64,000 nucleotides of DNA, taken from Mesorhizobium sp. L-2-11 (GTDB taxonomy: Bacteria; Pseudomonadota; Alphaproteobacteria; Rhizobiales; Rhizobiaceae). Positions 1 through 64,000 of this stretch are shown here, piece after piece. Position numbers and translations under genes: made by a program. The stretch spans positions 5,720,001-5,784,000 of the forward strand of contig NZ_AP023257.1 in NCBI RefSeq assembly GCF_016756595.1, read 5' to 3'. The notes beneath the pieces were generated by a model. The model did not search any database, was not told the DNA's origin, and saw only the letters and a program-made list of their open reading frames with translations. Within the stretch, counting starts at the first letter, position 1, and each line of letters starts with the position of its first letter.

Positions 1-20
1 GGCGGCGCTTTCGCGCCGCC
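1..20 (-). terminator. Hairpin downstream of the EhuB-like gene, probable terminator
   Basis: The first 20 bases form a perfect 8-bp GC-rich stem with a TTTC loop. It lies 14 bp past the stop codon of the minus-strand binding-protein gene. A U-run, if present, would lie outside the window, so intrinsic termination is inferred from stem strength and position only. Confidence 0.5.
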
Positions 21-33
21 AGCAGTTGGGAAC

Positions 34-903
34 CTATTTGCCCGCGCAAAGCTCCGCGGTGGTCTTGTTGGGGAGGTAGTCCTTGCCGAAGCCGAGCGGC
101 TCGACCAGCGCGATGTGCTCCGGCGAACCGAGGAACGTCTTCAGCTCGGCGTTGAACGCCTCCAGCAGATCGGTGTCTTCCTTGCGGAAGCCGAAGCCGC
201 CATGGCCTTTCACCGACTTGCCGGCAACCTCGCCGAACGGCTTGGTCGATTCGACGCCGTCGGCCTTCTTGGCCATGTCGGCGATCGAAAGAGCGGTCAG
301 TGCGGCCGCGTCCGCACGGCCCGACTGGACGGCGGCGACCAGGCTGGACTGGTCGGGCAAGGCAACGATTTGCCCTTCGGCGACGCCAGCGTCCTTGGCA
401 TAGCCGCCCTCGACGGCGCCAGCCATCACGGCGAGCTTGAGATCCGGGTTTTCCTTTAAGCTGGAAAAGTCCTTCACGCCCTTCGGATTGCCTTTTGCCA
501 CCAGCATGGCCTGACCGATGCCGTAGGACGGCTCGGAGAAATTGATCTCGGCACAACGCTTCGGATTGATGAACATGCCGGCGGCGATAATATCGAAGCG
601 GCCGGCCTTGAGACCTGGGATAAGCGAACCGAATTCGGTCAGCACGCCGTCAACCTGCGCGATGCCCATCTTGGCGAGCACCGCCTTGGCAACCTCCGGC
701 GCTTCGCCGGTCAGCTTGCCGTCAGGCGTGGCGTAACCGAACGGCGCCTCGTTGGCAAAGCCGACGCGGATGTAGCCGTCCTTCTTGGCCCGTTCGAGGG
801 TGGTTTCCGCATAAGCGGGCAGCGCTGTGAATGATGTCGCGGCAAGCGCGAGGCAGGCAGCGGCTTTCACGACCATCCGGCGCGATATCGATGATTTGAA
901 CAT
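34..903 (-). CDS. ehuB: Polar-amino-acid/ectoine-type ABC transporter substrate-binding protein (EhuB-like)
   Basis: Periplasmic solute-binding protein of 289 aa, family 3 (polar amino acid, ectoine). Residues 1-32 are a signal peptide (SRR near the N-terminus, hydrophobic stretch, cleavage near AYA-E). The mature part carries EhuB-like blocks: GFANEAPFGYATPDGK, EFGSLIPGLKAGRFDIIAAG and PKRC followed by FSEP. A strong ribosome site (GGGAG) precedes the ATG. No permease or ATPase gene is visible in the window; the gene continues towards the window edge, so partners may lie outside. It is divergent from the M24/sox operon, which suggests it feeds that pathway. The family is secure. The ligand (ectoine, betaine or another zwitterion) is inferred. 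Confidence 0.72.
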   Translation of the reverse strand: MFKSSISRRMVVKAAACLALAATSFTALPAYAETTLERAKKDGYIRVGFANEAPFGYATPDGKLTGEAPEVAKAVLAKMGIAQVDGVLTEFGSLIPGLKAGRFDIIAAGMFINPKRCAEINFSEPSYGIGQAMLVAKGNPKGVKDFSSLKENPDLKLAVMAGAVEGGYAKDAGVAEGQIVALPDQSSLVAAVQSGRADAAALTALSIADMAKKADGVESTKPFGEVAGKSVKGHGGFGFRKEDTDLLEAFNAELKTFLGSPEHIALVEPLGFGKDYLPNKTTAELCAGK

Positions 904-1122
904 GCTTTTCTCCCATTGAACAACTGACTGACGATTCCCAGGGCGCGACCTTCTTCGAGGTCGACACCTGCTTGTTCAGACGTATACAACTGCCCTAGAC
1001 ATTGTGCAAGCGAAGATATAAAAACAACGGAAAATCGGTAATAATTCGTGGTCAAACCACAAATTGTTGCCCTAGTTGTGCACAATTTGAGAAAAACCAG
1101 CGTACCGGTAGGCAGGATTTCG
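904..1122. promoter_or_regulatory. Divergent control region between ehuB-like gene and M24/sox operon
   Basis: About 220 bp between two divergent transcription units, locally AT-richer than its surroundings. It holds a direct repeat TGCCCTAG at 991-998 and 1068-1075, each followed within a few bases by TTGTGCA. A perfect 10-bp palindrome TTGTGCACAA lies at 1076-1085, and an inverted repeat GTGGT-CAA-ACCAC at 1048-1060. Such paired sites fit a dimeric regulator acting on both genes. No regulator gene is adjacent inside the window. Confidence 0.5.
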
Positions 1123-2313
1123 GTGGCGAGCGCGAGCGGTTTCGGGACTTGCACGCAAGCGGAGTATGCGCAGCGCCTGGCCGGCGTGAAGTCACGCATG
1201 GGGAAGGCCGGCTTCGACCTCATCATCTGTCAGGATCCAGCCAATATGTGCTGGCTGACCGGCTATGACGGATGGTCGTTCTACGTTCCGCAATGCGTGC
1301 TCGTCCATCTAAGGGAAGACCGGCCGATCTGGTTCGGCAGGGCGCAGGATGCCAGGAGCGCACGGCTCACCACTGGCCTGCCGGAGAAGAACATCGTACC
1401 GTTCTCGGAACGGCTGGTGCAGCAGCCCGTCGAACATTCCTATGACGAACTCGCCCAGCTGATCCGGTCGCGTGGCTGGGGAAAGGCTCGCATCGGCGTC
1501 GAGATGGACGCGCATTATTACACCGCGCGCTGCCATTCCCATCTCGTCAGCGGGCTGCCTGACGCGCACTTCGCCAACAACCACGATCTCGTCAACTGGG
1601 CGCGGCTGGTCAAATCCGAAGCCGAGCTGGTGCTGATCCGCGAGGCCGGTGCGATCTGCACGCACGCCATGAACCGCGCCATCGAAAAAATGCGGCCCGG
1701 CGTGCCCCAGAACCATGTCATCGCGGAAATCTATCACGCACAGATCATGGGCGTGCCTGGAGCGGGCGGCGACTATGCCGCGATCTGTCCGCTGATGCCC
1801 GTCGGCGCGGGCACCAGCACGCCGCACCTGACCTGGTCCGACGCGCCGCTGCCGGACAGCGGCCTCGCCATTCTGGAGATCGCCGGGGTGCGGCGGCGCT
1901 ATCATGCGGCGCTGACGCGGACCGTACATTTCGGCAAGCCGCCGCAAACCATCGTCGAAATGGCCAAGGCGATCGTCGAGGGCGTCGACGCCGGCCTTGA
2001 GATGGCGCGCCCCGGCTACACCGCCGAAGAGGTGGAAGCCGCCTGGCAGGCGGTGTTGAGGAAGAACGGGCTGAAGAAGGAAAGCCGCGTCGGCTATCCG
2101 GTCGGGCTCGCCTATCCGCCCGATTGGGGCGAACGCACCGCAAGCCTTCGTCCCGGCGACACCACCGAGATGCAGTCGGGGATGTGCTTCCATTTCATGG
2201 CCGGCGTTTGGCTCGACGATTTCGGCATCGCCATCTCGGAATCCTTCGTCGTCACGGATCACGGCGGCGAACGCCTTTGCGACGTGGCAGGCGAACTCAT
2301 CGTCATCGACTGA
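1123..2313 (+). CDS. M24-fold amidohydrolase, DoeA/EutD (ectoine hydrolase)-like
   Basis: Creatinase/aminopeptidase-P fold protein, 396 aa from the GTG at 1123, close to the usual DoeA length. An earlier in-frame GTG at 1048 lies inside an inverted repeat, so the later start, preceded by AGGCAGG, is preferred. The block GYDGWSFYVPQCVL (about 48-61) and the C-terminal MCFHFMAGVWLDDFG resemble ectoine hydrolase DoeA. That enzyme opens the ectoine ring to N-acetyl-diaminobutyrate. The canonical M24 metal aspartates are replaced (EIAGVRRRYHAALTRT), as in creatinase, while a His at about 235 sits where creatinase has its catalytic His. First gene of an operon with a second M24 protein and soxBDAG. 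Substrate unproven: ectoine, creatine-like or another cyclic amidine or guanidino compound. Confidence 0.75.
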   Translation: MASASGFGTCTQAEYAQRLAGVKSRMGKAGFDLIICQDPANMCWLTGYDGWSFYVPQCVLVHLREDRPIWFGRAQDARSARLTTGLPEKNIVPFSERLVQQPVEHSYDELAQLIRSRGWGKARIGVEMDAHYYTARCHSHLVSGLPDAHFANNHDLVNWARLVKSEAELVLIREAGAICTHAMNRAIEKMRPGVPQNHVIAEIYHAQIMGVPGAGGDYAAICPLMPVGAGTSTPHLTWSDAPLPDSGLAILEIAGVRRRYHAALTRTVHFGKPPQTIVEMAKAIVEGVDAGLEMARPGYTAEEVEAAWQAVLRKNGLKKESRVGYPVGLAYPPDWGERTASLRPGDTTEMQSGMCFHFMAGVWLDDFGIAISESFVVTDHGGERLCDVAGELIVID

Positions 2314-2390
2314 CCATGACGGACGGGAAGCCGGTCACCGACGAAAGATCATGCCGGCAACGAAGCCGGCAATAAGCATGAGGACGCCTG

Positions 2391-3539
2391 ATGGACCGTA
2401 ATCCGTTTTCCCAAGCCGAAATCGCCGGCCGCCTTGTCAGGGTCCGCACGGCGCTGGCTGAGCGCGAGCTGGACGCGGCGGTGTTTGCGTCGCCGGAGAA
2501 CGTCTTCTACCTCACCGGGCTCGATCACTGGGGATATTTCGCCCCTCACCTGCTGATCGTCCCGCTCGAGGGAAAACCTGTTCTGGTCACCCGCTCGATG
2601 GAAAAGGTGACGATCGAAAAACAGGTGACGGCAGCGGAATTCCGCGGCCATTCCGACAGCGAAACGGCGGCCGACCTCGCCGCGCGGGTGCTTGCGGAAC
2701 TCAGCCTGTGCGGCAAGCGGATCGGCCTCGAATACTGGACGGCCGGCCTCAGCCATGGGCTTGCCCTCGCACTCCAGACGCAGGCCGATGCCAGATGGAG
2801 CGATGTTTCCGGCCTGGTCGACAAGATGCGGCGGGTGAAGAGCGCCGAAGAACAGGCGCTGATGCGTCAGGCGGCACAGGTGACCGACGCCGCCGCCGGC
2901 GCTGCAATCGCCGCGATCTCGGACGGCGCTTCCGAACAGGAGGTTGCGGCCCAATGCGTTGCGGCGATGATCCGCGCCGGCGGTCATGCTCCGGGCTTCG
3001 GACCTTTCATCCGCCCGGCCGCGCGCCTGGGTGAGGAGCACACGACCTGGGGCGACGGGATCTACCGCAAGGGCGAGCCGGTCTTCGTCGAACTGTCCGG
3101 CTGCATCTCGCGCTATCACGCGCCGCTCGGCCGGCTCGTTCGCATCGGCCACATCAGCGACGAAGACGCCGCGATGGCGGAAGTGACCGCCAGGGCGTTC
3201 AATGCGGTCGTCGAGGCGCTGCGGCCCGGCGCCAAGGCGCGCGACGTCTACGCCGCCTGGCAAGCCGTCGCCGACGATGCCGGTCTCTCCCACTATCGCC
3301 GCCATCACTGCGGCTACCTCGTCGGCGCCGGACAGCCGCCATCATGGACCGGCGGCAATTCGGTAACCGGCTTGAGGCACGATTCCGACCTCGAGATCGA
3401 GACCGGGATGAGCTTCCACATCCTGTCGTGGCTGATGGGCACCGGCCGCGGCGATGACTTCGTCTCCAACACCGTGCTCCTGACCGACGCGGGCGCCGAA
3501 GTGCTTACCCGCACGCCGGCCGGCCCGATCGTTCGATAG
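2391..3539 (+). CDS. Second M24-fold (creatinase/DoeA-like) hydrolase
   Basis: Protein of 382 aa with the two-domain creatinase/prolidase architecture: N-terminal domain to about 145, pita-bread domain after LVDKMRRVKSAEEQALM. It is a diverged paralogue of the gene before it. Metal ligands are again lost (VELSGCISRYHAPLGRL), and a His near 217 in EEHTTWGDG aligns with the creatinase catalytic position. A 77-bp gap separates it from the upstream gene, and soxB starts 10 bp downstream. Two such hydrolases in a row could act on related substrates or form a heteromer; this is inference. A conventional metallo-peptidase role is unlikely without the metal site. Confidence 0.7.
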   Translation: MDRNPFSQAEIAGRLVRVRTALAERELDAAVFASPENVFYLTGLDHWGYFAPHLLIVPLEGKPVLVTRSMEKVTIEKQVTAAEFRGHSDSETAADLAARVLAELSLCGKRIGLEYWTAGLSHGLALALQTQADARWSDVSGLVDKMRRVKSAEEQALMRQAAQVTDAAAGAAIAAISDGASEQEVAAQCVAAMIRAGGHAPGFGPFIRPAARLGEEHTTWGDGIYRKGEPVFVELSGCISRYHAPLGRLVRIGHISDEDAAMAEVTARAFNAVVEALRPGAKARDVYAAWQAVADDAGLSHYRRHHCGYLVGAGQPPSWTGGNSVTGLRHDSDLEIETGMSFHILSWLMGTGRGDDFVSNTVLLTDAGAEVLTRTPAGPIVR

Positions 3540-3549
3540 GCCCGCACGC

Positions 3550-4806
3550 ATGTCGCGCTACTCGGCATTTTCAATTTTCCGCAACGCGCTGTCTGGCCAG
3601 AAGAACTGGCAGCGCGCCTGGCGGGCAGCAGAGCCAAAACCGTCCTACGACGTGATCGTCATCGGCGGCGGTGGACACGGCCTCGCTACTGCGTTCTACC
3701 TCGCCGAGAACCACGGCATCCGCAATGTCGCGGTGCTCGAAAAAGCCTATATCGGCGGCGGCAATGTCGGCCGCAACACCACCGTCATCCGCTCCAACTA
3801 CCTGCTCGACGGCAACACCCAGTTCTACGAATTCGCGATGAAACTCTGGGAGGGCATGTCGCGGGCGCTGAACTTCAACGTCATGTTCTCGCAACGCGGC
3901 CAGCTGGTCACCGCGCATTCGGCCGATCAGCTCGACGGCTTCAGCCACCGCGCCAACATCATGCGGCTGAACGGCATCGATGCCGATATTCTCGACCGCG
4001 ACGAGGTACGCCGTCTCGTGCCCTATCTCGACTTTTCCGATACCGCCCGCTTCCCGATCCATGGCGCCATTTTCCAGGGCCGGGCGGGCACGGCGCGCCA
4101 CGACGCCGTCGCCTGGGGCTATGCGCGCGCCGCCGACGGCCATGGCGTCGACATCATCCAGAACTGCGAGGTGACAGGCTTCCTCCGCGACGGCGACGGT
4201 ATCGTCGGCGTCGAAACGACGAAAGGCCGGATCGGCGCCGCCAAGGTCGGCCTCGCAGTTGCCGGTCATACATCCGTGCTCGGCGCCAAGGCCGGCCTGG
4301 AACTGCCTATCGAAAGCCACGTCCTGCAGGCCTTCGTCACCGAACCGCTGAAGCCGCTCGTAGACCAAGTCGTCGCCTATGGCGCCGACCATTTCTACGT
4401 CAGCCAGTCGGACAAGGGCGGGCTGGTCTTCGGCGGCAATCTCGACGGCTACAATTCCTACGCCCAGCGCGGCAACCTCGGCGTCGTGCGCGAAGTGGCG
4501 GAGGCGGCGATTGCGCTGATGCCGTGCATTTCGCGCGTCCGTCTGCTGCGCCATTGGGGCGGCGTCATGGACATGACGCCCGATGCCAGCCCGGTCATCT
4601 GCCCGACGCCGATCGAGGGCCTCTATCTCAACGGCGGCTGGTGCTATGGCGGCTTCAAGGCGACGCCGGCTTCCGGCTGGTGCTTCGCCCACACGATCGC
4701 CACCGGCAAGCCGCATCCGTTGATCGCAGCCTACGGGCTCGAACGTTTCCGCACCGGCCACACGCTCGATGAGGCTGGCGCCGGCCCCTCAGCCTGGCTG
4801 CAATAG
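3550..4806 (+). CDS. soxB: Sarcosine oxidase-type beta subunit
   Basis: FAD/FMN subunit (418 aa, normal length) of a heterotetrameric sarcosine oxidase. This enzyme class oxidatively demethylates sarcosine or other secondary amino acids and passes the C1 unit to tetrahydrofolate. A Rossmann FAD motif VIVIGGGGHG lies at about 36-44. The segment RAGTARHDAVAWGY contains His184 at the position that carries covalent FMN in characterised beta subunits. A C-terminal NGGWCYGGFKATP block is typical of the family. Start ATG at 3550, 10 bp after the M24 stop; soxD follows after 13 bp. Because the operon begins with two M24 hydrolases, the substrate may be the secondary amine that they release rather than free sarcosine. 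Confidence 0.9.
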   Translation: MSRYSAFSIFRNALSGQKNWQRAWRAAEPKPSYDVIVIGGGGHGLATAFYLAENHGIRNVAVLEKAYIGGGNVGRNTTVIRSNYLLDGNTQFYEFAMKLWEGMSRALNFNVMFSQRGQLVTAHSADQLDGFSHRANIMRLNGIDADILDRDEVRRLVPYLDFSDTARFPIHGAIFQGRAGTARHDAVAWGYARAADGHGVDIIQNCEVTGFLRDGDGIVGVETTKGRIGAAKVGLAVAGHTSVLGAKAGLELPIESHVLQAFVTEPLKPLVDQVVAYGADHFYVSQSDKGGLVFGGNLDGYNSYAQRGNLGVVREVAEAAIALMPCISRVRLLRHWGGVMDMTPDASPVICPTPIEGLYLNGGWCYGGFKATPASGWCFAHTIATGKPHPLIAAYGLERFRTGHTLDEAGAGPSAWLQ

Positions 4807-4819
4807 GAGGCGCAAGACA

Positions 4820-5116
4820 ATGCTGCGCATCGAATGCCCCTGCTGCGGTCTGCGCGACCATGACGAATTCCGCTACGGTGGCGATGCTTCCGTCACGCGT
4901 CCGGCCCACCACGATCCCGATCCGGAGGCCTGGTACCGTTACGTTTACATCAGGACAAACCAGGCCGGCCTGCACCGTGAATTCTGGCAGCACGTGACCG
5001 GTTGCCGCCAATGGCTGGTGGTCGAACGCGACACGCGCAACCACGCCATCGCATCGGTCTCCCTCGCCAGGAAATTATCGGCCAGGAAATCACCCGCCAG
5101 GAAATCGCCGGCATGA
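4820..5116 (+). CDS. soxD: Sarcosine oxidase-type delta subunit
   Basis: Small zinc-binding subunit, 98 aa. The start is fixed by AGGAGG 9 bp upstream of the ATG at 4820. Zinc ligands are visible as the N-terminal CPCCG (Cys6, Cys9) plus His58 and Cys62 in WQHVTGC. The core EWYRYVY-type segment and WLVVERDT are normal for SoxD. The last 15 or so residues are a short basic repeat (ARKLS-ARKSP-ARKSPA) made by a 15-bp tandem repeat and are not usual in the family. The TGA stop overlaps the soxA ATG (ATGA), giving translational coupling. Confidence 0.88.
   Translation: MLRIECPCCGLRDHDEFRYGGDASVTRPAHHDPDPEAWYRYVYIRTNQAGLHREFWQHVTGCRQWLVVERDTRNHAIASVSLARKLSARKSPARKSPA
5066..5110 (+). repeat. Three tandem 15-bp repeats at the soxD/soxA junction
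   Basis: Three copies of GCCAGGAAAT plus five variable bases (5066-5080, 5081-5095, 5096-5110) end 2 bp before the soxA start. They encode the basic tail of SoxD in frame. Each copy contains CAGGAAA, so several purine-rich Shine-Dalgarno-like elements sit just ahead of soxA. Confidence 0.85.
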
Positions 5117-8067
5117 GTTCGAACCACAAGCGGTTGTCGATGGGTGGCCGTATCGACCGCGAGCAGCCGGTCGAGTTTACCTTCGACGGCCGGAGCCTGA
5201 TCGGATATCGCGGCGACACGCTTGCCTCCGCGCTGCTCGCCAACGGCGTCACCCTGGTCGGGCGCAGCTTCAAATATCATCGTCCGCGCGGCATTTTTTC
5301 CGCCGGGCCCGAGGAGCCGAATGCGCTGGTTACGCAGGGAATCGCAGGCAGGCGCGAGCCGAACCTGCCGGCGACGACACTGGAACTCGCAGACGGCATG
5401 GTCGCGCAGAGCCAGAACCGCTGGCCTTCGCTTGCCTTTGACGTGCAAAGCGCCAACGGCCTGTTGGCGCCGTTCCTTTCGGCCGGCTTCTACTACAAGA
5501 CGTTCATGGGTCCGACGCGCCGCGCCTGGATGTTCTACGAGCACTTTATCCGCAAGGCGGCCGGGCTCGGCAGAGCCGGCAGCGACCCTGATCCCGACCG
5601 CTACGACATCAGTCACGCCTTTGCCGATGTCGCAATCGTCGGCGGCGGCCCGGCGGGATTGTCGGCGGCGCGTGCTGCCGCAGCGGCCGGCGCGCGGGTC
5701 GCGCTGATCGAGCAGGATTTCCTGCTCGGCGGCCAGCTTCTGGCGGAACCGTCCGACAGCGCTGCCGCCGCATGGCTGAGACAGGCCGTGGCCGAGCTGG
5801 AGGGCTTCGAAACCGTCGCCCTGATGAAGCGGACGACCGCTTTCGGCATCTATGACGGCAATGTCATCGGACTGGTCGAGCAACGCGACCCAACCGAGCC
5901 GCAGCCGGCCGGCGAAGTGCTGCAGACATTCACCATGCTTCGCGCCCGCTCGATCGTTTTCGCCACCGGCGCCATCGAGCGGCCATTGATATTCTCCAAC
6001 AACGACCGGCCCGGCGTCATGCTTGCGTCAGCCGCCCGTACCTATCTCAACCGTTTCGCCGTCCTGCCCGGCAAAAAAATCATCGTCGCCACCACCAATG
6101 ACGGCGCCTGGCGCGCCGCCTTCGACCTTGCCGATGCGGGCGCAGAGGTGACGGTTGCCGATCTGCGTGCAGCGCCGCCCACAGCACTTGCCGCAGAAGC
6201 CGCACGGCTCGGCGTGGTGGTGCGGGCCGCAACGCGCATCGTCGACGTGCGCGGCGGCCATGCCGTCAGGCGTGCAACGCTCAACGGGCCGGACGGCCAA
6301 TCGGAAACGGCCTGCGACCTGGTCTGCGTGTCCGGCGGCTGGTCGCCAACCGTGCATCTCACCTCCCATCTTGGCGTCAAACCTCAATATCGCGACGACA
6401 TTGGCGGCTTCGTGCCGGGCGCGTTTGCGGCGGACCGGTCCGGCGCCGGTTCGATGATGGGAACTTATTCGACCGCCGATGCCGTCAAGGAGGGTCATCG
6501 CGCCGGCATCGAAGCAGCATCATTCTGCGGCAAGTCTGCGCCGGTGCCCGCTCCGTCGAAACTCGATCTCGGCGAGACCGCCACGGCACAGCTCCGCGAG
6601 GTCCTGCCCGCTGGACGTGGAAAGGCCTTCGTCGATTTCCAGATGGACGTGACGACCGGGGATATCGAGCTCGCCCATCGCGAGGGCTATGAATCGGTCG
6701 AGCACCTGAAGCGCTACACCACGCTCGGCATGGGCACCGACCAGGGCAAGACCAGCAATTTTGCGGCGCTTGCCTCGATGGCGGCCTTACGAAACGCAAC
6801 GATCCCCGAGACCGGCGCCACGACCTTTCGCCCGCCCTATACGCCGGTCGCCATCGGTGCGCTTGCCGGACGCGCCATCGGCCATCATTTCAAGCCGATC
6901 CGCCGCACCCCGATCCACGACTGGCACATGGCGAACGGCGCCGAGATGCTGGAGGTCGGGCTCTGGATGCGACCCTATTTCTACAGGCGATCCGGAAGTG
7001 ACGTGAACGAAGCCTATGTCGCCGAAATGCGGAATGTGCGCCAGGCCGCAGGCCTGATGGACATCTCCACCCTCGGCAAGATCGACGTCCAGGGCCCGGA
7101 TGCCGCGATTTTCCTCGATCGCATCTACGCCAACGGCTTTGCCAAACTGCCGGTCGGCCGCGCCCGCTACGGCGTCATGCTGCGCGACGACGGCATCGTC
7201 TTCGATGACGGCACCACGACGCGGCTGGCCGAGAACCGGTTCTTCATGACCACCTCGACTGCCAAGGCCGCCGACGTGCTGTCGCGTCTTGAATTCCTGC
7301 TCGATACGGCCTGGCCGGATTTGCGCGTCGCCGTGACCTCGGTGAGCGATGAATGGGCGGCGATGTCGGTTGCCGGACCGAAAAGCCGGGCAATTCTGAG
7401 TGCGGCATTTCCCGCTCTCGATGTTTCCGATGCAGCACTTGCGCATATGGGATTGCTCGAAAGCGAATGGGAGGGCCATGCGCTCCTCATCCTGCGCCTC
7501 AGTTATTCCGGCGAGCGCGCCTACGAAATCTATGTCGGCGCAACTGCCGGTGAACAACTCTGGAGCCGCCTGCTCGAAGCCGGCAGAGCATTCGACCTGA
7601 AGCCTTACGGCGTCGAGGCGCTCGGCGCGCTGCGCGTCGAAAAGGGCCATGTCGCCGGACCTGAAATCGATGGGCGCACGACGCTCGACGATCTTGGCCT
7701 CGGCCGCATGGCCGGCAAGCATACCGGCTTCGTCGGCGACGTGCTGCGACGGCGCCCCGCCTTCCAGGCGCCCGACCGCCAGCGCCTGGTCGGGCTGGAA
7801 TGCATCGAGGAGGGAAAACGCCTGCGCAGTGGCGCGATCCTGTTCCTGCCGGGCGAGAAACCTTACGGCCACGGGCGCGGCCGCGTGACTTCCGTCACCT
7901 TCAGCCCCGAACGCGGCCACTATGTCGGGCTGGCCTTGCTTGCCGGCGATGTCGCCAGCGAAGGAAGCGAGGTCGTGGCCGTCTATCCGATGAAAGCCGA
8001 AACGGTGCGTGCCCGCATCGTCTCGCCGGTATTCCTCGATCCGCAGGGGGAGCGACTGCATGGCTAG
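5113..8067 (+). CDS. soxA: Sarcosine oxidase-type alpha subunit
   Basis: Large alpha subunit, 984 aa from the ATG that overlaps the soxD stop; a further upstream in-frame start was rejected because it would lie inside soxD. Domain order: an N-terminal ferredoxin-fold region to about 110, an NAD-binding Rossmann motif VAIVGGGPAGL near 172-182, a second nucleotide-binding segment around 315-330, and from about 600 a GcvT-like tetrahydrofolate domain ending in the aminomethyltransferase C-terminal barrel. The folate domain captures the methyl-derived formaldehyde as methylene-THF. The stop overlaps soxG by 8 bp. Length and order are canonical. Confidence 0.9.
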   Translation: MSSNHKRLSMGGRIDREQPVEFTFDGRSLIGYRGDTLASALLANGVTLVGRSFKYHRPRGIFSAGPEEPNALVTQGIAGRREPNLPATTLELADGMVAQSQNRWPSLAFDVQSANGLLAPFLSAGFYYKTFMGPTRRAWMFYEHFIRKAAGLGRAGSDPDPDRYDISHAFADVAIVGGGPAGLSAARAAAAAGARVALIEQDFLLGGQLLAEPSDSAAAAWLRQAVAELEGFETVALMKRTTAFGIYDGNVIGLVEQRDPTEPQPAGEVLQTFTMLRARSIVFATGAIERPLIFSNNDRPGVMLASAARTYLNRFAVLPGKKIIVATTNDGAWRAAFDLADAGAEVTVADLRAAPPTALAAEAARLGVVVRAATRIVDVRGGHAVRRATLNGPDGQSETACDLVCVSGGWSPTVHLTSHLGVKPQYRDDIGGFVPGAFAADRSGAGSMMGTYSTADAVKEGHRAGIEAASFCGKSAPVPAPSKLDLGETATAQLREVLPAGRGKAFVDFQMDVTTGDIELAHREGYESVEHLKRYTTLGMGTDQGKTSNFAALASMAALRNATIPETGATTFRPPYTPVAIGALAGRAIGHHFKPIRRTPIHDWHMANGAEMLEVGLWMRPYFYRRSGSDVNEAYVAEMRNVRQAAGLMDISTLGKIDVQGPDAAIFLDRIYANGFAKLPVGRARYGVMLRDDGIVFDDGTTTRLAENRFFMTTSTAKAADVLSRLEFLLDTAWPDLRVAVTSVSDEWAAMSVAGPKSRAILSAAFPALDVSDAALAHMGLLESEWEGHALLILRLSYSGERAYEIYVGATAGEQLWSRLLEAGRAFDLKPYGVEALGALRVEKGHVAGPEIDGRTTLDDLGLGRMAGKHTGFVGDVLRRRPAFQAPDRQRLVGLECIEEGKRLRSGAILFLPGEKPYGHGRGRVTSVTFSPERGHYVGLALLAGDVASEGSEVVAVYPMKAETVRARIVSPVFLDPQGERLHG

Positions 8068-8557
8068 CCCGGATTTCAGCCTGTCCGTGGCCGATTGCCC
8101 GCTCATCCAGATCGAGGGCTGGGACGTCACGCTAGGGCAATTCGAAACGAGCCTCTCGGCGTCGCTCGGCACCAAGCTCCCCGCCTCGGTCGGAGAGACG
8201 GTTCGCCAAAAAGGTCTCCTCGTGATCCGCGTCGCGCCTCGCCGTCTCTGGCTGGCTCTCGACGACGGTTTTGAAGCGCCTTCGCTTGCCGTCGACCCCG
8301 ATCTCGGTTGTTCGGTCTCTCTCGACGAAGGTCGCGTGCGTTTCAGAATGGCTGGGGCCGACGTCGCGCGGGTCCTCTCCAAATGCATCACTGTCGACTG
8401 GCGCGCGCCGGCGGCCGCCCCGGGCCGCGCCGTGCTGACATCCCTGCATCATGTGCCCGTGCTGTTCCTGCGCACCGGCGATACCGCGTGCGAACTCTTC
8501 GTGCCGCGAAGTTTTTCGCAAAGCCTCTCGGACTGGATTTCCGGACTGGATTGCTGA
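8060..8557 (+). CDS. soxG: Sarcosine oxidase-type gamma subunit
   Basis: Gamma subunit with a GcvT-like small fold, 165 aa, slightly short for the family. The start is the ATG at 8060 behind AGGGGGA, overlapping the last 8 bp of soxA. Weak sequence conservation is normal for this subunit; the identity rests on position after soxBDA and on the WLALDDGFEAP and VLFLRTGDTACELFVPRS segments. It closes the operon, and the next gene is convergent. Confidence 0.85.
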   Translation: MASPDFSLSVADCPLIQIEGWDVTLGQFETSLSASLGTKLPASVGETVRQKGLLVIRVAPRRLWLALDDGFEAPSLAVDPDLGCSVSLDEGRVRFRMAGADVARVLSKCITVDWRAPAAAPGRAVLTSLHHVPVLFLRTGDTACELFVPRSFSQSLSDWISGLDC

Positions 8558-8597
8558 CGCCGCGGGTAGGAAAAGGACCAGGGCGCGAGCGCTCGTC

Positions 8598-9629
8598 TCA
8601 GGCGGCGCTCCACGGTCTTGCCCCTTGGATGATCTCTTGAGCGCGTACGGCAAAGCGACCGGCGAGAGGCGACATGCCGGCGGCATCGGCCGACACCGCG
8701 CTGCCTGCCCGCGCACGGTCGGCGATGCCGACGAAGATCACCGCGAAACGGAACAGCGAAAAAACCAGGTGGAAGCGTTGCAAGGGCGCAGTGGGTACGG
8801 CATGCGCGAAATAATGGTCGAGGAATTCGCGCTGACTTGGGATGCCGAGGGCGGCATGATCGAGGCCGAGGATGCCGCCATATTCGTCTGGAGTCGAATG
8901 CCAGGTCATCGAGCAAAAGCCGAGATCGGCGAGCGGATGGCCGATCGTCGACAGCTCCCAATCGAGAATGCCGATCACCTCCGGCTTATCGGGATGAAAC
9001 AGCAGATTTCCGAGGCGGAAGTCGCCATGGGCGATCGACACGCGCCCGTCGTCCGCGGGCATATGCTGCGGCAGCCAGTCGGCGACCGCTTCGAGTGCCG
9101 GAATACTGTCACTCGGCGATTGCCTGAGCTGTCTTGTCCAGCGGCCGATCTGGCGCTCGAAATAGTTGCCGGGCCGACCGTAGTCGCCGAGACCGACCGC
9201 GTCGGGACGGACAGCGTGCAATCTGGCCATCGCTTCGGCCATGCCGAAATAGATGCCGCGTCGCTCCGCGGGCGAAATGCCAGGCAGCGAACAGTCGTGG
9301 AAGACGCGACCATCCAGCCGCTCCATCAGGTAGAAAGCCGTGCCGAGCGGCTCGGCGCCGGCGTGATAGAGCACCGGCCTGGGCACCGGGACGTCGGTCG
9401 GTGCGAGCGCTTCAAGCACGCGGAACTCGCGGTCGACGGCATGCGCCCCGCTCAGAATCGGCCCGGCCGGCTTCTTGCGCAGCACCATGCGATGCGCACC
9501 ATAGTCGACGAAGTAGGTGGGATTGGACTGCCCGCCGCCGATCCGCTCGAGCGTCATTGCGGCATCGCCGAAGCGGTTCGCGAGAAAGTCCTTCAATGCC
9601 GCAGGATCGAAGTCCGCATTCAGCGGCAT
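8598..9629 (-). CDS. APH-fold small-molecule kinase, LvaA/ACAD10-N-terminal-like
   Basis: Aminoglycoside-phosphotransferase-fold protein, 343 aa. The ATG at 9629 follows AGGAGG at 6-bp spacing. Kinase landmarks: the Gly-rich region IGGGQSNPTYF (30-40), the catalytic loop HGDFRLGN with His201, Asp203 and Asn208, and the metal Asp223 in LDWE. The downstream part of an operon, it overlaps nothing but directly follows an acyl-CoA dehydrogenase. This pair matches the kinase and dehydrogenase halves of ACAD10/11 and bacterial LvaA/LvaC, which phosphorylate 4-hydroxyacyl-CoA and then eliminate phosphate. The role here is inferred from that parallel; antibiotic phosphorylation is unlikely. Confidence 0.8.
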   Translation of the reverse strand: MPLNADFDPAALKDFLANRFGDAAMTLERIGGGQSNPTYFVDYGAHRMVLRKKPAGPILSGAHAVDREFRVLEALAPTDVPVPRPVLYHAGAEPLGTAFYLMERLDGRVFHDCSLPGISPAERRGIYFGMAEAMARLHAVRPDAVGLGDYGRPGNYFERQIGRWTRQLRQSPSDSIPALEAVADWLPQHMPADDGRVSIAHGDFRLGNLLFHPDKPEVIGILDWELSTIGHPLADLGFCSMTWHSTPDEYGGILGLDHAALGIPSQREFLDHYFAHAVPTAPLQRFHLVFSLFRFAVIFVGIADRARAGSAVSADAAGMSPLAGRFAVRAQEIIQGARPWSAA

Positions 9630-9661
9630 CTTTTCCTCCTGAGACGCCACCGCGCGTCCCC

Positions 9662-10873
9662 TTACGCCTCGCCTTCGACGGTCCAGCGCCAAAAGCCCCT
9701 CTCCTCCTCGTTGAGGAAACGGTTCAGCACCATCTTGTGGACCTCATCGGCGCCATCGACCAGCCGCGCCTGGCGCGCATAGCGGTAGATCCATTCGAGC
9801 ACAGTGTCCTTGGAATAGCCCCGCGCGCCATTGATCTGGATCGCCACATCGGCCGCGTCATGCAGCACATTGGCGACCTGGACTTTGGCCATCGACACTT
9901 CCTTGCGGGCAAAGCCGCCGCGGTCCAGCTCCCACGCAGCCTTCATCACCAGGATGCGGCCGATCTCGATGCGCATTGCGAGGTCGCCGAGCTTCATCTG
10001 GACGCTTTCGCGGTCGGCGAGGCGCTGGCCGAAACCATAGCGCTCGGCAGCGTAGGCGCGCGCGATCTCGACGCAGCGCTTGGACAATCCAAGCCAGCGC
10101 ATGCAGTGGGTAAGCCGCGCCGGGCCGAGCCGCACCTGCGTCACCTTCATGCCCCTGCCCTCGCCAACCAGCATGTCTTCGACAGGTATTTTGAGCCCGT
10201 CAAATTCCAGCTCGCAATGCCCGCCATGCTCCTCCGGGCCCATGATCTCGATGCGGCGCGCAATGCGCCAGCCCGGCTGGTCCTTGTGGAACATCAGGGC
10301 CGACAGACCATGGCGCGGGTCGTCGGAGGTTCGCGCGATCAGAATGAAATGGCTGGCCTGCTGCGCGCCGGTGATGAACCATTTGCGGCCGGTCACGACA
10401 TATTTGTCGCCGCGCCGCTCAGCACGCGTCATGATCATCGAAGGGTCCGAGCCGCCGCCGGGGTGCGGTTCGGTCATGGCAAAGGCCGAGCGCACCTTGC
10501 CCTCGACAATCGGCTTCAGCCATTTTTCCTTCTGCGCCGGCGTGCCGAGCGCCTCCAGAACCATCATGTTGCCATCGTCGGGCGCCGCCGAATTGAACAC
10601 CACGGGTCCGAAGATCGACCGGTTCATCTCCTCGTAGCAGACCGCTATGTCGATCTTGCCGAGACCGGCGCCGCCGCTTTCCAGCTTGAGCTGCAGACAC
10701 CACAGGCCCGCCATCCGCGCCTTGGCGCGAAGCCCCTCCAGCAGCGGCAAGGCGATATTTCCATGCGCGTCATAGGACGTCTTGTCGGCCTCGAGCGGCA
10801 GGATTTCACGCTCGACGAAGTCGGCAATGCGGACGCGGTAATCTTCGGTGCGGGCGGGAATGTCGAAATTCAT
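9662..10873 (-). CDS. Acyl-CoA dehydrogenase, ACAD10/11 (LvaC)-like
   Basis: Acyl-CoA dehydrogenase of 403 aa. The ATG at 10873 is chosen (GGGAG upstream); it overlaps the stop of a short SMP-30 stub. Family segments: AMTEPHPGGGSDPSMI (substrate and flavin contact), YVVTGRKWFITGA, and the C-terminal GARGYSKDT and DGADEVHKMVLNRF, the last typical of the ACAD11 group. It probably works with the adjacent kinase on a 4-hydroxyacyl-CoA. The flavin contacts are seen as motif conservation only. Confidence 0.88.
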   Translation of the reverse strand: MNFDIPARTEDYRVRIADFVEREILPLEADKTSYDAHGNIALPLLEGLRAKARMAGLWCLQLKLESGGAGLGKIDIAVCYEEMNRSIFGPVVFNSAAPDDGNMMVLEALGTPAQKEKWLKPIVEGKVRSAFAMTEPHPGGGSDPSMIMTRAERRGDKYVVTGRKWFITGAQQASHFILIARTSDDPRHGLSALMFHKDQPGWRIARRIEIMGPEEHGGHCELEFDGLKIPVEDMLVGEGRGMKVTQVRLGPARLTHCMRWLGLSKRCVEIARAYAAERYGFGQRLADRESVQMKLGDLAMRIEIGRILVMKAAWELDRGGFARKEVSMAKVQVANVLHDAADVAIQINGARGYSKDTVLEWIYRYARQARLVDGADEVHKMVLNRFLNEEERGFWRWTVEGEA

Positions 10874-11016
10874 GGACAAGCTCCCAGCGATGAAACGAGG
10901 TGGCCGCCATCGATGGACGAGAAACTGCCGATCCAGTAGAGGCGCTCCTGTTCGACGTCCCACAATGGTCCCTCGCCCAGCGTGGTCTTCACGTCCACCA
11001 CGACTTCGATCTTCAT
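10870..11016 (-). pseudogene. 5' stub of an SMP-30/gluconolactonase-type gene
   Basis: A well-positioned AGGAGG precedes an ATG at 11016. The first 29 residues (MKIEVVVDVKTTLGEGPLWD...ERLYWI) match the first blade of SMP-30/LRE-family lactonases, normally about 290 aa. After that the reading frame ends within 19 residues. Its TGA overlaps the acyl-CoA dehydrogenase ATG. The simplest reading is an internal deletion that removed most of the gene and joined its start to the dehydrogenase. The translated stub could now act as a leader that couples the downstream gene. Confidence 0.7.
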
Positions 11017-11060
11017 GCCGTCCTCCTCTGTTGGCGCCGTGCAGTGATAGGCGAGCCGCC

Positions 11061-12023
11061 TCAGAACGCGACCTTGTCGCCGCCCTTCAATGACAGGATC
11101 TCGCGCGCCTCGTCGGGCGTCGCCACTTCCATGCCAAGGCCCTCGATGATCTTGCGGGCAAGCACCACCTGCTCGGCGTTCGATTTGGCAAGCTTGCCCT
11201 TGCCGGCCCAAAGACTGTCTTCGAGCCCGACGCGGATGTTGCCGCCAAGCGCTGCCGACTGCGCGGCAATGCGCAACTGACTGGCGCCGGCGCCGAGCAC
11301 CGACCAGCGAAACTGGTCGCCGAACAGCCGGTCGGCGGTGCGCTTCATATGGGCGACGTCTTCGGGATGCGTGCCGATGCCGCCAAGCAGACCAAACACC
11401 GACTGCACGAAGAACGGCGGCTTCACCAGCCCGCGGTCGGCGAAGTGCGAGAGGTTGTAGAGATGGGCGATGTCGTAGCACTCGAACTCGAAGCGGGTGC
11501 CGTTGTCGTAGCAGGTTTCAAGAATGTATTCGATATCCCTGAACGAGTTGCGGAAGACCAGGTCGCGCGTCGCTTCCAGATGCGGCTTTTCCCAGTCGAA
11601 CTTGAAAGTCTCGTATTTGTCGACGAGGTGATAGAGCCCGAAATTCATCGAGCCCATGTTGAGTGAAGCGACCTCAGGCTTGAACTCGGCAGCCGGGCGC
11701 ACGCGTTCCTCGACCTTCATGTAGGGACTGCCGCCAGTGGTGATGTTGATGGCGGCATTGGTGGCCTGCTTGATGCGCGGCAGGAAACGGGCGAAGGCCG
11801 CCGGCGTCTGGTCTGGCTTGCCGGTCTCGGGGTCGCGGGCATGCAGGTGCAGGATCGCCGCACCCGCCTCCGCCGCCGCGATCGCTTCGGAGGCGATCTG
11901 GTCCGGCGTGATCGGCAGATAGGGCGACATGGTCGGCGTGTGGATCGCCCCGGTCACCGCACAGGTGATGATAACCTTGCCTCTGGTCTGCGTAGCGCCG
12001 GGCTTGCGGCTTGTTTCCGTCAT
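11061..12023 (-). CDS. Beta-keto-acid cleavage enzyme (BKACE, Kce-like)
   Basis: TIM-barrel zinc enzyme of the BKACE (former DUF849) family, 320 aa from the ATG at 12023 behind AGGAG. Zinc ligands are visible in LHLHARDP (His59, His61), and the GLEDSLWAG block holds the family glutamate. Members condense a beta-keto acid with acetyl-CoA and release acetoacetate plus a new CoA ester. The ATGA overlap with the upstream dehydrogenase suggests that enzyme makes the keto acid. Possible substrates include dehydrocarnitine and 3-keto-5-aminohexanoate; the sequence alone does not decide. Confidence 0.88.
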   Translation of the reverse strand: MTETSRKPGATQTRGKVIITCAVTGAIHTPTMSPYLPITPDQIASEAIAAAEAGAAILHLHARDPETGKPDQTPAAFARFLPRIKQATNAAINITTGGSPYMKVEERVRPAAEFKPEVASLNMGSMNFGLYHLVDKYETFKFDWEKPHLEATRDLVFRNSFRDIEYILETCYDNGTRFEFECYDIAHLYNLSHFADRGLVKPPFFVQSVFGLLGGIGTHPEDVAHMKRTADRLFGDQFRWSVLGAGASQLRIAAQSAALGGNIRVGLEDSLWAGKGKLAKSNAEQVVLARKIIEGLGMEVATPDEAREILSLKGGDKVAF

Positions 12024-12967
12024 TGTCCGAACTCCTGATCCGATTTTTTCTTGTGCGCCGCCAGCGCCATCAGCCGGCGGTCGCGCCACACCTGCCGTTC
12101 GCGGAGGCTTTCCCGCGGCAGGTGCTTGCGGCGGTCGGCCTCTACCGTTTCGATGACCTCGCCGGCCCAGTCAACGCGGCGCTGCATCTGCGGAAAAATG
12201 TTGGAATAGATCGCTTGATAGCGCTCGACATAGTCGCGTACGCCGCCCGGCGCGTTGAGGTCGATCGTTTCGAACGGACCCATGAACGACCAGCGCAGCG
12301 CCAATCCGTCGCGAATGCCGATATCGACATCCTCGACGCTGGCATAGCCGTCGGCGACAAGGCGAAAAGCCTCCTCCAGCAGCGCGCCCTGCAGGCGGTT
12401 CATGATGAAGCCGTCGAGCTCGTGCTTCATCACCAGCGGCGCGTGGCCCGCATCGACGAGGAGGGCGCGTGTGCTTTCGATTGTTTCGGAAGAGGTCCAT
12501 GGCGCCGGCACGACTTCCGCGGCCGGGATGAGATAGGGCGGATTGATCGGATGCACGACCAGGCAGCGGTGCCGCCCGTGCAGATGGTCGGTGAACTTCG
12601 ACGGCAGCAACGCCGAGGTGGAACTGGCGATCACCGCTTGCGGACCGGCAACTGCATCGATCAGCGAGAACACCTCGCGCTTCACGCCGAGGATTTCGGG
12701 CGTGTTCTCCTGGATATGGACAGCATCGGCCAGCGCTTCTTCCAGCTCCGCAACGACGGCGATGCGACCAAGCACGGCGTCGATTGCCTGTCCCCGCAGC
12801 AGATCGTTCGCGGCGAGGTCGCCGAGCACGCCGGCGATATAATCATGTGCGCCGGTCGTCGCGGCCGGCGACTGGTCCCACATCCGCACGTCATGACCGG
12901 CGCGGGCAAAACTGATCGCCCAGGCCCGCCCGATGAACCCGCTGCCGACAATTGCTACTTTCACCAT
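12020..12967 (-). CDS. 3-hydroxyacyl-CoA dehydrogenase-family (lambda-crystallin/carnitine dehydrogenase-like)
   Basis: NAD-dependent dehydrogenase, 315 aa, starting at the ATG at 12967 (GAGGAG upstream). It has the Rossmann motif VAIVGSGFIGRAWA at 5-18 and the catalytic-region HPINPPYLIPAAEVV. The length and single-substrate architecture fit lambda-crystallin/L-gulonate dehydrogenase or L-carnitine dehydrogenase rather than fatty-acid oxidation. Coupled by ATGA to the BKACE gene, it likely oxidises a 3-hydroxy acid to the 3-keto acid that BKACE cleaves. Confidence 0.82.
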   Translation of the reverse strand: MVKVAIVGSGFIGRAWAISFARAGHDVRMWDQSPAATTGAHDYIAGVLGDLAANDLLRGQAIDAVLGRIAVVAELEEALADAVHIQENTPEILGVKREVFSLIDAVAGPQAVIASSTSALLPSKFTDHLHGRHRCLVVHPINPPYLIPAAEVVPAPWTSSETIESTRALLVDAGHAPLVMKHELDGFIMNRLQGALLEEAFRLVADGYASVEDVDIGIRDGLALRWSFMGPFETIDLNAPGGVRDYVERYQAIYSNIFPQMQRRVDWAGEVIETVEADRRKHLPRESLRERQVWRDRRLMALAAHKKKSDQEFGQ

Positions 12968-12978
12968 GGTCGGACTCC

Positions 12979-13800
12979 TCAAAGGGTTTCGACGTTGCCG
13001 TCGACGCCGAGCGACTGGCCGGAGATGTTGATCGCCGCATCGGACAACAGGAAGGCGACCATCGCGGCGACATCATAAGGGCTGGTCATGCGGCGCAGCG
13101 AGATATTCTGGAGATAGCGCTCCGTCATCTCCTCGTTCGACACACCGAGCTGCCTGGCCCGGTCGGCGATGACCTTGTCGATGCGTGGTCCTTCGACGAA
13201 TCCGGGCAGGATGGCATTGACCCTGATGCCGTGCGGCCCGAGTTCCTTGGCGAGGCTTTGCGTGAAACCGATGACGCCGAACTTGGCCGCCGAATAGGGG
13301 GTGCGAAAAGCGTAGCCGTGGCGGCCGGCGGCGGACGACATCGAGACGATCGAGCCGCCGCCCGCCGCCTTGATCAGCGGCACGGAACGCCGGGCGCAGA
13401 GGAACTGGCCGGTCAGGCAGATATCGATGCAGCGCCGCCAGTCCGCCGGATCGATTTCATCGACGCCGCCGGTCGGCCCGGCGATGCCGGCATTGTTGAC
13501 CAGCGCGTCGAGGCCGCCGAGCTTTTCCCTCACCGTCTCGAACAGCCGGTCGACGTCGTCTTCGCGCGAGACATCGGCCTTGACCGCGGCGACGAGGGCG
13601 ATCTTGTCCGGTGCAGCGGTCAGCGCCTCGTCGGAGACGTCGCAAACGACGATGCGCGCGCCGAGCCGCGACAGCGTGTCGGCAATGGCCAAGCCGATGC
13701 CGCCGGCACCCGCCGTCACCAGCACGCGCTGCCCCTTCAGCCCGGTCAGAAAATCGTCCGCCGATGACGGTGCCCCTTTACTTATCGCCGTCGCACTCAT
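12979..13800 (-). CDS. Short-chain dehydrogenase/reductase
   Basis: Classical SDR, 273 aa from the ATG at 13800 (GAAAGGA upstream). Cofactor motif TAGAGGIG at 29-36; NNAG at about 102-105; catalytic Ser156, Tyr169 and Lys173 (SSAAGRHGY...YSAAK). It is the first intact gene of a five-enzyme minus-strand operon. Substrate unknown; it probably oxidises an alcohol intermediate of the same pathway. Confidence 0.87.
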   Translation of the reverse strand: MSATAISKGAPSSADDFLTGLKGQRVLVTAGAGGIGLAIADTLSRLGARIVVCDVSDEALTAAPDKIALVAAVKADVSREDDVDRLFETVREKLGGLDALVNNAGIAGPTGGVDEIDPADWRRCIDICLTGQFLCARRSVPLIKAAGGGSIVSMSSAAGRHGYAFRTPYSAAKFGVIGFTQSLAKELGPHGIRVNAILPGFVEGPRIDKVIADRARQLGVSNEEMTERYLQNISLRRMTSPYDVAAMVAFLLSDAAINISGQSLGVDGNVETL

Positions 13801-13814
13801 CGTCCGGTCCTTTC

Positions 13815-13919
13815 TCATTGCAGCCGCCGTTCGAGCAGCGCCATGACAGCACCCAGAACGACCAGCCCGTACAGAATTGCCCTTGTCGCATAGGGCAGCT
13901 GAAATAGTGACGAAAGCAT
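13815..13919 (-). pseudogene. Possible C-terminal remnant of an ABC permease
   Basis: Between the SDR and the cupredoxin gene the minus strand reads a 34-residue hydrophobic peptide (MLSSLFQLPYATRAILYGLV, then VLGAVMALLERRLQ, then stop). It looks like the last membrane helix and tail of a ribose-type permease. The rest of the gene is absent. It could instead be a genuine one-helix small membrane protein; there is no clear ribosome site. Confidence 0.35.
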
Positions 13920-14049
13920 TGCCCGCGGGTAACTTGGCGAGCAAAGGCAGCTGCTCGGGCACGCCAGACTTTCGAATTTCCGGTAAGCCGCCATGGATTT
14001 GCATTGATCTCCACGACGAAGCCATAGCGCGGGCTTGCTCGCGTAGGCC

Positions 14050-14634
14050 CTAAGGGCGCCCTGGGGGCTGCTCCTGCGGAAATTTGTCTTCGTCTATGAC
14101 TGCCACGGCCTGCTCGATGCTGTCTCTCACCTCGAAACCGATCCAGTGTCCGTCCATCAGATGCGTTTGCCTCCCGCAGGCGAGGAAATAGCTTCCGGCC
14201 TGCTGCGCAACAAAGTTGAGTTGCCTCCTCTCGTTGATTTTAATTCCCTCTGGCGGATCGGTGTACACCCCCCAGATCGCATCCTCGGCCGTCAACTTCA
14301 CTGGCATCTCTGACGGTGCGTAGACCCTGGTCAGCATCAGGCTGTGCCGGAAAGACGAGGAGCCATTGATAAACTCGATCTTTACCGACCATTCCGCTGG
14401 CACGATGATGGTGAGATTGCCACCCCAGTAACCGTTGAAGTCGATGATGTCGGTCCGGATGTTGTCCCTGCGGTAGCGCTCGACCTGGTTCCAATCGGCA
14501 ACAATCTCTATGGCCACTGTCTTGGCTGCGGGATCGTTCTTGATCCAGCTCGGGACGAAAGGCTCCCCAGCCAGTGCAATTCCAGGCAATGCCAAGGCGA
14601 CGGCGAGAAGGGCAAGGTGAGCAAAGCGCGCCAT
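14050..14634 (-). CDS. Secreted sulfocyanin-like cupredoxin with altered axial ligand
   Basis: Exported 194-aa protein: signal peptide 1-22 (cleavage near LAG), then a blue-copper fold. FNGYWGG (66-72) and VPAEWSVKIEFIN (78-90) resemble sulfocyanin-type domains. Candidate type-1 copper ligands are His97 (FRHSLM), Cys153 and His158 (ACGRQTHLM). At the position where sulfocyanin has the axial Met (GMW), this protein has His163 (GHW), although Met160 lies close by. It stands alone between two operons, so an electron-transfer partner is not evident. The family call rests on the motif pattern. Confidence 0.6.
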   Translation of the reverse strand: MARFAHLALLAVALALPGIALAGEPFVPSWIKNDPAAKTVAIEIVADWNQVERYRRDNIRTDIIDFNGYWGGNLTIIVPAEWSVKIEFINGSSSFRHSLMLTRVYAPSEMPVKLTAEDAIWGVYTDPPEGIKINERRQLNFVAQQAGSYFLACGRQTHLMDGHWIGFEVRDSIEQAVAVIDEDKFPQEQPPGRP

Positions 14635-14874
14635 CGCAATCAGAGGCTCCTCCCGAGCGGGGCGGCCGGGCGCAAGCGACCGCCAATCGAGGTCGACCCG
14701 CCTTATACTTTAAGGAAGAGAATATCCTCAAAATAAGATCCACACCAGCAAGCCCAGGGTACGCTATGTCAGCTGCCAGAAACAACGCCAGCGCTGCACT
14801 ATCGTCGAGTTGGAATTGCCTGCAGTGCGTCAGTGCGAGGGCGACGGGCAATTCCGTAACGTGACGTTTCCCCT

Positions 14875-15546
14875 TCAGCTGTTGCGAAGAGTCTGTTGCG
14901 CAATTCGCCAGGCCTGCTCCACATGCCGGCGGGCCGCGACTTCGGCTTCATCGCCGTTGCGCGACTTGATGGCGTTCATGATGTCGGTCATTTCGGCAAT
15001 TGCGGCATCGCGGCGGTCTACCGAAGCAATGGTCATGGAACGCAGTTGGTTGATGCGGACGTTCAGGCCCTGGACGATCTCCCAGGCGATGCGCTTGTCG
15101 GCGGCATCGAAAAGCACCTCGTAGAATTTTGTCGTCGCCCGCATCACCTCGATCGGATTGGCTGAGGCCCACGCCGTGAGCAGCACATTGAATGCACGCT
15201 CAAGCGCAGCGATCTGGTCCTCAGTCGCCGTCAGTGCGCAGGCGCGCGCCGCGATGCCCTCCATCAGGGCGCGCAGTTCATAAATCTCGTCGGTGCGGCT
15301 GAGATCCGGCCGGGCCACGGCGGGTCCGTGGCCCGGTATCATCTGGACCAGGCCCTCAGTCTCCAACTGCCGCAGAACTTCGCGCACCACCGAGCGACTG
15401 ACGCCGAGCTGGTCGCAAAGCGGCCGCTCGACCAGCCGTTCGCCGGGCTGGAAGTGAAATCCCATGATCGCGTCGCGCATGCGCTCCAGCGCCAGCGTTC
15501 TCAGCGTCTTGGCGGATCGTTCGATCCTCAGTGTGTCGTCGGCCAA
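14875..15546 (-). CDS. GntR/FadR-family transcriptional regulator
   Basis: FCD-type GntR regulator, 223 aa from a TTG at 15546 preceded by GGAAGGTGAT. A longer reading from a TTG at 15615 would abut the operator and has no ribosome site. N-terminal winged helix-turn-helix: GFHFQPGERLVERPL...GVSRSVVREVLRQLETEGLV. The C-terminal all-helical FCD domain has FY where many members have the metal-binding FH, so metal binding may be weakened. It is divergent from the AA_synth/monooxygenase operon, with a perfect palindrome between them. It is probably the repressor of that operon and responds to its substrate. Confidence 0.88.
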   Translation of the reverse strand: MADDTLRIERSAKTLRTLALERMRDAIMGFHFQPGERLVERPLCDQLGVSRSVVREVLRQLETEGLVQMIPGHGPAVARPDLSRTDEIYELRALMEGIAARACALTATEDQIAALERAFNVLLTAWASANPIEVMRATTKFYEVLFDAADKRIAWEIVQGLNVRINQLRSMTIASVDRRDAAIAEMTDIMNAIKSRNGDEAEVAARRHVEQAWRIAQQTLRNS

Positions 15547-15618
15547 TTCATCACCTTCCCAGCATCCGCAAACAAACAGATTCGATGATCCGTTGACAAG
15601 GGATTTGGTCTTCAATAG

Positions 15619-15632
15619 TATGGTATACCATA
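15619..15632. promoter_or_regulatory. GntR operator candidate (14-bp perfect palindrome)
   Basis: TATGGTATACCATA is a perfect palindrome about 64 bp upstream of the AA_synth start and about 73 bp upstream of the preferred gntR start. Its core TGGTATACCA fits the TGGTnn-type inverted sites bound by FadR-subfamily GntR proteins. The position suits control of both divergent promoters. Confidence 0.72.
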
Positions 15633-15695
15633 AGACGATTGAGGCGAAAGGGAACTTTTCCGGATGCCTCAGCCTAATCGACCACCGAGGATTTG

Positions 15696-16283
15696 ATGAA
15701 GCCGGCCATCCGAAAGATCGTCACCCATATCGAGAACACGCTGATAGAAGGCGGCAAGGCGGCTCCCCGGCCGCTGCGCCTGATCGGCGTGGCGGCAGTG
15801 CTCGACAATCCGTGGGCCGGACGCGTTTTCACCGAGGACCTTTCTCCCGAGATCCGCGCCTATGCGCCGGTTCTGGGGGAGATGCTGACCCATGAAATCC
15901 TCGCAGTCGCCGGATCCGGCGAAGCGATCGAAGGCTACGGCAAGGCCGCAATCTGCGGCACATCGGGCGAGATCGAGCATGCCTCGGCGCTCATCCACAC
16001 GCTGCATTTCGGCAACCACTATCGGCGTGCCGTCGGCGCCAAGACCTATCTTGCCTTCACCAACCTGCGCGGCGGTCCGAACACGCCGATCATGATCCCG
16101 CTCATGGACAAGAACGACGAAGGCCGGCGTTCGCATTACCTGACGGTGCATTTCCAGATCGGCGACGCGCCGGCGCCGGACGAGCTGGTGGTGGCGCTTG
16201 GCGCCTCGATCGGCGGGCGACCGCATCATCGCATCGGCGACCGCTACCAGGATCTCAAGGAGGTCGGCGACCTGCATGGCTGA
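15696..16283 (+). CDS. AA_synth (PF06684/DUF1185)-family protein
   Basis: Protein of 195 aa starting at ATG 15696 behind CGAGG. It belongs to the poorly characterised amino-acid-synthesis family; the pattern LDNPWAGRV followed by EAIEGYGKAAICGTSGEIEH and HYLTVHFQIGDAP-like segments is typical. No catalytic residues are established for the family that can be verified here. It opens the catabolic operon and overlaps the downstream fusion gene by 8 bp, so it probably takes part in the same ring-opening or hydrolytic pathway. Confidence 0.75.
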   Translation: MKPAIRKIVTHIENTLIEGGKAAPRPLRLIGVAAVLDNPWAGRVFTEDLSPEIRAYAPVLGEMLTHEILAVAGSGEAIEGYGKAAICGTSGEIEHASALIHTLHFGNHYRRAVGAKTYLAFTNLRGGPNTPIMIPLMDKNDEGRRSHYLTVHFQIGDAPAPDELVVALGASIGGRPHHRIGDRYQDLKEVGDLHG

Positions 16284-18069
16284 GCTGGCGGACCATGGCT
16301 GGCATCGCGGAACGGCGCCTGACGGCACCGGCTACATCCGTGCCGGTTCCGGCGCGCCGGTCCTGCTCATCCACGGCGTCGGCATGAATGCCTCGATCTG
16401 GGCACCGCAGATCGAGCTGATGAAAAACAGATGGGATATCATCGCCATCGACATCCTGGGACACGGCCAGTCGCCGTTGCCGCCCGAGGACGCCAGCCTT
16501 GCCGACTATGCCGGACAGGCGATCCGGCTTCTCGATCATCTTGGCCTGGATGCCGTCTCGATTGTCGGCCATTCGATGGGGGCGCTGGTCGGGCAGGAAA
16601 TCGCTCTCGACGCACCCGAACGGGTCCGCAGCATCGTGTCGCTCAACGCGGTCTTTCGCCGCCCGGCGGAGCTTGCGCAGGCAGTACGCGAGCGCGCCGC
16701 CGAATTGAATGGCGCGGAAAACCCGTCGGGGACGGACGCAACGATCGCGCGCTGGTTCGGCAATCCGATCCCCGACAGCCTGGCCGAAGCCGCAACGACG
16801 ACGCGCGCGGCACTGCAAAGCGTCAACTCCGAAGGCTATGCGCGCACCTATCGACTTTTCGCCCATGCCGATGCGGCGCATGGCGATCGTCTCTCCGGTC
16901 TCGCGGTGCCGGCCCTGTTCATGACCGGCTCGCAGGACAGGAATTCGTCACCTGCGATGTCGGCGGCGATGGCCCGCCTCGCGCCGCGCGGTCGCTGCGT
17001 CGTTCTGGACGGCGAACGACATATGATGGCCGTAGCCTCGCCTGACGTGGTCACACGGCGCATTGCCGACTTTCTCGAGAGCAACGACGGCGCAAGCACA
17101 TCGGTGCGCCCGGCAATGGACACAGCCTTCGACGCGGGCGAATTCAGGCGGGCGCTCGGTTCCTTCCTGACCGGCGTTACCATCGTCACCGCGATCGGGC
17201 CAGAGGGAGAGCCTCGAGGCTTCACCGCCAATTCGTTTACATCCGTTTCGCTCGATCCGCCGCTTGTTCTGGTCTGCATCGCCAAGAAAGCGCTGGGTCA
17301 TCCGGTGTTTTCGACCTCGAAGTGCTTTGCCATCAACGTGCTCTCGGAGGAACAGCGAGCCGCGTCCGGCGTCTTCGCTTCGAAATCGCAGGACAAGTTC
17401 TCGGCTGTCGAGTGGCGGTTCGGCCCGACCGGCAGTCCGCTGCTCGCTGGATCGGTGGCTACGTTTGACTGTGACATGGAGCAGTTGGTCGATGCCGGCG
17501 ACCATTCGATCCTCATCGGCCGCGTTCGCGAATTCTCCCACAATTCATCGCAGCCCCTCGGCTATTGCCGTGGGGCGTATGTCTCGCCCGGTCTCAGCCA
17601 GGAAGCGCTGGCGGCGGCGCCTCCGGACATGGAGGTCGGCGCGATCCTCGAAGATGAAGGCCGCGTGCTGTTCTTCGAAACCGTCGACGGCTTTTTCGAG
17701 TTGCCGGCGGGCCGAGGACTCGGGACGCCCGGCGACACGCAAAGCCTCAAGGGACGCCTCGCCGCGAAAGCTGTCGACGCCCATCTCGGATTCCTGTTTG
17801 CGGTCTGGGACGACGCCGCAAATCCATCGCGAACACATGTCTACTACCGCGGCACGGTAGCCGCGCCCCACTCCAGCGATGGCCAAGTCCGGCTCGTCGA
17901 CATCGACAGGATTGCCGGACTGAACATCGCCGACGCTGCTGTGCGCTCGATGCTCGCCCGCTATGTTCGCGAATGTCGGGAGGATGCGTTCGGAGTCTAT
18001 GTCGGCAACGAAGTCGAAGGCGAAGTCCGTCCGCTCGCCAAGCCGGTATCCATGAACACTTCGGGGTGA
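16276..18069 (+). CDS. Alpha/beta hydrolase - flavin reductase - Nudix-like fusion
   Basis: Continuous 597-aa reading frame with three recognisable parts. Residues 20-268 are an alpha/beta hydrolase with nucleophile Ser100 (GHSMG), Asp221 (SQDRN) and His249 (ERHMM). Residues 286-435 are a RutF/HpaC-type flavin reductase (FLTGVTIVTA, GFTANSFTSVSLDPPLVLVCI, FAINVLS, GCD-like FDCDMEQ). Residues 452-560 resemble a degenerate Nudix fold (GAILEDEGRVLFFE, FFELPAGRG) without the catalytic Nudix box. The reductase should supply reduced flavin to the luciferase-like enzyme encoded 6 bp downstream, and the hydrolase could process its product. The start at 16276 overlaps the upstream stop by 8 bp. Fusion of these domains is unusual. 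Confidence 0.82.
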   Translation: MAELADHGWHRGTAPDGTGYIRAGSGAPVLLIHGVGMNASIWAPQIELMKNRWDIIAIDILGHGQSPLPPEDASLADYAGQAIRLLDHLGLDAVSIVGHSMGALVGQEIALDAPERVRSIVSLNAVFRRPAELAQAVRERAAELNGAENPSGTDATIARWFGNPIPDSLAEAATTTRAALQSVNSEGYARTYRLFAHADAAHGDRLSGLAVPALFMTGSQDRNSSPAMSAAMARLAPRGRCVVLDGERHMMAVASPDVVTRRIADFLESNDGASTSVRPAMDTAFDAGEFRRALGSFLTGVTIVTAIGPEGEPRGFTANSFTSVSLDPPLVLVCIAKKALGHPVFSTSKCFAINVLSEEQRAASGVFASKSQDKFSAVEWRFGPTGSPLLAGSVATFDCDMEQLVDAGDHSILIGRVREFSHNSSQPLGYCRGAYVSPGLSQEALAAAPPDMEVGAILEDEGRVLFFETVDGFFELPAGRGLGTPGDTQSLKGRLAAKAVDAHLGFLFAVWDDAANPSRTHVYYRGTVAAPHSSDGQVRLVDIDRIAGLNIADAAVRSMLARYVRECREDAFGVYVGNEVEGEVRPLAKPVSMNTSG

Positions 18070-18075
18070 ACAGAT

Positions 18076-19128
18076 ATGAAGTTCTCGCTCTTCGTCCACA
18101 TGGAACGCTCGGACCCGGCAAAGCCGCATGCCGAGCTCATCGACGAGCTCGAGGAGTTGGTCCTGATGGCCGAGGCGGCAGGCTTCGAGACGGCCTGGAT
18201 CGGCGAACACCACGGTATGGAGTTCACCATCTCGCCAAACCCGTTCATCAACATCGCCTATCTCGGCGCCCGGACGAAGCGCATCCGGCTTGGCACAGGA
18301 ACCGTCATCGCGCCGTTCTGGCATCCGATCAAGCTCGCCGGCGAAGCAGCCATGACCGATGTCGTCACGGGCGGCCGGCTCGACATCGGCATCGCGCGCG
18401 GCGCCTACAGCTATGAATACCAGCGCCTGTTCCCGGGGCTCGACGCCTGGGGCGCCGGCCAGCGCATGCGCGAGATCATCCCCGCCATCAAGGGCCTTTG
18501 GCAGGGCGACTTCGAGATGTCCGGGGAGTTTTGGTCGTTTCCCTCGACCACCTCGTCGCCCAAGCCGGTGCAAAAACCGCACCCGCCGATCTGGGTGGCG
18601 GCGCGCGATCCGAACTCGCATGACTTCGCCGTGTCCAACGGCTGCAACGTTCAGGTGACGCCGCTCGCCTCGGGCGATGATGAAGTAACCAGCCTGATGG
18701 AGCGCTTCAACGCGGCGTGCGCGGCGCATCCGGCCATGGCCCGCCCCGAGATCATGCTGCTGATGCACACATTCGTTGCCGAAGACGCCGCCGATGCGGA
18801 GCAGCTGACGAAGGACCTGTCGCTGTTTTACTGCCAGTTCGGCGCGTGGTTCCAGAACAAGAAGCCGGTTCGCCAAGGAATTTTGGAAGCGCTCACCGAC
18901 GACGAGATCGCGGCCATGCCGCAATACGCGCCGGGAAAAATCCGACAGAACCTGGTCATCGGTGAGGCCGAAGAGGTGATCACCCGGCTGAAGGCATATG
19001 AGGCGCTCGGCTATGACCAGTACTCGATCTGGATCGACAGCGGTCTGCCACACGGGCGCAAGAAGAAGTCGCTGCAGCTGTTCGTCGACAAGGTGATGCC
19101 GGCCTTCGGGCATGGGAGGCCGCAATGA
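18076..19128 (+). CDS. LLM-class (bacterial luciferase-like) flavin monooxygenase
   Basis: Luciferase-like TIM-barrel oxygenase, 350 aa. Characteristic segments: FETAWIGEHHG near 35-45, IRLGTGTVIAPFWHP, DVVTGGRLDIGIARGAY and PHPPIWVAARDP. These enzymes use FMNH2, here presumably made by the reductase domain of the neighbouring fusion, to oxygenate an organic substrate. Overlaps the aldehyde dehydrogenase start by 4 bp. RutA is a distant functional parallel. Confidence 0.88.
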   Translation: MKFSLFVHMERSDPAKPHAELIDELEELVLMAEAAGFETAWIGEHHGMEFTISPNPFINIAYLGARTKRIRLGTGTVIAPFWHPIKLAGEAAMTDVVTGGRLDIGIARGAYSYEYQRLFPGLDAWGAGQRMREIIPAIKGLWQGDFEMSGEFWSFPSTTSSPKPVQKPHPPIWVAARDPNSHDFAVSNGCNVQVTPLASGDDEVTSLMERFNAACAAHPAMARPEIMLLMHTFVAEDAADAEQLTKDLSLFYCQFGAWFQNKKPVRQGILEALTDDEIAAMPQYAPGKIRQNLVIGEAEEVITRLKAYEALGYDQYSIWIDSGLPHGRKKKSLQLFVDKVMPAFGHGRPQ

Positions 19129-20600
19129 CCCTTGTGGCCTTCAGCAACTTCATAGATGGGGCGTTCGATACGCCGACCGCCACCTTCGAAAGCACCGATC
19201 CGTCCACCGGAGCGCCCTGGGCTACGATGCCGGCTGCAACCGAAGCCGACGTCGACCGCGCCGTCGAGGCGGCGCACCGGACGCTGCACTCGGCCGCGTG
19301 GGCATCCCTGACGGCGACCGCCCGCGGCAAGCTGCTGGTGCGCCTCGGCGAACTGGTCGTCGCCAATGCCGACCGCCTGGCGGAGCTGGAAACGCGCGAC
19401 ACCGGCAAGATCATCCGCGAGACCCGCGCCCAGATCGCCTATGTCGGCGACTACTATCGCTACTATGGCGGGCTTGCCGACAAGCACGAAGGCTCGCATC
19501 TGCCGATCGACAAGGCCGATATGGACGTCACCATCCGGCGCGAGCCGATCGGCGTCGTCGCTGCCGTCGTGCCGTGGAATTCGCAGCTCTTCCTTTCGGC
19601 CGTCAAGCTCGGTCCGGCACTGGCCGCCGGCTGCACGGTCGTCCTGAAAGCCTCGGAAGACGGCCCGGCACCGCTGCTGGCCTTCGCCGAACTCGTCTAC
19701 GAGGCCGGATTTCCCGCCGGAAGCGTCAACATACTGACCGGGTTCGGGCTCGATTGCGGCCGACGCCTGACAAGTCACCCGCTGGTGTCACGCGTCGCCT
19801 TCACCGGCGGACCTTCGACCGCTCGCGCGATCGTCCGCAACACGGCGGAAAATCTCGCCTACACGACGCTCGAGCTGGGCGGGAAAAGCCCGGTTGTGGT
19901 TTTCGCCGACGCAGACTTGGACAGTGCGGCAAACGCGGTCGTCGCCGGAATTTTCGCAGCGTCTGGACAAAGCTGCGTCGCCGGCTCGCGCCTGCTTGTC
20001 GAGCGTTCGATAAAAGCCGAGTTCCTCGGCAGGCTGAAGCACAAGGCCGAGGCCATCAAAATTGGTGATCCGCAGGATCCGGCCACCGAAATGGGACCGC
20101 TGGCAACGCCACGTCAGCGGGAATGGATCGAGAAGATCGTTGCCGAGAGCCTCGCCACGGGCGGGACGCTGGTCACCGGTGGAAAAAGGCCGGACGAGCA
20201 TTCGCGCGGCTTCTACTACGCACCGACCATCATCGACGCCGAGGATACAGCGCTGCCTTGCGTGCGGGAGGAATTGTTCGGTCCGGTGCTCAGCGTTCTC
20301 GCCTTCGACACGGAAGCCGAAGCATTAGCGCTTGCCAACGACACGCCGTTCGGCCTGGCCTCGGGCGTGTTCACCACCAATCTCGCCAGGGCGCACCGCA
20401 TGGCGCGCGACATTCATGCCGGCGTCGTCTGGGTCAACACGTACCGCGCCGTTTCGCCGCTCGTGCCATTCGGCGGCTATGGTCAGTCCGGGCTCGGACG
20501 TGAGGGCGGGCTCGACGCCATCCGCGATTACACGCGCTCGAAATCCGTCTGGATACGGATATCCGACGAGCCAATCCCGGACCCGTTCGTCATGCGGTGA
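19125..20600 (+). CDS. NAD(P)-dependent aldehyde dehydrogenase
   Basis: Full-length 491-aa aldehyde dehydrogenase with Asn152 (PWNSQ), general base Glu250 (LELGGKSP) and catalytic Cys284 (GQSCVAGSR). It is coupled by ATGA to the monooxygenase, so it likely oxidises an aldehyde released by oxygenation or ring opening. Substrate cannot be read from the sequence. Confidence 0.92.
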   Translation: MTLVAFSNFIDGAFDTPTATFESTDPSTGAPWATMPAATEADVDRAVEAAHRTLHSAAWASLTATARGKLLVRLGELVVANADRLAELETRDTGKIIRETRAQIAYVGDYYRYYGGLADKHEGSHLPIDKADMDVTIRREPIGVVAAVVPWNSQLFLSAVKLGPALAAGCTVVLKASEDGPAPLLAFAELVYEAGFPAGSVNILTGFGLDCGRRLTSHPLVSRVAFTGGPSTARAIVRNTAENLAYTTLELGGKSPVVVFADADLDSAANAVVAGIFAASGQSCVAGSRLLVERSIKAEFLGRLKHKAEAIKIGDPQDPATEMGPLATPRQREWIEKIVAESLATGGTLVTGGKRPDEHSRGFYYAPTIIDAEDTALPCVREELFGPVLSVLAFDTEAEALALANDTPFGLASGVFTTNLARAHRMARDIHAGVVWVNTYRAVSPLVPFGGYGQSGLGREGGLDAIRDYTRSKSVWIRISDEPIPDPFVMR

Positions 20601-20666
20601 AGGCAGCGTCAATCGCGCAATTTCATAAAAAACAAGAAACAAAAACAACCAACAGAGGAGAATGAC

Positions 20667-21671
20667 ATGAAACTGATTTTGACCGGCATTTTGGCCGGAC
20701 TCTTGGCAGCCACTGCCGCACGGGCCGATGAAATGGTGTTCACCAGCTGGGGCGGGACCACCCAGGAGGCGCAGACCAAATCCTGGGCTGCTCCGTTCGA
20801 AGCGAGTTCCGGCATCAAGGTCCTGCAGGACGGCCCGACCGACTACGGCAAGCTGAAGGCCATGGTGGAGGGCGGCAGCGTCGCCTGGGACGTCGTCGAT
20901 GTCGAAATGGATTTCGCCATCAAGGCGGCCAAGGACGGCCTGCTCGAGCCGATCGACTTCAACGTTGTGCCGAAAGCCGATCTCGATCCTCGCTTCACCA
21001 CCGACCATGCGGTCGGCAGCTTTTACTATTCCTTCGTTCTTGCCTGGAACAAAGGCGCGGTGTCGGGCGAACCGGCGGGCTGGGCCGACATGTTCGACCT
21101 GGCGAAATTTCCCGGCAAGCGCACCTTCTACAAGTGGTCGGCGCCGGGCGTCATCGAAATCGCGCTGCTGGCCGACGGCGTGCCTGCAGACAACCTCTAT
21201 CCGCTCGACCTCGACCGGGCGTTCAAGAAACTCGACACGATCAAATCGGAAATCGTCTGGTGGGACAGCGGCGCGCAGTCGCAACAGCTGATCGCTTCCG
21301 GTGAAGCAGCCTTCGGGCAGCTCTGGAACGGACGTGTCTTCGCTCTCGAGCAGGAAGGCGCCGATGTCGGCGCATCCTGGAATCAGAACCTGACCGCCGC
21401 CGACGTGCTCGTCATCCCCAAGGGTTCGAAGAACAAGGTGAGCGCGATGAAATTCCTGGCCGCTGCGACAAGCCCGAAAAGCCAGGCCATGTTTGCTGAA
21501 GCAAGCGGCTACGCCCCCATCAACACGGCAGCCAAGGCCGAAATGCCGGCCGATGTCGTCAAGTCGCTGCCGGACGCCTATGTCGACGGGCAGATCAACC
21601 TCGACATGAACTACTGGGCTGAAAACCGCGATAAGATCGCGGAACGCTGGTACGCCTGGCAGGCCAAATAG
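20667..21671 (+). CDS. Polyamine/opine-type ABC transporter substrate-binding protein
   Basis: Family-1 solute-binding protein of the PotD/F type, 334 aa, with a signal peptide cleaved near ARA-DE. Motifs: VFTSWGGTTQEAQTK at the mature N-terminus, YGKLKAMVEGGSVAWDVVDVE, and a C-terminal NYWAENRDKIAERWYAW typical of this clade. First gene of the importer. Ligand probably a small amine or nitrogen heterocycle used by the enzymes upstream. Confidence 0.9.
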   Translation: MKLILTGILAGLLAATAARADEMVFTSWGGTTQEAQTKSWAAPFEASSGIKVLQDGPTDYGKLKAMVEGGSVAWDVVDVEMDFAIKAAKDGLLEPIDFNVVPKADLDPRFTTDHAVGSFYYSFVLAWNKGAVSGEPAGWADMFDLAKFPGKRTFYKWSAPGVIEIALLADGVPADNLYPLDLDRAFKKLDTIKSEIVWWDSGAQSQQLIASGEAAFGQLWNGRVFALEQEGADVGASWNQNLTAADVLVIPKGSKNKVSAMKFLAAATSPKSQAMFAEASGYAPINTAAKAEMPADVVKSLPDAYVDGQINLDMNYWAENRDKIAERWYAWQAK

Positions 21672-21693
21672 AAGCCGACCTCACCCATGAACC

Positions 21694-21719
21694 GGCGGGG
21701 CGTCGCCAGGCGTCCCGCC
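21694..21719 (+). promoter_or_regulatory. Intercistronic stem-loop after the binding-protein gene
   Basis: GGCGGGGCG (21694-21702) pairs with CGTCCCGCC (21711-21719) across an 8-base loop, with one G-U pair. Such hairpins between binding-protein and permease genes stabilise or attenuate the transcript so that the binding protein is made in excess. Confidence 0.55.
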
Positions 21720-21740
21720 TGAGCTGCCGGGATCATCGCC

Positions 21741-22601
21741 ATGTCGGGCAATTTGCTTCATCGACAGCCAATCCTCCGAAGGCCAGATGGCATCGGCGGC
21801 GCCTTGCCGGCGCTAACTCTTGTCGCCCTGTTCTTCGTGGTGCCGGTTGTTGCGCTGCTGTTGCGCAGCGTGACCGAACCCGTGCCGGGCCTGCACAACT
21901 ACGCCACCCTGTTTGGCGACGGCACCTATACGCGGGTCTTCTTCAACACCTTTCTGGTCGCCACCGTCGTCACCGCCGTCACCATCATCGTGGCGTTTCC
22001 GGTCGCCTGGATGCTGGCGATCATGCCGCCCGCCCTCGGCTCGATCGTATTCGGCATCATCATCCTGTCGATGTGGACCAATCTGCTCACCCGCACCTAC
22101 GCCTGGATGGTGCTGCTTCAACGCACCGGCGTCATCAACCGGACGCTGATGGATATCGGCCTGATCAGCGAGCCGCTGCCGCTGATCAACAACCTGACCG
22201 GCGTCACCATCGGCATGGTCTACATTATGCTGCCATTCATGATACTGCCACTGGTCGGAACCCTGCGCGCCATCGATCCGATGACGCTGCGCGCCGCCGC
22301 CCTTTGCGGCGCGAGCCCCTTCGAGGCCTTCCGCCGCATCCTGCTGCCATTATCGCTCCCCGGAATCGCTGCAGGCGGCCTGATGGTTTTCGTCATGTCG
22401 CTCGGCTATTTCGTGACACCGACGCTGCTCGGCGGCACCTCCAACATGATGCTCGCCGCAATGATCGCCCAGATGATCCAGTCCTTGCTCAACTGGGGGC
22501 TCGGAAGTGCTGCGGCTTTCATCCTGCTTGTGGTCACCATGGCGCTCTACGCGCTGCAGCTGCGCCTCGTCGGCGCCAAGCGCATGACAGGAGGCATCTG
22601 A
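21741..22601 (+). CDS. ABC transporter permease, PotB-like
   Basis: Inner-membrane permease of 286 aa with about six helices. The EAA loop AAALCGASPFEAFRRILLPLSLPGI (about 185-209) contacts the ATPase. First of two permeases of the polyamine-type importer, separated from the binding-protein gene by a hairpin. Confidence 0.9.
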   Translation: MSGNLLHRQPILRRPDGIGGALPALTLVALFFVVPVVALLLRSVTEPVPGLHNYATLFGDGTYTRVFFNTFLVATVVTAVTIIVAFPVAWMLAIMPPALGSIVFGIIILSMWTNLLTRTYAWMVLLQRTGVINRTLMDIGLISEPLPLINNLTGVTIGMVYIMLPFMILPLVGTLRAIDPMTLRAAALCGASPFEAFRRILLPLSLPGIAAGGLMVFVMSLGYFVTPTLLGGTSNMMLAAMIAQMIQSLLNWGLGSAAAFILLVVTMALYALQLRLVGAKRMTGGI

Positions 22602-22602
22602 G

Positions 22603-23403
22603 ATGCTGCTCGACTACGATCGGCTGGGCTGGCTGCGTGCAGCACTGCTGGGTTTCACCGGCCTGGTTGCGGCGTTTCTGCTGCTGCCGGTGGTTTTCAT
22701 CGTGCTTTTGTCGTTCGGCTCGTCGCGGTGGTTGGCTTTTCCGCCGCCAAGCTGGACGCTGAAATGGTATGGGGAACTCTTCGCCGATCCGGCGTGGCTC
22801 GAAGCGGCGCTGACCAGCGCGCGCATTGCTGCCATGGCTGCGCTTCTTGCCGTCGTCATCGGGCTGCTGGCTTCCTTCGCCCTGGTCAGGGGACAGTTTC
22901 GCGGGCGCAACGTGCTTCGCGGCCTGCTGCTGACGCCAATGGTGCTGCCGGTCGTGGTCTTCGCCATCGCCATCTATGCATTCTTCCTGCGGATCGGGCT
23001 CGGCGGCACCACGGCAGGCTTCGTCATCGCCCACACCGTCCTGGCACTGCCCTTCGCCATCATTCCGATCACCGCGGCACTCGAAGGTTTCGACAAATCC
23101 ATCGAGGATGCGGCGATCGTCTGCGGCGCAGGCCCATTCGAGGCAAAACTCCGGGTGACCTTGCCGGCGATCAAGATCGGGATTTTTTCGGCGGCGATCT
23201 TCGCCTTTCTCGCCTCATGGGACGAGGTGGTGGTCGCGATCTTCATGGCCAGCCCCACCTTGCAGACCCTGCCGGTCAAGATCTGGGGCAGCCTGCGCCA
23301 GGATCTCAGCCCGGTCATCGCCGCGGCCTCCAGCCTTCTCGTTCTTCTGACGCTGAGCCTGATGGTCGTAACCGCACTCATTCGGCGGAAATTGTCGAAA
23401 TGA
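22603..23403 (+). CDS. ABC transporter permease, PotC-like
   Basis: Second permease, 266 aa, six predicted helices. The EAA loop reads DAAIVCGAGPFEAKLRVTLPAI. It starts 1 bp after the first permease and overlaps the ATPase start by ATGA, indicating a stoichiometric complex. Confidence 0.9.
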   Translation: MLLDYDRLGWLRAALLGFTGLVAAFLLLPVVFIVLLSFGSSRWLAFPPPSWTLKWYGELFADPAWLEAALTSARIAAMAALLAVVIGLLASFALVRGQFRGRNVLRGLLLTPMVLPVVVFAIAIYAFFLRIGLGGTTAGFVIAHTVLALPFAIIPITAALEGFDKSIEDAAIVCGAGPFEAKLRVTLPAIKIGIFSAAIFAFLASWDEVVVAIFMASPTLQTLPVKIWGSLRQDLSPVIAAASSLLVLLTLSLMVVTALIRRKLSK

Positions 23404-24476
23404 CCGAACCGTTCCTCTCTATTCGCGACCTGCGCAAGGCGTTCGGCAGCTTCGTCGCCGTTCACGATGTCACGATCGATATTCCCAAGGGCGAATTCCT
23501 GACCTTTCTCGGCCCTTCCGGCTCTGGCAAATCGACGACGCTCTACGCGATCGCCGGCTTTCAGCAACCGACATCCGGCGACGTTCTTCTTGAAGGCGGG
23601 TCGCTGCTGTCGGTGCCGTCGCACAAGCGCAACATCGGCATGGTGTTCCAGCGCTACACGCTGTTCCAGCATCTGACCGTCGCCGAGAACGTTGCGTTTC
23701 CATTGCGCGTGCGCCGCCGGCCGGACGCCGAGGTGAACCGAAAGGTCACCGAGATGCTGTCGCTGGTGCGGCTCGAGAGTTTCGGCGGCCGATATCCCGG
23801 CGCGCTTTCCGGCGGACAGCAGCAGCGCGTGGCGCTTGCCAGGGCGCTCGCCTACGATCCGCCGATCCTCCTGATGGACGAGCCGCTTTCGGCGCTCGAC
23901 AAGAAGCTGCGCGAGGAGATCCAGGCCGAGATACGGCGCATCCATCGCGAAACCGGCGTAACGATCCTTTACGTCACCCACGATCAGGACGAGGCCCTGC
24001 ATCTTTCGGATCGCATCGCCCTGTTTCAGGACGGGCGCATCGAGCAGATCGGCACCGGTGAGGACCTCTATCTGAGACCTCAGAGCGAATTCGTGGCCAG
24101 CTTCATCGGAAATTCCAATTTCCTGCCGGCCGAGCATCTTGAAACCGTCAACGGCGCCGCCACGATCCGCCTCGCCGATGGCTCGGTCGTCTCCGGCGTC
24201 AGGAACGATCAGGACTTCAGCCAAGGCCAGAAGACCCGGCTGATGGTGCGGCCAGAAGCGTTTCGGCTGCGGCCCGGCCCGGCCACTGCCGGGCTTGCGG
24301 TCGAATTCATCGACACCGCCTTCTTCGGCGAGCGGCGGCGCGTCATCGCGCGCACCGCCGCCGGCCAGGAGATCGACGTCAGGCCGACATCCGACATGGC
24401 GCATGCACAGGAAGGCATCGCCTCAAACAGACAGATTTATTTCGATCCCGCCGCCGCATTTCTCTTTCCCGCCTGA
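23400..24476 (+). CDS. ABC transporter ATPase, PotA-like
   Basis: ATP-binding subunit, 358 aa from the ATG at 23400. Walker A GPSGSGKST, Q-loop MVFQRYTLFQ, signature LSGGQQQRV, Walker B ILLMDEP, switch His in YVTHDQDEA, then a C-terminal TOBE domain (from about 270). A longer upstream extension of this frame is out of frame with the permease and is not coding. Last gene of the operon. Confidence 0.92.
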   Translation: MTEPFLSIRDLRKAFGSFVAVHDVTIDIPKGEFLTFLGPSGSGKSTTLYAIAGFQQPTSGDVLLEGGSLLSVPSHKRNIGMVFQRYTLFQHLTVAENVAFPLRVRRRPDAEVNRKVTEMLSLVRLESFGGRYPGALSGGQQQRVALARALAYDPPILLMDEPLSALDKKLREEIQAEIRRIHRETGVTILYVTHDQDEALHLSDRIALFQDGRIEQIGTGEDLYLRPQSEFVASFIGNSNFLPAEHLETVNGAATIRLADGSVVSGVRNDQDFSQGQKTRLMVRPEAFRLRPGPATAGLAVEFIDTAFFGERRRVIARTAAGQEIDVRPTSDMAHAQEGIASNRQIYFDPAAAFLFPA

Positions 24477-24490
24477 CAGACGATCTGACT

Positions 24491-24979
24491 TCAGCGCGGC
24501 GGATCAGCCGGTGCCTCGATGGTCACGCCGTATTTAGCGGCGATGGCCACGACCTTTGCCATCTCCGGCGTGCCGGCGGCGGTCGCGGCGTCCAATTCCG
24601 CGAACATCTGATCAAGGCCGCAACTCGGCGCGCAGAAGACGAGCACGCGAGCCGGCTTGTCGGCGTCATTGCGGATGGCATGGCGCCGGCCGCGTGCGCC
24701 GAAGAAGAAGCCGCCGGGCGCAACGCGATGCGGCGCGGTGTCGCCCTCGAATTCGATGACGAGTTCGCCGCTCAGCACATAGAAGGCTTCATCCTCACGG
24801 GCATGGGTGTGCGATGGCGTTCCCGCGCCCGGCGGAACCACGGACTCCCAAAGCGAGAAGGACCCGGCGGTCTCGGCGCCGGTGGCTTTGTAGATATGGG
24901 TGATGCCCAGAACGTTGAGCGTCGAGCCGGCCGCCGGCTCGCGAACGAACGCTTCGGCCGCTGCAGCTTTGGCATCCAT
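24491..24979 (-). CDS. Cupin-domain protein (quercetinase/oxalate-type beta barrel)
   Basis: Single-domain cupin, 162 aa, start ATG 24979 behind AAGGAGAT. Metal-site motif HTHAREDEAFYVLSGE gives two His and one Glu; the second cupin motif contributes His in RRHAIRN. Enzymatic or ligand-binding role unknown. Convergent with the ABC operon and probably independent of it. Confidence 0.8.
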   Translation of the reverse strand: MDAKAAAAEAFVREPAAGSTLNVLGITHIYKATGAETAGSFSLWESVVPPGAGTPSHTHAREDEAFYVLSGELVIEFEGDTAPHRVAPGGFFFGARGRRHAIRNDADKPARVLVFCAPSCGLDQMFAELDAATAAGTPEMAKVVAIAAKYGVTIEAPADPPR

Positions 24980-25033
24980 CGTCGATCTCCTTCGTGGTTT
25001 TGGGTCTCTCACCAGGAGATAGGCCTTGCCGGC

Positions 25034-25201
25034 AAAATTGGCGAGGTGCGGGCGGCCGTGGGCGGCAATTTTCGCAGCAACAATACTGAGATGCTGCGCG
25101 TTCCCGCGCTCGACGACATCGGCATCGCCCTACTGCCGACATGGGCGGTGGCGGAGCCGCTGCGCGCCCGCGCGCTGCGCAGCGTACTTAAAACGTTTTG
25201 A
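25034..25201 (+). pseudogene. C-terminal remnant of a LysR-type regulator
   Basis: The frame from 25034 reads a typical LysR effector-domain end: GNFRSNNTEMLR, then GIALLPTWAVAEPLRA and a short tail. No DNA-binding domain or upstream coding part remains before the cupin start at 24979, so this is the last 55 codons of a lost regulator. Confidence 0.72.
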
Positions 25202-25447
25202 GCTACGGCGTTCCATTGATCCGGCCGCGCAACGTTCTTCCGAATGCAATCATCTTGACCTCAAACAGGGAATTTGGGCGGCGGCTTGAAATTTCCACGG
25301 TTTCGCCCACGTACTGAAGTAACGTCGGCTGCGAGGTGATTTTTTGGCTGTAAAAGCGTCGCTTACATCAAACCGGCAGCCTCGCAGCGCTCAGTAGCTG
25401 AGAACGCCGGGGCAACGCCCTCTCACCCGCGATAGCTGGAGCATCCG

Positions 25448-26344
25448 ATGCCGAGCCGCCGCTATGCCATCCTTGAAGCGCCGTCCTCGCTGGGTCTGGC
25501 GACCGACGGCGTTGAAGCCTTGCCCGGTCGGCTGCTGGAACTGGGCCTCGCCGAACGCATCCATGCGCGCCGCGCCGGGCGGCTGGCCGTCCCGCCGAAA
25601 GACCCGAAGCCCGACCCTGCGACCCTGACGCTGAACGCCAAGGCGATCGCGGCGTGGTCGCCCAGGCTCGCCGACGCCGTGGGGGAGGCGCTGGACGCGG
25701 GCGAATTCCCGGTGGTGCTGGGCGGCGACTGCACGATCTTGCTGGGTCCGATGCTGGCACTGCGCCGGCGCGGTCGCTACGGCCTGTTCTTCATCGACGG
25801 CCACGCCGACTTCTTCCAGCCCGAGGCGGAGCCCAACAGCGAAGGCGCGTCGATGGAACTGGCGTTCGTTACCGGCTACGGGCCGGCCCTGCTGACCGAC
25901 CTGGAGGGCCGCCGCCCGTTGGCGCGCTCCGAGGACGTCGTTGCCTTCGCGTTTCGCGACCACCAGGACCAGGCCGAATTCGGCAGCCAGCCTTTGCCGG
26001 CCGAGCTCACGGCCTATGATCTGCACGCCATCCGCCGCCTGGGCGTCGAAGCCGCCGCCCAAGCAGCGGTTGGTCACCTGACGCGAGCGGAACTCGACGG
26101 CTTCTTCATCCATCTCGACGCCGATTGTCTCGACGATGCGATCATGCCGGCGGTCGATTTCCGCGTACCGGGCGGGCTGTCTTGGGACGAACTGTCGGCG
26201 GCGCTCCGCATCATCCTGGCGAGCGGCAAGGCGGTCGGGATCGAGGTCACCATCTACAATCCGCGCCTCGACGAGGACGGCAGCGCCGGCCGTGGCCTTG
26301 CTGATGTGGTGGCCGCAGCGCTCGGCACAGCCGCGCCCGCTTAA
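25448..26344 (+). CDS. Arginase/agmatinase-family hydrolase
   Basis: Ureohydrolase-fold protein, 298 aa. The binuclear manganese motifs are present: [18 protein letters not shown] and HLDADCLDD, plus a C-terminal GIEVTIYNP that supplies the late acidic ligand. Members hydrolyse arginine, agmatine, guanidino acids or formimidoyl-glutamate. The gene stands alone behind a 246-bp region with no clear signals. The exact guanidino substrate is unknown. Confidence 0.88.
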
Positions 26345-26603
26345 GCTCAGCACCGATCGGCAATCGGGTGGCGTTGAAGCGCCACATGCCAACCCCCAGC
26401 CTTGATGATGGCAAGCAACCAGGCGACGGTTTCGAGCCGGAGCATTGAGGCTCTCCACCTGAGGCCACCGATCCTGGCAGGGCAAACCTGTTAATAGTGC
26501 TAGCTGTAAATGCGCCGGGCGACTTAGTACCGTCGGCCGCAAACAAGGCCTGGGAGGGTCCGTCACTCGGTTCCTGCCGCGCCATGACGCGGAGCTTGGA
26601 ACT

Positions 26604-27503
26604 GTGACGGCACATGCGACCACCCAAGGATTCAGCGACTACAGAGGCTACCGCACCTGGTACCGCGTGGTCGGAGATCTCACCTCGGGCAAGCTGCCTT
26701 TGGTCGTCGCTCACGGCGGGCCGGGCTGCACCCATGACTATGTCGATTCGTTCAAGGAGCTTGCCGATACCGGGCGGGCCGTCATCCACTACGATCAGAT
26801 CGGCAACGGCAAATCGACCCATCTGCCCGACAAGGGCGGCGACTTCTGGACCGTGGATTTCTTTTTGGGCGAACTCGATGCGCTGCTCGCTCACATTGGC
26901 ATTACCGAGCGCTACGCCCTGCTCGGCCAGTCCTGGGGCGGCATACTTTCGGCCGAACATGCAGTGCGACGCCCTGCCGGGCTCAAGGCATTGATCCTGG
27001 CCAATTCGCTGGCCTCGATGGCGCTATGGGTGGAAGGCGCGCTGCAATTGCGCGCCGGGCTGCCGGCCGACGTGCAAAACGCGCTTGACCGGCACGAGGC
27101 AGCCGGGACCACCGATCACCCGGATTATGTTGCGGCAACCAAGGCGTTCTATGACCGCCACGTCTGCCGTGTCCTTCCGACGCCGCCGGAAGTGGCCCGG
27201 ACATTCGCGGCAATCGACGCGGATCCGACAGTGTATCGTACCATGAACGGACCCAATGAATTTCACGTCATCGGCACCTTGCGGAACTGGACCATCGTCG
27301 AGCGCCTGCATCTGATTGAGGCGCCGACCCTGGCGTTCCGCGGATTTTACGACGAAGCGACCGAAGCCTGCGTCCAGCCCTTTCTCGATCGCATCCCGGA
27401 CGTGGAAGGCCTTGTCTTCCCGAATTCCAGCCACATGCCGCATGTCGAGGAGAAGGACGATTGCCTCGCCGCTGTCGGACGCTTTGTCGCCAAATACGAT
27501 TGA
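26604..27503 (+). CDS. Proline iminopeptidase-family (S33) hydrolase
   Basis: Alpha/beta hydrolase of 299 aa with a GTG start; GGAG lies 9 bp upstream. Oxyanion-region VAHGGPGCTHDY, YDQIGNGKST and nucleophile GQSWGG; Asp in FRGFYDEATE region and His in SSHMPHVEE. These blocks are those of prolyl aminopeptidases and amino-acid amidases. Convergent with the next gene, 17 bp apart. Confidence 0.87.
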   Translation: MTAHATTQGFSDYRGYRTWYRVVGDLTSGKLPLVVAHGGPGCTHDYVDSFKELADTGRAVIHYDQIGNGKSTHLPDKGGDFWTVDFFLGELDALLAHIGITERYALLGQSWGGILSAEHAVRRPAGLKALILANSLASMALWVEGALQLRAGLPADVQNALDRHEAAGTTDHPDYVAATKAFYDRHVCRVLPTPPEVARTFAAIDADPTVYRTMNGPNEFHVIGTLRNWTIVERLHLIEAPTLAFRGFYDEATEACVQPFLDRIPDVEGLVFPNSSHMPHVEEKDDCLAAVGRFVAKYD

Positions 27504-27520
27504 GGCCTGCCCGCAACAGG

Positions 27521-28417
27521 CTATCCTTGCGCAAGCTTGTCGGTGCGGGGCTTGGCCATTGTTGATCCGTTCCGTCGCTCCTTGAGCGCCTGGGCCAGAA
27601 AATCCTTGACCACATCGAGAACCGCGTCGCGTTCGTGGGATATGCCTGGCAGCAAATCGAAGCGCACGCGCAAACCCGCGTCCTCGAACGATCGACACAA
27701 CGTCCTGAGGCGTTCCGGCCGCGTTTGTCCTGCATCGTTGGCGCCCGGCATCCAATGGCTGCTACCTTGAACGTGCGTGATTTCCCAGGTTTCCAGATCG
27801 GCATCGCCGACGATCATCTGGACAGGCACTTTTGCCAGCGCAGCGGCGTCGAAGCTGATGCCGAACTTCTCCGGCAGGTCACGAATGCCCACCCACCAAT
27901 CCCGTGCGGAATCGAGCAAGGTCACCGAGCCCGGCGCGCCGATCGACGCCGCCCATAGCCTGTCGGGATGGAGGATGGCAAAGCGGTGGGTGAATTGCCC
28001 GCCGCCGGAATATCCGAACATGGCGAAGCGGGTCCAGTCCTGACGATATTTCGCAACGACTTCCTCGACTATGGCGAGCAGCACCTGATCGTAACGGATA
28101 TCACCCTCGATCATGTATTTGTACCCGCTGCGGGCATCGTCGCCGAGAACGCCGATTGGGAACAGCGGGCACAAGATGGCGCAGTCGTTCCAGCGTCCGA
28201 ACTCGGCGAACGCGTCGCGAAAACCGAGGAACGAGGTGCGCCCGGTGCCATGGACGGCCACCAGCAGATCGACTTTGGCGCCTTCCCCCACCGCAGGCGG
28301 CACATACAGACAATAATGGAAGCGTGGATCTGATTTCGAAGCAAAGATGGCGGTCGCGCCAAGATCGTATGTAGCGCGGCCGCGATCCGCAAAGGACCCC
28401 GTGGCGATGCTGGTCAA
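27521..28417 (-). CDS. Alpha/beta hydrolase (PHB-depolymerase/esterase-like)
   Basis: Protein of 298 aa with a TTG start preceded by AGGAG. HGTGR marks the oxyanion region; nucleophile GYSGGG near residue 145; a late Asp in VGDADLETWE and His in GISHERDAV complete the triad. No signal peptide, so it is probably cytoplasmic. Substrate unknown. Confidence 0.78.
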   Translation of the reverse strand: MTSIATGSFADRGRATYDLGATAIFASKSDPRFHYCLYVPPAVGEGAKVDLLVAVHGTGRTSFLGFRDAFAEFGRWNDCAILCPLFPIGVLGDDARSGYKYMIEGDIRYDQVLLAIVEEVVAKYRQDWTRFAMFGYSGGGQFTHRFAILHPDRLWAASIGAPGSVTLLDSARDWWVGIRDLPEKFGISFDAAALAKVPVQMIVGDADLETWEITHVQGSSHWMPGANDAGQTRPERLRTLCRSFEDAGLRVRFDLLPGISHERDAVLDVVKDFLAQALKERRNGSTMAKPRTDKLAQG

Positions 28418-28429
28418 GTCTACAACTCC

Positions 28430-28627
28430 TCAAGTCTTGGAATTGGCGGCTAGCGTATACTGCTCGGCCCGCGTCGTGAACTGGAGGTCGATTCGGGCCG
28501 CCACGACGAGAACCTCACGGTGCATCGGAGTCAGGGCAACGTCGTTGAAGACAATCCCGCTGAGTTCCGAGAGCATCTTTTCGCGCTTGGCATCATCCAG
28601 CGTCCGCTTTCGGTCGCCGGCTGCCAA
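28430..28627 (-). CDS. Small uncharacterised reading frame
   Basis: A 65-codon frame (TTG start) between the cyclase stop and the hydrolase start. It reads a charged, helix-rich peptide (DRKRTLDDAKREKMLSELSG, then VALTPMHREVLVVAARIDLQ). The frame stays open upstream into the cyclase end, so it may be the frameshifted tail of another gene. No ribosome site seen and no family recognised. Confidence 0.25.
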   Translation of the reverse strand: MAAGDRKRTLDDAKREKMLSELSGIVFNDVALTPMHREVLVVAARIDLQFTTRAEQYTLAANSKT

Positions 28628-28646
28628 TGAGGTAGCGAGCCGAACA

Positions 28647-30569
28647 TCATACGACTGCCTCGGCGGATTGCGACGAGGGGTGTATCTCCGGAACGGTGAA
28701 AACCGGCACCTCGCCGTTGAAGCCTTGGAGTTCGAAGGCGCCCGCCTGGACAACCGGCATCGATGCTCCCTGGGCAAATCCGGGACCAAGCACCAGAGGG
28801 ATCCTCAGCTTTTTGGTCGTAGACTCGAGCCGTGCCGCGCGGTTCACCGGCGAGCCGATCGCGGTGTAATCGAAGCGCCGTTCGGAGCCGAAATTCCCTA
28901 CGGAACAGATGCCAGTCTCGATGGCGACGCCGATTTCGATAGGGGGGTGCCCGCGCGCGGTGAACGCGGCGTTTTCGCGCTTCACCCTTTGGATCAGGGC
29001 AAGCCCCGCTTCGAGCGCGCGCTCGCGATGATCTGGCTGACCAAGCGGCGCGTTCCAGAAGGCTAGCACGGCATCGCCCATGAACTTATCGATGGTCCCG
29101 TCGCGCTTGAGTATCTCATCAGTCGCAAGGCCGAGGAAGTGGTTGACCACCTTTGCGATTTCTTGCGCATCGAGTTGTTCGCTCATCGTCGTGAAGCCGC
29201 GTATGTCACTCAGCAGGATTGTGATCTCGCGCTTCTCTCCGGACAGGATCGCTTCGGTATCCGAATTTGCGAGGCGCTGCACCACGGAGGGCGACAGATA
29301 TTGCGAAAACTGCCGTGCCAGGGTGGACCGGCGCTGCTCGCTGCGCTTGTAGAGGGCATAGCCTTCGAAGCCAGCTACGAGGATTGTCGCAAGCGCCGGC
29401 TGCAGTGGGTCGTAGAGCTTACCCTGCAGGCTGTATTCGAGAGCGCCGAACGCGAAGGGCGTGGCAACAAGGAGCGCCAGAGCGAGGACGCCAAGCATGA
29501 CACGCTGGGCGAGAACTCCCGAAAGTGCGATGAACACGATGCCACTGAGGACAAACCAGAGCCGCTCGAGCATCCGCGCTTGCGCGGGCTCTACAAGATG
29601 GCGCGCGGCAAGCATCTGGCCGATTGCATCAGCGTGGATGTCGACGCCTGGTCGAGCCGGACGCGTCGGGGTTGGCAGATACTGCGTCAATCCCACGGCC
29701 GACAGGTCAACAATGGCGATCGCGTTCCGCAGCAGCGGATCGCCGCGGCCCGAAAGGATATTACTGGCAGATATGCGCAGCGTGCTGGTGTCGGTTTCCC
29801 AGAGGCGGATGCTGCCCTGCGGCTCAAGCGGCACAATGCTGCCGGCCATCCTGAGCGCGTCGAACCCGGCGCCATTCATCCGGGCAACGTAGCCGTTCTC
29901 TCCGGCGTAGAGGCGCAGGAGTTCGAGCGCGAAGGACGGCCAGAGCTGCACGCCTTGAGCCGTATTTCGCAGCCAGAGCAGCGGCACATGGCGTAATACG
30001 CCGTCGGGATCGGGCAGAGTGCGAATTGCGCCGAGGCCTGCAGCGGCGCCCGAGAAATCCGCAAGCGAGCCCGTCAGACCGGTGAAGCCAGGAAGCGTCT
30101 CGGGTACTTGCCCGACGATCGACCAGCCGGCTTTGGGCTCTGCTTCTGATACCGTCGCCTCATTGCCCAGGCTGACGGCGAGCGCCGTTCGATTTTTCGC
30201 CAGCGCGCTGGCGAGGCGCTTGTCTCCGGCGATGCCATCAGGAGAGATGTCAGCCTCGGGCAGCACCAGCGCGAGCCCGATCACCGCGGCACCGGACTCG
30301 GCGACACCATCGACCAAATCGGCCAAAAGGCCACGGTTCCAAGGCCATCGCCCGTATGCGTTAAGGCTCGCGTCGTCTATCGAGACTATGACAACAGGAT
30401 TGCTCGTCGCCTCGCGCGGGGCGAGGAACTGGTAGAAGTCATACGTGCGTTCGCGCAGGCGCGACAGCGGCCCGTCGAAAGCAAAATGGCAAGCGAGCAG
30501 CAAGAGTACGACCGCAAGACCGGGTATTTTCAGCCTGGCAGCCCGCCGCCAATCAAGTGAGGGGCTCAC
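28647..30569 (-). CDS. CHASE2-domain adenylate/guanylate cyclase
   Basis: Membrane-anchored class III cyclase, 640 aa, GTG start. Helix at about 14-30, extracytoplasmic CHASE2 sensor 35-330, three helices around 336-355, 358-376 and 388-405, then a cytoplasmic cyclase domain from about 445. Metal-binding Asp455 (LLSDIRGFT) and Asp499 (FMGDAVLAFW) are present, followed by VGNFGSERRFDYTAIGSPVNRAARLE. It should make cAMP in response to an envelope signal. It follows a FecR-domain gene and a beta-barrel gene in the same direction, which suggests a joint signalling unit. Confidence 0.9.
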   Translation of the reverse strand: MSPSLDWRRAARLKIPGLAVVLLLLACHFAFDGPLSRLRERTYDFYQFLAPREATSNPVVIVSIDDASLNAYGRWPWNRGLLADLVDGVAESGAAVIGLALVLPEADISPDGIAGDKRLASALAKNRTALAVSLGNEATVSEAEPKAGWSIVGQVPETLPGFTGLTGSLADFSGAAAGLGAIRTLPDPDGVLRHVPLLWLRNTAQGVQLWPSFALELLRLYAGENGYVARMNGAGFDALRMAGSIVPLEPQGSIRLWETDTSTLRISASNILSGRGDPLLRNAIAIVDLSAVGLTQYLPTPTRPARPGVDIHADAIGQMLAARHLVEPAQARMLERLWFVLSGIVFIALSGVLAQRVMLGVLALALLVATPFAFGALEYSLQGKLYDPLQPALATILVAGFEGYALYKRSEQRRSTLARQFSQYLSPSVVQRLANSDTEAILSGEKREITILLSDIRGFTTMSEQLDAQEIAKVVNHFLGLATDEILKRDGTIDKFMGDAVLAFWNAPLGQPDHRERALEAGLALIQRVKRENAAFTARGHPPIEIGVAIETGICSVGNFGSERRFDYTAIGSPVNRAARLESTTKKLRIPLVLGPGFAQGASMPVVQAGAFELQGFNGEVPVFTVPEIHPSSQSAEAVV

Positions 30570-30584
30570 ACCGATCGGCCGGGC

Positions 30585-31385
30585 TTACCGGCAGTCGGGA
30601 AAGCAGTTATCATCGTCATCATCCACCCCGCTGCCTACAGGGGGCGTTTGGCTGTCTGGGAACTCCGTGGCCACGCCGGGCAATGCGCCGTCGGTGGACT
30701 TGCAGGCCTTGAGCGAGTTGCCGAGTGCTGACGCACAAATCGCGCTTACGTTCAGCCCCGGACCCGGTTCGCCCGGCAGGCCGGTGCCGGCTATCCGATC
30801 GATGCTGTCCAATATCGGGAAGGCGTCGATACCGCCGTAACCGGTTAGCAGCTTGTCATCGTCCGACGTGCAGGCGTGGCCCGGGTTGGTGATCACGAGC
30901 TTGCGGCCATTCATCATGCAGGTCATGCGGCCGGCGCGCAGTATGCCGACGGTCTGACCAGCTATCACAAGCACTTCAATGATGCCGCCTCTGGCTCCGA
31001 GCACCATGTGTGGCGTCGCAACTTGCATGTCGCCGCCCTTCGAAACCTGACCGCCGTAGAAACGGGCCAGGCCGCTGTTCATCCTGATGTCGATCTTTCC
31101 TGATCGGGACCCCGGATTGTAGACGAATTCATCGATCGTCAGGCTGGTGTTCGGACCAATCTTGGCGCTCGACTCGTCCCGGAACACGAGCATTCCGAGA
31201 CCGGTGATATTGCTGCGCAGCTGGTCGCCGAGTTCGACGCCAGCGCCGACGTTCATCGCCTCGCCGTCATTGCGGATGATGTTGGTCTGGTAGGCCGTCA
31301 TGGACCCGACCGTTTCAGCGACAGATGGTGCCGCAAAGGCAAGGCAGGCGATACAAGTGGCTATCTGACGATGCAGGGTCCTCAT
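30585..31385 (-). CDS. Secreted FecR-domain protein
   Basis: Exported 266-aa protein; signal peptide 1-23 (cleavage PSVA-ET). Residues about 45-150 form a FecR domain (LGDQLRSNITGLGMLVFRDESSAKIGPNTSL). The C-terminal third is low-complexity with an acidic DDDDD and paired cysteines near the end. It has no transmembrane anchor or sigma-factor neighbour, so it is not a classical FecR. Start chosen at ATG 31385, 11 bp after the preceding gene. Confidence 0.82.
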   Translation of the reverse strand: MRTLHRQIATCIACLAFAAPSVAETVGSMTAYQTNIIRNDGEAMNVGAGVELGDQLRSNITGLGMLVFRDESSAKIGPNTSLTIDEFVYNPGSRSGKIDIRMNSGLARFYGGQVSKGGDMQVATPHMVLGARGGIIEVLVIAGQTVGILRAGRMTCMMNGRKLVITNPGHACTSDDDKLLTGYGGIDAFPILDSIDRIAGTGLPGEPGPGLNVSAICASALGNSLKACKSTDGALPGVATEFPDSQTPPVGSGVDDDDDNCFPDCR

Positions 31386-31396
31386 CGCGGCCTCTT

Positions 31397-32671
31397 TCAG
31401 TTGAGTGTCAACGTGTAGCTCACGAGCAATTCGAATGAATTTCGGTCGCCGCTGGCGATATCGAAGTCGGTTTCGCGATAGGCGAGGTCGACACTCACCT
31501 TCTGCGACTCCGTGAGCTGAAAATCGCTTTCCGAGGCAATGCGCCAGAAGTCGCTCTCTATGTTCGTGCCGATGCCGAAGGACAAGTCGGGAGTGTCGCT
31601 GTGGCCGGCCGAGACGGCGACCTGGTGAGACCATACGAAAAGGTCCGGTACTTCCTTCACCACGCCGCCGTAGCGGACCTCTCCCATGTAGCTGCGGCCG
31701 ATTTCGCCAGCTCCGGAGGCGAAGTCAGTCGAGCCGACCAGGCGCAGTCCGAGCGCCTGGCCATTGCGGAAGCGGTAGCTGCCGCCTGCCTCATAGAAGA
31801 CCCTACTATCGGCAAAGATGCCTTTCGAGCCGCTTAAATCGATGTAGCCGGCACCTGCAAAAAGCGTCGTCTCGACGGTGGGGCGCACGAGGAAGCGCCC
31901 ACTTAGACCGACGCCGGTCTCGTTGATATCGCTGTCGAAGCGATCTGTAACGGCGAACGCGGAAAGTAGCAGCCGCAGGGAATCGATCCCGCTGTTGGGC
32001 AGTCCCTTGTCCAGGGTAATGGCGGCGTTACCTTGGATAAAAGTCTCCTCGGCACCGGGAACCGACAGGTCTTCTGTGAAAAAGCGCTGTGTCGCCGTCA
32101 ACGATCCCGAAACGACGATTGCGTCAGCACTTGGCGTGCCGAGATCCCACCGGACAAAGCCTTCCGCCCGCCCGTAGGGCGAGGCGAAGGAATGGTCGTC
32201 CTGGGCCCCGCCCGACTCAAAATCGGTGAATGCGCTGAACATGCCGCCGGTCAGAGCGAGTTCCCAGGTGACGCCCCGTAACGCGCGCTCGATGCGGGCG
32301 AGCAGGCGAACGGCCTCTTGCTGCTCATCCGCTGACAGGTCCCCGACCTCGAGGCCGTACTGCACCTGCCGCTGGGCCAATTCATAGGAGCCGACATGAT
32401 AGTACAACCGGCTGGCCGCGAGCCGGGCGCGCGCATCGCGAGGATATTTGATGAGATACTGCTCGATCGACGAGATCGCCTGATCGTACTGCCCTGCGTT
32501 GACGGCAACTGTGACGAATTGAGCTAGCGTTCCATTGTCGGTCGGATTGGCAATGCGGGCCGAAAACGCATCGTCATAGGCCGGATAGAGACCTTGTGCG
32601 CCGGCCGGCAATATGCCGGTACAAAGCAGCGCCGCGGCGAAGCCGAGGATCATTGAAAACGAGGAATGCAT
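31397..32671 (-). CDS. TPR-repeat plus beta-barrel outer-membrane protein
   Basis: Exported 424-aa protein with signal peptide 1-26 (PAGAQG). About 30-130 is a TPR-like helical region (AGQYDQAISSIEQYL, VGSYELAQRQVQYGL). From about 145 it is an alternating hydrophobic pattern with many aromatic strand ends, closing in SYTLTLN, as in outer-membrane barrels. First gene of the FecR/cyclase unit. Function unknown; secretion, adhesion or polysaccharide export are possible. Confidence 0.75.
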   Translation of the reverse strand: MHSSFSMILGFAAALLCTGILPAGAQGLYPAYDDAFSARIANPTDNGTLAQFVTVAVNAGQYDQAISSIEQYLIKYPRDARARLAASRLYYHVGSYELAQRQVQYGLEVGDLSADEQQEAVRLLARIERALRGVTWELALTGGMFSAFTDFESGGAQDDHSFASPYGRAEGFVRWDLGTPSADAIVVSGSLTATQRFFTEDLSVPGAEETFIQGNAAITLDKGLPNSGIDSLRLLLSAFAVTDRFDSDINETGVGLSGRFLVRPTVETTLFAGAGYIDLSGSKGIFADSRVFYEAGGSYRFRNGQALGLRLVGSTDFASGAGEIGRSYMGEVRYGGVVKEVPDLFVWSHQVAVSAGHSDTPDLSFGIGTNIESDFWRIASESDFQLTESQKVSVDLAYRETDFDIASGDRNSFELLVSYTLTLN

Positions 32672-33073
32672 GCCGAGAACCCCACCCAACCCGACTAGTG
32701 CAGCGGATCTAGCACGCCGCCACGAAAAAAAGCGACAGAACTGTCACGGGACCTTCCGAGTCTTCAGCAGCTGTTGCAGTTGCGCAACAAACTATCGGAT
32801 TCATTCGCGTTTCTCCTACGCTGGTTGGCCAAACATCTTTTCAGCGTTGCTTGGACCCGAGAAAGTATTCGCTACAAACAGCAACTAAGACAAATCATAA
32901 TCAGCCGTGGATTGCGTAGCCTACAAGATCAATATTGTTTGCGCGATTCTGCACGTATCTGGCCGCGCCTGGCGCATCAGAGTCAAATGTGGCTCATCCG
33001 AAGGTCTTCGGTACAGTCGGTCCGCCGGATCGCCAGCACAGCACGGCGCCCGGCGCTCAAGCGGCGCGACGGA
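32672..33073. other. Intergenic region, no gene seen
   Basis: About 400 bp between the barrel gene start and the MgtE stop. It must contain the promoter of the barrel-FecR-cyclase unit. A short palindrome GACAG-AA-CTGTC lies at about 32733-32744. Small frames here have no ribosome sites or recognisable content. Confidence 0.5.
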
Positions 33074-34261
33074 CTACAGCACCAGCATGGTGGCCAGCCC
33101 CAGCATCAGGCCCATGCCCACGATATCGGTCACGGTGGTTAGGAAGATCGCCGAAGCCACGGCCGGATCGGCGCCGACCCGCCGCAGGCCCAACGGGATC
33201 AGCACGCCGGAGATTCCTGACATGAGGCACGATCCGGACATTGCGAGCAGGATCACAAGCGCCAGCATGGGCGCCTGGGATGCCGACTCCGGCTGCCGTG
33301 GAGCGTAGAACCACATCGCCGCAGCCGCCACCAGACCGACGAGCAAGCCGTTGGCGATCCCGAGCGCTCCCTCCCTCAGCACCAAATGCAGCTTCGGTCG
33401 TTTGTCCACATCCCTTAAGGCGAGGCCACGCAGCGTAATAGCCAGCGCCTGGCAGCCGGTGTTTCCGCTCTGTCCGGCCAACACCGGGAGGAACGCCGCC
33501 AACGCGACGATCTTCTCGATCGTGCCTGTGAACGAGCCGACCACGAAAGCGGCTATGAAGGCCGTCAGCAGGTTGAGCTGCAGCCACGGATGACGTTTCA
33601 AGAAGGCTGAAAACAGCGGAGTGAAAGAACGCTCCTCCTTCTGGACACCCACCATCTGGCCAGGCTGGGCAGAAATCTCGATGATTTGCTGCTCGAACAG
33701 CTGCCAGCCGCGAACCTGCCCGAGCAGCCGGTTCTCCGCGTCCACCACGGGATAGACAGGGTAGTGACGGCGTACCGCCGCCTTGCAGGCTTCGCTCAAA
33801 GGCATATCGACGTGAAGGGCGAACGGACTTGGCAGCATAATCTGATCCACCGTCGCGCCGGCCTCGCTCAGCATCAGATCGCGCAAGACCACTAGGCCAA
33901 CCAGTCTATCGCCCTCGTCCGTGATGTAGAGGTAAGTCAACTCGGTCGGCACCTGCGCGCGCCTGACGGCCTCGACCGCGGCGGCTACCGTCGTCCCGAC
34001 AGGAACGCTGGCGGGGATCGGGTCCATCAACTCGACGACGGATCCGCGGACCGCGATATCCTTGCCGTCGCCATGAGGCTTGATAGGCCTCATATCCGGA
34101 GGCAAATGCTCCGCCACCTTCCGGGCGTGCGTATCCGGCAACAACTTTAATATGTCTCGGATGAACTCGGGAGATTCTCGGGCAAGCAATTCAGCCGCGT
34201 CGTCAGGTGCTCGAGCACGCAACGTGCGCACCGACTTCTCAACATCGTTCTCTTGCCTCAT
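33074..34261 (-). CDS. mgtE: MgtE-family magnesium transporter
   Basis: Magnesium channel of 395 aa, start ATG 34261 with GGGGGA upstream. Short N domain (EFIRDILKLLPDTHARKVAEHLP), two CBS domains (about 75-200), then a five-helix membrane domain from about 225. The hallmark loop LPVLAGQSGNTGCQALAITLRGLA and the closing TTVTDIVGMGLMLGLA are present. The N domain is shorter than in most MgtE proteins (about 450 aa), so the magnesium gate may be simplified. Confidence 0.9.
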   Translation of the reverse strand: MRQENDVEKSVRTLRARAPDDAAELLARESPEFIRDILKLLPDTHARKVAEHLPPDMRPIKPHGDGKDIAVRGSVVELMDPIPASVPVGTTVAAAVEAVRRAQVPTELTYLYITDEGDRLVGLVVLRDLMLSEAGATVDQIMLPSPFALHVDMPLSEACKAAVRRHYPVYPVVDAENRLLGQVRGWQLFEQQIIEISAQPGQMVGVQKEERSFTPLFSAFLKRHPWLQLNLLTAFIAAFVVGSFTGTIEKIVALAAFLPVLAGQSGNTGCQALAITLRGLALRDVDKRPKLHLVLREGALGIANGLLVGLVAAAAMWFYAPRQPESASQAPMLALVILLAMSGSCLMSGISGVLIPLGLRRVGADPAVASAIFLTTVTDIVGMGLMLGLATMLVL

Positions 34262-34607
34262 CTGTTCCCCCAATCTCTAATGTTGCGCCTCTGAACGTGT
34301 AGACAGGAGCGGTTCGCCCTGCCTGCGCGCAGTGGCCCAGCGCCTCGATCCGGAAAATCTCGCCTTCTCAGGGCGCAGAGTAGACCGACCCCAACAGTCT
34401 GAGCCATTGCGTGGGTGCATACAGGCGGGCTGTAACATCAGCGTGTCGCCAAGAGAATTGACGTGTTGCCGAACTTCACCGTCGATTCCTGGGCTCTGCG
34501 AGTACGTCGCAACCCATCAACGAAGCAAGGTCTGGCAATGGGCCGTCGTGGCCCTGCTCATTGGTGTGCGCTCAGCCCGACGGTTCGCGATGTGAAACGG
34601 CCGCGAT
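34262..34607. other. Intergenic region upstream of mgtE
   Basis: About 345 bp between the mgtE start and the SDR stop. It should hold the mgtE promoter and any magnesium-responsive leader, but no confident hairpin, operator or small gene could be picked out. Confidence 0.45.
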
Positions 34608-35420
34608 TCAACCTGGGAAGATTGTGAAACCGCCGTCGACGCGAATGACCTGCCCGTTGATGAAACGCGCGCGCGGACCGGCGAGGAAGGCCACCGCTTC
34701 GGCGATCTCTTCAGGCTCGGCATAGCGGTTCAGCGATTTCTTGCTCGAATCCATGCGCTCCGGATCGACCACGCGGCTCGCCTGAAACCGTGCCGTCTTG
34801 GTGGCGCCGGGGCTCACCGCATTGATGCGCACGCCATCATCGATCAGTTCCTTGGCGAGGCAGCGCGTATAATGGACGACGGCCGCCTTGAGCGTGGAGT
34901 AGACCACCTCCGGCGAGCATCCGATATGCGCTGCCGCCGAGGCAATGTTGATCACCGAGCCTGAGCCGCGTTTGACCATGGGCGGAATGAACGCCTGGCA
35001 GACCAGCATCGTGCCGATGAGATTGTTCTCGGTCAGCACCTTGATGTCTTCATAGTCGATGTCGAGCGCGTTGTTGGGACTGGGCTTAACCCCTTTGGCG
35101 CCAATGTCGCCGCCGGCGCAGTTGACCAGAACGTGCACATCGCCGAGCTCCGCTTCGATCTTCCTCTTCATTTCGGCAACGGCTTGCCTGTCACCGATAT
35201 TGCCCGTAACCGCGGTTACCCGTGTCCCATGCTTTTCCAGACCGCTGGCGGATTCGCCAAGGTCCGCGAATTCGCCATATTGCGATGGCCGGGTCCAATC
35301 GAGATCGTGGATCGCAACGTTTGCGCCAAGTTCGGCCAGGCGTTCGGCCATCACGCGGCCGAGGCCGCGTCCCGAGCCGGTCACGAAGGCAGTCAGGCCG
35401 CTGAGTTCTCGGTCAGTCAT
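34608..35420 (-). CDS. Short-chain dehydrogenase/reductase
   Basis: Classical SDR, 270 aa: TGSGRGLG at 14-21, NCAG at about 100-103, catalytic Ser161, Tyr174, Lys178. An insertion after the second beta strand (DWTRPSQYGEFADLG) makes the NAD-binding region longer than usual. Last gene of the sugar/polyol operon, coupled by ATGA to the TIM-barrel gene. Likely oxidises a polyol or sugar acid. Confidence 0.88.
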   Translation of the reverse strand: MTDRELSGLTAFVTGSGRGLGRVMAERLAELGANVAIHDLDWTRPSQYGEFADLGESASGLEKHGTRVTAVTGNIGDRQAVAEMKRKIEAELGDVHVLVNCAGGDIGAKGVKPSPNNALDIDYEDIKVLTENNLIGTMLVCQAFIPPMVKRGSGSVINIASAAAHIGCSPEVVYSTLKAAVVHYTRCLAKELIDDGVRINAVSPGATKTARFQASRVVDPERMDSSKKSLNRYAEPEEIAEAVAFLAGPRARFINGQVIRVDGGFTIFPG

Positions 35421-36418
35421 GCTGATTTCTCCATTGCAATGAAATCGAACTTCTTCATGTTGGCGGCGCTGCGCCGGATCATGTCGAGCTCATACGAAAC
35501 GAGCGCGCCGTCATCGTCGCGCTCCCATGGCGTCCGGTAGTCGACGTCGTCAGCAAGGCGGTTTACGCGCGCAGCACTCAGGCAGGCCGCGAACTCGCGC
35601 GCGGTCTTCGGCGCATACCCGTTCCACCAGTCGTCGCTGAGACAGCGAACGTGGCGGGCCTCCAGCGCGCCCGGCTCAAGCACGGCCGTCAGCGTGTCGT
35701 GGTGCTCCGCGAGGATGGCTGCCAGTCCGGCGAAAGGCACGGCGCCGTCGCCGATCGCGCAGCGGACCAGACGATAACCCTCATCGGTGAACTGCACGCG
35801 ATAGTCCTTGAGGTGGACGTGGCGGACATAGGGCGCGATCCGCCGCGTGAAGGCAAGCGGTGCCTCGCCGACAGGAAAGGTGTTGCCGGTATCATAGGTG
35901 ATGCCGACACCCGGCCCGCCGAGTTCGCAGAACGCGACCAGTTCGTCGCTGCCGAAGTCCTGATGGTTCTCGATGCCGAGCACCCGGCCCTCAGCCGCCG
36001 CACGCGGTCCCCATTCCGTCAAGGCAGCGCGGATCGTCGCGTTGAACTCACTCCATTTCGGGCCCCACAGGTTACGATCGCCACACAGGACTGGGGTCAG
36101 CGCGATACGGATCGTCGTCGCCTCGAGCAGGCGCGCCGCCCGAAACGCGCTGTCCAACGGACCGGCCACCAGAAGTCCGCCACTGACCACCGGGACGATG
36201 TCGAGCGCCGCCAGACGCCCGCGCAGGTCGACGATTTCGGCGTCCGGCAAGTCGGTCAACCATGGTTCATAGATCTCGAGCGTGCGTGCGCTCAGTTCCT
36301 GCGCAATCGCTATAAAGCCTTCCAGCCCCGTCCCGTCCGGATTGTGCCGCGGCGTACCACGTCCCTGCAGGCCGAGAGTGTAGGTCAGTCCGTAAGGGTT
36401 GAGACCGAGGCGAAACAT
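35417..36418 (-). CDS. Sugar phosphate isomerase/epimerase-like TIM barrel
   Basis: AP-endonuclease-2-fold sugar epimerase/isomerase family, 333 aa, ATG at 36418. Metal-ligand segments are visible: GIENHQDFGSDE, ITYDTGNTF, VRHVHLKDY and VLEPGAL. These are the Glu/Asp/His/Glu pattern of xylose-isomerase-like barrels. Lies between two SDR genes in a catabolic operon with an ABC sugar importer. Substrate not deducible. Confidence 0.84.
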   Translation of the reverse strand: MFRLGLNPYGLTYTLGLQGRGTPRHNPDGTGLEGFIAIAQELSARTLEIYEPWLTDLPDAEIVDLRGRLAALDIVPVVSGGLLVAGPLDSAFRAARLLEATTIRIALTPVLCGDRNLWGPKWSEFNATIRAALTEWGPRAAAEGRVLGIENHQDFGSDELVAFCELGGPGVGITYDTGNTFPVGEAPLAFTRRIAPYVRHVHLKDYRVQFTDEGYRLVRCAIGDGAVPFAGLAAILAEHHDTLTAVLEPGALEARHVRCLSDDWWNGYAPKTAREFAACLSAARVNRLADDVDYRTPWERDDDGALVSYELDMIRRSAANMKKFDFIAMEKSA

Positions 36419-36458
36419 CAGTTTGGCAGTCCCATTGAAAGATGTGGAAGCGATCGCA

Positions 36459-37232
36459 TCAGCGCAGACCGGCATCGACGGCGATGGACTGTTTCGTGAT
36501 CATTCGGCTGTCGTCGGCGGCAAGGAAGAGCACGGTCCGTGCAATCTCCTCGCCCAACAGGACGCGGCGGATCAATTGCCGCTGCACCGTCTGGTCGATT
36601 GGGTCCTGCGTCCTGAACCACAGCTGGCGCTGCCGCTCGGTAATGACGGCGCCGGGTTCGACTGCATTGACGCGGATGTTGTCGGATCCAAACGACCGCG
36701 CCAGTGCGCGGGTCAGCGCCACCACGGCGCCCTTGGCGGTGGCATACGCTACCATCTGGTCCGCGCCGAAACGCCAGGCGATGGAAGAGAAGTTTATGAT
36801 CGAGCCGAAGCCGAGTTCCTTCATATGCGGATGCACCGCCTGCGCGGCGAAGAAGTGATGCCGGAGATTGACGTCGAAGCTGCGGTCCCAATATTCTGAC
36901 GTCACCGCATCAACAGGATGGCGCTGATCGTCGGCAGCGTTGTTCACTAGGACGGCGACCGGACCAAGCCGCGCGCGCACGCCTTCTACCGAGGCCTGCA
37001 GCGCATCAACGTCGGTCACATCGCAATGCAGGTACAGGGGAGTTCGCCCGCCGGCACCGCTGAGCTCACGCACCAACGCCTCCGCGGGTTCGTCCTGCAC
37101 ATCGAGAAAGCATACGCGGGCGCCATTCGCCACGAAGGCGCGGACCATATCGGCGCCGATCCCGGAGGCGCCGCCGGAGATCAGCACGACGCGATCGGTC
37201 AAGCTCGGGTAGGTCGCGAATTGCACGGACAT
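36459..37232 (-). CDS. Short-chain dehydrogenase (sugar dehydrogenase-like)
   Basis: SDR of 257 aa: GGASGIG at 20-26, NNAA at 97-100, Ser150, Tyr163, Lys167. Sequence style (NFSSIAWRFG, VDAGLR end) resembles sugar 1-dehydrogenases such as L-arabinose or D-galactose dehydrogenase. Sits 4 bp after the ATPase gene of the importer. Confidence 0.87.
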   Translation of the reverse strand: MSVQFATYPSLTDRVVLISGGASGIGADMVRAFVANGARVCFLDVQDEPAEALVRELSGAGGRTPLYLHCDVTDVDALQASVEGVRARLGPVAVLVNNAADDQRHPVDAVTSEYWDRSFDVNLRHHFFAAQAVHPHMKELGFGSIINFSSIAWRFGADQMVAYATAKGAVVALTRALARSFGSDNIRVNAVEPGAVITERQRQLWFRTQDPIDQTVQRQLIRRVLLGEEIARTVLFLAADDSRMITKQSIAVDAGLR

Positions 37233-37236
37233 CAGA

Positions 37237-38334
37237 TCACAGAAGCGCCCTGGTTGCTGGATCGAACAGACAGGCGCGCGACATGTCGATGCCGAGCGTT
37301 ATCGTCTCGCCCATGACGGGAGCGTCATCCGGCTCGAAACGTCCGGTGATCTCCAGGTCGCCCAGCCTGAGGACGGCAAGCGTCTCGGCGCCGGTCGGCT
37401 CGACCAGTTCGACCGGCGCCTGCAAGGGCTGCACAGCAGGTTTGCGCGACTTCAGGTCCGTCGTGAAACGGTAGATGTGTTCGGGTCGAACACCGAGCAC
37501 CACGTCCTTTGGCGCACCGGCGGGCAAAGGCGCCGCAAGGGCAAGAGTGGCGTCGCTGCCGTCAGCGGCGCGTACCGAGATGCTGGTTGAACCGGTAAGA
37601 CGGGCGGGGATGAAATTCATCGCCGGCGATCCCATGAAACCGGCCACGAACATGTTGGTCGGCCGGTCATAGATCCGCTTCGGCGTGTCGAACTGCTGCA
37701 CCGAGCCCTGATTCATCACCGCAATGCGGGACGCCAGCGTCATCGCCTCGACCTGATCGTGGGTGACGTAGACCGTCGTCTTTCCGACGCGATGGTGCAG
37801 CTTCTTGATTTCGGTGCGCATGTCGACGCGCAGCTTGGCGTCGAGATTGGACAGCGGCTCGTCGAACAGAAACAGCTTTGGGTCGCGTACCAGGGCGCGC
37901 CCCATCGCAACGCGTTGCCGCTGGCCACCCGACAATTGCCCGGGCTTGCGGTTGAGCAGCTGCTCGATCTGCAGGAGTGCGGCAACCCGCTTCACGGCTT
38001 CCGCCTGCTCCGCTTTTGGCACGCCCCGGCTTTCCATGCCGAAGGTGATGTTCTGGCGCACCGTCATCGTGGGATAGAGGGCGTATGATTGGAACACCAT
38101 CGCTATGTCGCGATCCTTGGGCTGCACGGAGTTCACCAGCCGGTCGCCGATCCAGATCTCACCCGAGGTGACGGTTTCCAGGCCGGCGATCATGGCGAGC
38201 AAGGTTGATTTGCCGCATCCCGACGGGCCGACAAGGGCGATGAATTCCCCGGTTCGCGCCTCGAGATTGATGCCGGCCAGAATCTCGAGCCCGCCATAGC
38301 TCTTGTGAAGGTCGCGGATCATCAGCGCGGACAT
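37237..38334 (-). CDS. Carbohydrate ABC transporter ATPase (UgpC/MsmK-type)
   Basis: ATPase of 365 aa: Walker [10 protein letters not shown] (36-44), Q-loop [10 protein letters not shown], signature LSGGQRQRV, Walker [17 protein letters not shown], then a C-terminal regulatory TOBE/OB region with GVRPEHI. Typical CUT1-family energising subunit, encoded directly after the two permeases. Confidence 0.92.
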
Positions 38335-38344
38335 GGGCGATGCC

Positions 38345-39247
38345 TCATTTGATGGCGCCCTGCGTCAGGCCGCGCACGAAGTACTTTCCACCGAACAGGT
38401 AGATCAGCAACGGCGGCAGCGCGCCGATCAGCACGGCTGCACTCATCACATCGTAAGCACGGGCGGTCGTGCCGCCGGCAGTGAGCGCGACCAATGCCGC
38501 CGTAATCGGCTGCTGTTGGCCCGAGGTGAAGACGACGCCGAACAGATACTCGTTCCAAATACCGGTGAATTGCCAGATGACGGTGACGATCAAAATCGGC
38601 GGCGACAGGGGCAGGATGATCTTGCGAAAGATCCGCCAGAAGCCGGCGCCGTCGATGCGTGCCGCCTTGATAAGATCGTCCGGTATGCTGACGTAGAAGT
38701 TGCGGCAGAACAGGGTGGTGAACGAGATGCCCTGGACGACATGAATCAAGACCAGCCCGTATGTCGAATTGGTTAGGCCGAGTTTGCCGAGCAGGAACGC
38801 CCACGGCATCAGCGAGATCTGGCCGGGCATGAAGACGCCGAGCAGCATCAGATTGAACAGAACTTCCGAGCCCTTGAAGCGCCATTTCGACAGCACGTAG
38901 CCGTTCATGGCGCCGAGGAGCGTGGAGATGACCGTCGCGGGAATTGCCATCCAGAGCGAGTTGAAGAAATTGCGCTTCATGCCTTCGCAGGTGCCACTGA
39001 CGCAATAAGTGCCCCACGCCTCCGCCCATGCATCGAGGCGGAAGCTGCGCGGCAGGGAGATGAGGCCGTTGCGGGCAATCTCCGACTGCTCCCGCAATGA
39101 GTTGAAGACGACGACCAGCAGCGGTGCAAGGTAGATGACGGCGAAAAGCGTCAGCACTGCATAGACAAGGAAGCGGTTCCAGAAATAGCGCCGCGTGGCC
39201 GCGGCCGCTTCGGGATCATGCCGGGCGTTGGCGGCGATTTCAGCCAT
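38345..39247 (-). CDS. Carbohydrate ABC transporter permease (MalG-type)
   Basis: CUT1 permease of 300 aa with six helices; N-terminal helix at about 30-52. EAA loop region [28 protein letters not shown]. The extracytoplasmic segment [16 protein letters not shown] precedes the permease domain. Overlaps the upstream permease by 8 bp. Confidence 0.91.
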
Positions 39248-40175
39248 TGCGGCCCTCCGCCCGCCTGCGCCAAACGATCCACACGGAATAGGGCACCAGC
39301 ACGACCGCGAGGGCTGCGAGCATCATCATCGCCGCAGCGGCACCCTCGCCGATCTGCCCGCGCTGGAACATCAGGTCGTAGACGTAGATCGCCGGGAAGG
39401 TGGTGGACACACCCGGCCCACCCCGCGTCAACGCCGCCACCAGGTCGAACGTCTTGATGGCGAACTGGATCTGAATGACCGCCACCGCCAGAAAAATCGG
39501 GGCGATCGTCGGCAGGATGACCTTCCGATAGGTTCGGAAAACCGACGCACCGTCGATCTGCGCTGCTTTGATGAGATCCGGATCGACCGACCGCAGGCCA
39601 GCCAGGAAAAGCGCCATTGCGAAGCCGGACGACTGCCAGATACCGGTTATGATCACCGCATAGATCGCGGTGTTGCGGTTGGCCGTCAGGGCGAAGCTGA
39701 AGTCGGTCCAGCCGAGCCCCCGCACGAAGGCCTGGATGCCGTCGACGGGATTGTAGAGCCAGCTCCACACCGTACCGGTGACGATGAAGGACACTGCCAG
39801 CGGGTAGAGGAAGATCGTGCGCCAAACCGCCTCGCCGCGAACGCGCTGGTCGATCAGGATCGCGAGAAGCAGTCCGATGGCCATCGAGCCGACAATATAG
39901 AAGCCGCTGAACAGGAAGAGATTTGTGTAGGCGATGTTCCAGCGCCGGTTCACCCAGAGCGAAGCATAATTGTCGAGACCGACAAACCCATAGGTCGGCA
40001 TCAGCGACGAACTGGAGAGCGAGAGATACAGCGTCCAGAGCGTGAAGACGAAGACGTAGATGAAACTCGCTGCAAGCGACGGCGCCAGCACCAGAATGGG
40101 CACCATCGTGCCCAGGCGCTGCCGCCACGGGGTTGCGGGAGCCGCAACCGGTACGGTCAGGTCACGCGTGGACAT
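39240..40175 (-). CDS. Carbohydrate ABC transporter permease (MalF/UgpA-type)
   Basis: CUT1 permease of 311 aa. First helix about 28-50, EAA loop LIKAAQIDGASVFRTYRKVILPTIAPIFL. Follows the binding-protein gene by 60 bp and overlaps the second permease. Confidence 0.91.
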   Translation of the reverse strand: MSTRDLTVPVAAPATPWRQRLGTMVPILVLAPSLAASFIYVFVFTLWTLYLSLSSSSLMPTYGFVGLDNYASLWVNRRWNIAYTNLFLFSGFYIVGSMAIGLLLAILIDQRVRGEAVWRTIFLYPLAVSFIVTGTVWSWLYNPVDGIQAFVRGLGWTDFSFALTANRNTAIYAVIITGIWQSSGFAMALFLAGLRSVDPDLIKAAQIDGASVFRTYRKVILPTIAPIFLAVAVIQIQFAIKTFDLVAALTRGGPGVSTTFPAIYVYDLMFQRGQIGEGAAAAMMMLAALAVVLVPYSVWIVWRRRAEGRNG

Positions 40176-40235
40176 CGGCTGCTCCGGCGAAGTCGGGGTC
40201 GGGCGCGCCGCGCCGGGCCATCATCGGCAGCTTCT

Positions 40236-41501
40236 TCACATCTGCGCTTCGGCAACATCGGCCATCGCACTGGCTGCGTCCTGCGCGGTCATGTCCGGCG
40301 TCGCCACGAATTCGGTGACGGTATCCATGATCGCGCCGCGCACCTTCTGCGGGATCGTCATGTTATGCGCCATCGAACGGACGAGCGTGCCGCCATCGAT
40401 CGACGCCTGCAGGTCCTTCTGGGAAAGCTGCTGGCAAGGATTGAAGCCGTTCGAAAGATCGACGTCGAGACGGGCCGGGATCGAGCCCTTGGTCTGATTG
40501 AAAATCGTCTGGAACTCAGGCGACAGGATGGTGCTGGCGAGCAGTTTCTGCCCCTCGACGTAGTCTGGATCCTTCTGCTGGAAGAACACGACCGAGTCGG
40601 AATTCAGGATGAAGCCCGGTTTGCCCCAGTCAGTCGGCGCCTGGGCGCAGACATAGTCGGTGCCCTCTTTGAAGCCGCCGGCCGTGAGCAGGCCGAGCGT
40701 CCAGTCGCCCATGATGTGGAAGGCGGCCTCGCCGCGGCCGACCAGATGCGACATGGTATCCCAGTCGCGCCCGTTCATGCCGGGGTCCATATATTTCGTC
40801 GTCATGGTGCGGAACTGTTCGAAGGCCTTGACCATGCCCTCACTGCGCATCGCCTCGACGTCACCCTCGACGAAGGCCTTCTTGAAGAGATCGAGATCCA
40901 TTCCGTAGACCACGACCTCGAAGACCGTCGAATCGGTCCAGTCGGCAGTCGAGTGCGAGATGCAGATTTTGCCTGATGCCACGATCTTGTCGCAGGCGGC
41001 GTTGAAGTCCGCCCACGTCTTCGGCACCTCGGCGACACCTGCTTCCTGCATGACCTTCGGCGATGCCCACAGCCAGTTGATGCGATGGATATTCATCGGC
41101 GCCGCCACCCAACTGCCGGTCGGCTTCATCACCGGCAGCAATTCGGGAGCGACGACCTTCTCCCAATTTTCCGCTGTCGCCAGTTCGTCGAGATTGGCTG
41201 TCATACCGGTCTCGTTCCATTCGGCGATCTCGGGTCCCTTGAGCTGCACCGCTGGAGGTGCATTGCCGGCGATCACGTCGGCGCGCAGTTTCGCCAGCGT
41301 GTTGGCCGTGTGGCCCGCGATGGAGGTCTGCTGCCAGGTGCCTCCCTTGGCGGTAAACATCTCGCCGAGCTTGGCAATGGCCTGGGCGTCCGATCCGGTC
41401 GCCCATTGATGCAACAGGTTGGTCTTGGGCTCTGCGAGCGCGGCTCCCGCAACAAAGGTGTATGCCGCAGCGGCCGCAACGGCCGTCCTCAGGTATTCCA
41501 T
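40236..41501 (-). CDS. Carbohydrate ABC transporter substrate-binding protein
   Basis: Family-1 sugar-binding protein, 421 aa, start ATG 41501 behind GGGAGTGA; signal peptide 1-23 (AALA-EP). NLLHQWATGSDAQAIAKLGEMF opens the mature protein and GEAAFHIMGDWT is typical of glucose/mannose or polyol binders. First gene of the operon, divergent from the ROK regulator. Confidence 0.91.
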   Translation of the reverse strand: MEYLRTAVAAAAAYTFVAGAALAEPKTNLLHQWATGSDAQAIAKLGEMFTAKGGTWQQTSIAGHTANTLAKLRADVIAGNAPPAVQLKGPEIAEWNETGMTANLDELATAENWEKVVAPELLPVMKPTGSWVAAPMNIHRINWLWASPKVMQEAGVAEVPKTWADFNAACDKIVASGKICISHSTADWTDSTVFEVVVYGMDLDLFKKAFVEGDVEAMRSEGMVKAFEQFRTMTTKYMDPGMNGRDWDTMSHLVGRGEAAFHIMGDWTLGLLTAGGFKEGTDYVCAQAPTDWGKPGFILNSDSVVFFQQKDPDYVEGQKLLASTILSPEFQTIFNQTKGSIPARLDVDLSNGFNPCQQLSQKDLQASIDGGTLVRSMAHNMTIPQKVRGAIMDTVTEFVATPDMTAQDAASAMADVAEAQM

Positions 41502-41643
41502 CGTTTCACTCCCATAAGTGATGAACGGTTCGTATCGACCGCTTGTGGACGCAATTCGAGTTCGTCGCAGAGGGAGATGCAGCATCTCCGTTCTTTCCAA
41601 GATGACATATTTGAGCTATCAGTCAACGTCCTTTGTGCTCATC

Positions 41644-42840
41644 ATGAACAAACCTTCGCTTAGAAACTGGCTGATCGACAAGCCCTCCGCATCACCGGAG
41701 AGCCTGATCGTGCGCTGCCTGCGTGAGCGCGGCGTGCTTTCTGCCTCGCAAATCGCGCATATCACCGGCTTGGCGCGATCGACCGTTTCAACCGCGCTCA
41801 ATGGCTTGAAAAAATCCGGAATGGTGATCGAAACCTCGGCCCACCATGACTTGGCCAGGGGAGTTGGCAGGCCCGCCGCGACCTTGACGCTCAATCCCGC
41901 TGCGGGCACCTGCGTCGGGATCCATCTGGGCCTCGACGAGATGCGGTGCATCGTCGCCGACGTGTCGCATTCTGTCATTGCCGAACAAACTATCACCATG
42001 GGCCTGGACTACCAGCCACAACAGGCGGCCGAGCTCGCCAAGTCAGCAATCGCCCAATGCTACGAAGAGAACGGTCTGCCGATGGCGGGACTCCTGGGGG
42101 TTGGGGTTTCCGTCTCGGGCCCTGTCAGCCGCGAAGGCGTGGTGCTGCGTGCGAGTATTGTTCCGACCTGGGCCGGGGTCAACATCCGAGAGGTGTTCGG
42201 GCCGGTTCTCGAACAACCGATTTTCGCCGACAACGAGAGCAACTGCTCGGCCATTGCCGAGCTAATGTGGGGCGCGGCCGTCGGCCAGGACGATTTCGTC
42301 CTGTTCAAGATCGACCTCGGCGTCGGCGGGGCCATAGTCCAGCATGGCCAGCTGGTGACCGGCATCGCCGGCGGCGCCGGCGAATTCGGGCATATCAGCA
42401 TCGATCCAGGCGGCGATCTTTGCCGGTGCGGCAATCGCGGATGCCTGGAGCTTTATGCGAGTTTTGCCCGGCCGCTGGAGCAGATTTCGCGCATCGTGCG
42501 GCGGACGGTCACGATGGACGAGGTGATCATGATGGCCGAACAGGGCGACGTCGGGGCGCTGCGGATGATCGAGGACACCGCGGACTTCGCCGGCCGTGGT
42601 CTTGGCCTGATCGGCTCGGTGATCAATCCGCCGCTCATCATCATCGGCGGCCGCATGGCTTTGGCAGGCGACGTTCTCCTGGCACCGCTGATCGCGTCAT
42701 ATGAACGCCACACGCTCATCAAGTCCCGCGATATCGCGCCCGCCCTGCGCACCCGCATAATCGTCGGCAAGCACACGGAAAATGATGCATTGCTCGGCGC
42801 AGTCGGCCTGGTGCTGCGACACAACAGCCGACTGCAATGA
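41644..42840 (+). CDS. ROK-family transcriptional regulator
   Basis: ROK repressor of 398 aa from the ATG at 41644. An N-terminal winged HTH (about 18-70: RGVLSASQIAHITGLARSTVSTALNGLKKSG) precedes a sugar-kinase-like domain with the zinc motif CRCGNRGCLE near 260. The glucokinase-like DLGVGGAIV and GEFGHI blocks are present. Divergent from the ABC sugar operon with 142 bp between; it most likely controls that operon in response to its sugar. Confidence 0.9.
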   Translation: MNKPSLRNWLIDKPSASPESLIVRCLRERGVLSASQIAHITGLARSTVSTALNGLKKSGMVIETSAHHDLARGVGRPAATLTLNPAAGTCVGIHLGLDEMRCIVADVSHSVIAEQTITMGLDYQPQQAAELAKSAIAQCYEENGLPMAGLLGVGVSVSGPVSREGVVLRASIVPTWAGVNIREVFGPVLEQPIFADNESNCSAIAELMWGAAVGQDDFVLFKIDLGVGGAIVQHGQLVTGIAGGAGEFGHISIDPGGDLCRCGNRGCLELYASFARPLEQISRIVRRTVTMDEVIMMAEQGDVGALRMIEDTADFAGRGLGLIGSVINPPLIIIGGRMALAGDVLLAPLIASYERHTLIKSRDIAPALRTRIIVGKHTENDALLGAVGLVLRHNSRLQ

Positions 42841-43105
42841 TCTGATTTCGCGCTGAGGACTCGCGAGGAACAGGATGACGGGTGCGATGTGCGCTCACCA
42901 CCTGGTGGAACGAGTATGGAAAGGCGTCCCGGCCAGACCGGGCTCCCGCGGTTGTAAAGCCAAAGGCGGCTGATTTCCTGGCTTCCACAAACAGCCGCAT
43001 TGGCAAACGAGCCGATGCGCCTGCTCTCATAGGGATCGGTCCAACATTTGTTGGGCTGACCATCATCTGGCTTTTGACCGCTTTTCGCACCAGCTTGGAG
43101 GAAAG

Positions 43106-43219
43106 GTGGCGGAAGCGTCATGGGACGTAGCGCTGGCGGCCGCGATGCGTCACCACCGCGTGGCCATCGCCGAAGAGGCGCTGGCGGCCTCGTTGTTGCT
43201 GGATCTCGACAATCGATGA
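43106..43219 (+). CDS. Possible 37-residue small protein
   Basis: GTG start with GGAGG 4 bp upstream, then 37 codons reading MAEASWDVALAAAMRHHRVA and an alanine/leucine-rich helix ending LLLDLDNR. The ribosome site is good and the codon use is like its neighbours. It may be a real small protein or the tail of a decayed gene. No family recognised. Confidence 0.35.
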   Translation: MAEASWDVALAAAMRHHRVAIAEEALAASLLLDLDNR

Positions 43220-43623
<404 letters not shown>

Positions 43624-43624
<1 letters not shown>

Positions 43625-44049
43625 TGCACTATCTCGACACGTCGCTGATCGTTGCCGCCCTTTCAAATGAAGCGACGACGCCGCGCGTTCAGAGCTGGCT
43701 GGCGGAGCAGGATCCGGCGGAGCTTCTGATCAGCGACTGGACCATCACCGAGATGTCGTCGGCCATGGCGATCAAGCTGCGAACCGGGCAGATCAACCTG
43801 GAGCAGCGCGCAGCAGCGCTCGCGATGTTCCACAAGCTGGCCGCCGAGAGCTTCACCGTGCTGCCTGTCACGGGCGGGCATTTCCGCACGGCGGCAAAGT
43901 TCGCCGATCAGCAGAGTCTCGGGCTTCGCGCTGGTGACGCGCTGCATCTCGCAACGGCATCGGAGCATGGCGCCACGGTACATACGCTCGACCAAAAGCT
44001 CGCCGAGGCTGGACCGTTGCTCGGCGTGGCGACGCAGTTTCTGGCATGA
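43624..44049 (+). CDS. vapC: Toxin, PIN-domain ribonuclease (VapC-type)
   Basis: PIN-domain endoribonuclease, 141 aa, with the acidic quartet Asp5 (YLDTS), Glu43 (ITEMSS), Asp105 (AGDALHLA) and Asp123 (TLDQKLA). Translationally coupled to the Phd-type antitoxin. Full length and intact active site, so probably functional. Confidence 0.9.
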
Positions 44050-44612
44050 TCCGAGGCCTCTCATACCGCCCATCGGGCACTCTCGAAGAACCGGAAAGCC
44101 GAATGGCGCCGAACGGACCAAGCTGATAGCATTGACAATTCACCAAAACCCTCCTCGCCTTTGGTCCGTTGGACCGATGGCGCTGCCGAGATTTCCCCAT
44201 TTCTCGTCTGCGTTGTCGGTCTCTTTTTTGGCCGGGCGGGCGGCAACTCGTTCGGATTGCCCTTTGGTGGGGGAGCGTCACCTGCACCGATTAAGCGGTT
44301 CAGTGCCCTGCGTTCTGGCCCTTAGGAATGTGTCTCGTGCCGAATGCCGTTGTTGAACGGTAAGAAGGGGGCTGTTTGTGGAGGCGTTCAGTATTAGGCG
44401 CTGGGGCCATCTGGTCCCGTCATTGCGTGCCATTGCTCGATGTGCGGGCCCGTTTGAGCGCCAAGCGACACACACCATGGCCAGCAACGGTAAGACTGTG
44501 ATACCATTGCACAAGTTGCGTCGCCGCCGGCAGACTGTCGTTTCCGCGAAGCCGGACAAGCGCAGTGCTCAGTATCGTAAGTCTCAACCCGATGAACAAG
44601 TAGCCGCGGATT
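44050..44612. other. Intergenic region upstream of nuoH
   Basis: About 560 bp without a recognisable gene. It contains a TTGACA at 44132-44137 but no convincing -10 at the right distance. A long open frame crossing it is the out-of-frame front of nuoI and reads as low-quality peptide. The nuoH ribosome site is weak. Confidence 0.45.
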
Positions 44613-45599
44613 ATGGAACTTGTCGTCGCCCTTGGCCTGATCGCCTTCAAGGTCGCGTTGCTGATTGCGATCCTGCTGCTGCTGCCTTTGCCGCTGACCT
44701 GGGTGGAACGCAAGATCGCCGGGCACATCCAGCAGCGGATGGGGCCGATGCGCGTGGGGTGGCACGGGCTGCTGCAGCCGGTGGCGGACGGCATCAAGCT
44801 CTTGACCAAAGAGGACCACATCCCGGCCGAAGCCGACCGCTTCCTGTTCAAACTGGCGCCGATCCTGGCGCTCGCCCCGCCCTTCGTGGTGTTCGTCGCG
44901 ATCCCCTTCGGCGAAAGCGTCTCGGTCCTCGGCGCCGAGATCACGCTCTACGCCTCCAACATGAACGTGGCGCTCCTTTTCGTCTTCGCGGTGATCGGGA
45001 TCGAGGTCTATGGCGTCATCTTCGGCGGCTGGGCCGCGAACAGCAAATACGCGGTCCTGGGCAGCCTCAGGACTTGCGCGCAGATGATCAGCTACGAGAT
45101 CCCCATGGGTTTCGCGGTCATCGGCGTGGTAATGCTGGCGCAATCCATGAGCCTGCTCGAGATCGTACGGGCGCAGGCCGATGTCTGGAACATCGTCTAC
45201 CAACCGGTCGGGTTTTTCGTATTCTTCGTCGCCGGGCTGGCCGAAGCGCAGCGCATTCCATTCGACCTCGCGGAGGCGGAAGGCGATCTGGGGGCCGGGT
45301 TCCATACCGAATACAGCGGCATCCGCTTTGCGTTCTTCATGGTCAGCGAATACGCCGTCATGCTGCTGGTGTCGGTCCTGTCGGTCATCCTGTTCTTCGG
45401 CGGCTGGAACGGCGTGCTGGTCCCGTTGCCGCCGCTCCTCTGGTTCGCGCTCAAGGTCGCGTTCTTTCTCTATGTGTTTATGTGGTTCCGCTTCACCTTC
45501 CCGCGCTATCGATACGACCAACTGATGGCGATCGGATGGAAAGTCTTGCTTCCGCTGTCACTGGCGAACATAATAGTAACAGGAGTTGCTTTCCTTTGA
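44613..45599 (+). CDS. nuoH: NADH-quinone oxidoreductase subunit H
   Basis: Complex I membrane subunit at the quinone-binding interface, 328 aa, about eight helices. Conserved WVERKIAGHIQQRMGPMRVGWHGLLQPVADGIKLLTKED and the loop AEAQRIPFDLAEAEGDLGAGFHTEYSG are intact. It lies on the plus strand, opposite to most of the nuo genes, with nuoI 23 bp downstream. Confidence 0.95.
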   Translation: MELVVALGLIAFKVALLIAILLLLPLPLTWVERKIAGHIQQRMGPMRVGWHGLLQPVADGIKLLTKEDHIPAEADRFLFKLAPILALAPPFVVFVAIPFGESVSVLGAEITLYASNMNVALLFVFAVIGIEVYGVIFGGWAANSKYAVLGSLRTCAQMISYEIPMGFAVIGVVMLAQSMSLLEIVRAQADVWNIVYQPVGFFVFFVAGLAEAQRIPFDLAEAEGDLGAGFHTEYSGIRFAFFMVSEYAVMLLVSVLSVILFFGGWNGVLVPLPPLLWFALKVAFFLYVFMWFRFTFPRYRYDQLMAIGWKVLLPLSLANIIVTGVAFL

Positions 45600-45622
45600 G
45601 GGCCACTCCAAGCGAGGCGGCG

Positions 45623-46189
45623 ATGTCGCGCGCACTGCACATACGTGGAACATGGATCGGCTGGGCATTCTTCGCCGATCTAGCGGGCGCCTTGGCGCTG
45701 ACCTTCGGCTACATGTTCTCCAGATCCGTGACCATGCAGTATCCTGACAAGGAAAAATGGTTGCCCTATTCGCGTTACCGCGGGCATCACTTCCTGACGC
45801 GCGACGAAGAGGGCGAGATCAAGTGCGTGGCCTGCGAGCTCTGCGCGCGGATTTGTCCCTGCGACTGTATCGAAGTCATTCCCTACGAGGACGAGAAGGG
45901 CAACCGGCATCCAGCAAAATTCGAGATCGACATGGCCCGCTGCCTGTTCTGCGGGCTGTGCGAGGACGCCTGCCCGGCCGACGCGATCGCGCTTGGCCAA
46001 GAGTATGAATTCTCGAGTTTTTCCTCGCGTGACCTGGTGGTCGGACGTGACGATCTGCTCGGCAAACCGGGCAAGGCGACGACCGGCGGCGGTGTGGTCG
46101 CGGCGCGTCTGAATACCGAACAGGACGTGCTGGTCGAGACGAGTGAGCCGCAGGGATACAACTGGTGGCGGAATATCCGCCGAACGTGA
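45623..46189 (+). CDS. nuoI: NADH-quinone oxidoreductase subunit I
   Basis: Ferredoxin-like subunit, 188 aa, holding the N6a/N6b [4Fe-4S] clusters: Cys68, 71, 74, 78 plus Cys107, 110, 113, 117 in the two CxxCxxCxxxCP motifs. The C-terminus (SEPQGYNWWRNIRRT) is longer than in typical NuoI (about 163 aa). Forms a two-gene plus-strand unit with nuoH. Confidence 0.94.
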   Translation: MSRALHIRGTWIGWAFFADLAGALALTFGYMFSRSVTMQYPDKEKWLPYSRYRGHHFLTRDEEGEIKCVACELCARICPCDCIEVIPYEDEKGNRHPAKFEIDMARCLFCGLCEDACPADAIALGQEYEFSSFSSRDLVVGRDDLLGKPGKATTGGGVVAARLNTEQDVLVETSEPQGYNWWRNIRRT

Positions 46190-46228
46190 ACGCGCGGTAG
46201 TCGTCAAGCCGGAGCACAGGAGGCTCAG

Positions 46229-46669
46229 ATGCTTGTCTGCCAAATCTTGAAGACCAAATCTCCCGAGCTCATCTCAGTCACACCAGATCAGACGATCGTA
46301 GAAGTCCTGCGGCTGTTTCGGGACAACAACATCGGATTCGTGGTCGTCAGCCGTTCGCCCGGGGAATGCCTGGGCACGCTGTCGGAGCGGGACTGCTGCT
46401 ATGCGGTGGCTGAATACGGAATCGAGGCGGCCACAATGCGGGTCGCCGACATCATGAACCGCAGTGTGGTGACCTGTTCGACACAGGATTTGCTGCCCTT
46501 TGTGATGTCGCTCATGACCGACCGACGCACGCGCCATGTGTTGGTCATGGACGGCGATGCTTCTGTCGGCGTGGTGAGCATCGGCGACGTGGTCAAGCAC
46601 CGGCTCGACGAATTGCTCCGTACCGAGCAAGCGTTGAGCGATTACATTGCCGGGACCCCTTATCACTGA
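46229..46669 (+). CDS. Two-CBS-domain protein
   Basis: Stand-alone CBS pair, 146 aa: CBS1 about 10-65 (TIVEVLRLFRDNNIGFVVV), CBS2 about 75-135 (MRVADIMNRSVVTC, DRRTRHVLVMDGDASVGVVSIGDVVK). CBS pairs bind adenine nucleotides or NAD-like ligands. Located 39 bp after nuoI, so it is probably co-transcribed with nuoHI and may tune complex I or report energy state. A paralogue sits at the other end of the nuo locus. Confidence 0.87.
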   Translation: MLVCQILKTKSPELISVTPDQTIVEVLRLFRDNNIGFVVVSRSPGECLGTLSERDCCYAVAEYGIEAATMRVADIMNRSVVTCSTQDLLPFVMSLMTDRRTRHVLVMDGDASVGVVSIGDVVKHRLDELLRTEQALSDYIAGTPYH

Positions 46670-46692
46670 GGATACAAACCCGGGGGAGCCGA

Positions 46693-49305
46693 TTAGAGTG
46701 AACTGCCCGGAAGCTCGGCAATGCCTCGGCCGCGACTTTCAGGGCGCACCTCGACTCCGGTGGCGAAGGCAGCACGCGCCTTTTGAACCTCCACCGGACA
46801 AGGGTATTCGCCCCGCCGCATAAGGCTGTTGAGACGCAGGTCTCTATAGTTTTCCGGCACGAACACGAGCCCCCCGGGAAAATGCCTATTGACCTTGAGC
46901 TGCGCCCTCAGTTCGCCCTGGGTGGATCGTACGATAACCTGATCGCGATCCGAAAGGCCAAGCTGCGCGGCGTCCCACGCGCTCATCTCAACATATGGGT
47001 CATCCGCCACCGTATTTAGGATCTCCGAGCGTTCGGAAAGATATCCATTGTGGAACAGGCAGTTGCCGGTGACCAACATGAGCCGGTCGGCCGCATTCGG
47101 GTTAGGCGGAGGGGCGAAGAACTCGCCAGCCGGCGGCGTCGGGTCCGCCGTGGTGAATGCTCCGTCAGCGCCAAGCCCGTCCTGCGTCAGCCCTTGGTAG
47201 GCCGGAACCAGTCGGGCAATCTCGCGGAAGATTTCGCCTTGCATCGACGGCTGCATTGCCTGGTTGCGGAGCGCTGCGACGAAGTCCAAGATCGCCAGAT
47301 TGCCCCGCGCCTCGAAGGCGGGTTCGCGGAACTTGCGGACCGCCTGGATCCGGCCCTCGTTGTTGGTAAAGGTGCCGGATTCCTCTCCATAACCCGCCGC
47401 AGGCAGGACGACATCGGCCAGACCCACGGTATCGGTGAGGAAGGTGTCCTGCACGATCAGGAGATCGGTGGCATCAAGCGCCCGCTTGACGAATCCCCGG
47501 TCGGGATAGGTCATCAGGGGGTCGCTTCCGACGATATAAAGCGCGCCTACCCGCCCCTTGTCACAAAGCGCCAGCATTGCGTCGAGATCCGCGCCCGGCT
47601 CAGGCGGAATTTCGGCGCCCCAGGCCCGTATGAGAGCTGTGCGCGCCGCGTGATCGCCGACCGGGTGCAGCCCCGGCAGGGCCGCCGGCAGAACCCCCAT
47701 GTCCCAGGCGCCCAGCTGGTTGGCTCGGTCGAAGAGGAACTGCATCGCCGGGCCCTTGCCGATCACGCGGAGAACCCGCAGCAGGTTGGTGAGCTGCTGC
47801 AGCGTTGCGCGCGCTTCGGAAAGCCTCAGGAGGTCGGCGCTGACAAGCACAGCGACGCTCCCGCCGTCCAGCAGCGCAGCGGCTAGATGGTCCGGCCCGT
47901 CGCTGCCGGTAGTCGCTGGTGCCCAGCCGGTTGTCGCGCCGACGTCCGCAAGAACCTCGCTCGGCAAGGCTTGGCCGGCCGCCGCCACGAGACCGGCCAC
48001 CACTGCGGCAAGGGCCGCAGCCTCAGCGCCCGGAGCAACACGAAAGACTGCTCGGGCATCGGTGTCCAGCCGGGATGGCCTCGCCGAGAGCATGAGCAAC
48101 CTGGTCTGCCTCCGCCGCGCCGCGTCTCGCAGCAGGTATTCAGTGACCGGGTTCTCGTCGGTCACATTGCCACCGACGACAAGCACGCAGTCGTTGCCGA
48201 TCACCTCCTCCAGCGGCGCGCGGCTGTAGAAGCCCGCCACCAACGGGCCGAGCGTCTCGAAGGGCGTGGACCAGCGCGACGAGCAGTCAATGTTGTTGGT
48301 CCGGAATACCGTCCGCATCAGCTTCTGGAACTGATAAAGCACCTCGTTGGGCAGGCGCGGCGAGGCCAGCCCGCCCGCAGCCTTGCTCTCGACGGCCGAC
48401 AGGCGCCGGCGCAGGTAGTCCCCGGCTTCGTCCCAGGAAACCGGAACCAGTGCGCCGTCACGACGGATCATCGGCCGCTTGATCCGGTCCCGGCTCCCGA
48501 CGAAGTCGAGGCCGAAGCGCCCCCGCACGCAGAGCGTTTCGCGATTGACGCCATGCTCCCACTTCGAGCGGACCCGCATGAACTCGCCCTTGCGCGCGCC
48601 GACGGTGAGCTGGCAGCCGGTGCCGCAATGCGGGCAGACCGTGTCGGTCTCGACCAGATCCCAGGGCCGTGCCTTGTAGCGATAGGGGAAGCTCATCAGC
48701 GCGCCGACCGGGCAGACCTCGACGCAATTGCCGCACTGGTCGCAACTCGCGAGACTGCCCTCGAAGCCGGTGACGGCGGTATCCATGCCTTTTTCGATGG
48801 TGCCCAAGGCGACCGCTCCGACCACGTCCTCGCACATCCGGACGCAGCGCTGGCACTGGATGCAGCGGTTGACGTTCATGATGATGACGGGGCTTAGACG
48901 GATATCCTCGGAGTGGAACACACGTTTGGCATCGCGGAATCGGCTTTCCCGGGGCCCGTATGCCATCACCATGTCCTGAAGCTCGCACTCGCCGCCCTTG
49001 TCACAGATCGGGCAGTCGAGGGGGTGGTTGGCAAGCAGCATGTCGAGCATGGAAGAGCGCGTTTCGTCGATCAGCGGCGTGTTAGTCCGCACCACCATGC
49101 CGTCGGTGACCGCGGTGGCGCAGGAAGGCTGCAGCCGCCGCTGCCCTTCGATCTCCACTAGGCACATGCGGCAGGAGGCCAGCGCCGGCAGCCGCTTCAG
49201 ATAGCAGAAGGTCGGGATCTCGATGCCCAAACGCTCGGCAGCCTGCAGCACCGTAGAGCCTGCGTCCACTTCCAGCGTTTGTTCATCGATCGTGACGCTA
49301 ACCAT
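46693..49305 (-). CDS. nuoG: NADH-quinone oxidoreductase subunit G
   Basis: Large peripheral-arm subunit, 870 aa. The ATG at 49305 begins the [2Fe-2S] ferredoxin domain; an upstream GTG was rejected because it overlaps nuoF. Clusters: FCYLKRL...CRMC...C (N1b), HPLDCPICDKGGEC (N5), CIQCQRCVRMC and CDQCGNCVEVC (N4 region), and an extra CPHCGTGC...C set like N7 of E. coli. The molybdopterin-oxidoreductase-like rest is long, closer to the E. coli type than to the roughly 690-aa rhizobial NuoG. The last nuo gene on the minus strand. Confidence 0.93.
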   Translation of the reverse strand: MVSVTIDEQTLEVDAGSTVLQAAERLGIEIPTFCYLKRLPALASCRMCLVEIEGQRRLQPSCATAVTDGMVVRTNTPLIDETRSSMLDMLLANHPLDCPICDKGGECELQDMVMAYGPRESRFRDAKRVFHSEDIRLSPVIIMNVNRCIQCQRCVRMCEDVVGAVALGTIEKGMDTAVTGFEGSLASCDQCGNCVEVCPVGALMSFPYRYKARPWDLVETDTVCPHCGTGCQLTVGARKGEFMRVRSKWEHGVNRETLCVRGRFGLDFVGSRDRIKRPMIRRDGALVPVSWDEAGDYLRRRLSAVESKAAGGLASPRLPNEVLYQFQKLMRTVFRTNNIDCSSRWSTPFETLGPLVAGFYSRAPLEEVIGNDCVLVVGGNVTDENPVTEYLLRDAARRRQTRLLMLSARPSRLDTDARAVFRVAPGAEAAALAAVVAGLVAAAGQALPSEVLADVGATTGWAPATTGSDGPDHLAAALLDGGSVAVLVSADLLRLSEARATLQQLTNLLRVLRVIGKGPAMQFLFDRANQLGAWDMGVLPAALPGLHPVGDHAARTALIRAWGAEIPPEPGADLDAMLALCDKGRVGALYIVGSDPLMTYPDRGFVKRALDATDLLIVQDTFLTDTVGLADVVLPAAGYGEESGTFTNNEGRIQAVRKFREPAFEARGNLAILDFVAALRNQAMQPSMQGEIFREIARLVPAYQGLTQDGLGADGAFTTADPTPPAGEFFAPPPNPNAADRLMLVTGNCLFHNGYLSERSEILNTVADDPYVEMSAWDAAQLGLSDRDQVIVRSTQGELRAQLKVNRHFPGGLVFVPENYRDLRLNSLMRRGEYPCPVEVQKARAAFATGVEVRPESRGRGIAELPGSSL

Positions 49306-49337
49306 GACTTTCTTGCGGCCTTCTCCCTGCGCGCTCC

Positions 49338-50603
49338 TTAATGAAACGAGCACCTGCCCTCCTCGATATGGGCGACGAATTCATGCTCGAAATGCGCCAG
49401 TGCCGCCCGCAGCCCCATAGCCGCGCCGTCGCCCAGAGCGCAGAACGTGTTGCCGAAAATGCCCTTGCAGAGCGCTTCCAGCTGTTCCAGATCGTCCGGC
49501 GCGCCCTGCCCTGCCTCGACCCGGCGCAGCACTTTCACCACCCAGTTCAGCCCTTCGCGGCAAGGCGTGCATTTCCCGCAGGACTCGTGGTGGAAGAACT
49601 CGATGATCCGGGTGGCGACCTTGACCATGCAGGTCGAGTCGTCGATCACGATCACTCCGGCCGAGCCAAGCATCGAGCCGACCGCAGCCAGCGAGTCGAA
49701 GTCCATCCCGACATCCAGGGCGCGCTCCGGGATCAGCGGCGCCGAGACCCCGCCGGGGATCACCGCCTTGATCCTGCGGCCCGGCGGCGGCCCGCCGGCG
49801 CGGTCCTCGACCAGTTCACGCAGCGATATGCCCATCGGCAGTTCGTAAAGGCCCGGGTTCCGCACGTGCCCGCTGAGGCAATAAAGCTTCGGACCGGGGC
49901 TCTTGTCAGGGCCGATGCTGCGAAACCAGTCCGGCCCCCGCGCCACGATATGCGGCACGCAGACCAGCGTCTCGACATTGTTGATCACGGTCGGGCTGGC
50001 GTAGAGCCCCGCGACCGCCGGAAATGGCGGTTTCAGACGGGGCTGCGCCCGCTTGCCTTCGAGCGAGTCGAGCATCGCCGTCTCCTCGCCGCAGATATAT
50101 GCGCCGGCGCCGCAATGGATGTGCACGACGAAATTAAAATCCGAGCCCAGAATCCGTGTTCCCAGATAACCCTTCGCATGGGCCTCGGCGATCGCCTGCT
50201 TCAGCCGGTGGATCGCCAGCACGTATTCCCCGCGGATGTAGACATAGGCGGTTTCCGCCCCGATCGCGTAGGCGCTGATCACCATGCCCTCGATCAGTTG
50301 GTGCGGATCACGCTCCATGATGATCCGGTCCTTGAACGTGCCGGGCTCGCCCTCATCGGCGTTGCAGCACAGGTATTTCGGCTTGTCGGCCCGTTTCGGC
50401 ACGAAGCTCCATTTCAACCCGGTCGGGAATCCGGCGCCGCCGCGACCGCGCAGGTTCGATTGCTTGACGAGGTCGATGATCTCCTCGGGCGTGTGCTCGC
50501 GCAGCGCCTTCGCCAGCGCCTGGTAGCCGCCGCCGGCCTCATAGCTCGAAAGCAGATGGCCATCCGGCACGTCCATGTTTCTGAGAAGGACCGGTTCGAA
50601 CAT
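49338..50603 (-). CDS. nuoF: NADH-quinone oxidoreductase subunit F
   Basis: NADH- and FMN-binding subunit, 421 aa. Nucleotide/FMN loop LRGRGGAGFPTGLKW (51-65), NADEGEPGTFKDR (81-93), and N3 [4Fe-4S] ligands Cys342, Cys345, Cys348 and Cys388. Normal length. Sits 5 bp from nuoE and 32 bp from nuoG. Confidence 0.95.
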   Translation of the reverse strand: MFEPVLLRNMDVPDGHLLSSYEAGGGYQALAKALREHTPEEIIDLVKQSNLRGRGGAGFPTGLKWSFVPKRADKPKYLCCNADEGEPGTFKDRIIMERDPHQLIEGMVISAYAIGAETAYVYIRGEYVLAIHRLKQAIAEAHAKGYLGTRILGSDFNFVVHIHCGAGAYICGEETAMLDSLEGKRAQPRLKPPFPAVAGLYASPTVINNVETLVCVPHIVARGPDWFRSIGPDKSPGPKLYCLSGHVRNPGLYELPMGISLRELVEDRAGGPPPGRRIKAVIPGGVSAPLIPERALDVGMDFDSLAAVGSMLGSAGVIVIDDSTCMVKVATRIIEFFHHESCGKCTPCREGLNWVVKVLRRVEAGQGAPDDLEQLEALCKGIFGNTFCALGDGAAMGLRAALAHFEHEFVAHIEEGRCSFH

Positions 50604-50608
50604 GGCGG

Positions 50609-51121
50609 CTACTCACCCGGCGGTCCTGCGGCGGCGAGTTCGGCGCCCGTCGTTTGCCCCGCCGCCGCGCGCAGCCTGTCCAAGAGCGCGTCGATCCGCG
50701 CAATGTCGAGGTCGCCGTGATAGTCGTCGCCGACCTGCATCACCGGGGCCATCTCGCAAGCGCCGAGGCATTCGACGGTCGAAAGCGTGAACAGCCCGTC
50801 CGGGATCGTGCCGCCCTTTTCGATCCCCAGCACAGTCTCCAGATGCCTCAGCAGATCCTCGGATCGGCGCAGCATGCAGGAGAGGTTGTCGCAGAGTTGC
50901 AGGTGGAACAGGCCCACCGGCTCGGTGTGGAAGAGGGTGTAGAAGGTCGCCAATTCGTAGACCCAGACCCGCTCGACACCGAGGATGTCGGAGACCTCTT
51001 CCAACACCGGGCCGGGCAGGTGGCCATGTTCCTTCTGCGCGATCAGAAGCGCGGGCATGATCGCCGAGCGCCGGTCGGGATACCGCGCCGCCGCCGCCTC
51101 GATCTTTTCGCGCATGTTCAT
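50609..51121 (-). CDS. nuoE: NADH-quinone oxidoreductase subunit E
   Basis: Thioredoxin-fold [2Fe-2S] (N1a) subunit, 170 aa, with Cys77, Cys82, Cys118 and Cys122 (LCDNLSC and ECLGACEMAP). Standard length; the last 15 residues are a flexible Ala/Gly tail. Encoded 16 bp after nuoD. Confidence 0.94.
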   Translation of the reverse strand: MNMREKIEAAAARYPDRRSAIMPALLIAQKEHGHLPGPVLEEVSDILGVERVWVYELATFYTLFHTEPVGLFHLQLCDNLSCMLRRSEDLLRHLETVLGIEKGGTIPDGLFTLSTVECLGACEMAPVMQVGDDYHGDLDIARIDALLDRLRAAAGQTTGAELAAAGPPGE

Positions 51122-51137
51122 CGCGTCAAATCCCCTG

Positions 51138-52352
51138 CTACTTGTCTACCTCGGCCATCACAGGGTCGAGGCTGCCCAGCACGGCGATCATGTCCGCCAG
51201 GTAGCGGGCATTGCTGACCCCGAATACTCCCTGAAGGTTGACGAATGACGGCGCCCGCACTTTCATCCGGAACGGTTTTTGCGACCCGTCGCTGATGATG
51301 TAGAACCCGAGTTCGCCCTTTGGCGCCTCGATCGCCGAATAGACCTCGCCCTTCGGTACCTTGAAGCCATAGGCCGAGAGGTCGAAATGCTGGATCAGCG
51401 CCTCCATCGAGCAGTGCACTTTGTCCTTGTCCACCGGGAAAGCGATTGTCGGCATGTCGATCTGGAACGGCCCCTCGGGCATCTGGTCGAGGCACTGTTC
51501 GATGATCCGGACGCTCTCGCGCATCTCCTCGACGCGGCATCGCCAGCGCGCGTAGCAATCGCCCTCATCGCGGGTAATGACGTTGAAAGCCAGCCGGTCG
51601 TAAATCTCATAAGGCTCGTCGCGGCGGATGTCCCAGTCGACGCCCGAGGCCCGCAGGTTCGGGCCACTCAGGCCAAGGTCGATACCGTCCTCGGCTGAGA
51701 TCACGCCGATCCCCTGCGTGCGCTTCAGGAACACCCGGTTGTTCTCGACCAGCCGTTCATAGTCGCGGATCCGGTTCGGGAAGATGCCGCAGAACTCCCT
51801 GATCTTGGGGAAGAACCCGCCGGGCAGGTCCTCGCGCACACCCCCGACGCGGCAGAAGGAGGTGTGCATCCGCGCCCCGCTGACCATCTCCAACAGGTCC
51901 ATGATCATTTCACGCTCGCGCATGGCGTAAAGCAACGCGGTCATGGCGCCCAGGTCCATCGGCAACGCGCCGGTGATCAGGAGGTGACCGGAGATCCGCG
52001 CGAGTTCGGCCATCAGCACGCGGATATATTGCGCGCGAATTGGCGCTTCGATGCCCAGGAGCTTCTCCACCGCTAGCGCGAAAGCGAGGTTGTTCGAGGG
52101 CGGGCAGAGGTAGTCGAGCCGGTCGGTTAGCGGAAAAATCTGGGTGTAAGTGAAGCTCTCGGCCAGCTTTTCGGTGCCGCGGTGGAGGTAGCCGATGTGT
52201 GGGTCCACGCGCGCGACATACTCGCCATCCAACTGAAGGACGAGCCGCAGCACCCCATGCGTGCTGGGATGCTGCGGGCCGAGGTTGAGAAGCACCTCCT
52301 TTGTGTCGAGCGCTTCACCTGCCGGCCTGCTCAGTTCCGTGACTTCGGTCAT
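51138..52352 (-). CDS. nuoD: NADH-quinone oxidoreductase subunit D
   Basis: 49-kDa quinone-site subunit, 404 aa from ATG 52352. LNLGPQHPSTHGVLRLVLQLDGE and DPHIGYLHRGTEKLAE (the conserved His of the quinone cavity) are intact, as is the hydrogenase-like C-terminus PSFVNLQGVFG. NuoC and NuoD are separate genes, not fused. Confidence 0.95.
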   Translation of the reverse strand: MTEVTELSRPAGEALDTKEVLLNLGPQHPSTHGVLRLVLQLDGEYVARVDPHIGYLHRGTEKLAESFTYTQIFPLTDRLDYLCPPSNNLAFALAVEKLLGIEAPIRAQYIRVLMAELARISGHLLITGALPMDLGAMTALLYAMREREMIMDLLEMVSGARMHTSFCRVGGVREDLPGGFFPKIREFCGIFPNRIRDYERLVENNRVFLKRTQGIGVISAEDGIDLGLSGPNLRASGVDWDIRRDEPYEIYDRLAFNVITRDEGDCYARWRCRVEEMRESVRIIEQCLDQMPEGPFQIDMPTIAFPVDKDKVHCSMEALIQHFDLSAYGFKVPKGEVYSAIEAPKGELGFYIISDGSQKPFRMKVRAPSFVNLQGVFGVSNARYLADMIAVLGSLDPVMAEVDK

Positions 52353-52380
52353 CTCACTTCCCGGCGTCGAACGGCCTCCC

Positions 52381-52917
52381 TTATGGAATGTCCTTGGTGG
52401 CGAGATCGGGCTGCGTCGGCGGCGGGCCTTCCGCGCCAAACGGGTTCAGCGTGTCCTTGTAGCCCCGGAGCGGAAAGTCCTTGCGCTGCGGAAAGCCCTC
52501 GAAGCCTTCCCACATGTAGATTCGGCGCAGGTCGGGATGGCCCTCGAACCGGATGCCATACATGTCCCAAGCCTCGCGCTCGTGCCAGTTGGCGGTCCGC
52601 CAGACTCCCGTCACCGACGGGACCCGCGGCGGATCGCCGAGGCGGCATTTGATCCGAACGCGCCATTTGTTCGGCAGCGAATAGAGGTGGTACACCGCCT
52701 CGTAGCGCAGCGTTTCGGGATAATGGTCGACCCCGCAGATGTCGGACAGGAAATCGAACCGCAGCGTCGGATGGCCCTTCAGGAATTGGCAGAGCTCGAC
52801 GATCATGTCAGGCGGTGAGGCGAAAGCGTGAACCCCATGCGAGAAGCCAAGCTCCTCGATTTCCCCCCCGAAACGTTCCGCGATCAGGGTTCGGATGAGG
52901 GACGTCTCCACGCTCAT
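52381..52917 (-). CDS. nuoC: NADH-quinone oxidoreductase subunit C
   Basis: 30-kDa subunit, 178 aa, with the signature ERE-type block [25 protein letters not shown] and LRGYKDT. Coupled to nuoB by ATGA; 28 bp ahead of nuoD. Confidence 0.93.
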
Positions 52918-53417
52918 GAGGCTACAACCCGGTCCAGAGGCGTCCCGGCCAGCGCGCGGGACCTCTTGATCTTCTCTTGGAGCAGAAGGATGCCATGCAT
53001 CAGTGCCTCGGGCCGCGGCGGGCAGCCGGGCACATGCACGTCCACCGGCACGAAAGTCTCCGCCCCCTGCACCACGGCGTAAGTGTTGTAGACCCCGCCC
53101 GAGATCGCGCAGGTGCCCATGGCGATGACCCAGCGTGGCTCCGGCATCTGGTCGAAGAGCCGGCGCACGACCGGAGCGAACTTCCGCGTCACCGTGCCGG
53201 CGATGATCATCACGTCGGACTGGCGGGGCGAAGGTCGAAACACCACGCCGAAGCGGTCGAGGTCGTAGCGGGCGCAGCCGGCCGAAATCATCTCGATGGC
53301 GCAGCAGGCAATCCCGAAGGTTTCGGGCCAGAGCGCCGACCGCCGGCTCCAGCTGATGACGCTGTCGGCGGTGGTGAACAGCACGCTGTCGCGAATCGTT
53401 TCGCCTATTCCTCCCAT
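52914..53417 (-). CDS. nuoB: NADH-quinone oxidoreductase subunit B
   Basis: N2-cluster subunit, 167 aa: adjacent Cys38-Cys39 (GIACCAIEM), Cys103 (MGTCAISGG) and Cys132 ([11 protein letters not shown]). Overlaps nuoA by 13 bp and nuoC by 4 bp. Confidence 0.95.
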
Positions 53418-53770
53418 TCCAGCGCTCCTTTCAGCCAGGCGTAGGCGAAGCCCACGATGAGCAGCAGCATGAAGACAAACATCTCGACATAGCCGACGAG
53501 CCCGATCTCCTCCAGCACGACCGCCCAGGGAAACAGGAACATCGCCTCGACGTCGAACACCACCAGCAGGATTGCTAGGATGAAGAACTGCACCCTAAAG
53601 CGGCCCCCGGCGGCCTCGCCGGCCGGGTCCATACCGCACTCATAGGGCATGTTCTTCGCGGGATAGGGGTTGGACGGGCGCAGGAGCGAGGAGACGAACA
53701 GCGTCGCCACGGCCACCAGGACAATTCCGGCGACCATGAAGAGAACCGGCAGGAATTCCATTCCAGTCAT
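53405..53770 (-). CDS. nuoA: NADH-quinone oxidoreductase subunit A
   Basis: Three-helix membrane subunit, 121 aa, with the conserved matrix-loop Cys in [11 protein letters not shown] and the acidic helix [13 protein letters not shown]. It follows nuoN by 153 bp, the largest gap in the minus-strand run, and may have its own promoter there. Confidence 0.94.
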
Positions 53771-53923
53771 GTCACGCTGCCCCGGTCACCCACCGAGGGC
53801 TTGCTCAAGCTGCGACCGACCAAATCTTCTGGCCGGCGGTGCGGCCCTCGTGCAGCGACTAGGGCATCCTTTCGTAGCTCCAAGAGTATTCGGTTGGCCG
53901 CTTCATTGCAAATCCAATCGTGG

Positions 53924-55363
53924 TCAACCGCCGAACACGGAACTCTGGGCAAGCCTCAGAAACCACGCCGGAAACAGTCCGATGCCGATGGTGCCGGCGG
54001 CGGTCAAGGCGAGCGTGGCGCGGACGGACGGCGTCAGGGCAGGCTCGAACGCGCGCTCCGGCTCGCGCATGTAGATCACCATGACGATGCGGATGTAGAA
54101 GTAGGCGGCGACGGCGCTCAACAGCACCGCGATCACCGCCAGCGTGACGAAACCCCGCTCGACGAGCGCCACCAGCACGTAGAACTTGGCGAAGAACCCG
54201 GCTGTCGGCGGAATGCCGGCGAGCGCGAACAGGTAGAGCAGCATCAGAAGCGCCAACCCGCGATGCGACTTGGCGAAGCCGGCGTAGTCCTCGATGACCT
54301 CGCCGGAAAAATCGCCATTCCGCATCATGATGACGATGCCGAAGATACCGAGATTCATGAAGGCGTAGATCAGCAGGTAGAGCATCACGCCGGCAATCCC
54401 GTCGGCGCCACCCGCCACCACGCCGAAGAGCGCGAAGCCCGCATGGGCGATGCTGGAATAGGCGAGAAGGCGCTTGAAATTGTCCTGCACAAGCGCCACG
54501 AAGCTGCCGAGCGCCATCGTCACCACCGCGATCACCGCGACGATGATCCAGGCGTCGGAAGCGGCGACCAGCGGGTTGAGGAACACGCGCAGGATCACCG
54601 CGAACCCGGCCGCCTTGGGGGCGACCGACATGAAGGCCGTGATTGTCGTCGGCGCGCCTTCATAGACGTCCGGCACCCACATGTGGAACGGCACCGCGCC
54701 GACCTTGAAGACCAGCCCCGCGACGATGAAGACCACCGCCAGGAGCAATCCGGGATCGAGCGGGTCGCCGGTCACCGCCGCAGCCATCCCGTGCAGCTGC
54801 GTCGTGCCGGTGATCCCGTAGATCAGCGAGACGCCGTAGAGGAAGATTCCCGTCGAGACCCCGCCGAGAACCACGTATTTCAGCGACGCCTCGTTCGACC
54901 GCCGCTCCTTCCTGAGGAAGCCGGTGAGCACATAGGTCGAGAGCGCCATCAGCTCGAGGCCGACATAGATCGACAGAAGATCGGTTGCCGAGGCCATGAT
55001 CATCATGCCGGAAAGCGCAAAGAGCAGCAGGACATAGTATTCGCTCAACGCGATCTCCTCGATCTCGGCATATTTTCGCGACAGGAGGAACGTCAGGATG
55101 GTCGAAAGGTAGAACACCATCTTGAAGAAGACCGCGAAGCGGTCGGCGATAAACATGCCCGAATAGGCCGGCCGCACCTCGCCCGCCAGTAGCAATGTCG
55201 CTAGGGCCGCAACCAGCACGGTTGCAGCGGAAGCCCAGACGAGGAAATGCCCTGACCCCTTTGGCACAATCTGACCCAGGATCAGGAGGATGCAGGCGCC
55301 GGTGACCACGACGATCTCGGGCAGGCTCGCAAGGATCGACTGGTAGAGCGCGGCGTCGGTCAT
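53924..55363 (-). CDS. nuoN: NADH-quinone oxidoreductase subunit N
   Basis: Antiporter-like pump subunit, 479 aa, about 14 helices. LELMALSTYVLTGFLRKERRSNEASLKYVVLG (Glu and Lys of the first half-channel), FKVGAVPFHMWVPDVYEGAPTTITAFMSVAPKAAGFAV, and DNFKRLLAYSSIAHAGF. Canonical NuoN. Overlaps nuoM by ATGA. Confidence 0.94.
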   Translation of the reverse strand: MTDAALYQSILASLPEIVVVTGACILLILGQIVPKGSGHFLVWASAATVLVAALATLLLAGEVRPAYSGMFIADRFAVFFKMVFYLSTILTFLLSRKYAEIEEIALSEYYVLLLFALSGMMIMASATDLLSIYVGLELMALSTYVLTGFLRKERRSNEASLKYVVLGGVSTGIFLYGVSLIYGITGTTQLHGMAAAVTGDPLDPGLLLAVVFIVAGLVFKVGAVPFHMWVPDVYEGAPTTITAFMSVAPKAAGFAVILRVFLNPLVAASDAWIIVAVIAVVTMALGSFVALVQDNFKRLLAYSSIAHAGFALFGVVAGGADGIAGVMLYLLIYAFMNLGIFGIVIMMRNGDFSGEVIEDYAGFAKSHRGLALLMLLYLFALAGIPPTAGFFAKFYVLVALVERGFVTLAVIAVLLSAVAAYFYIRIVMVIYMREPERAFEPALTPSVRATLALTAAGTIGIGLFPAWFLRLAQSSVFGG

Positions 55364-56835
55364 GGGCCGTCCCCCCTGCCGTGCACCTGCGCCAGCAGAT
55401 GCTTCGCCGATGCGTCGATGATGTCGAGAAAGGGTTTCGGATAGAGCCCGACCCAGAGCACAAAGGCGGCCAGTGGCAGGATCGCCACCATCTCGCGGGC
55501 GTTCACGTCGCGTATCTTGAACCGCGCGCCGACGCTAGCCGGACCGAGCGCGACTTTCCTGTACATGCCAAGCAGGTAGGCCGCGCCCAGCAGAGCACCC
55601 AGAACGGCGGCGGCGCCGACAGCCAGATTGGCCGCAAACGCGCCCGACAGCACCAGCAACTCGCCCACGAACGAATTCGTTCCCGGCAGCGCCATCGACG
55701 ACAGGGTGAACAGCGCAAGAAATGCGGTATAGACCGGCGCCGCCTTCATCAGTCCGCCATAATCCGCGATGCTGCGGGTATGGGTGCGCTCGTAGATCAG
55801 ACCGACGAACAGGAACAACGCGCCCGTCGTTACGCCATGATTGAACATTTGCAGGATGCCGCCCTCGAGCCCGCGGAGGTTCAACGTGAAAATACCCAGC
55901 GTCACGAAACCCATGTGGCTGATGCTGGAATAGGCCACAAGCTTCTTGAGGTCGTCCTGCGCCAAGGCAAGCAACCCGCCATAGACGATCGCAAGCGCCG
56001 AAAGGGCCAGCATTAGTGTCGAATAATGCAGCGACGCCTCCGGCAGCATCGGCAGCGAGAATCGCAGGAACCCGTAGGCGCCCATCTTCAGGAGCACTCC
56101 GGCGAGGATGATGCTGCCCGCCGTCGGCGCCTGCACATGAGCGTCCGGCAGCCAGGTATGGACCGGCACCATCGGCACCTTGACTGCGAAGGCGATCAGG
56201 AAGGCAAAGAACAGCCAGGACTGAACCCGGAACGGCAAATCCTGCGCCGTCAGGGCGAGGATGTCGAAAGTCTCGCCGCCGTGGAAATAGAGCACGATGA
56301 CACCGATCAGGAACAGAAGGCTGCCCGCCAGCGTGTAGAGGAAGAATTTGAACGCCGCATAGACCCGGCCGTCGCCACCCCAGACGCCGATGATCACGTA
56401 CATCGGGATCAGCATCGCCTCCCAGAAGACGTAGAACAGGAACAGGTCGAGCGCGCAGAACACCCCCAGCATCAGCGCCTGCATGGCCAGCAGGCTGACC
56501 ATGAACTCCTTCACCTTGCGGTCGATCGCGACCCACGAGGCGAGCACGCAGATCCAGCCCAGTAACGCAGTCAGGAATACAAAGAGCGCGCTGATTCCGT
56601 CGATGCCGAGCGCGTAAGTGATTCCGAGCGCGGGCACCCACGGGCGCGTCTCGGTGAACTGCATCTCGTGGGTAGTGGTGTCAAAGCCGGCCAGCATAGC
56701 GATGCAGAGAGCGAGGTCGAGGACGGTGACACCCAGCGCCGTCCACCGCACCGCATCGTCGCTGCGGAGAAACATCAGAACCGCTGCCCCGGCGGCGGGC
56801 ATGAACACGATGAGGCTAAGCAGCGGGAACGCCAT
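55360..56835 (-). CDS. nuoM: NADH-quinone oxidoreductase subunit M
   Basis: Antiporter-like pump subunit, 491 aa, with FYVFWEAMLIPMYVIIGVWGG, KVPMVPVHTWLPDAHVQAPTAGSIILAGVLLKMGAYGFLRFSLPM and DDLKKLVAYSSISHMGF. Canonical NuoM of normal length. Begins 7 bp after the NuoL-like gene. Confidence 0.94.
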   Translation of the reverse strand: MAFPLLSLIVFMPAAGAAVLMFLRSDDAVRWTALGVTVLDLALCIAMLAGFDTTTHEMQFTETRPWVPALGITYALGIDGISALFVFLTALLGWICVLASWVAIDRKVKEFMVSLLAMQALMLGVFCALDLFLFYVFWEAMLIPMYVIIGVWGGDGRVYAAFKFFLYTLAGSLLFLIGVIVLYFHGGETFDILALTAQDLPFRVQSWLFFAFLIAFAVKVPMVPVHTWLPDAHVQAPTAGSIILAGVLLKMGAYGFLRFSLPMLPEASLHYSTLMLALSALAIVYGGLLALAQDDLKKLVAYSSISHMGFVTLGIFTLNLRGLEGGILQMFNHGVTTGALFLFVGLIYERTHTRSIADYGGLMKAAPVYTAFLALFTLSSMALPGTNSFVGELLVLSGAFAANLAVGAAAVLGALLGAAYLLGMYRKVALGPASVGARFKIRDVNAREMVAILPLAAFVLWVGLYPKPFLDIIDASAKHLLAQVHGRGDGP

Positions 56836-56842
56836 CGCACCG

Positions 56843-58603
56843 CTACCGCCACACCACGGCGAAGACGGCGATGGCTGCGATCACACCGACGATCATCGCC
56901 AGCGCGTAATGGGTCACGACGCCGGTCTGCAGCTTGCGCAGCACACCGCCACCGCGCAGGATTGAGCGGGCGACGCCGTTCACGACGGCGTCCACACCGT
57001 TGAGATCGATCCGCAGTCCGGCCCGCGCGGTTCCGTGCAGGAAGGGCAGCACCGCGGTCTCGGACACGTCGCTCACCGCCTTCTCGTAGCGCGCCAGCGG
57101 TTTTTCGGCGAGCCACATGAAATGCCGCGCGCCTTTGCGGTAGAACCAGTCGGTGTCGATGCTGATCGTGTTCTCGGGATCGAGCGCCCTGAGGAACAGC
57201 ACGAAGCCCAATGCGGTGAACATCAGTATGCCGAGGCTCTCGGTGATATGGACGCCGGTGTAGGGCTCGAAGTCGACTGGATGGGGCAGCAGCGCGTAAA
57301 GTGGTTGGGGGAACACCCCGATCGCGATGCACAGCACCGCCGCCATTCCCATCGCAACCAGCATGTTGCGGGGCGGCTCCCGCGCCTCCAGCTTCCGGTC
57401 CATGCCGAAGAACATGTAGTACGGGAGCTTGAGCCCAGTGTGCAGGAAGGTCCCAGATGATGCCATCGTCAGCGCCAGCACCACCAGCGCGCGGTGATCC
57501 TGTCCGGCGGCGGCCACCACCATCGATTTGGTCACGAAGCCCGAGAAGAACGGAAATGCCGAGATCGCGAAGGCACCGACCATGTAGAGCGCCACGGTCA
57601 GCGGCATGGTCCTGTAGAGCCCACCGAGCTCGGTGAGCTTGCGCCGCCCGGTGACGTGGATCACCGCCCCAGCACCCATGAACAGGAGCGCCTTGTAGAG
57701 GATATGCGCGAAGGCATGGCTGGAGGCCCCGTTCACCGCCATCTCGGTACCGATGCCGACGCCCGCCACCATGTAGCCCACCTGGCTGACGATGTGATAG
57801 GCCAGGAGCCGACGGCAGTCGTTCTCCAGCACCGCGTAGATGACGCCGTAAAGCGCCATTGCCGTGCCGAGCCAAACGAGAAGCTCGGTGCCCGGAAACG
57901 CCCGGGCCAGCACATAGACGGCGGTCTTGGTGGTGAAGGCGCTCATGAACACCGCTCCTGTGACGGTCGCCTCCGGGTAGGCGTCTGTCAGCCAGGCGTT
58001 GAGCGGCGGCACGGCGGCGTTGAGCATGAACCCGGCAAGGATCAGGTAGGCGGCGACGCCCATCCCCCCCGCGATCGGGCCGAAGAGCAAGGAGCCGGTG
58101 GCGAGCCCGTGGAGAATGACGCCACCCAGCAGGGCGACGCCGCCGGTGATATGGACCATGAGATACCGGAACCCCGCACGGATCGCCTGATTGCCGCGTT
58201 GGGCAAAGACCAGATAGGCAGAGGCAAACGCCATACCTTCCCAGAACAGGAACAGGGTCAGGTAGTCACCTGCAAACACTACGCCGAGCGCGCTGCCAAC
58301 ATAGACGAACGCCGCCACATGCTCTCCGGCGCCCGTCAGGTGCAGCGCGTAGACCATGCCGATCAGCGCCATGATGGTGAAAACGGTGGCGAAGACGATG
58401 CTCAGTCTGTCGACCTTGGCGATCAGGATTTCCTGCCCGATGAACTCCGCCGCGCCGTAGCTGCCTGGCTGCACGGTGAGCACGGCGAGGATCGCCACCG
58501 CGGGGATCAGCATCAGATAGGCCTTGCGGATTGATCCTTTCAGGAAAGGGATCGGCAGGGCGCCAAGAATGAACAGCAGGGCGGGATGGACGAAGTCAAT
58601 CAT
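56843..58603 (-). CDS. NuoL-like / MrpD-like antiporter subunit of complex I
   Basis: Large antiporter-family subunit, 586 aa; ATG 58603 follows GAGG. The core is Mrp/Hyf-like (LFLFWEGMAFASAYLVF, WLTDAYPEATVTGAVFMSAFTTKTAVYV, DCRRLLAYHIVSQVGYMVAG). The C-terminus is NuoL-like: after about residue 480 come roughly 90 residues of amphipathic sequence (FYRKGARHFMWLAEKP ... NGVDAVVNGVARSIL) and a final helix after LQTGVVTHYALAM. That arrangement matches the lateral helix and last helix of NuoL, so this is the likely distal L-type subunit. No other NuoL is present in the locus. Confidence 0.82.
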   Translation of the reverse strand: MIDFVHPALLFILGALPIPFLKGSIRKAYLMLIPAVAILAVLTVQPGSYGAAEFIGQEILIAKVDRLSIVFATVFTIMALIGMVYALHLTGAGEHVAAFVYVGSALGVVFAGDYLTLFLFWEGMAFASAYLVFAQRGNQAIRAGFRYLMVHITGGVALLGGVILHGLATGSLLFGPIAGGMGVAAYLILAGFMLNAAVPPLNAWLTDAYPEATVTGAVFMSAFTTKTAVYVLARAFPGTELLVWLGTAMALYGVIYAVLENDCRRLLAYHIVSQVGYMVAGVGIGTEMAVNGASSHAFAHILYKALLFMGAGAVIHVTGRRKLTELGGLYRTMPLTVALYMVGAFAISAFPFFSGFVTKSMVVAAAGQDHRALVVLALTMASSGTFLHTGLKLPYYMFFGMDRKLEAREPPRNMLVAMGMAAVLCIAIGVFPQPLYALLPHPVDFEPYTGVHITESLGILMFTALGFVLFLRALDPENTISIDTDWFYRKGARHFMWLAEKPLARYEKAVSDVSETAVLPFLHGTARAGLRIDLNGVDAVVNGVARSILRGGGVLRKLQTGVVTHYALAMIVGVIAAIAVFAVVWR

Positions 58604-58850
58604 AGTAATCCTCATGCCGCATCAGCCCGCCCTGATGGCCAAGGAACTTAGAGACGAAGATCAGCAGGACGCAGGACAAGAAGCCATAGACGGCCGACCA
58701 GCCCGGCAAGCGGTCCCACAGGTATTCAGCGTGTTCGCGGGGGACCAGAAAATCGGCGATGACGATCAGAACGAGCGCCGAATAAAACAGCCGGCGGCGT
58801 TGCTCCGCGTATCTCGCCTCACCAAAGAAATCGACGACACGCCTGATCAT
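58596..58850 (-). CDS. Small two-helix membrane protein of the nuo cluster
   Basis: Protein of 84 aa with two hydrophobic segments (about 21-36 and 54-69) and a charged C-terminus (HQGGLMRHEDYYD). It overlaps both neighbours (ATGA with the upstream antiporter gene; 8 bp with the NuoL-like gene), so it is almost certainly translated with them. No family recognised. It may be an accessory linker between the extra pump subunit and the rest of the complex. Confidence 0.7.
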   Translation of the reverse strand: MIRRVVDFFGEARYAEQRRRLFYSALVLIVIADFLVPREHAEYLWDRLPGWSAVYGFLSCVLLIFVSKFLGHQGGLMRHEDYYD

Positions 58851-60310
58851 CTGACCACTCCTTCCGCCAGGGTGAGAAAATAGCCGGGGAAAATACCCAT
58901 CGACACCGACAGGATCGCGGTCGCGACCAGCGGGATCGTCACCATTGGAATTTCACGGACCGTCGCCGGACTTTCCTGTGTCTCCGTCCCGAAAAAAGCG
59001 ACATAGCTGACCGGCAGGAAGTAGGCGGCGTTCAGGACCGAACTCACCAAGAGCACGATCAGGAACGCAATCTCCCCCGCCTCCACCGAGCCCAGCGCCA
59101 GATACCACTTGCTGACGAAGCCCGCGGTCGGCGGTACCCCGATCATGCTGAGTGAGGCCACGAAGAACGCGCCCATCGTCCAGGGCAGCCTGCGGCCGAT
59201 GCCGGCCATGTCGCTGATGTTCCGCTTGCCGGACGCGCAATAGATCGACCCGGCGCAGAAAAAGAGCGTGATCTTGGAGAACGCATGCGCCGCAATGTGG
59301 ATGATCCCGCCGACCATCGCGACCGGCGACAGCAGGACCGCGCCCAGAACGATGTAGGAGAGTTGGCTGACCGTCGAATAGGCGAGCCGCGCCTTCAGGT
59401 CGTCCCGCGTCAGGGCGTAGATGGACGCCATCAGGATGGTGAACGAGACCAGATAGGCCGTTGCGATGCCGAGCCCCAGCCCGTCCACCAGCCCCGTGCC
59501 GAAGACATGGAACACCACCCGCAGCACGCAGAACACGCCCATCTTGACCACGGCCACCGCATGCAAGAGTGCGCTGACCGGTGTCGGCGCGACCATAGCG
59601 GCAGGCAGCCAGGCGTGCATCGGCATCACCGCGGCCTTGGCGAAGCCGAACAGATAGCAGAAGTAGACCACGGTCATCAGCGCCGGCGAGGCATCGACCC
59701 CGGCCAGCAGCCCGCCTGGCACGAAGTCGAGCGACCCCGCCAGATGGTAGGTCAGCGCCAGCGCGGCGAGAAGCACGCTTTTCGACGCGCCCATCAAATA
59801 GACGAGATACTTGCGGCTACCCGTCCATCCCTCTTCGTCCTCGTGGTGATAGACGAGCGGATAGGTAACGAGGCTGAGCACCTCGTAGAAGATCACCAGC
59901 GTGAACAGATTGGCGGCGAAGGCGCCCCCGACGGCCGCCGCGAGGCTGGTCGCAAAGCAAGCGAAGAACCGGGTCTGCGCGTGCTCGTTCAAGTGGCGCA
60001 TGTAACCGATGGAATAGATCGCCGCCACGATCCACAAGAGCGACGAGACGGTGGCAAACACCATGCCGAGCGCATCGACCCGGAAAGCGAAGTCGATCCC
60101 CGGCAGAATCTCGAACAGGCGCAAATCGACCGTCCCGCCGGCCAGCACCGTGGGTGCCATCGAGGCGACAATTGCGAACATGGCGATCGCGGCTAAGGGC
60201 GAGACGAGATCGCGGGGTTTCTCGCGGTTGTTCAGAAGGAGAACTGCAAGGGCCGCCAGGCCTGCGACGGCGACGGCAAGCAGCGGCCGGATCGATATCA
60301 CCGGGTCCAA
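58847..60310 (-). CDS. Extra antiporter-like (MrpD/NuoL-family) subunit
   Basis: Proton-pump-type protein, 487 aa, about 14 helices, lacking the NuoL lateral helix. Key residues in FTLVIFYEVLSLVTYPLVYHHE (Glu), KAAVMPMHAWLPAAMVAPTPVSALLHAVAVVKMGVF (Lys and discontinuous helix) and DDLKARLAYSTVSQLSYIVLGAV are present. With NuoM, NuoN and the NuoL-like protein this makes four pump-type subunits in one locus; ordinary complex I has three. Located between nuoK and the small membrane protein. Confidence 0.85.
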   Translation of the reverse strand: MDPVISIRPLLAVAVAGLAALAVLLLNNREKPRDLVSPLAAIAMFAIVASMAPTVLAGGTVDLRLFEILPGIDFAFRVDALGMVFATVSSLLWIVAAIYSIGYMRHLNEHAQTRFFACFATSLAAAVGGAFAANLFTLVIFYEVLSLVTYPLVYHHEDEEGWTGSRKYLVYLMGASKSVLLAALALTYHLAGSLDFVPGGLLAGVDASPALMTVVYFCYLFGFAKAAVMPMHAWLPAAMVAPTPVSALLHAVAVVKMGVFCVLRVVFHVFGTGLVDGLGLGIATAYLVSFTILMASIYALTRDDLKARLAYSTVSQLSYIVLGAVLLSPVAMVGGIIHIAAHAFSKITLFFCAGSIYCASGKRNISDMAGIGRRLPWTMGAFFVASLSMIGVPPTAGFVSKWYLALGSVEAGEIAFLIVLLVSSVLNAAYFLPVSYVAFFGTETQESPATVREIPMVTIPLVATAILSVSMGIFPGYFLTLAEGVVR

Positions 60311-60314
60311 GCCG

Positions 60315-60620
60315 CTATCCTTTCATCATGGTCACGTCGTCGACCTTGAGGGTGGACTTGTTCCTCACGAGGGCGACCAGAATCCCGAGGGCGACCGCAA
60401 CCTCCGCCGCGGTGATTGCGATGACGAAGATCGCGAAGATCTGCCCGCGGAAATCGTCGTAGTAACGCCCGAAAGCGATGAAATTGATGTTGACCGAGTT
60501 GAGCAGCAACTCCAGCGACATCAGCACGACCAGGATGTTGCGCCTGAGCAGCACGCCCGCCGCTCCGATCACGAACAGGACCACTCCGAGCAAAATATAC
60601 CACCAGAGCGGAACCATCAC
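60315..60620 (-). CDS. nuoK: NADH-quinone oxidoreductase subunit K
   Basis: Three-helix subunit, 101 aa, with the two buried glutamates in [19 protein letters not shown] and [19 protein letters not shown]. Overlaps nuoJ by ATGA and ends 4 bp before the extra antiporter gene. Confidence 0.95.
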
Positions 60621-61117
60621 CCCTGCTCCTTCCGCGCCAGCACGATGGCGCCGACCAGGGCCGCCAGCAGGATCACGGAGGCGGCTTCAAACGGTAGGAG
60701 ATAGTCGGCGAAAAGTGTCGTGCTGAGCTGCCTGATCTGATCGCCGCCGCGCATCGCGACGGGCTCCGTGACCGAAAAGCGGTCGCTCCAGAGCACCAGT
60801 ACAAGCATCTCGGCCCCAAGCAGGACGAGCAGCACCAGAGCCGGCAGGTTGCCGCCCGGCAAGAACCGCTGCAACACCGCTTCGCGCACATCGATCATCA
60901 TGATCACGAACAGGAACAGGACCATGATTGCGCCGACATAGACGAAGATCTGGATGACAGCGAGCAACGGTGCCTCGAGCAAGACGAAGATTGCCGAGAT
61001 CTGCAGGAAACACGCCATCAGCGCCAATGCGCTGTGAACCGGATTCCGCGCCAGGACCACGGTCAGTGCCGTGATCACGGACGCCGCAGCGAACAGAAGA
61101 AAGAACGCCTGATCCAT
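60617..61117 (-). CDS. nuoJ: NADH-quinone oxidoreductase subunit J
   Basis: Five-helix membrane subunit, 166 aa from ATG 61117 (a longer upstream reading has poor sequence). Conserved [25 protein letters not shown] and [22 protein letters not shown] (pi-bulge helix with [10 protein letters not shown]). First gene of the minus-strand nuo operon. Confidence 0.93.
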
Positions 61118-61201
61118 CGACGCCAACCCTCCGCCGCGACCTGTCACTCGGCGCAAGACGGCCGAGTTTGAGATAGCTGCGCACTTCAGATGCGTCTACA
61201 A

Positions 61202-61230
61202 ATTGTGCCCTAGTATCGGATGTTTCTCAA
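61202..61230 (-). promoter_or_regulatory. Candidate promoter of the nuoJ-G operon
   Basis: On the minus strand TTGAGA (61225-61230) and CACAAT (61202-61207) are separated by exactly 17 bp, close to the sigma-70 pattern. The start point would lie about 80 bp upstream of nuoJ. The match is partial and unproven. Confidence 0.4.
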
Positions 61231-61403
61231 GATTACATGGTTTGGCGCTACGTTATGCCCAAGTCTCAGTAATCTGATACGGTGTGCGATCCCGCAGCCT
61301 GCTTATCCGTTATTCAGGCTGCCGAAGGAGGTTCGGCAGGGGATCAGAAACCCTGAAAACCTGAAAAAAGGACGTCGCGGCCAGATGGCGGGCCTTGGCG
61401 AGC

Positions 61404-61835
61404 TTACCCCGCCCAGATGTAGTGAATAATCTCTTCGGCCTCGTGCTCGACCTCCTCGATGCGCTTCTTCACCACGTCGCCGATCGAAACGATGCCGTCC
61501 AGTTGGCCGTTCTTCACCACGGGCAGGTGGCGGAAGCGGCCTGTGGTCATGATCTCCATGACCTGGTTGATCGTGTGGTTCTCGGTGCAGAGCTTGACCT
61601 TGGCGGTCATTGCGTGACGGACACTCTGCTCCAGCGCCGCAGCCCCATGCTTGTCCAAGGCGCAGACGACGTCGCGCTCGGACACGATGCCGACCACCTT
61701 GCGATCACTATTGGTAACGACCAGTGCGCCGATCCTGTGTTCGGCGAGCCTGTTGATCGCCACGGCGAGCGTCTCGTTCGGGCCGATCGTCTCGACGGCT
61801 CGACCCTTGTCCTCGAGAATCGATTTGACGTTCAT
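61404..61835 (-). CDS. Two-CBS-domain protein
   Basis: Stand-alone CBS pair, 143 aa, ATG 61835 behind GGAGG. CBS1 about 15-65 (AINRLAEHRIGALVVTNSDRKVVGIVSERDVV), CBS2 about 75-130 (MTTGRFRHLPVVKNGQLDGIVSIGDVVK). It is transcribed towards nuoJ, about 290 bp upstream of it. A similar CBS pair lies after nuoI at the other end of the locus. Likely ligand an adenine nucleotide; role in complex I control is inferred. Confidence 0.88.
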   Translation of the reverse strand: MNVKSILEDKGRAVETIGPNETLAVAINRLAEHRIGALVVTNSDRKVVGIVSERDVVCALDKHGAAALEQSVRHAMTAKVKLCTENHTINQVMEIMTTGRFRHLPVVKNGQLDGIVSIGDVVKKRIEEVEHEAEEIIHYIWAG

Positions 61836-62208
61836 GGCTTCCTCCAAGCGCTGCTACGCTCCAGCCCTCCGCCCCATCTCCCTCTCGGTGCATTTCTGCG
61901 CCATCGTGCGCCGCGCGCCTTCATATTTCAAGTCCGACCTGCGTGCCCAGGCGCCAGTGCTTCCTGGCGGTAGGCCTTCATGATTGGCTCACACAAACCG
62001 CCGCCTGCTACAGGGGTCGCCGTGCCGTCGCCGATGCTCATCGACCAGCCGAGAGCGCCGTCACGGATTCCGCGGAAGCCAATTCCGTCGGGCTCAGGGG
62101 CGCATGCCTGGTTCCCTCCAAACGCATGCCGCTCTCGTCTATTTCTTGCAGGCGTCCCTGAACCCCAGGCGGCGCGCAGGTGCCGTTCAGCGTCGCGTGC
62201 GACGATTT

Positions 62209-62301
62209 TGGTAAGCGGCGCGAGGATCGAACTTTCGCTCTTCAGAGCGATATCACTCAGCGAGGGTGAGACCCGTCGTCCGCTTCTACCGGTTGAGCAC
62301 T
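62209..62301 (-). other. tRNA-like segment, possibly a degenerate tRNA
   Basis: On the minus strand a D-arm-like GCTCAACCGGTAGAAGC is followed by a GGGTCTCACCC hairpin, further short hairpins, a T-loop-like GTTCGATCC and a 3' end CCGCTTACCA. AAGCGG near the 5' side can pair with CCGCTT at the 3' side. A standard cloverleaf could not be drawn without mismatches, so it is more likely a relic or a noncanonical tRNA than a normal one. Confidence 0.3.
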
Positions 62302-62605
62302 GAAAGGTGATGAATCTGGCGGTCTTGCATTTGTTCAGCGCCTGCTCCAGGGCTGGCCCTCGAAACAGAAGAATATGCCGGGCGACATCACATCGTCGGA
62401 CGCGAAACCTTGGTGGTAAACATCCGGGTCGATCGAGTGAGCAGTGGAATCACTATGGCGGGCGTTAGTGTGACAAGACGATCAGGATCGTCATTGATCA
62501 TGTGCGGCAGATGATCTTCCGGACAGCCGAGGATCCGCGCTAATCTAGTCAAAAACAGCCGCTTCGCCGAATTTATTAGGTCTTCCCGTCACTCCCACTC
62601 AGTGC

Positions 62606-62639
62606 AAACTGGACACTCCCCGCAGCATAAACTGGACAC
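62606..62639. repeat. IS-end-like direct repeats
   Basis: AAACTGGACAC occurs at 62606-62616 and again at 62629-62639, 23 bp apart. Repeated TGTCCAGTTT-type motifs are found at the ends of IS21-like and related elements. No matching transposase is present beside it, so this is probably a solitary IS end. Confidence 0.45.
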
Positions 62640-62842
62640 CTCAAGACCCACCCGCTCCGAGGGCCAACAGCACGGTTCAAGGTGCAATGTCGCGCCCTCC
62701 ACTTGCTGAATTTCTTCCCGCAGGGGGGCCGGGCGAGGTTGAATAACCTGTAGAAAGCCTGTGGGTCTTTTGGGACCGTTTGCGGACCGGCCTGAGCCTA
62801 GGAATCGTTTTGCTCAACTGCCCCTTCGAGACGGCTGACAGT

Positions 62843-64000
62843 TGTGTGCGTCAAGTTCTGCAAAAATGGCGTGGCATTCAGCGGTGACGTTGGCGTGTCC
62901 GCCGCGCAGCCCCCGTGTTTAGCGGAGCGGCGGACATGGCGGCCGCGTCAGGCGGCCAGTGCCCTCAGGTTCTCCTTCTTGTGCTCGCGCAGATGATCCA
63001 TGTTGAGGTAGCGGGTCGCCTCGAGCCAGTTCTCGTGGATCTCCACCGCCAATGCCCGAACCAGCCGCAAACAGCTCTGCGGGTTGGGGAAGATGCGAAC
63101 GACCAGGGTGCGCCGCTTGATCTCCTGGTTCAGCCGCTCCAGCATGTTCGTCGACTTCATGTGCTTGTGATGCGGCAGCGGCAGCCGATAGAAGCTCAGC
63201 GTCTCCTCGATGTTGTTCTCCACCCAATCCACCAGCTTCGGGTATTTGGCCTGCCATTTGGCGATCCACTGCGCCAGGTCGCGCTTGACCTCGGCGAGGT
63301 CGCGCCGGTCATAGAACCATCTGAGCTCCATCAGGCAGTCGTCATCGACCTTGCGCGGCACATAATCGAGCGCGTTTCTGAGGAAGTGCACGTAACAGCG
63401 CTGCCAGACTGCCTCGGGCAGGACTTCGCGGATCGCTGCCCTGAGCCCCGGATGGTCGTCGGAGACGACAAACTCGACGCCGGCGAGCCCGCGCTGCTTG
63501 AGCCCTGCCACGAACGCGCGCCAGCTCGAATGGCTTTCACGGTTGGCCAGCTCGACACCGAGCACCTGGCGCCGGCCTTCCCAGTCGACGCCGATCGCCA
63601 CCAAGACGGCCTGGCTGGCGATCACGCCGGCCTCGCGCGCCCGCTCGTAGCGCGCGTCCAGAATGAGGTACGGGTAAGGTTCGGCAAGCCGCTGCTCAAA
63701 GAACGCCTTCAGCGCCTCATCCAGCCGCGCCGTCGCCTGGCTTACCGTCGAGGCCGAGAAGGAATGGCCGCACAGATCCTCGGTGATCGCCTTCACCTTG
63801 CGCGTCGACACGCCTTGCACGTACATCTCGACCAGCGCCGATACCAGTGCCTTCTCCGAGCGCTGGTAACGCTCAAACAACTCCGTCGAGAACCGGCCGG
63901 CCCGATCTTGCGGAACCCGAAGTTCCAGCACGCCAACCCGCGTCACAAGCTTGCGTTCGTAATAGCCGGACCGGTAACCAACCCGCTCCGTCGTCCGCTC
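62843..64000 (-). mobile_element. IS256-family insertion sequence, incomplete at window edge
   Basis: Contains the transposase gene from 62948 onward and about 100 bp of non-coding end. A TGTGTGCGTCAAGTTCTGCA stretch at about 62845-62864 resembles the terminal inverted repeat of IS256-type elements. The other end lies beyond 64000, so target duplication cannot be checked. Confidence 0.65.
62948..64000 (-). CDS. IS256-family (mutator-type) transposase, 5' end outside window
   Basis: The frame is open to the window edge, so the N-terminus is missing; at least 350 codons are visible. DDE catalytic residues: first Asp in LILDARYE, second in VVSDDHPGLRAAI, Glu in STNMLERLNQEIKRRTLVVRIFPN. GVSTRKVKAI and SASTVSQ mark the N-terminal helical domain. 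The C-terminal part is intact with no frameshift, so the element may still be active. Confidence 0.92.
   Translation of the reverse strand, partial: ERTTERVGYRSGYYERKLVTRVGVLELRVPQDRAGRFSTELFERYQRSEKALVSALVEMYVQGVSTRKVKAITEDLCGHSFSASTVSQATARLDEALKAFFEQRLAEPYPYLILDARYERAREAGVIASQAVLVAIGVDWEGRRQVLGVELANRESHSSWRAFVAGLKQRGLAGVEFVVSDDHPGLRAAIREVLPEAVWQRCYVHFLRNALDYVPRKVDDDCLMELRWFYDRRDLAEVKRDLAQWIAKWQAKYPKLVDWVENNIEETLSFYRLPLPHHKHMKSTNMLERLNQEIKRRTLVVRIFPNPQSCLRLVRALAVEIHENWLEATRYLNMDHLREHKKENLRALAA

Follow-up and report, generated by a model that had tools for sequence, protein, structure and literature searches.

In Acinetobacter baylyi ADP1, the degradation of trigonelline (N-methylnicotinate) is reportedly encoded by tgnABCDEF, a pathway said to have been set out by Perchat et al. 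2018. According to a passage of PMC8269262, TgnA and TgnB open the trigonelline ring. An operon of this type on a plasmid of Acinetobacter sp. PK01, through which the A. baylyi type is compared here, reads AA_synth, hydrolase, tgnA, tgnB and tgnC beside a divergent GntR gene; the three tgn genes were named by NCBI, with the tgnC product given as (Z)-2-((N-methylformamido)methylene)-5-hydroxybutyrolactone dehydrogenase, and the transporter is of the cytosine-permease type. Two other systems share some of these parts. The Rut pathway also employs a luciferase-like (LLM-type) two-component FMN oxygenase, a flavin reductase and an alpha/beta hydrolase, whereas the hcd cluster for 7-hydroxycoumarin in P. 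mandelii 7HK4 includes a DUF1185/AA_synth protein, HcdD. In the relevant passage of PMC7913881, which also compares HcdD with TgnF, hcdDEFG pairs HcdD with an alcohol dehydrogenase, a cupin and an FMN reductase, and no LLM is named there.

Here we describe an operon of Mesorhizobium sp. L-2-11 within a 64-kb window (the whole stretch of DNA analysed), which probably represents a diverged lineage of the already known tgn pathway and is not a plain copy. It lies on the plus strand, beginning with the ATG at 15696 and ending with the stop codon at 24476, exactly as located in the first-pass annotation, and comprises the following features together with its upstream region.

14875..15615, minus strand: GntR/FCD regulator, TgnR-like (PF00392 and PF07729); the true start may lie inside the ORF
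15593..15621, plus strand: sigma-70-like site TTGACA-N17-TAGTAT (consensus scan, 10/12 matches)
15619..15632, no strand: operator palindrome TATGGTATACCATA, with its core ATGGTATACCAT at 15620-15631
15696..16283, plus strand: AA_synth/DUF1185 protein, TgnF-like (PF06684, E 2e-67)
16276..18069, plus strand: fused three-domain protein (alpha/beta hydrolase, flavin reductase and Nudix-fold)
18076..19128, plus strand: luciferase-like monooxygenase (LLM), TgnB-like (E 6e-60)
19125..20600, plus strand: aldehyde dehydrogenase (ALDH), TgnC-like (E 1.4e-159)
20667..21671, plus strand: solute-binding protein (SBP) of the Atu4243 (GABA-binding) family (4eq7, 3.4e-140)
21741..22601, plus strand: ABC permease, PotB-like (PF00528)
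22603..23403, plus strand: ABC permease, PotC-like (PF00528)
23400..24476, plus strand: ABC ATPase, ATG at 23400 (PF00005 and PF08402, searched on the longer ORF)

The components named in that annotation (AA_synth, hydrolase/flavin-reductase fusion, LLM, ALDH, PotABC-type importer and divergent GntR) are all present with profile matches, and its picture of a compact catabolic operon that is oxidative, carries an importer of its own and is distinct from Rut stands. The importer genes are those of the SBP, the two permeases and the ATPase. Since the gaps between successive genes range from -8 to 69 bp (-8, +6, -4, 66, 69, 1 and -4 bp), co-transcription is plausible. The ORF list places the start of the AA_synth gene at a TTG at 15693, with the ATG at 15696. 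The Nudix-fold domain, the palindrome and the sigma-70-like site had been missed. An Rfam scan of the window gave nothing at gathering scores; a tRNA-Arg match at 22644-22733 falls within a permease gene and is probably spurious.

In parts, order, operator and homology the window operon matches tgn operons, and it is most likely a tgn-type operon for trigonelline degradation, albeit of a diverged lineage. With the PK01 operon it has in common the five enzyme kinds, the core order, the operator and the divergent GntR; identities are 63% for AA_synth, 37% for the hydrolase, 38% for tgnA (over 302 alignment columns, the reductase part being of the TgnA type with a C-terminal domain), 60% for tgnB (over 344 residues), 65% for tgnC and 39% for GntR, the last rising to about 46% for a GntR near the Agrobacterium tgn operon. 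JGI has given the name trigonelline monooxygenase to a 98% relative of the window LLM. The window reductase, LLM and ALDH would thus correspond to TgnA, TgnB and TgnC, and the hydrolase is what we take to be the TgnD counterpart; the AA_synth protein resembles TgnF, with which its family member HcdD is compared in the passage of PMC7913881. The annotation had proposed an undescribed pathway for a nitrogen-containing ring or amide: a ring is probably right, but the novelty falls away because the enzymes match an assigned pathway (TgnA, TgnB, TgnC, TgnF and TgnD), in parts and order alike, including the operon with NCBI-named tgnA, tgnB and tgnC. Plasmids of Mesorhizobium, Phyllobacterium, Rhizobium, Falsirhodobacter (the reductase, missing from the gene table, was recovered by tblastn) and Burkholderia (ABC genes elsewhere) carry the core genes in the same order (AA_synth, hydrolase, reductase, LLM and ALDH), which makes the window arrangement more than chance; in the R. 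leguminosarum locus GntR is not divergent.

Unlike in Acinetobacter, the window hydrolase, reductase and Nudix-fold domains are fused, the LLM falls outside the clade of named TgnB, the transporter is an Atu4243-type ABC importer, and no SSADH (TgnE) gene was found in the operon. The tgn operons of rhizobia and Agrobacterium (S. meliloti pSymA, R. leguminosarum and A. fabrum) share the core and the kind of ABC importer with the window but have separate hydrolase and reductase genes and a TgnB of the canonical clade. Agrobacterium tgn stretches also hold a NIPSNAP gene (15/16) and an SSADH gene (11/16), both absent from the window operon; the best SSADH-like protein elsewhere in the window's own genome is 60% identical, and no NIPSNAP relative was found in that genome by a search run without a positive control. 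The pSymA operon (locus L009) is of the canonical type, and S. meliloti lacking pSymA does not grow on trigonelline according to a passage of PMC4207669, a phenotype that spans a 1.35-Mb replicon and not this operon alone.

Within the fused protein, the alpha/beta hydrolase occupies approximately 16276-17097, the flavin reductase 17098-17586 and the Nudix-fold domain 17605-18066; the reductase part matches SMa0793/3rh7 over 10-315. The protein is annotated as a single gene in two further loci (L003 and L093). One open frame covers both domain matches in four Paracoccus/Leisingera loci (L036, L044, L045 and L095), but a fusion is not claimed there because the annotation of L095 shows the reductase as a gene of its own. 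S100, D221 and H249 of the hydrolase are conserved in window-type and canonical proteins alike and presumably form a Ser-Asp-His triad. As a guess, the Nudix-fold domain might sense the substrate and gate the reductase.

Of 98 AA_synth genes tested, among them that of the window, 93 have the operator core upstream (up to 400 bp away, at most 2 mismatches; shuffled control 0.011), and it is also present at 16/16 Agrobacterium tgn loci. In the 64 kb, the window palindrome is the sole match with at most 1 mismatch. The -10 of the sigma-70-like site overlaps it; the region holds three such sites where 1.5 would be expected, and the same TTGACA occurs in L003 and L093. A -35-like hexamer at the window's distance accompanies 33 of 94 operators (chance 0.026), so that the window promoter arrangement is not general among them.

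Taken together, the parts suggest the following route. The ABC importer would bring in the zwitterionic betaine, the reductase domain would make FMNH2, and the LLM would use this with O2 to open the N-methylpyridinium ring. The ALDH would then oxidise the ring-opened (N-methylformamido)methylene product, after which the hydrolase domain would cut the N-formyl enamide, a hydrolysis that yields succinate semialdehyde, methylamine and formate. Succinate semialdehyde would be finished by an SSADH encoded elsewhere in the genome, and methylamine could go to gamma-glutamylmethylamide synthetase, for which the genome has a protein above the model cut-off. The AA_synth protein may be an accessory helper, as reported for TgnF, and GntR would repress from the palindrome over the -10 until released by the substrate or an intermediate.

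Could the diverged enzymes perform the same chemistry on a substrate other than trigonelline, for example homarine, N-methylnicotinamide or a similar N-substituted pyridinium betaine? In the LLM tree the window type forms a clade of 33 rows, separate from the canonical clade of 98 rows that holds named TgnB (SH-aLRT 97 and 100, a quick method), a position that counts against a plain trigonelline reading. The hydrolase (37%) and reductase (38%) have clearly diverged from Acinetobacter when set against within-canonical means of 56 and 51%, and from the homarine passage of PMC8269262 it seems that separate enzymes may be required for related betaines. On the other hand, the LLM shows 127 shared conserved columns and 8 fixed differences, none at the mapped pocket, and 15 of the 16 pocket columns mapped from luciferase are identical in all 33 + 98 rows, so that a common substrate of the window LLM and canonical TgnB is likely. 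The operator is common to both kinds of operon as well, and all 148 shared conserved SBP columns agree. Fixed differences number 0 for AA_synth (69 shared conserved columns), 3 for the hydrolase, 4 for the reductase, 5 for ALDH, 0 for the SBP, and 0 and 1 for the permeases. Four Caballeronia loci hold both LLM kinds side by side, divergently, which could mean two substrates, and their second copies change P196 to S at one mapped pocket position; however, the canonical arm has no reductase of its own (in L083 no hydrolase either), and the stretches examined showed no additional GntR, ABC or SSADH gene, so the two arms probably share intermediates. An LLM match at E<=1e-60 is present in 94 of 146 Mesorhizobium genomes (rows counted by hand): 81 of the window type (one, G014, as two contig-edge fragments only), 2 canonical and 11 with solely a third, 43-46% type. 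None of the 146 has window and canonical types together, which is uninformative on substrate because only about 1.1 double carriers are expected by chance. Of 385 alphaproteobacterial genomes drawn, 14 have an LLM at E<=1e-100; in two, the window's own genome and G411, it is closer to the window type, and none has both. All in all, we regard a different substrate as unlikely.

A true Rut-like pyrimidine/uracil pathway, suggested by analogues of RutA, RutD and RutF, has next to no chance of being correct. The analogy noted in the first-pass annotation is valid by fold but makes a poor comparison: the LLM matches RutA at only E 1.6e-4 (PDB set) against 60% identity to named tgnB, and the RutD and RutF models, with cut-offs of 238.5 and 254.75 bits, reach 80.7 and 95.4 bits. 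No RutA model appears for the LLM among 25 of 29 models listed, RutB and RutC are absent from the operon proteins by Pfam family, as had been stated, and no Rut model comes near its cut-off among the matches listed (at most 25 per protein). Rut membership is refuted by the much closer Tgn match. Very improbable, too, is an operon for GABA or polyamine uptake and use with secondary ring-opening enzymes. The window SBP shares 67% identity with Atu4243, a protein that a passage of PMC3907764 describes as highly specific for GABA, and S. meliloti SMa0799-803 are named a putrescine uptake system in a passage of PMC7268258, where TnSeq lists them among transport genes essential for symbiosis. GABA use, however, requires no LLM, flavin reductase, N-formyl hydrolase or AA_synth, and precisely these enzymes form the conserved core, whether ABC genes are present or not.

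One point against the tgn-type reading is that the solved kin of the SBP have been described as GABA-binding. R223 and D246 of the window SBP are conserved and align with Arg203 and Asp226, two GABA-contact residues of Atu4243. All 16 Agrobacterium genomes with an Atu4243 homologue (39 searched) have it in a tgn operon, and a search of open-licence PMC found no paper joining Atu4243 to trigonelline. Judging by locus numbers, SMa0799-803 probably encode the ABC importer of the tgn operon on pSymA, since SMa0793 would be that operon's reductase. We tentatively propose, as an idea that may well hold but that we would not call probable, that Atu4243 and its kin belong to a trigonelline regulon; that the repressor Atu4232, whose release was called unexplained, is TgnR answering to trigonelline or a pathway intermediate; that trigonelline or a related pyridinium betaine is a native ligand of the SBP family, with GABA a look-alike zwitterion; and that the window operon represents another lineage of this system.

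An apparently unknown pathway thereby becomes a named one, and one compound can serve as the starting point for tests of growth and induction. The locus also shows that the ring-opening oxygenase has a second lineage, accompanied by a fused hydrolase-reductase, and the comparison places the structurally solved GABA-binding protein of Agrobacterium within a trigonelline operon. As trigonelline is a betaine of legumes, the ligand and inducer of these importer systems are directly testable.

The operon on the forward strand is a real and conserved catabolic unit of a known pathway type, and it belongs to a divergent lineage that carries a fused enzyme. Its first gene, AA_synth, starts with an ATG at 15696, and its last, for an ABC ATPase, ends with the stop codon at 24476, which bears out both the coordinates and the parts proposed by the first-pass annotation. 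Between these two lie a fused hydrolase-reductase protein, a luciferase-like monooxygenase (LLM), an aldehyde dehydrogenase (ALDH), a solute-binding protein (SBP), and two permeases, and every named part is supported by Pfam. The intergenic gaps (-8, +6, -4, 66, 69, 1, and -4 bp) are compatible with a single transcript. Upstream of AA_synth we find the following features:

14875-15615, divergent from the operon: GntR/FCD gene
15619-15632, between the GntR gene and AA_synth: perfect palindrome TATGGTATACCATA
between the GntR gene and AA_synth: sigma-70-like site TTGACA-N17-TAGTAT, its -10 overlapped by the palindrome

To the left (34-14025), an EhuB-like SBP, two DoeA-like M24 proteins, sarcosine oxidase alpha and beta family proteins, a BKACE enzyme, and a 3-hydroxyacyl-CoA dehydrogenase look like betaine or compatible-solute catabolism. 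An ARAGORN tRNA-Arg call at 22644-22733, within a permease gene, is probably false. Elsewhere in the 7.4-Mb host genome there is a second AA_synth gene (G000:C1:510633-511169, 37% identical).

The same annotation regarded the pathway as undescribed. It is instead of a known type. The trigonelline degradation (tgn) operon on a plasmid of Acinetobacter sp. PK01 reads GntR, then AA_synth, hydrolase, tgnA, tgnB, tgnC, and permease, and further on succinate semialdehyde dehydrogenase (SSADH), and the window shares its core order. Identities to PK01 are 39% for GntR, 63% for AA_synth, 37% for the hydrolase, 38% for tgnA, 60% for tgnB, and 65% for tgnC. Identity of the window LLM is 97% to proteins recorded under Mesorhizobium sp. 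and reaches 98% in other Mesorhizobium genomes; JGI names a 98% relative flavin-dependent trigonelline monooxygenase, which is also the NCBI name for Acinetobacter proteins. TgnD and the remaining tgn chemistry were reportedly covered by Perchat et al. 2018. The host genome holds a 60% SSADH relative outside the operon and a gamma-glutamylmethylamide synthetase scoring above its cut-off, which could allow the use of both succinate semialdehyde and methylamine. TgnA/TgnB open the trigonelline ring, and Ruegeria pomeroyi grows less effectively on homarine than on trigonelline (PMC8269262). HcdD, a protein of the AA_synth type, is a homologue of TgnF (PMC7913881). Sinorhizobium meliloti 2011 carries a canonical operon on pSymA, and PMC4207669 describes growth of the wild type, and not of a pSymA-less strain, on trigonelline as sole carbon source. 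Separately, an Acinetobacter venetianus plasmid and Pantoea eucrina (L007 and L012) share an LLM at 100% identity, reflecting either recent transfer or a mislabelled record.

In an LLM tree of 138 rows (quick method, no bootstrap, midpoint root), the window falls in a 33-row clade with Mesorhizobium, Azospirillum, and others (SH-aLRT 97), apart from a canonical clade of 98 rows (SH-aLRT 100) holding the named Acinetobacter TgnB and S. meliloti, Rhizobium, Burkholderia, and enterobacterial copies. Second copies from Caballeronia and the row P0116 also lie outside the canonical clade. Against 10 to 14 hand-picked canonical representatives, mean identities window-to-canonical versus within-canonical are 63 versus 74 (LLM), 39 versus 51 (reductase), 39 versus 56 (hydrolase), 67 versus 72 (ALDH), 69 versus 75 (AA_synth), 66 versus 73 (SBP), 68 versus 73 and 74 (permeases), 58 versus 61 (ATPase), and 45 versus 50 (GntR).

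The hydrolase-reductase fusion is annotated as a single gene in two further loci (L003 and L093). The two domains lie in a single open frame in each of the 33 Mesorhizobium window-type loci tested, two of which come from the genome that holds the window, and in four loci besides; 83 loci have separate frames only. Its last domain has no Pfam match; a predicted model (pLDDT 84.8) suggests a Nudix fold, with Nudix hydrolases as top Foldseek matches, and no Nudix box was seen by eye. Among solved structures, the closest relative over the full length is S. meliloti SMa0793 (3rh7), which a full-length match of 688 bits identifies as the reductase encoded in the pSymA tgn operon.

Comparing the 33 window-type with the 98 canonical LLM rows gives 127 columns in which both sets have a common residue at a frequency of at least 93%, and eight fixed differences, none of which falls at the 16 pocket positions mapped by alignment from what we take to be the luciferase pocket. 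Fifteen of these hold one residue across all 131 rows, and the sixteenth is T throughout the canonical rows and in 29 of the 33 window-type ones. In a third LLM type, 55 of the 127 columns, including several pocket positions, differ in L010, L011, or both. Because the mapped pocket is conserved and the third type differs there, the window LLM would most likely take the same substrate as canonical TgnB.

It is possible, alternatively, that the window-type oxygenase acts on a second substrate. Four Caballeronia loci (L079, L083, L089, and L090) retain both oxygenases, in divergently arranged window-like and canonical sets, and their window-like copies have S in place of P at mapped position 196. 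However, the arms share parts, which argues for common intermediates: no reductase belongs to the canonical arm (in L083 no hydrolase either), and the fetched stretches show one GntR, one ABC, and one SSADH. Mixed sets also occur in Paraburkholderia and Burkholderia (L032, L038, L057, L071, and L094), where a canonical operon is accompanied by a divergent window-like flavin reductase (53-55%), adjoining ABC genes in all except L057, and in L032 and L038 also by a window-like hydrolase. The third LLM type (41-46%) is present in 35 of 146 Mesorhizobium genomes; in L010 and L011 it stands alongside AA_synth, ALDH, hydrolase, and other ABC types, and probably represents another heterocycle or amide pathway.

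An operator core, ATGGTATACCAT, lies upstream of 93 of 98 AA_synth genes (at most two mismatches, within 400 bp; only genes with sufficient DNA ahead of them were counted, the window's among them; shuffles, 0.011). It was not found upstream of AA_synth in the third-type loci L010 and L011, in L042 and L048, or for the second copy in L059. The window core is the sole match at one mismatch or fewer within the 64 kb.

The importer leads to Agrobacterium. The best solved match of the window SBP is Atu4243 (4eq7, 3.4e-140; 67% identity), described as GABA-binding, to which the tgn-operon SBPs of S. meliloti and R. leguminosarum are 85% identical. Window-type and canonical SBPs have 148 columns in common (all four window-type rows and at least 95% of 38 canonical rows) and no fixed differences, and Atu4243 retains all 148. 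A homologue at E<=1e-100 occurs in 16 of 39 Agrobacterium genomes, adjoining the tgn core in all 16 (the gene is apparently broken in genome G157), with the operator, at one mismatch, directly upstream of AA_synth each time. In the A. fabrum-like genome G154 (L137, 491-15742), a 100% Atu4243 match is located within the tgn operon, with one operator after the GntR gene and one before AA_synth. The SBP is, by our own count, the eleventh gene after the GntR gene, a spacing that fits GntR being Atu4232 and the SBP Atu4243. According to PMC3907764, the Atu4232 protein represses atu4243 totally, and the derepression is left unexplained there. We infer a role for Atu4232 as the tgn repressor, with trigonelline or an intermediate as its signal. 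The SBP may bind trigonelline, GABA, or both. The interest of the operon comes chiefly from this link: a solved GABA-binding protein sits inside a tgn operon.
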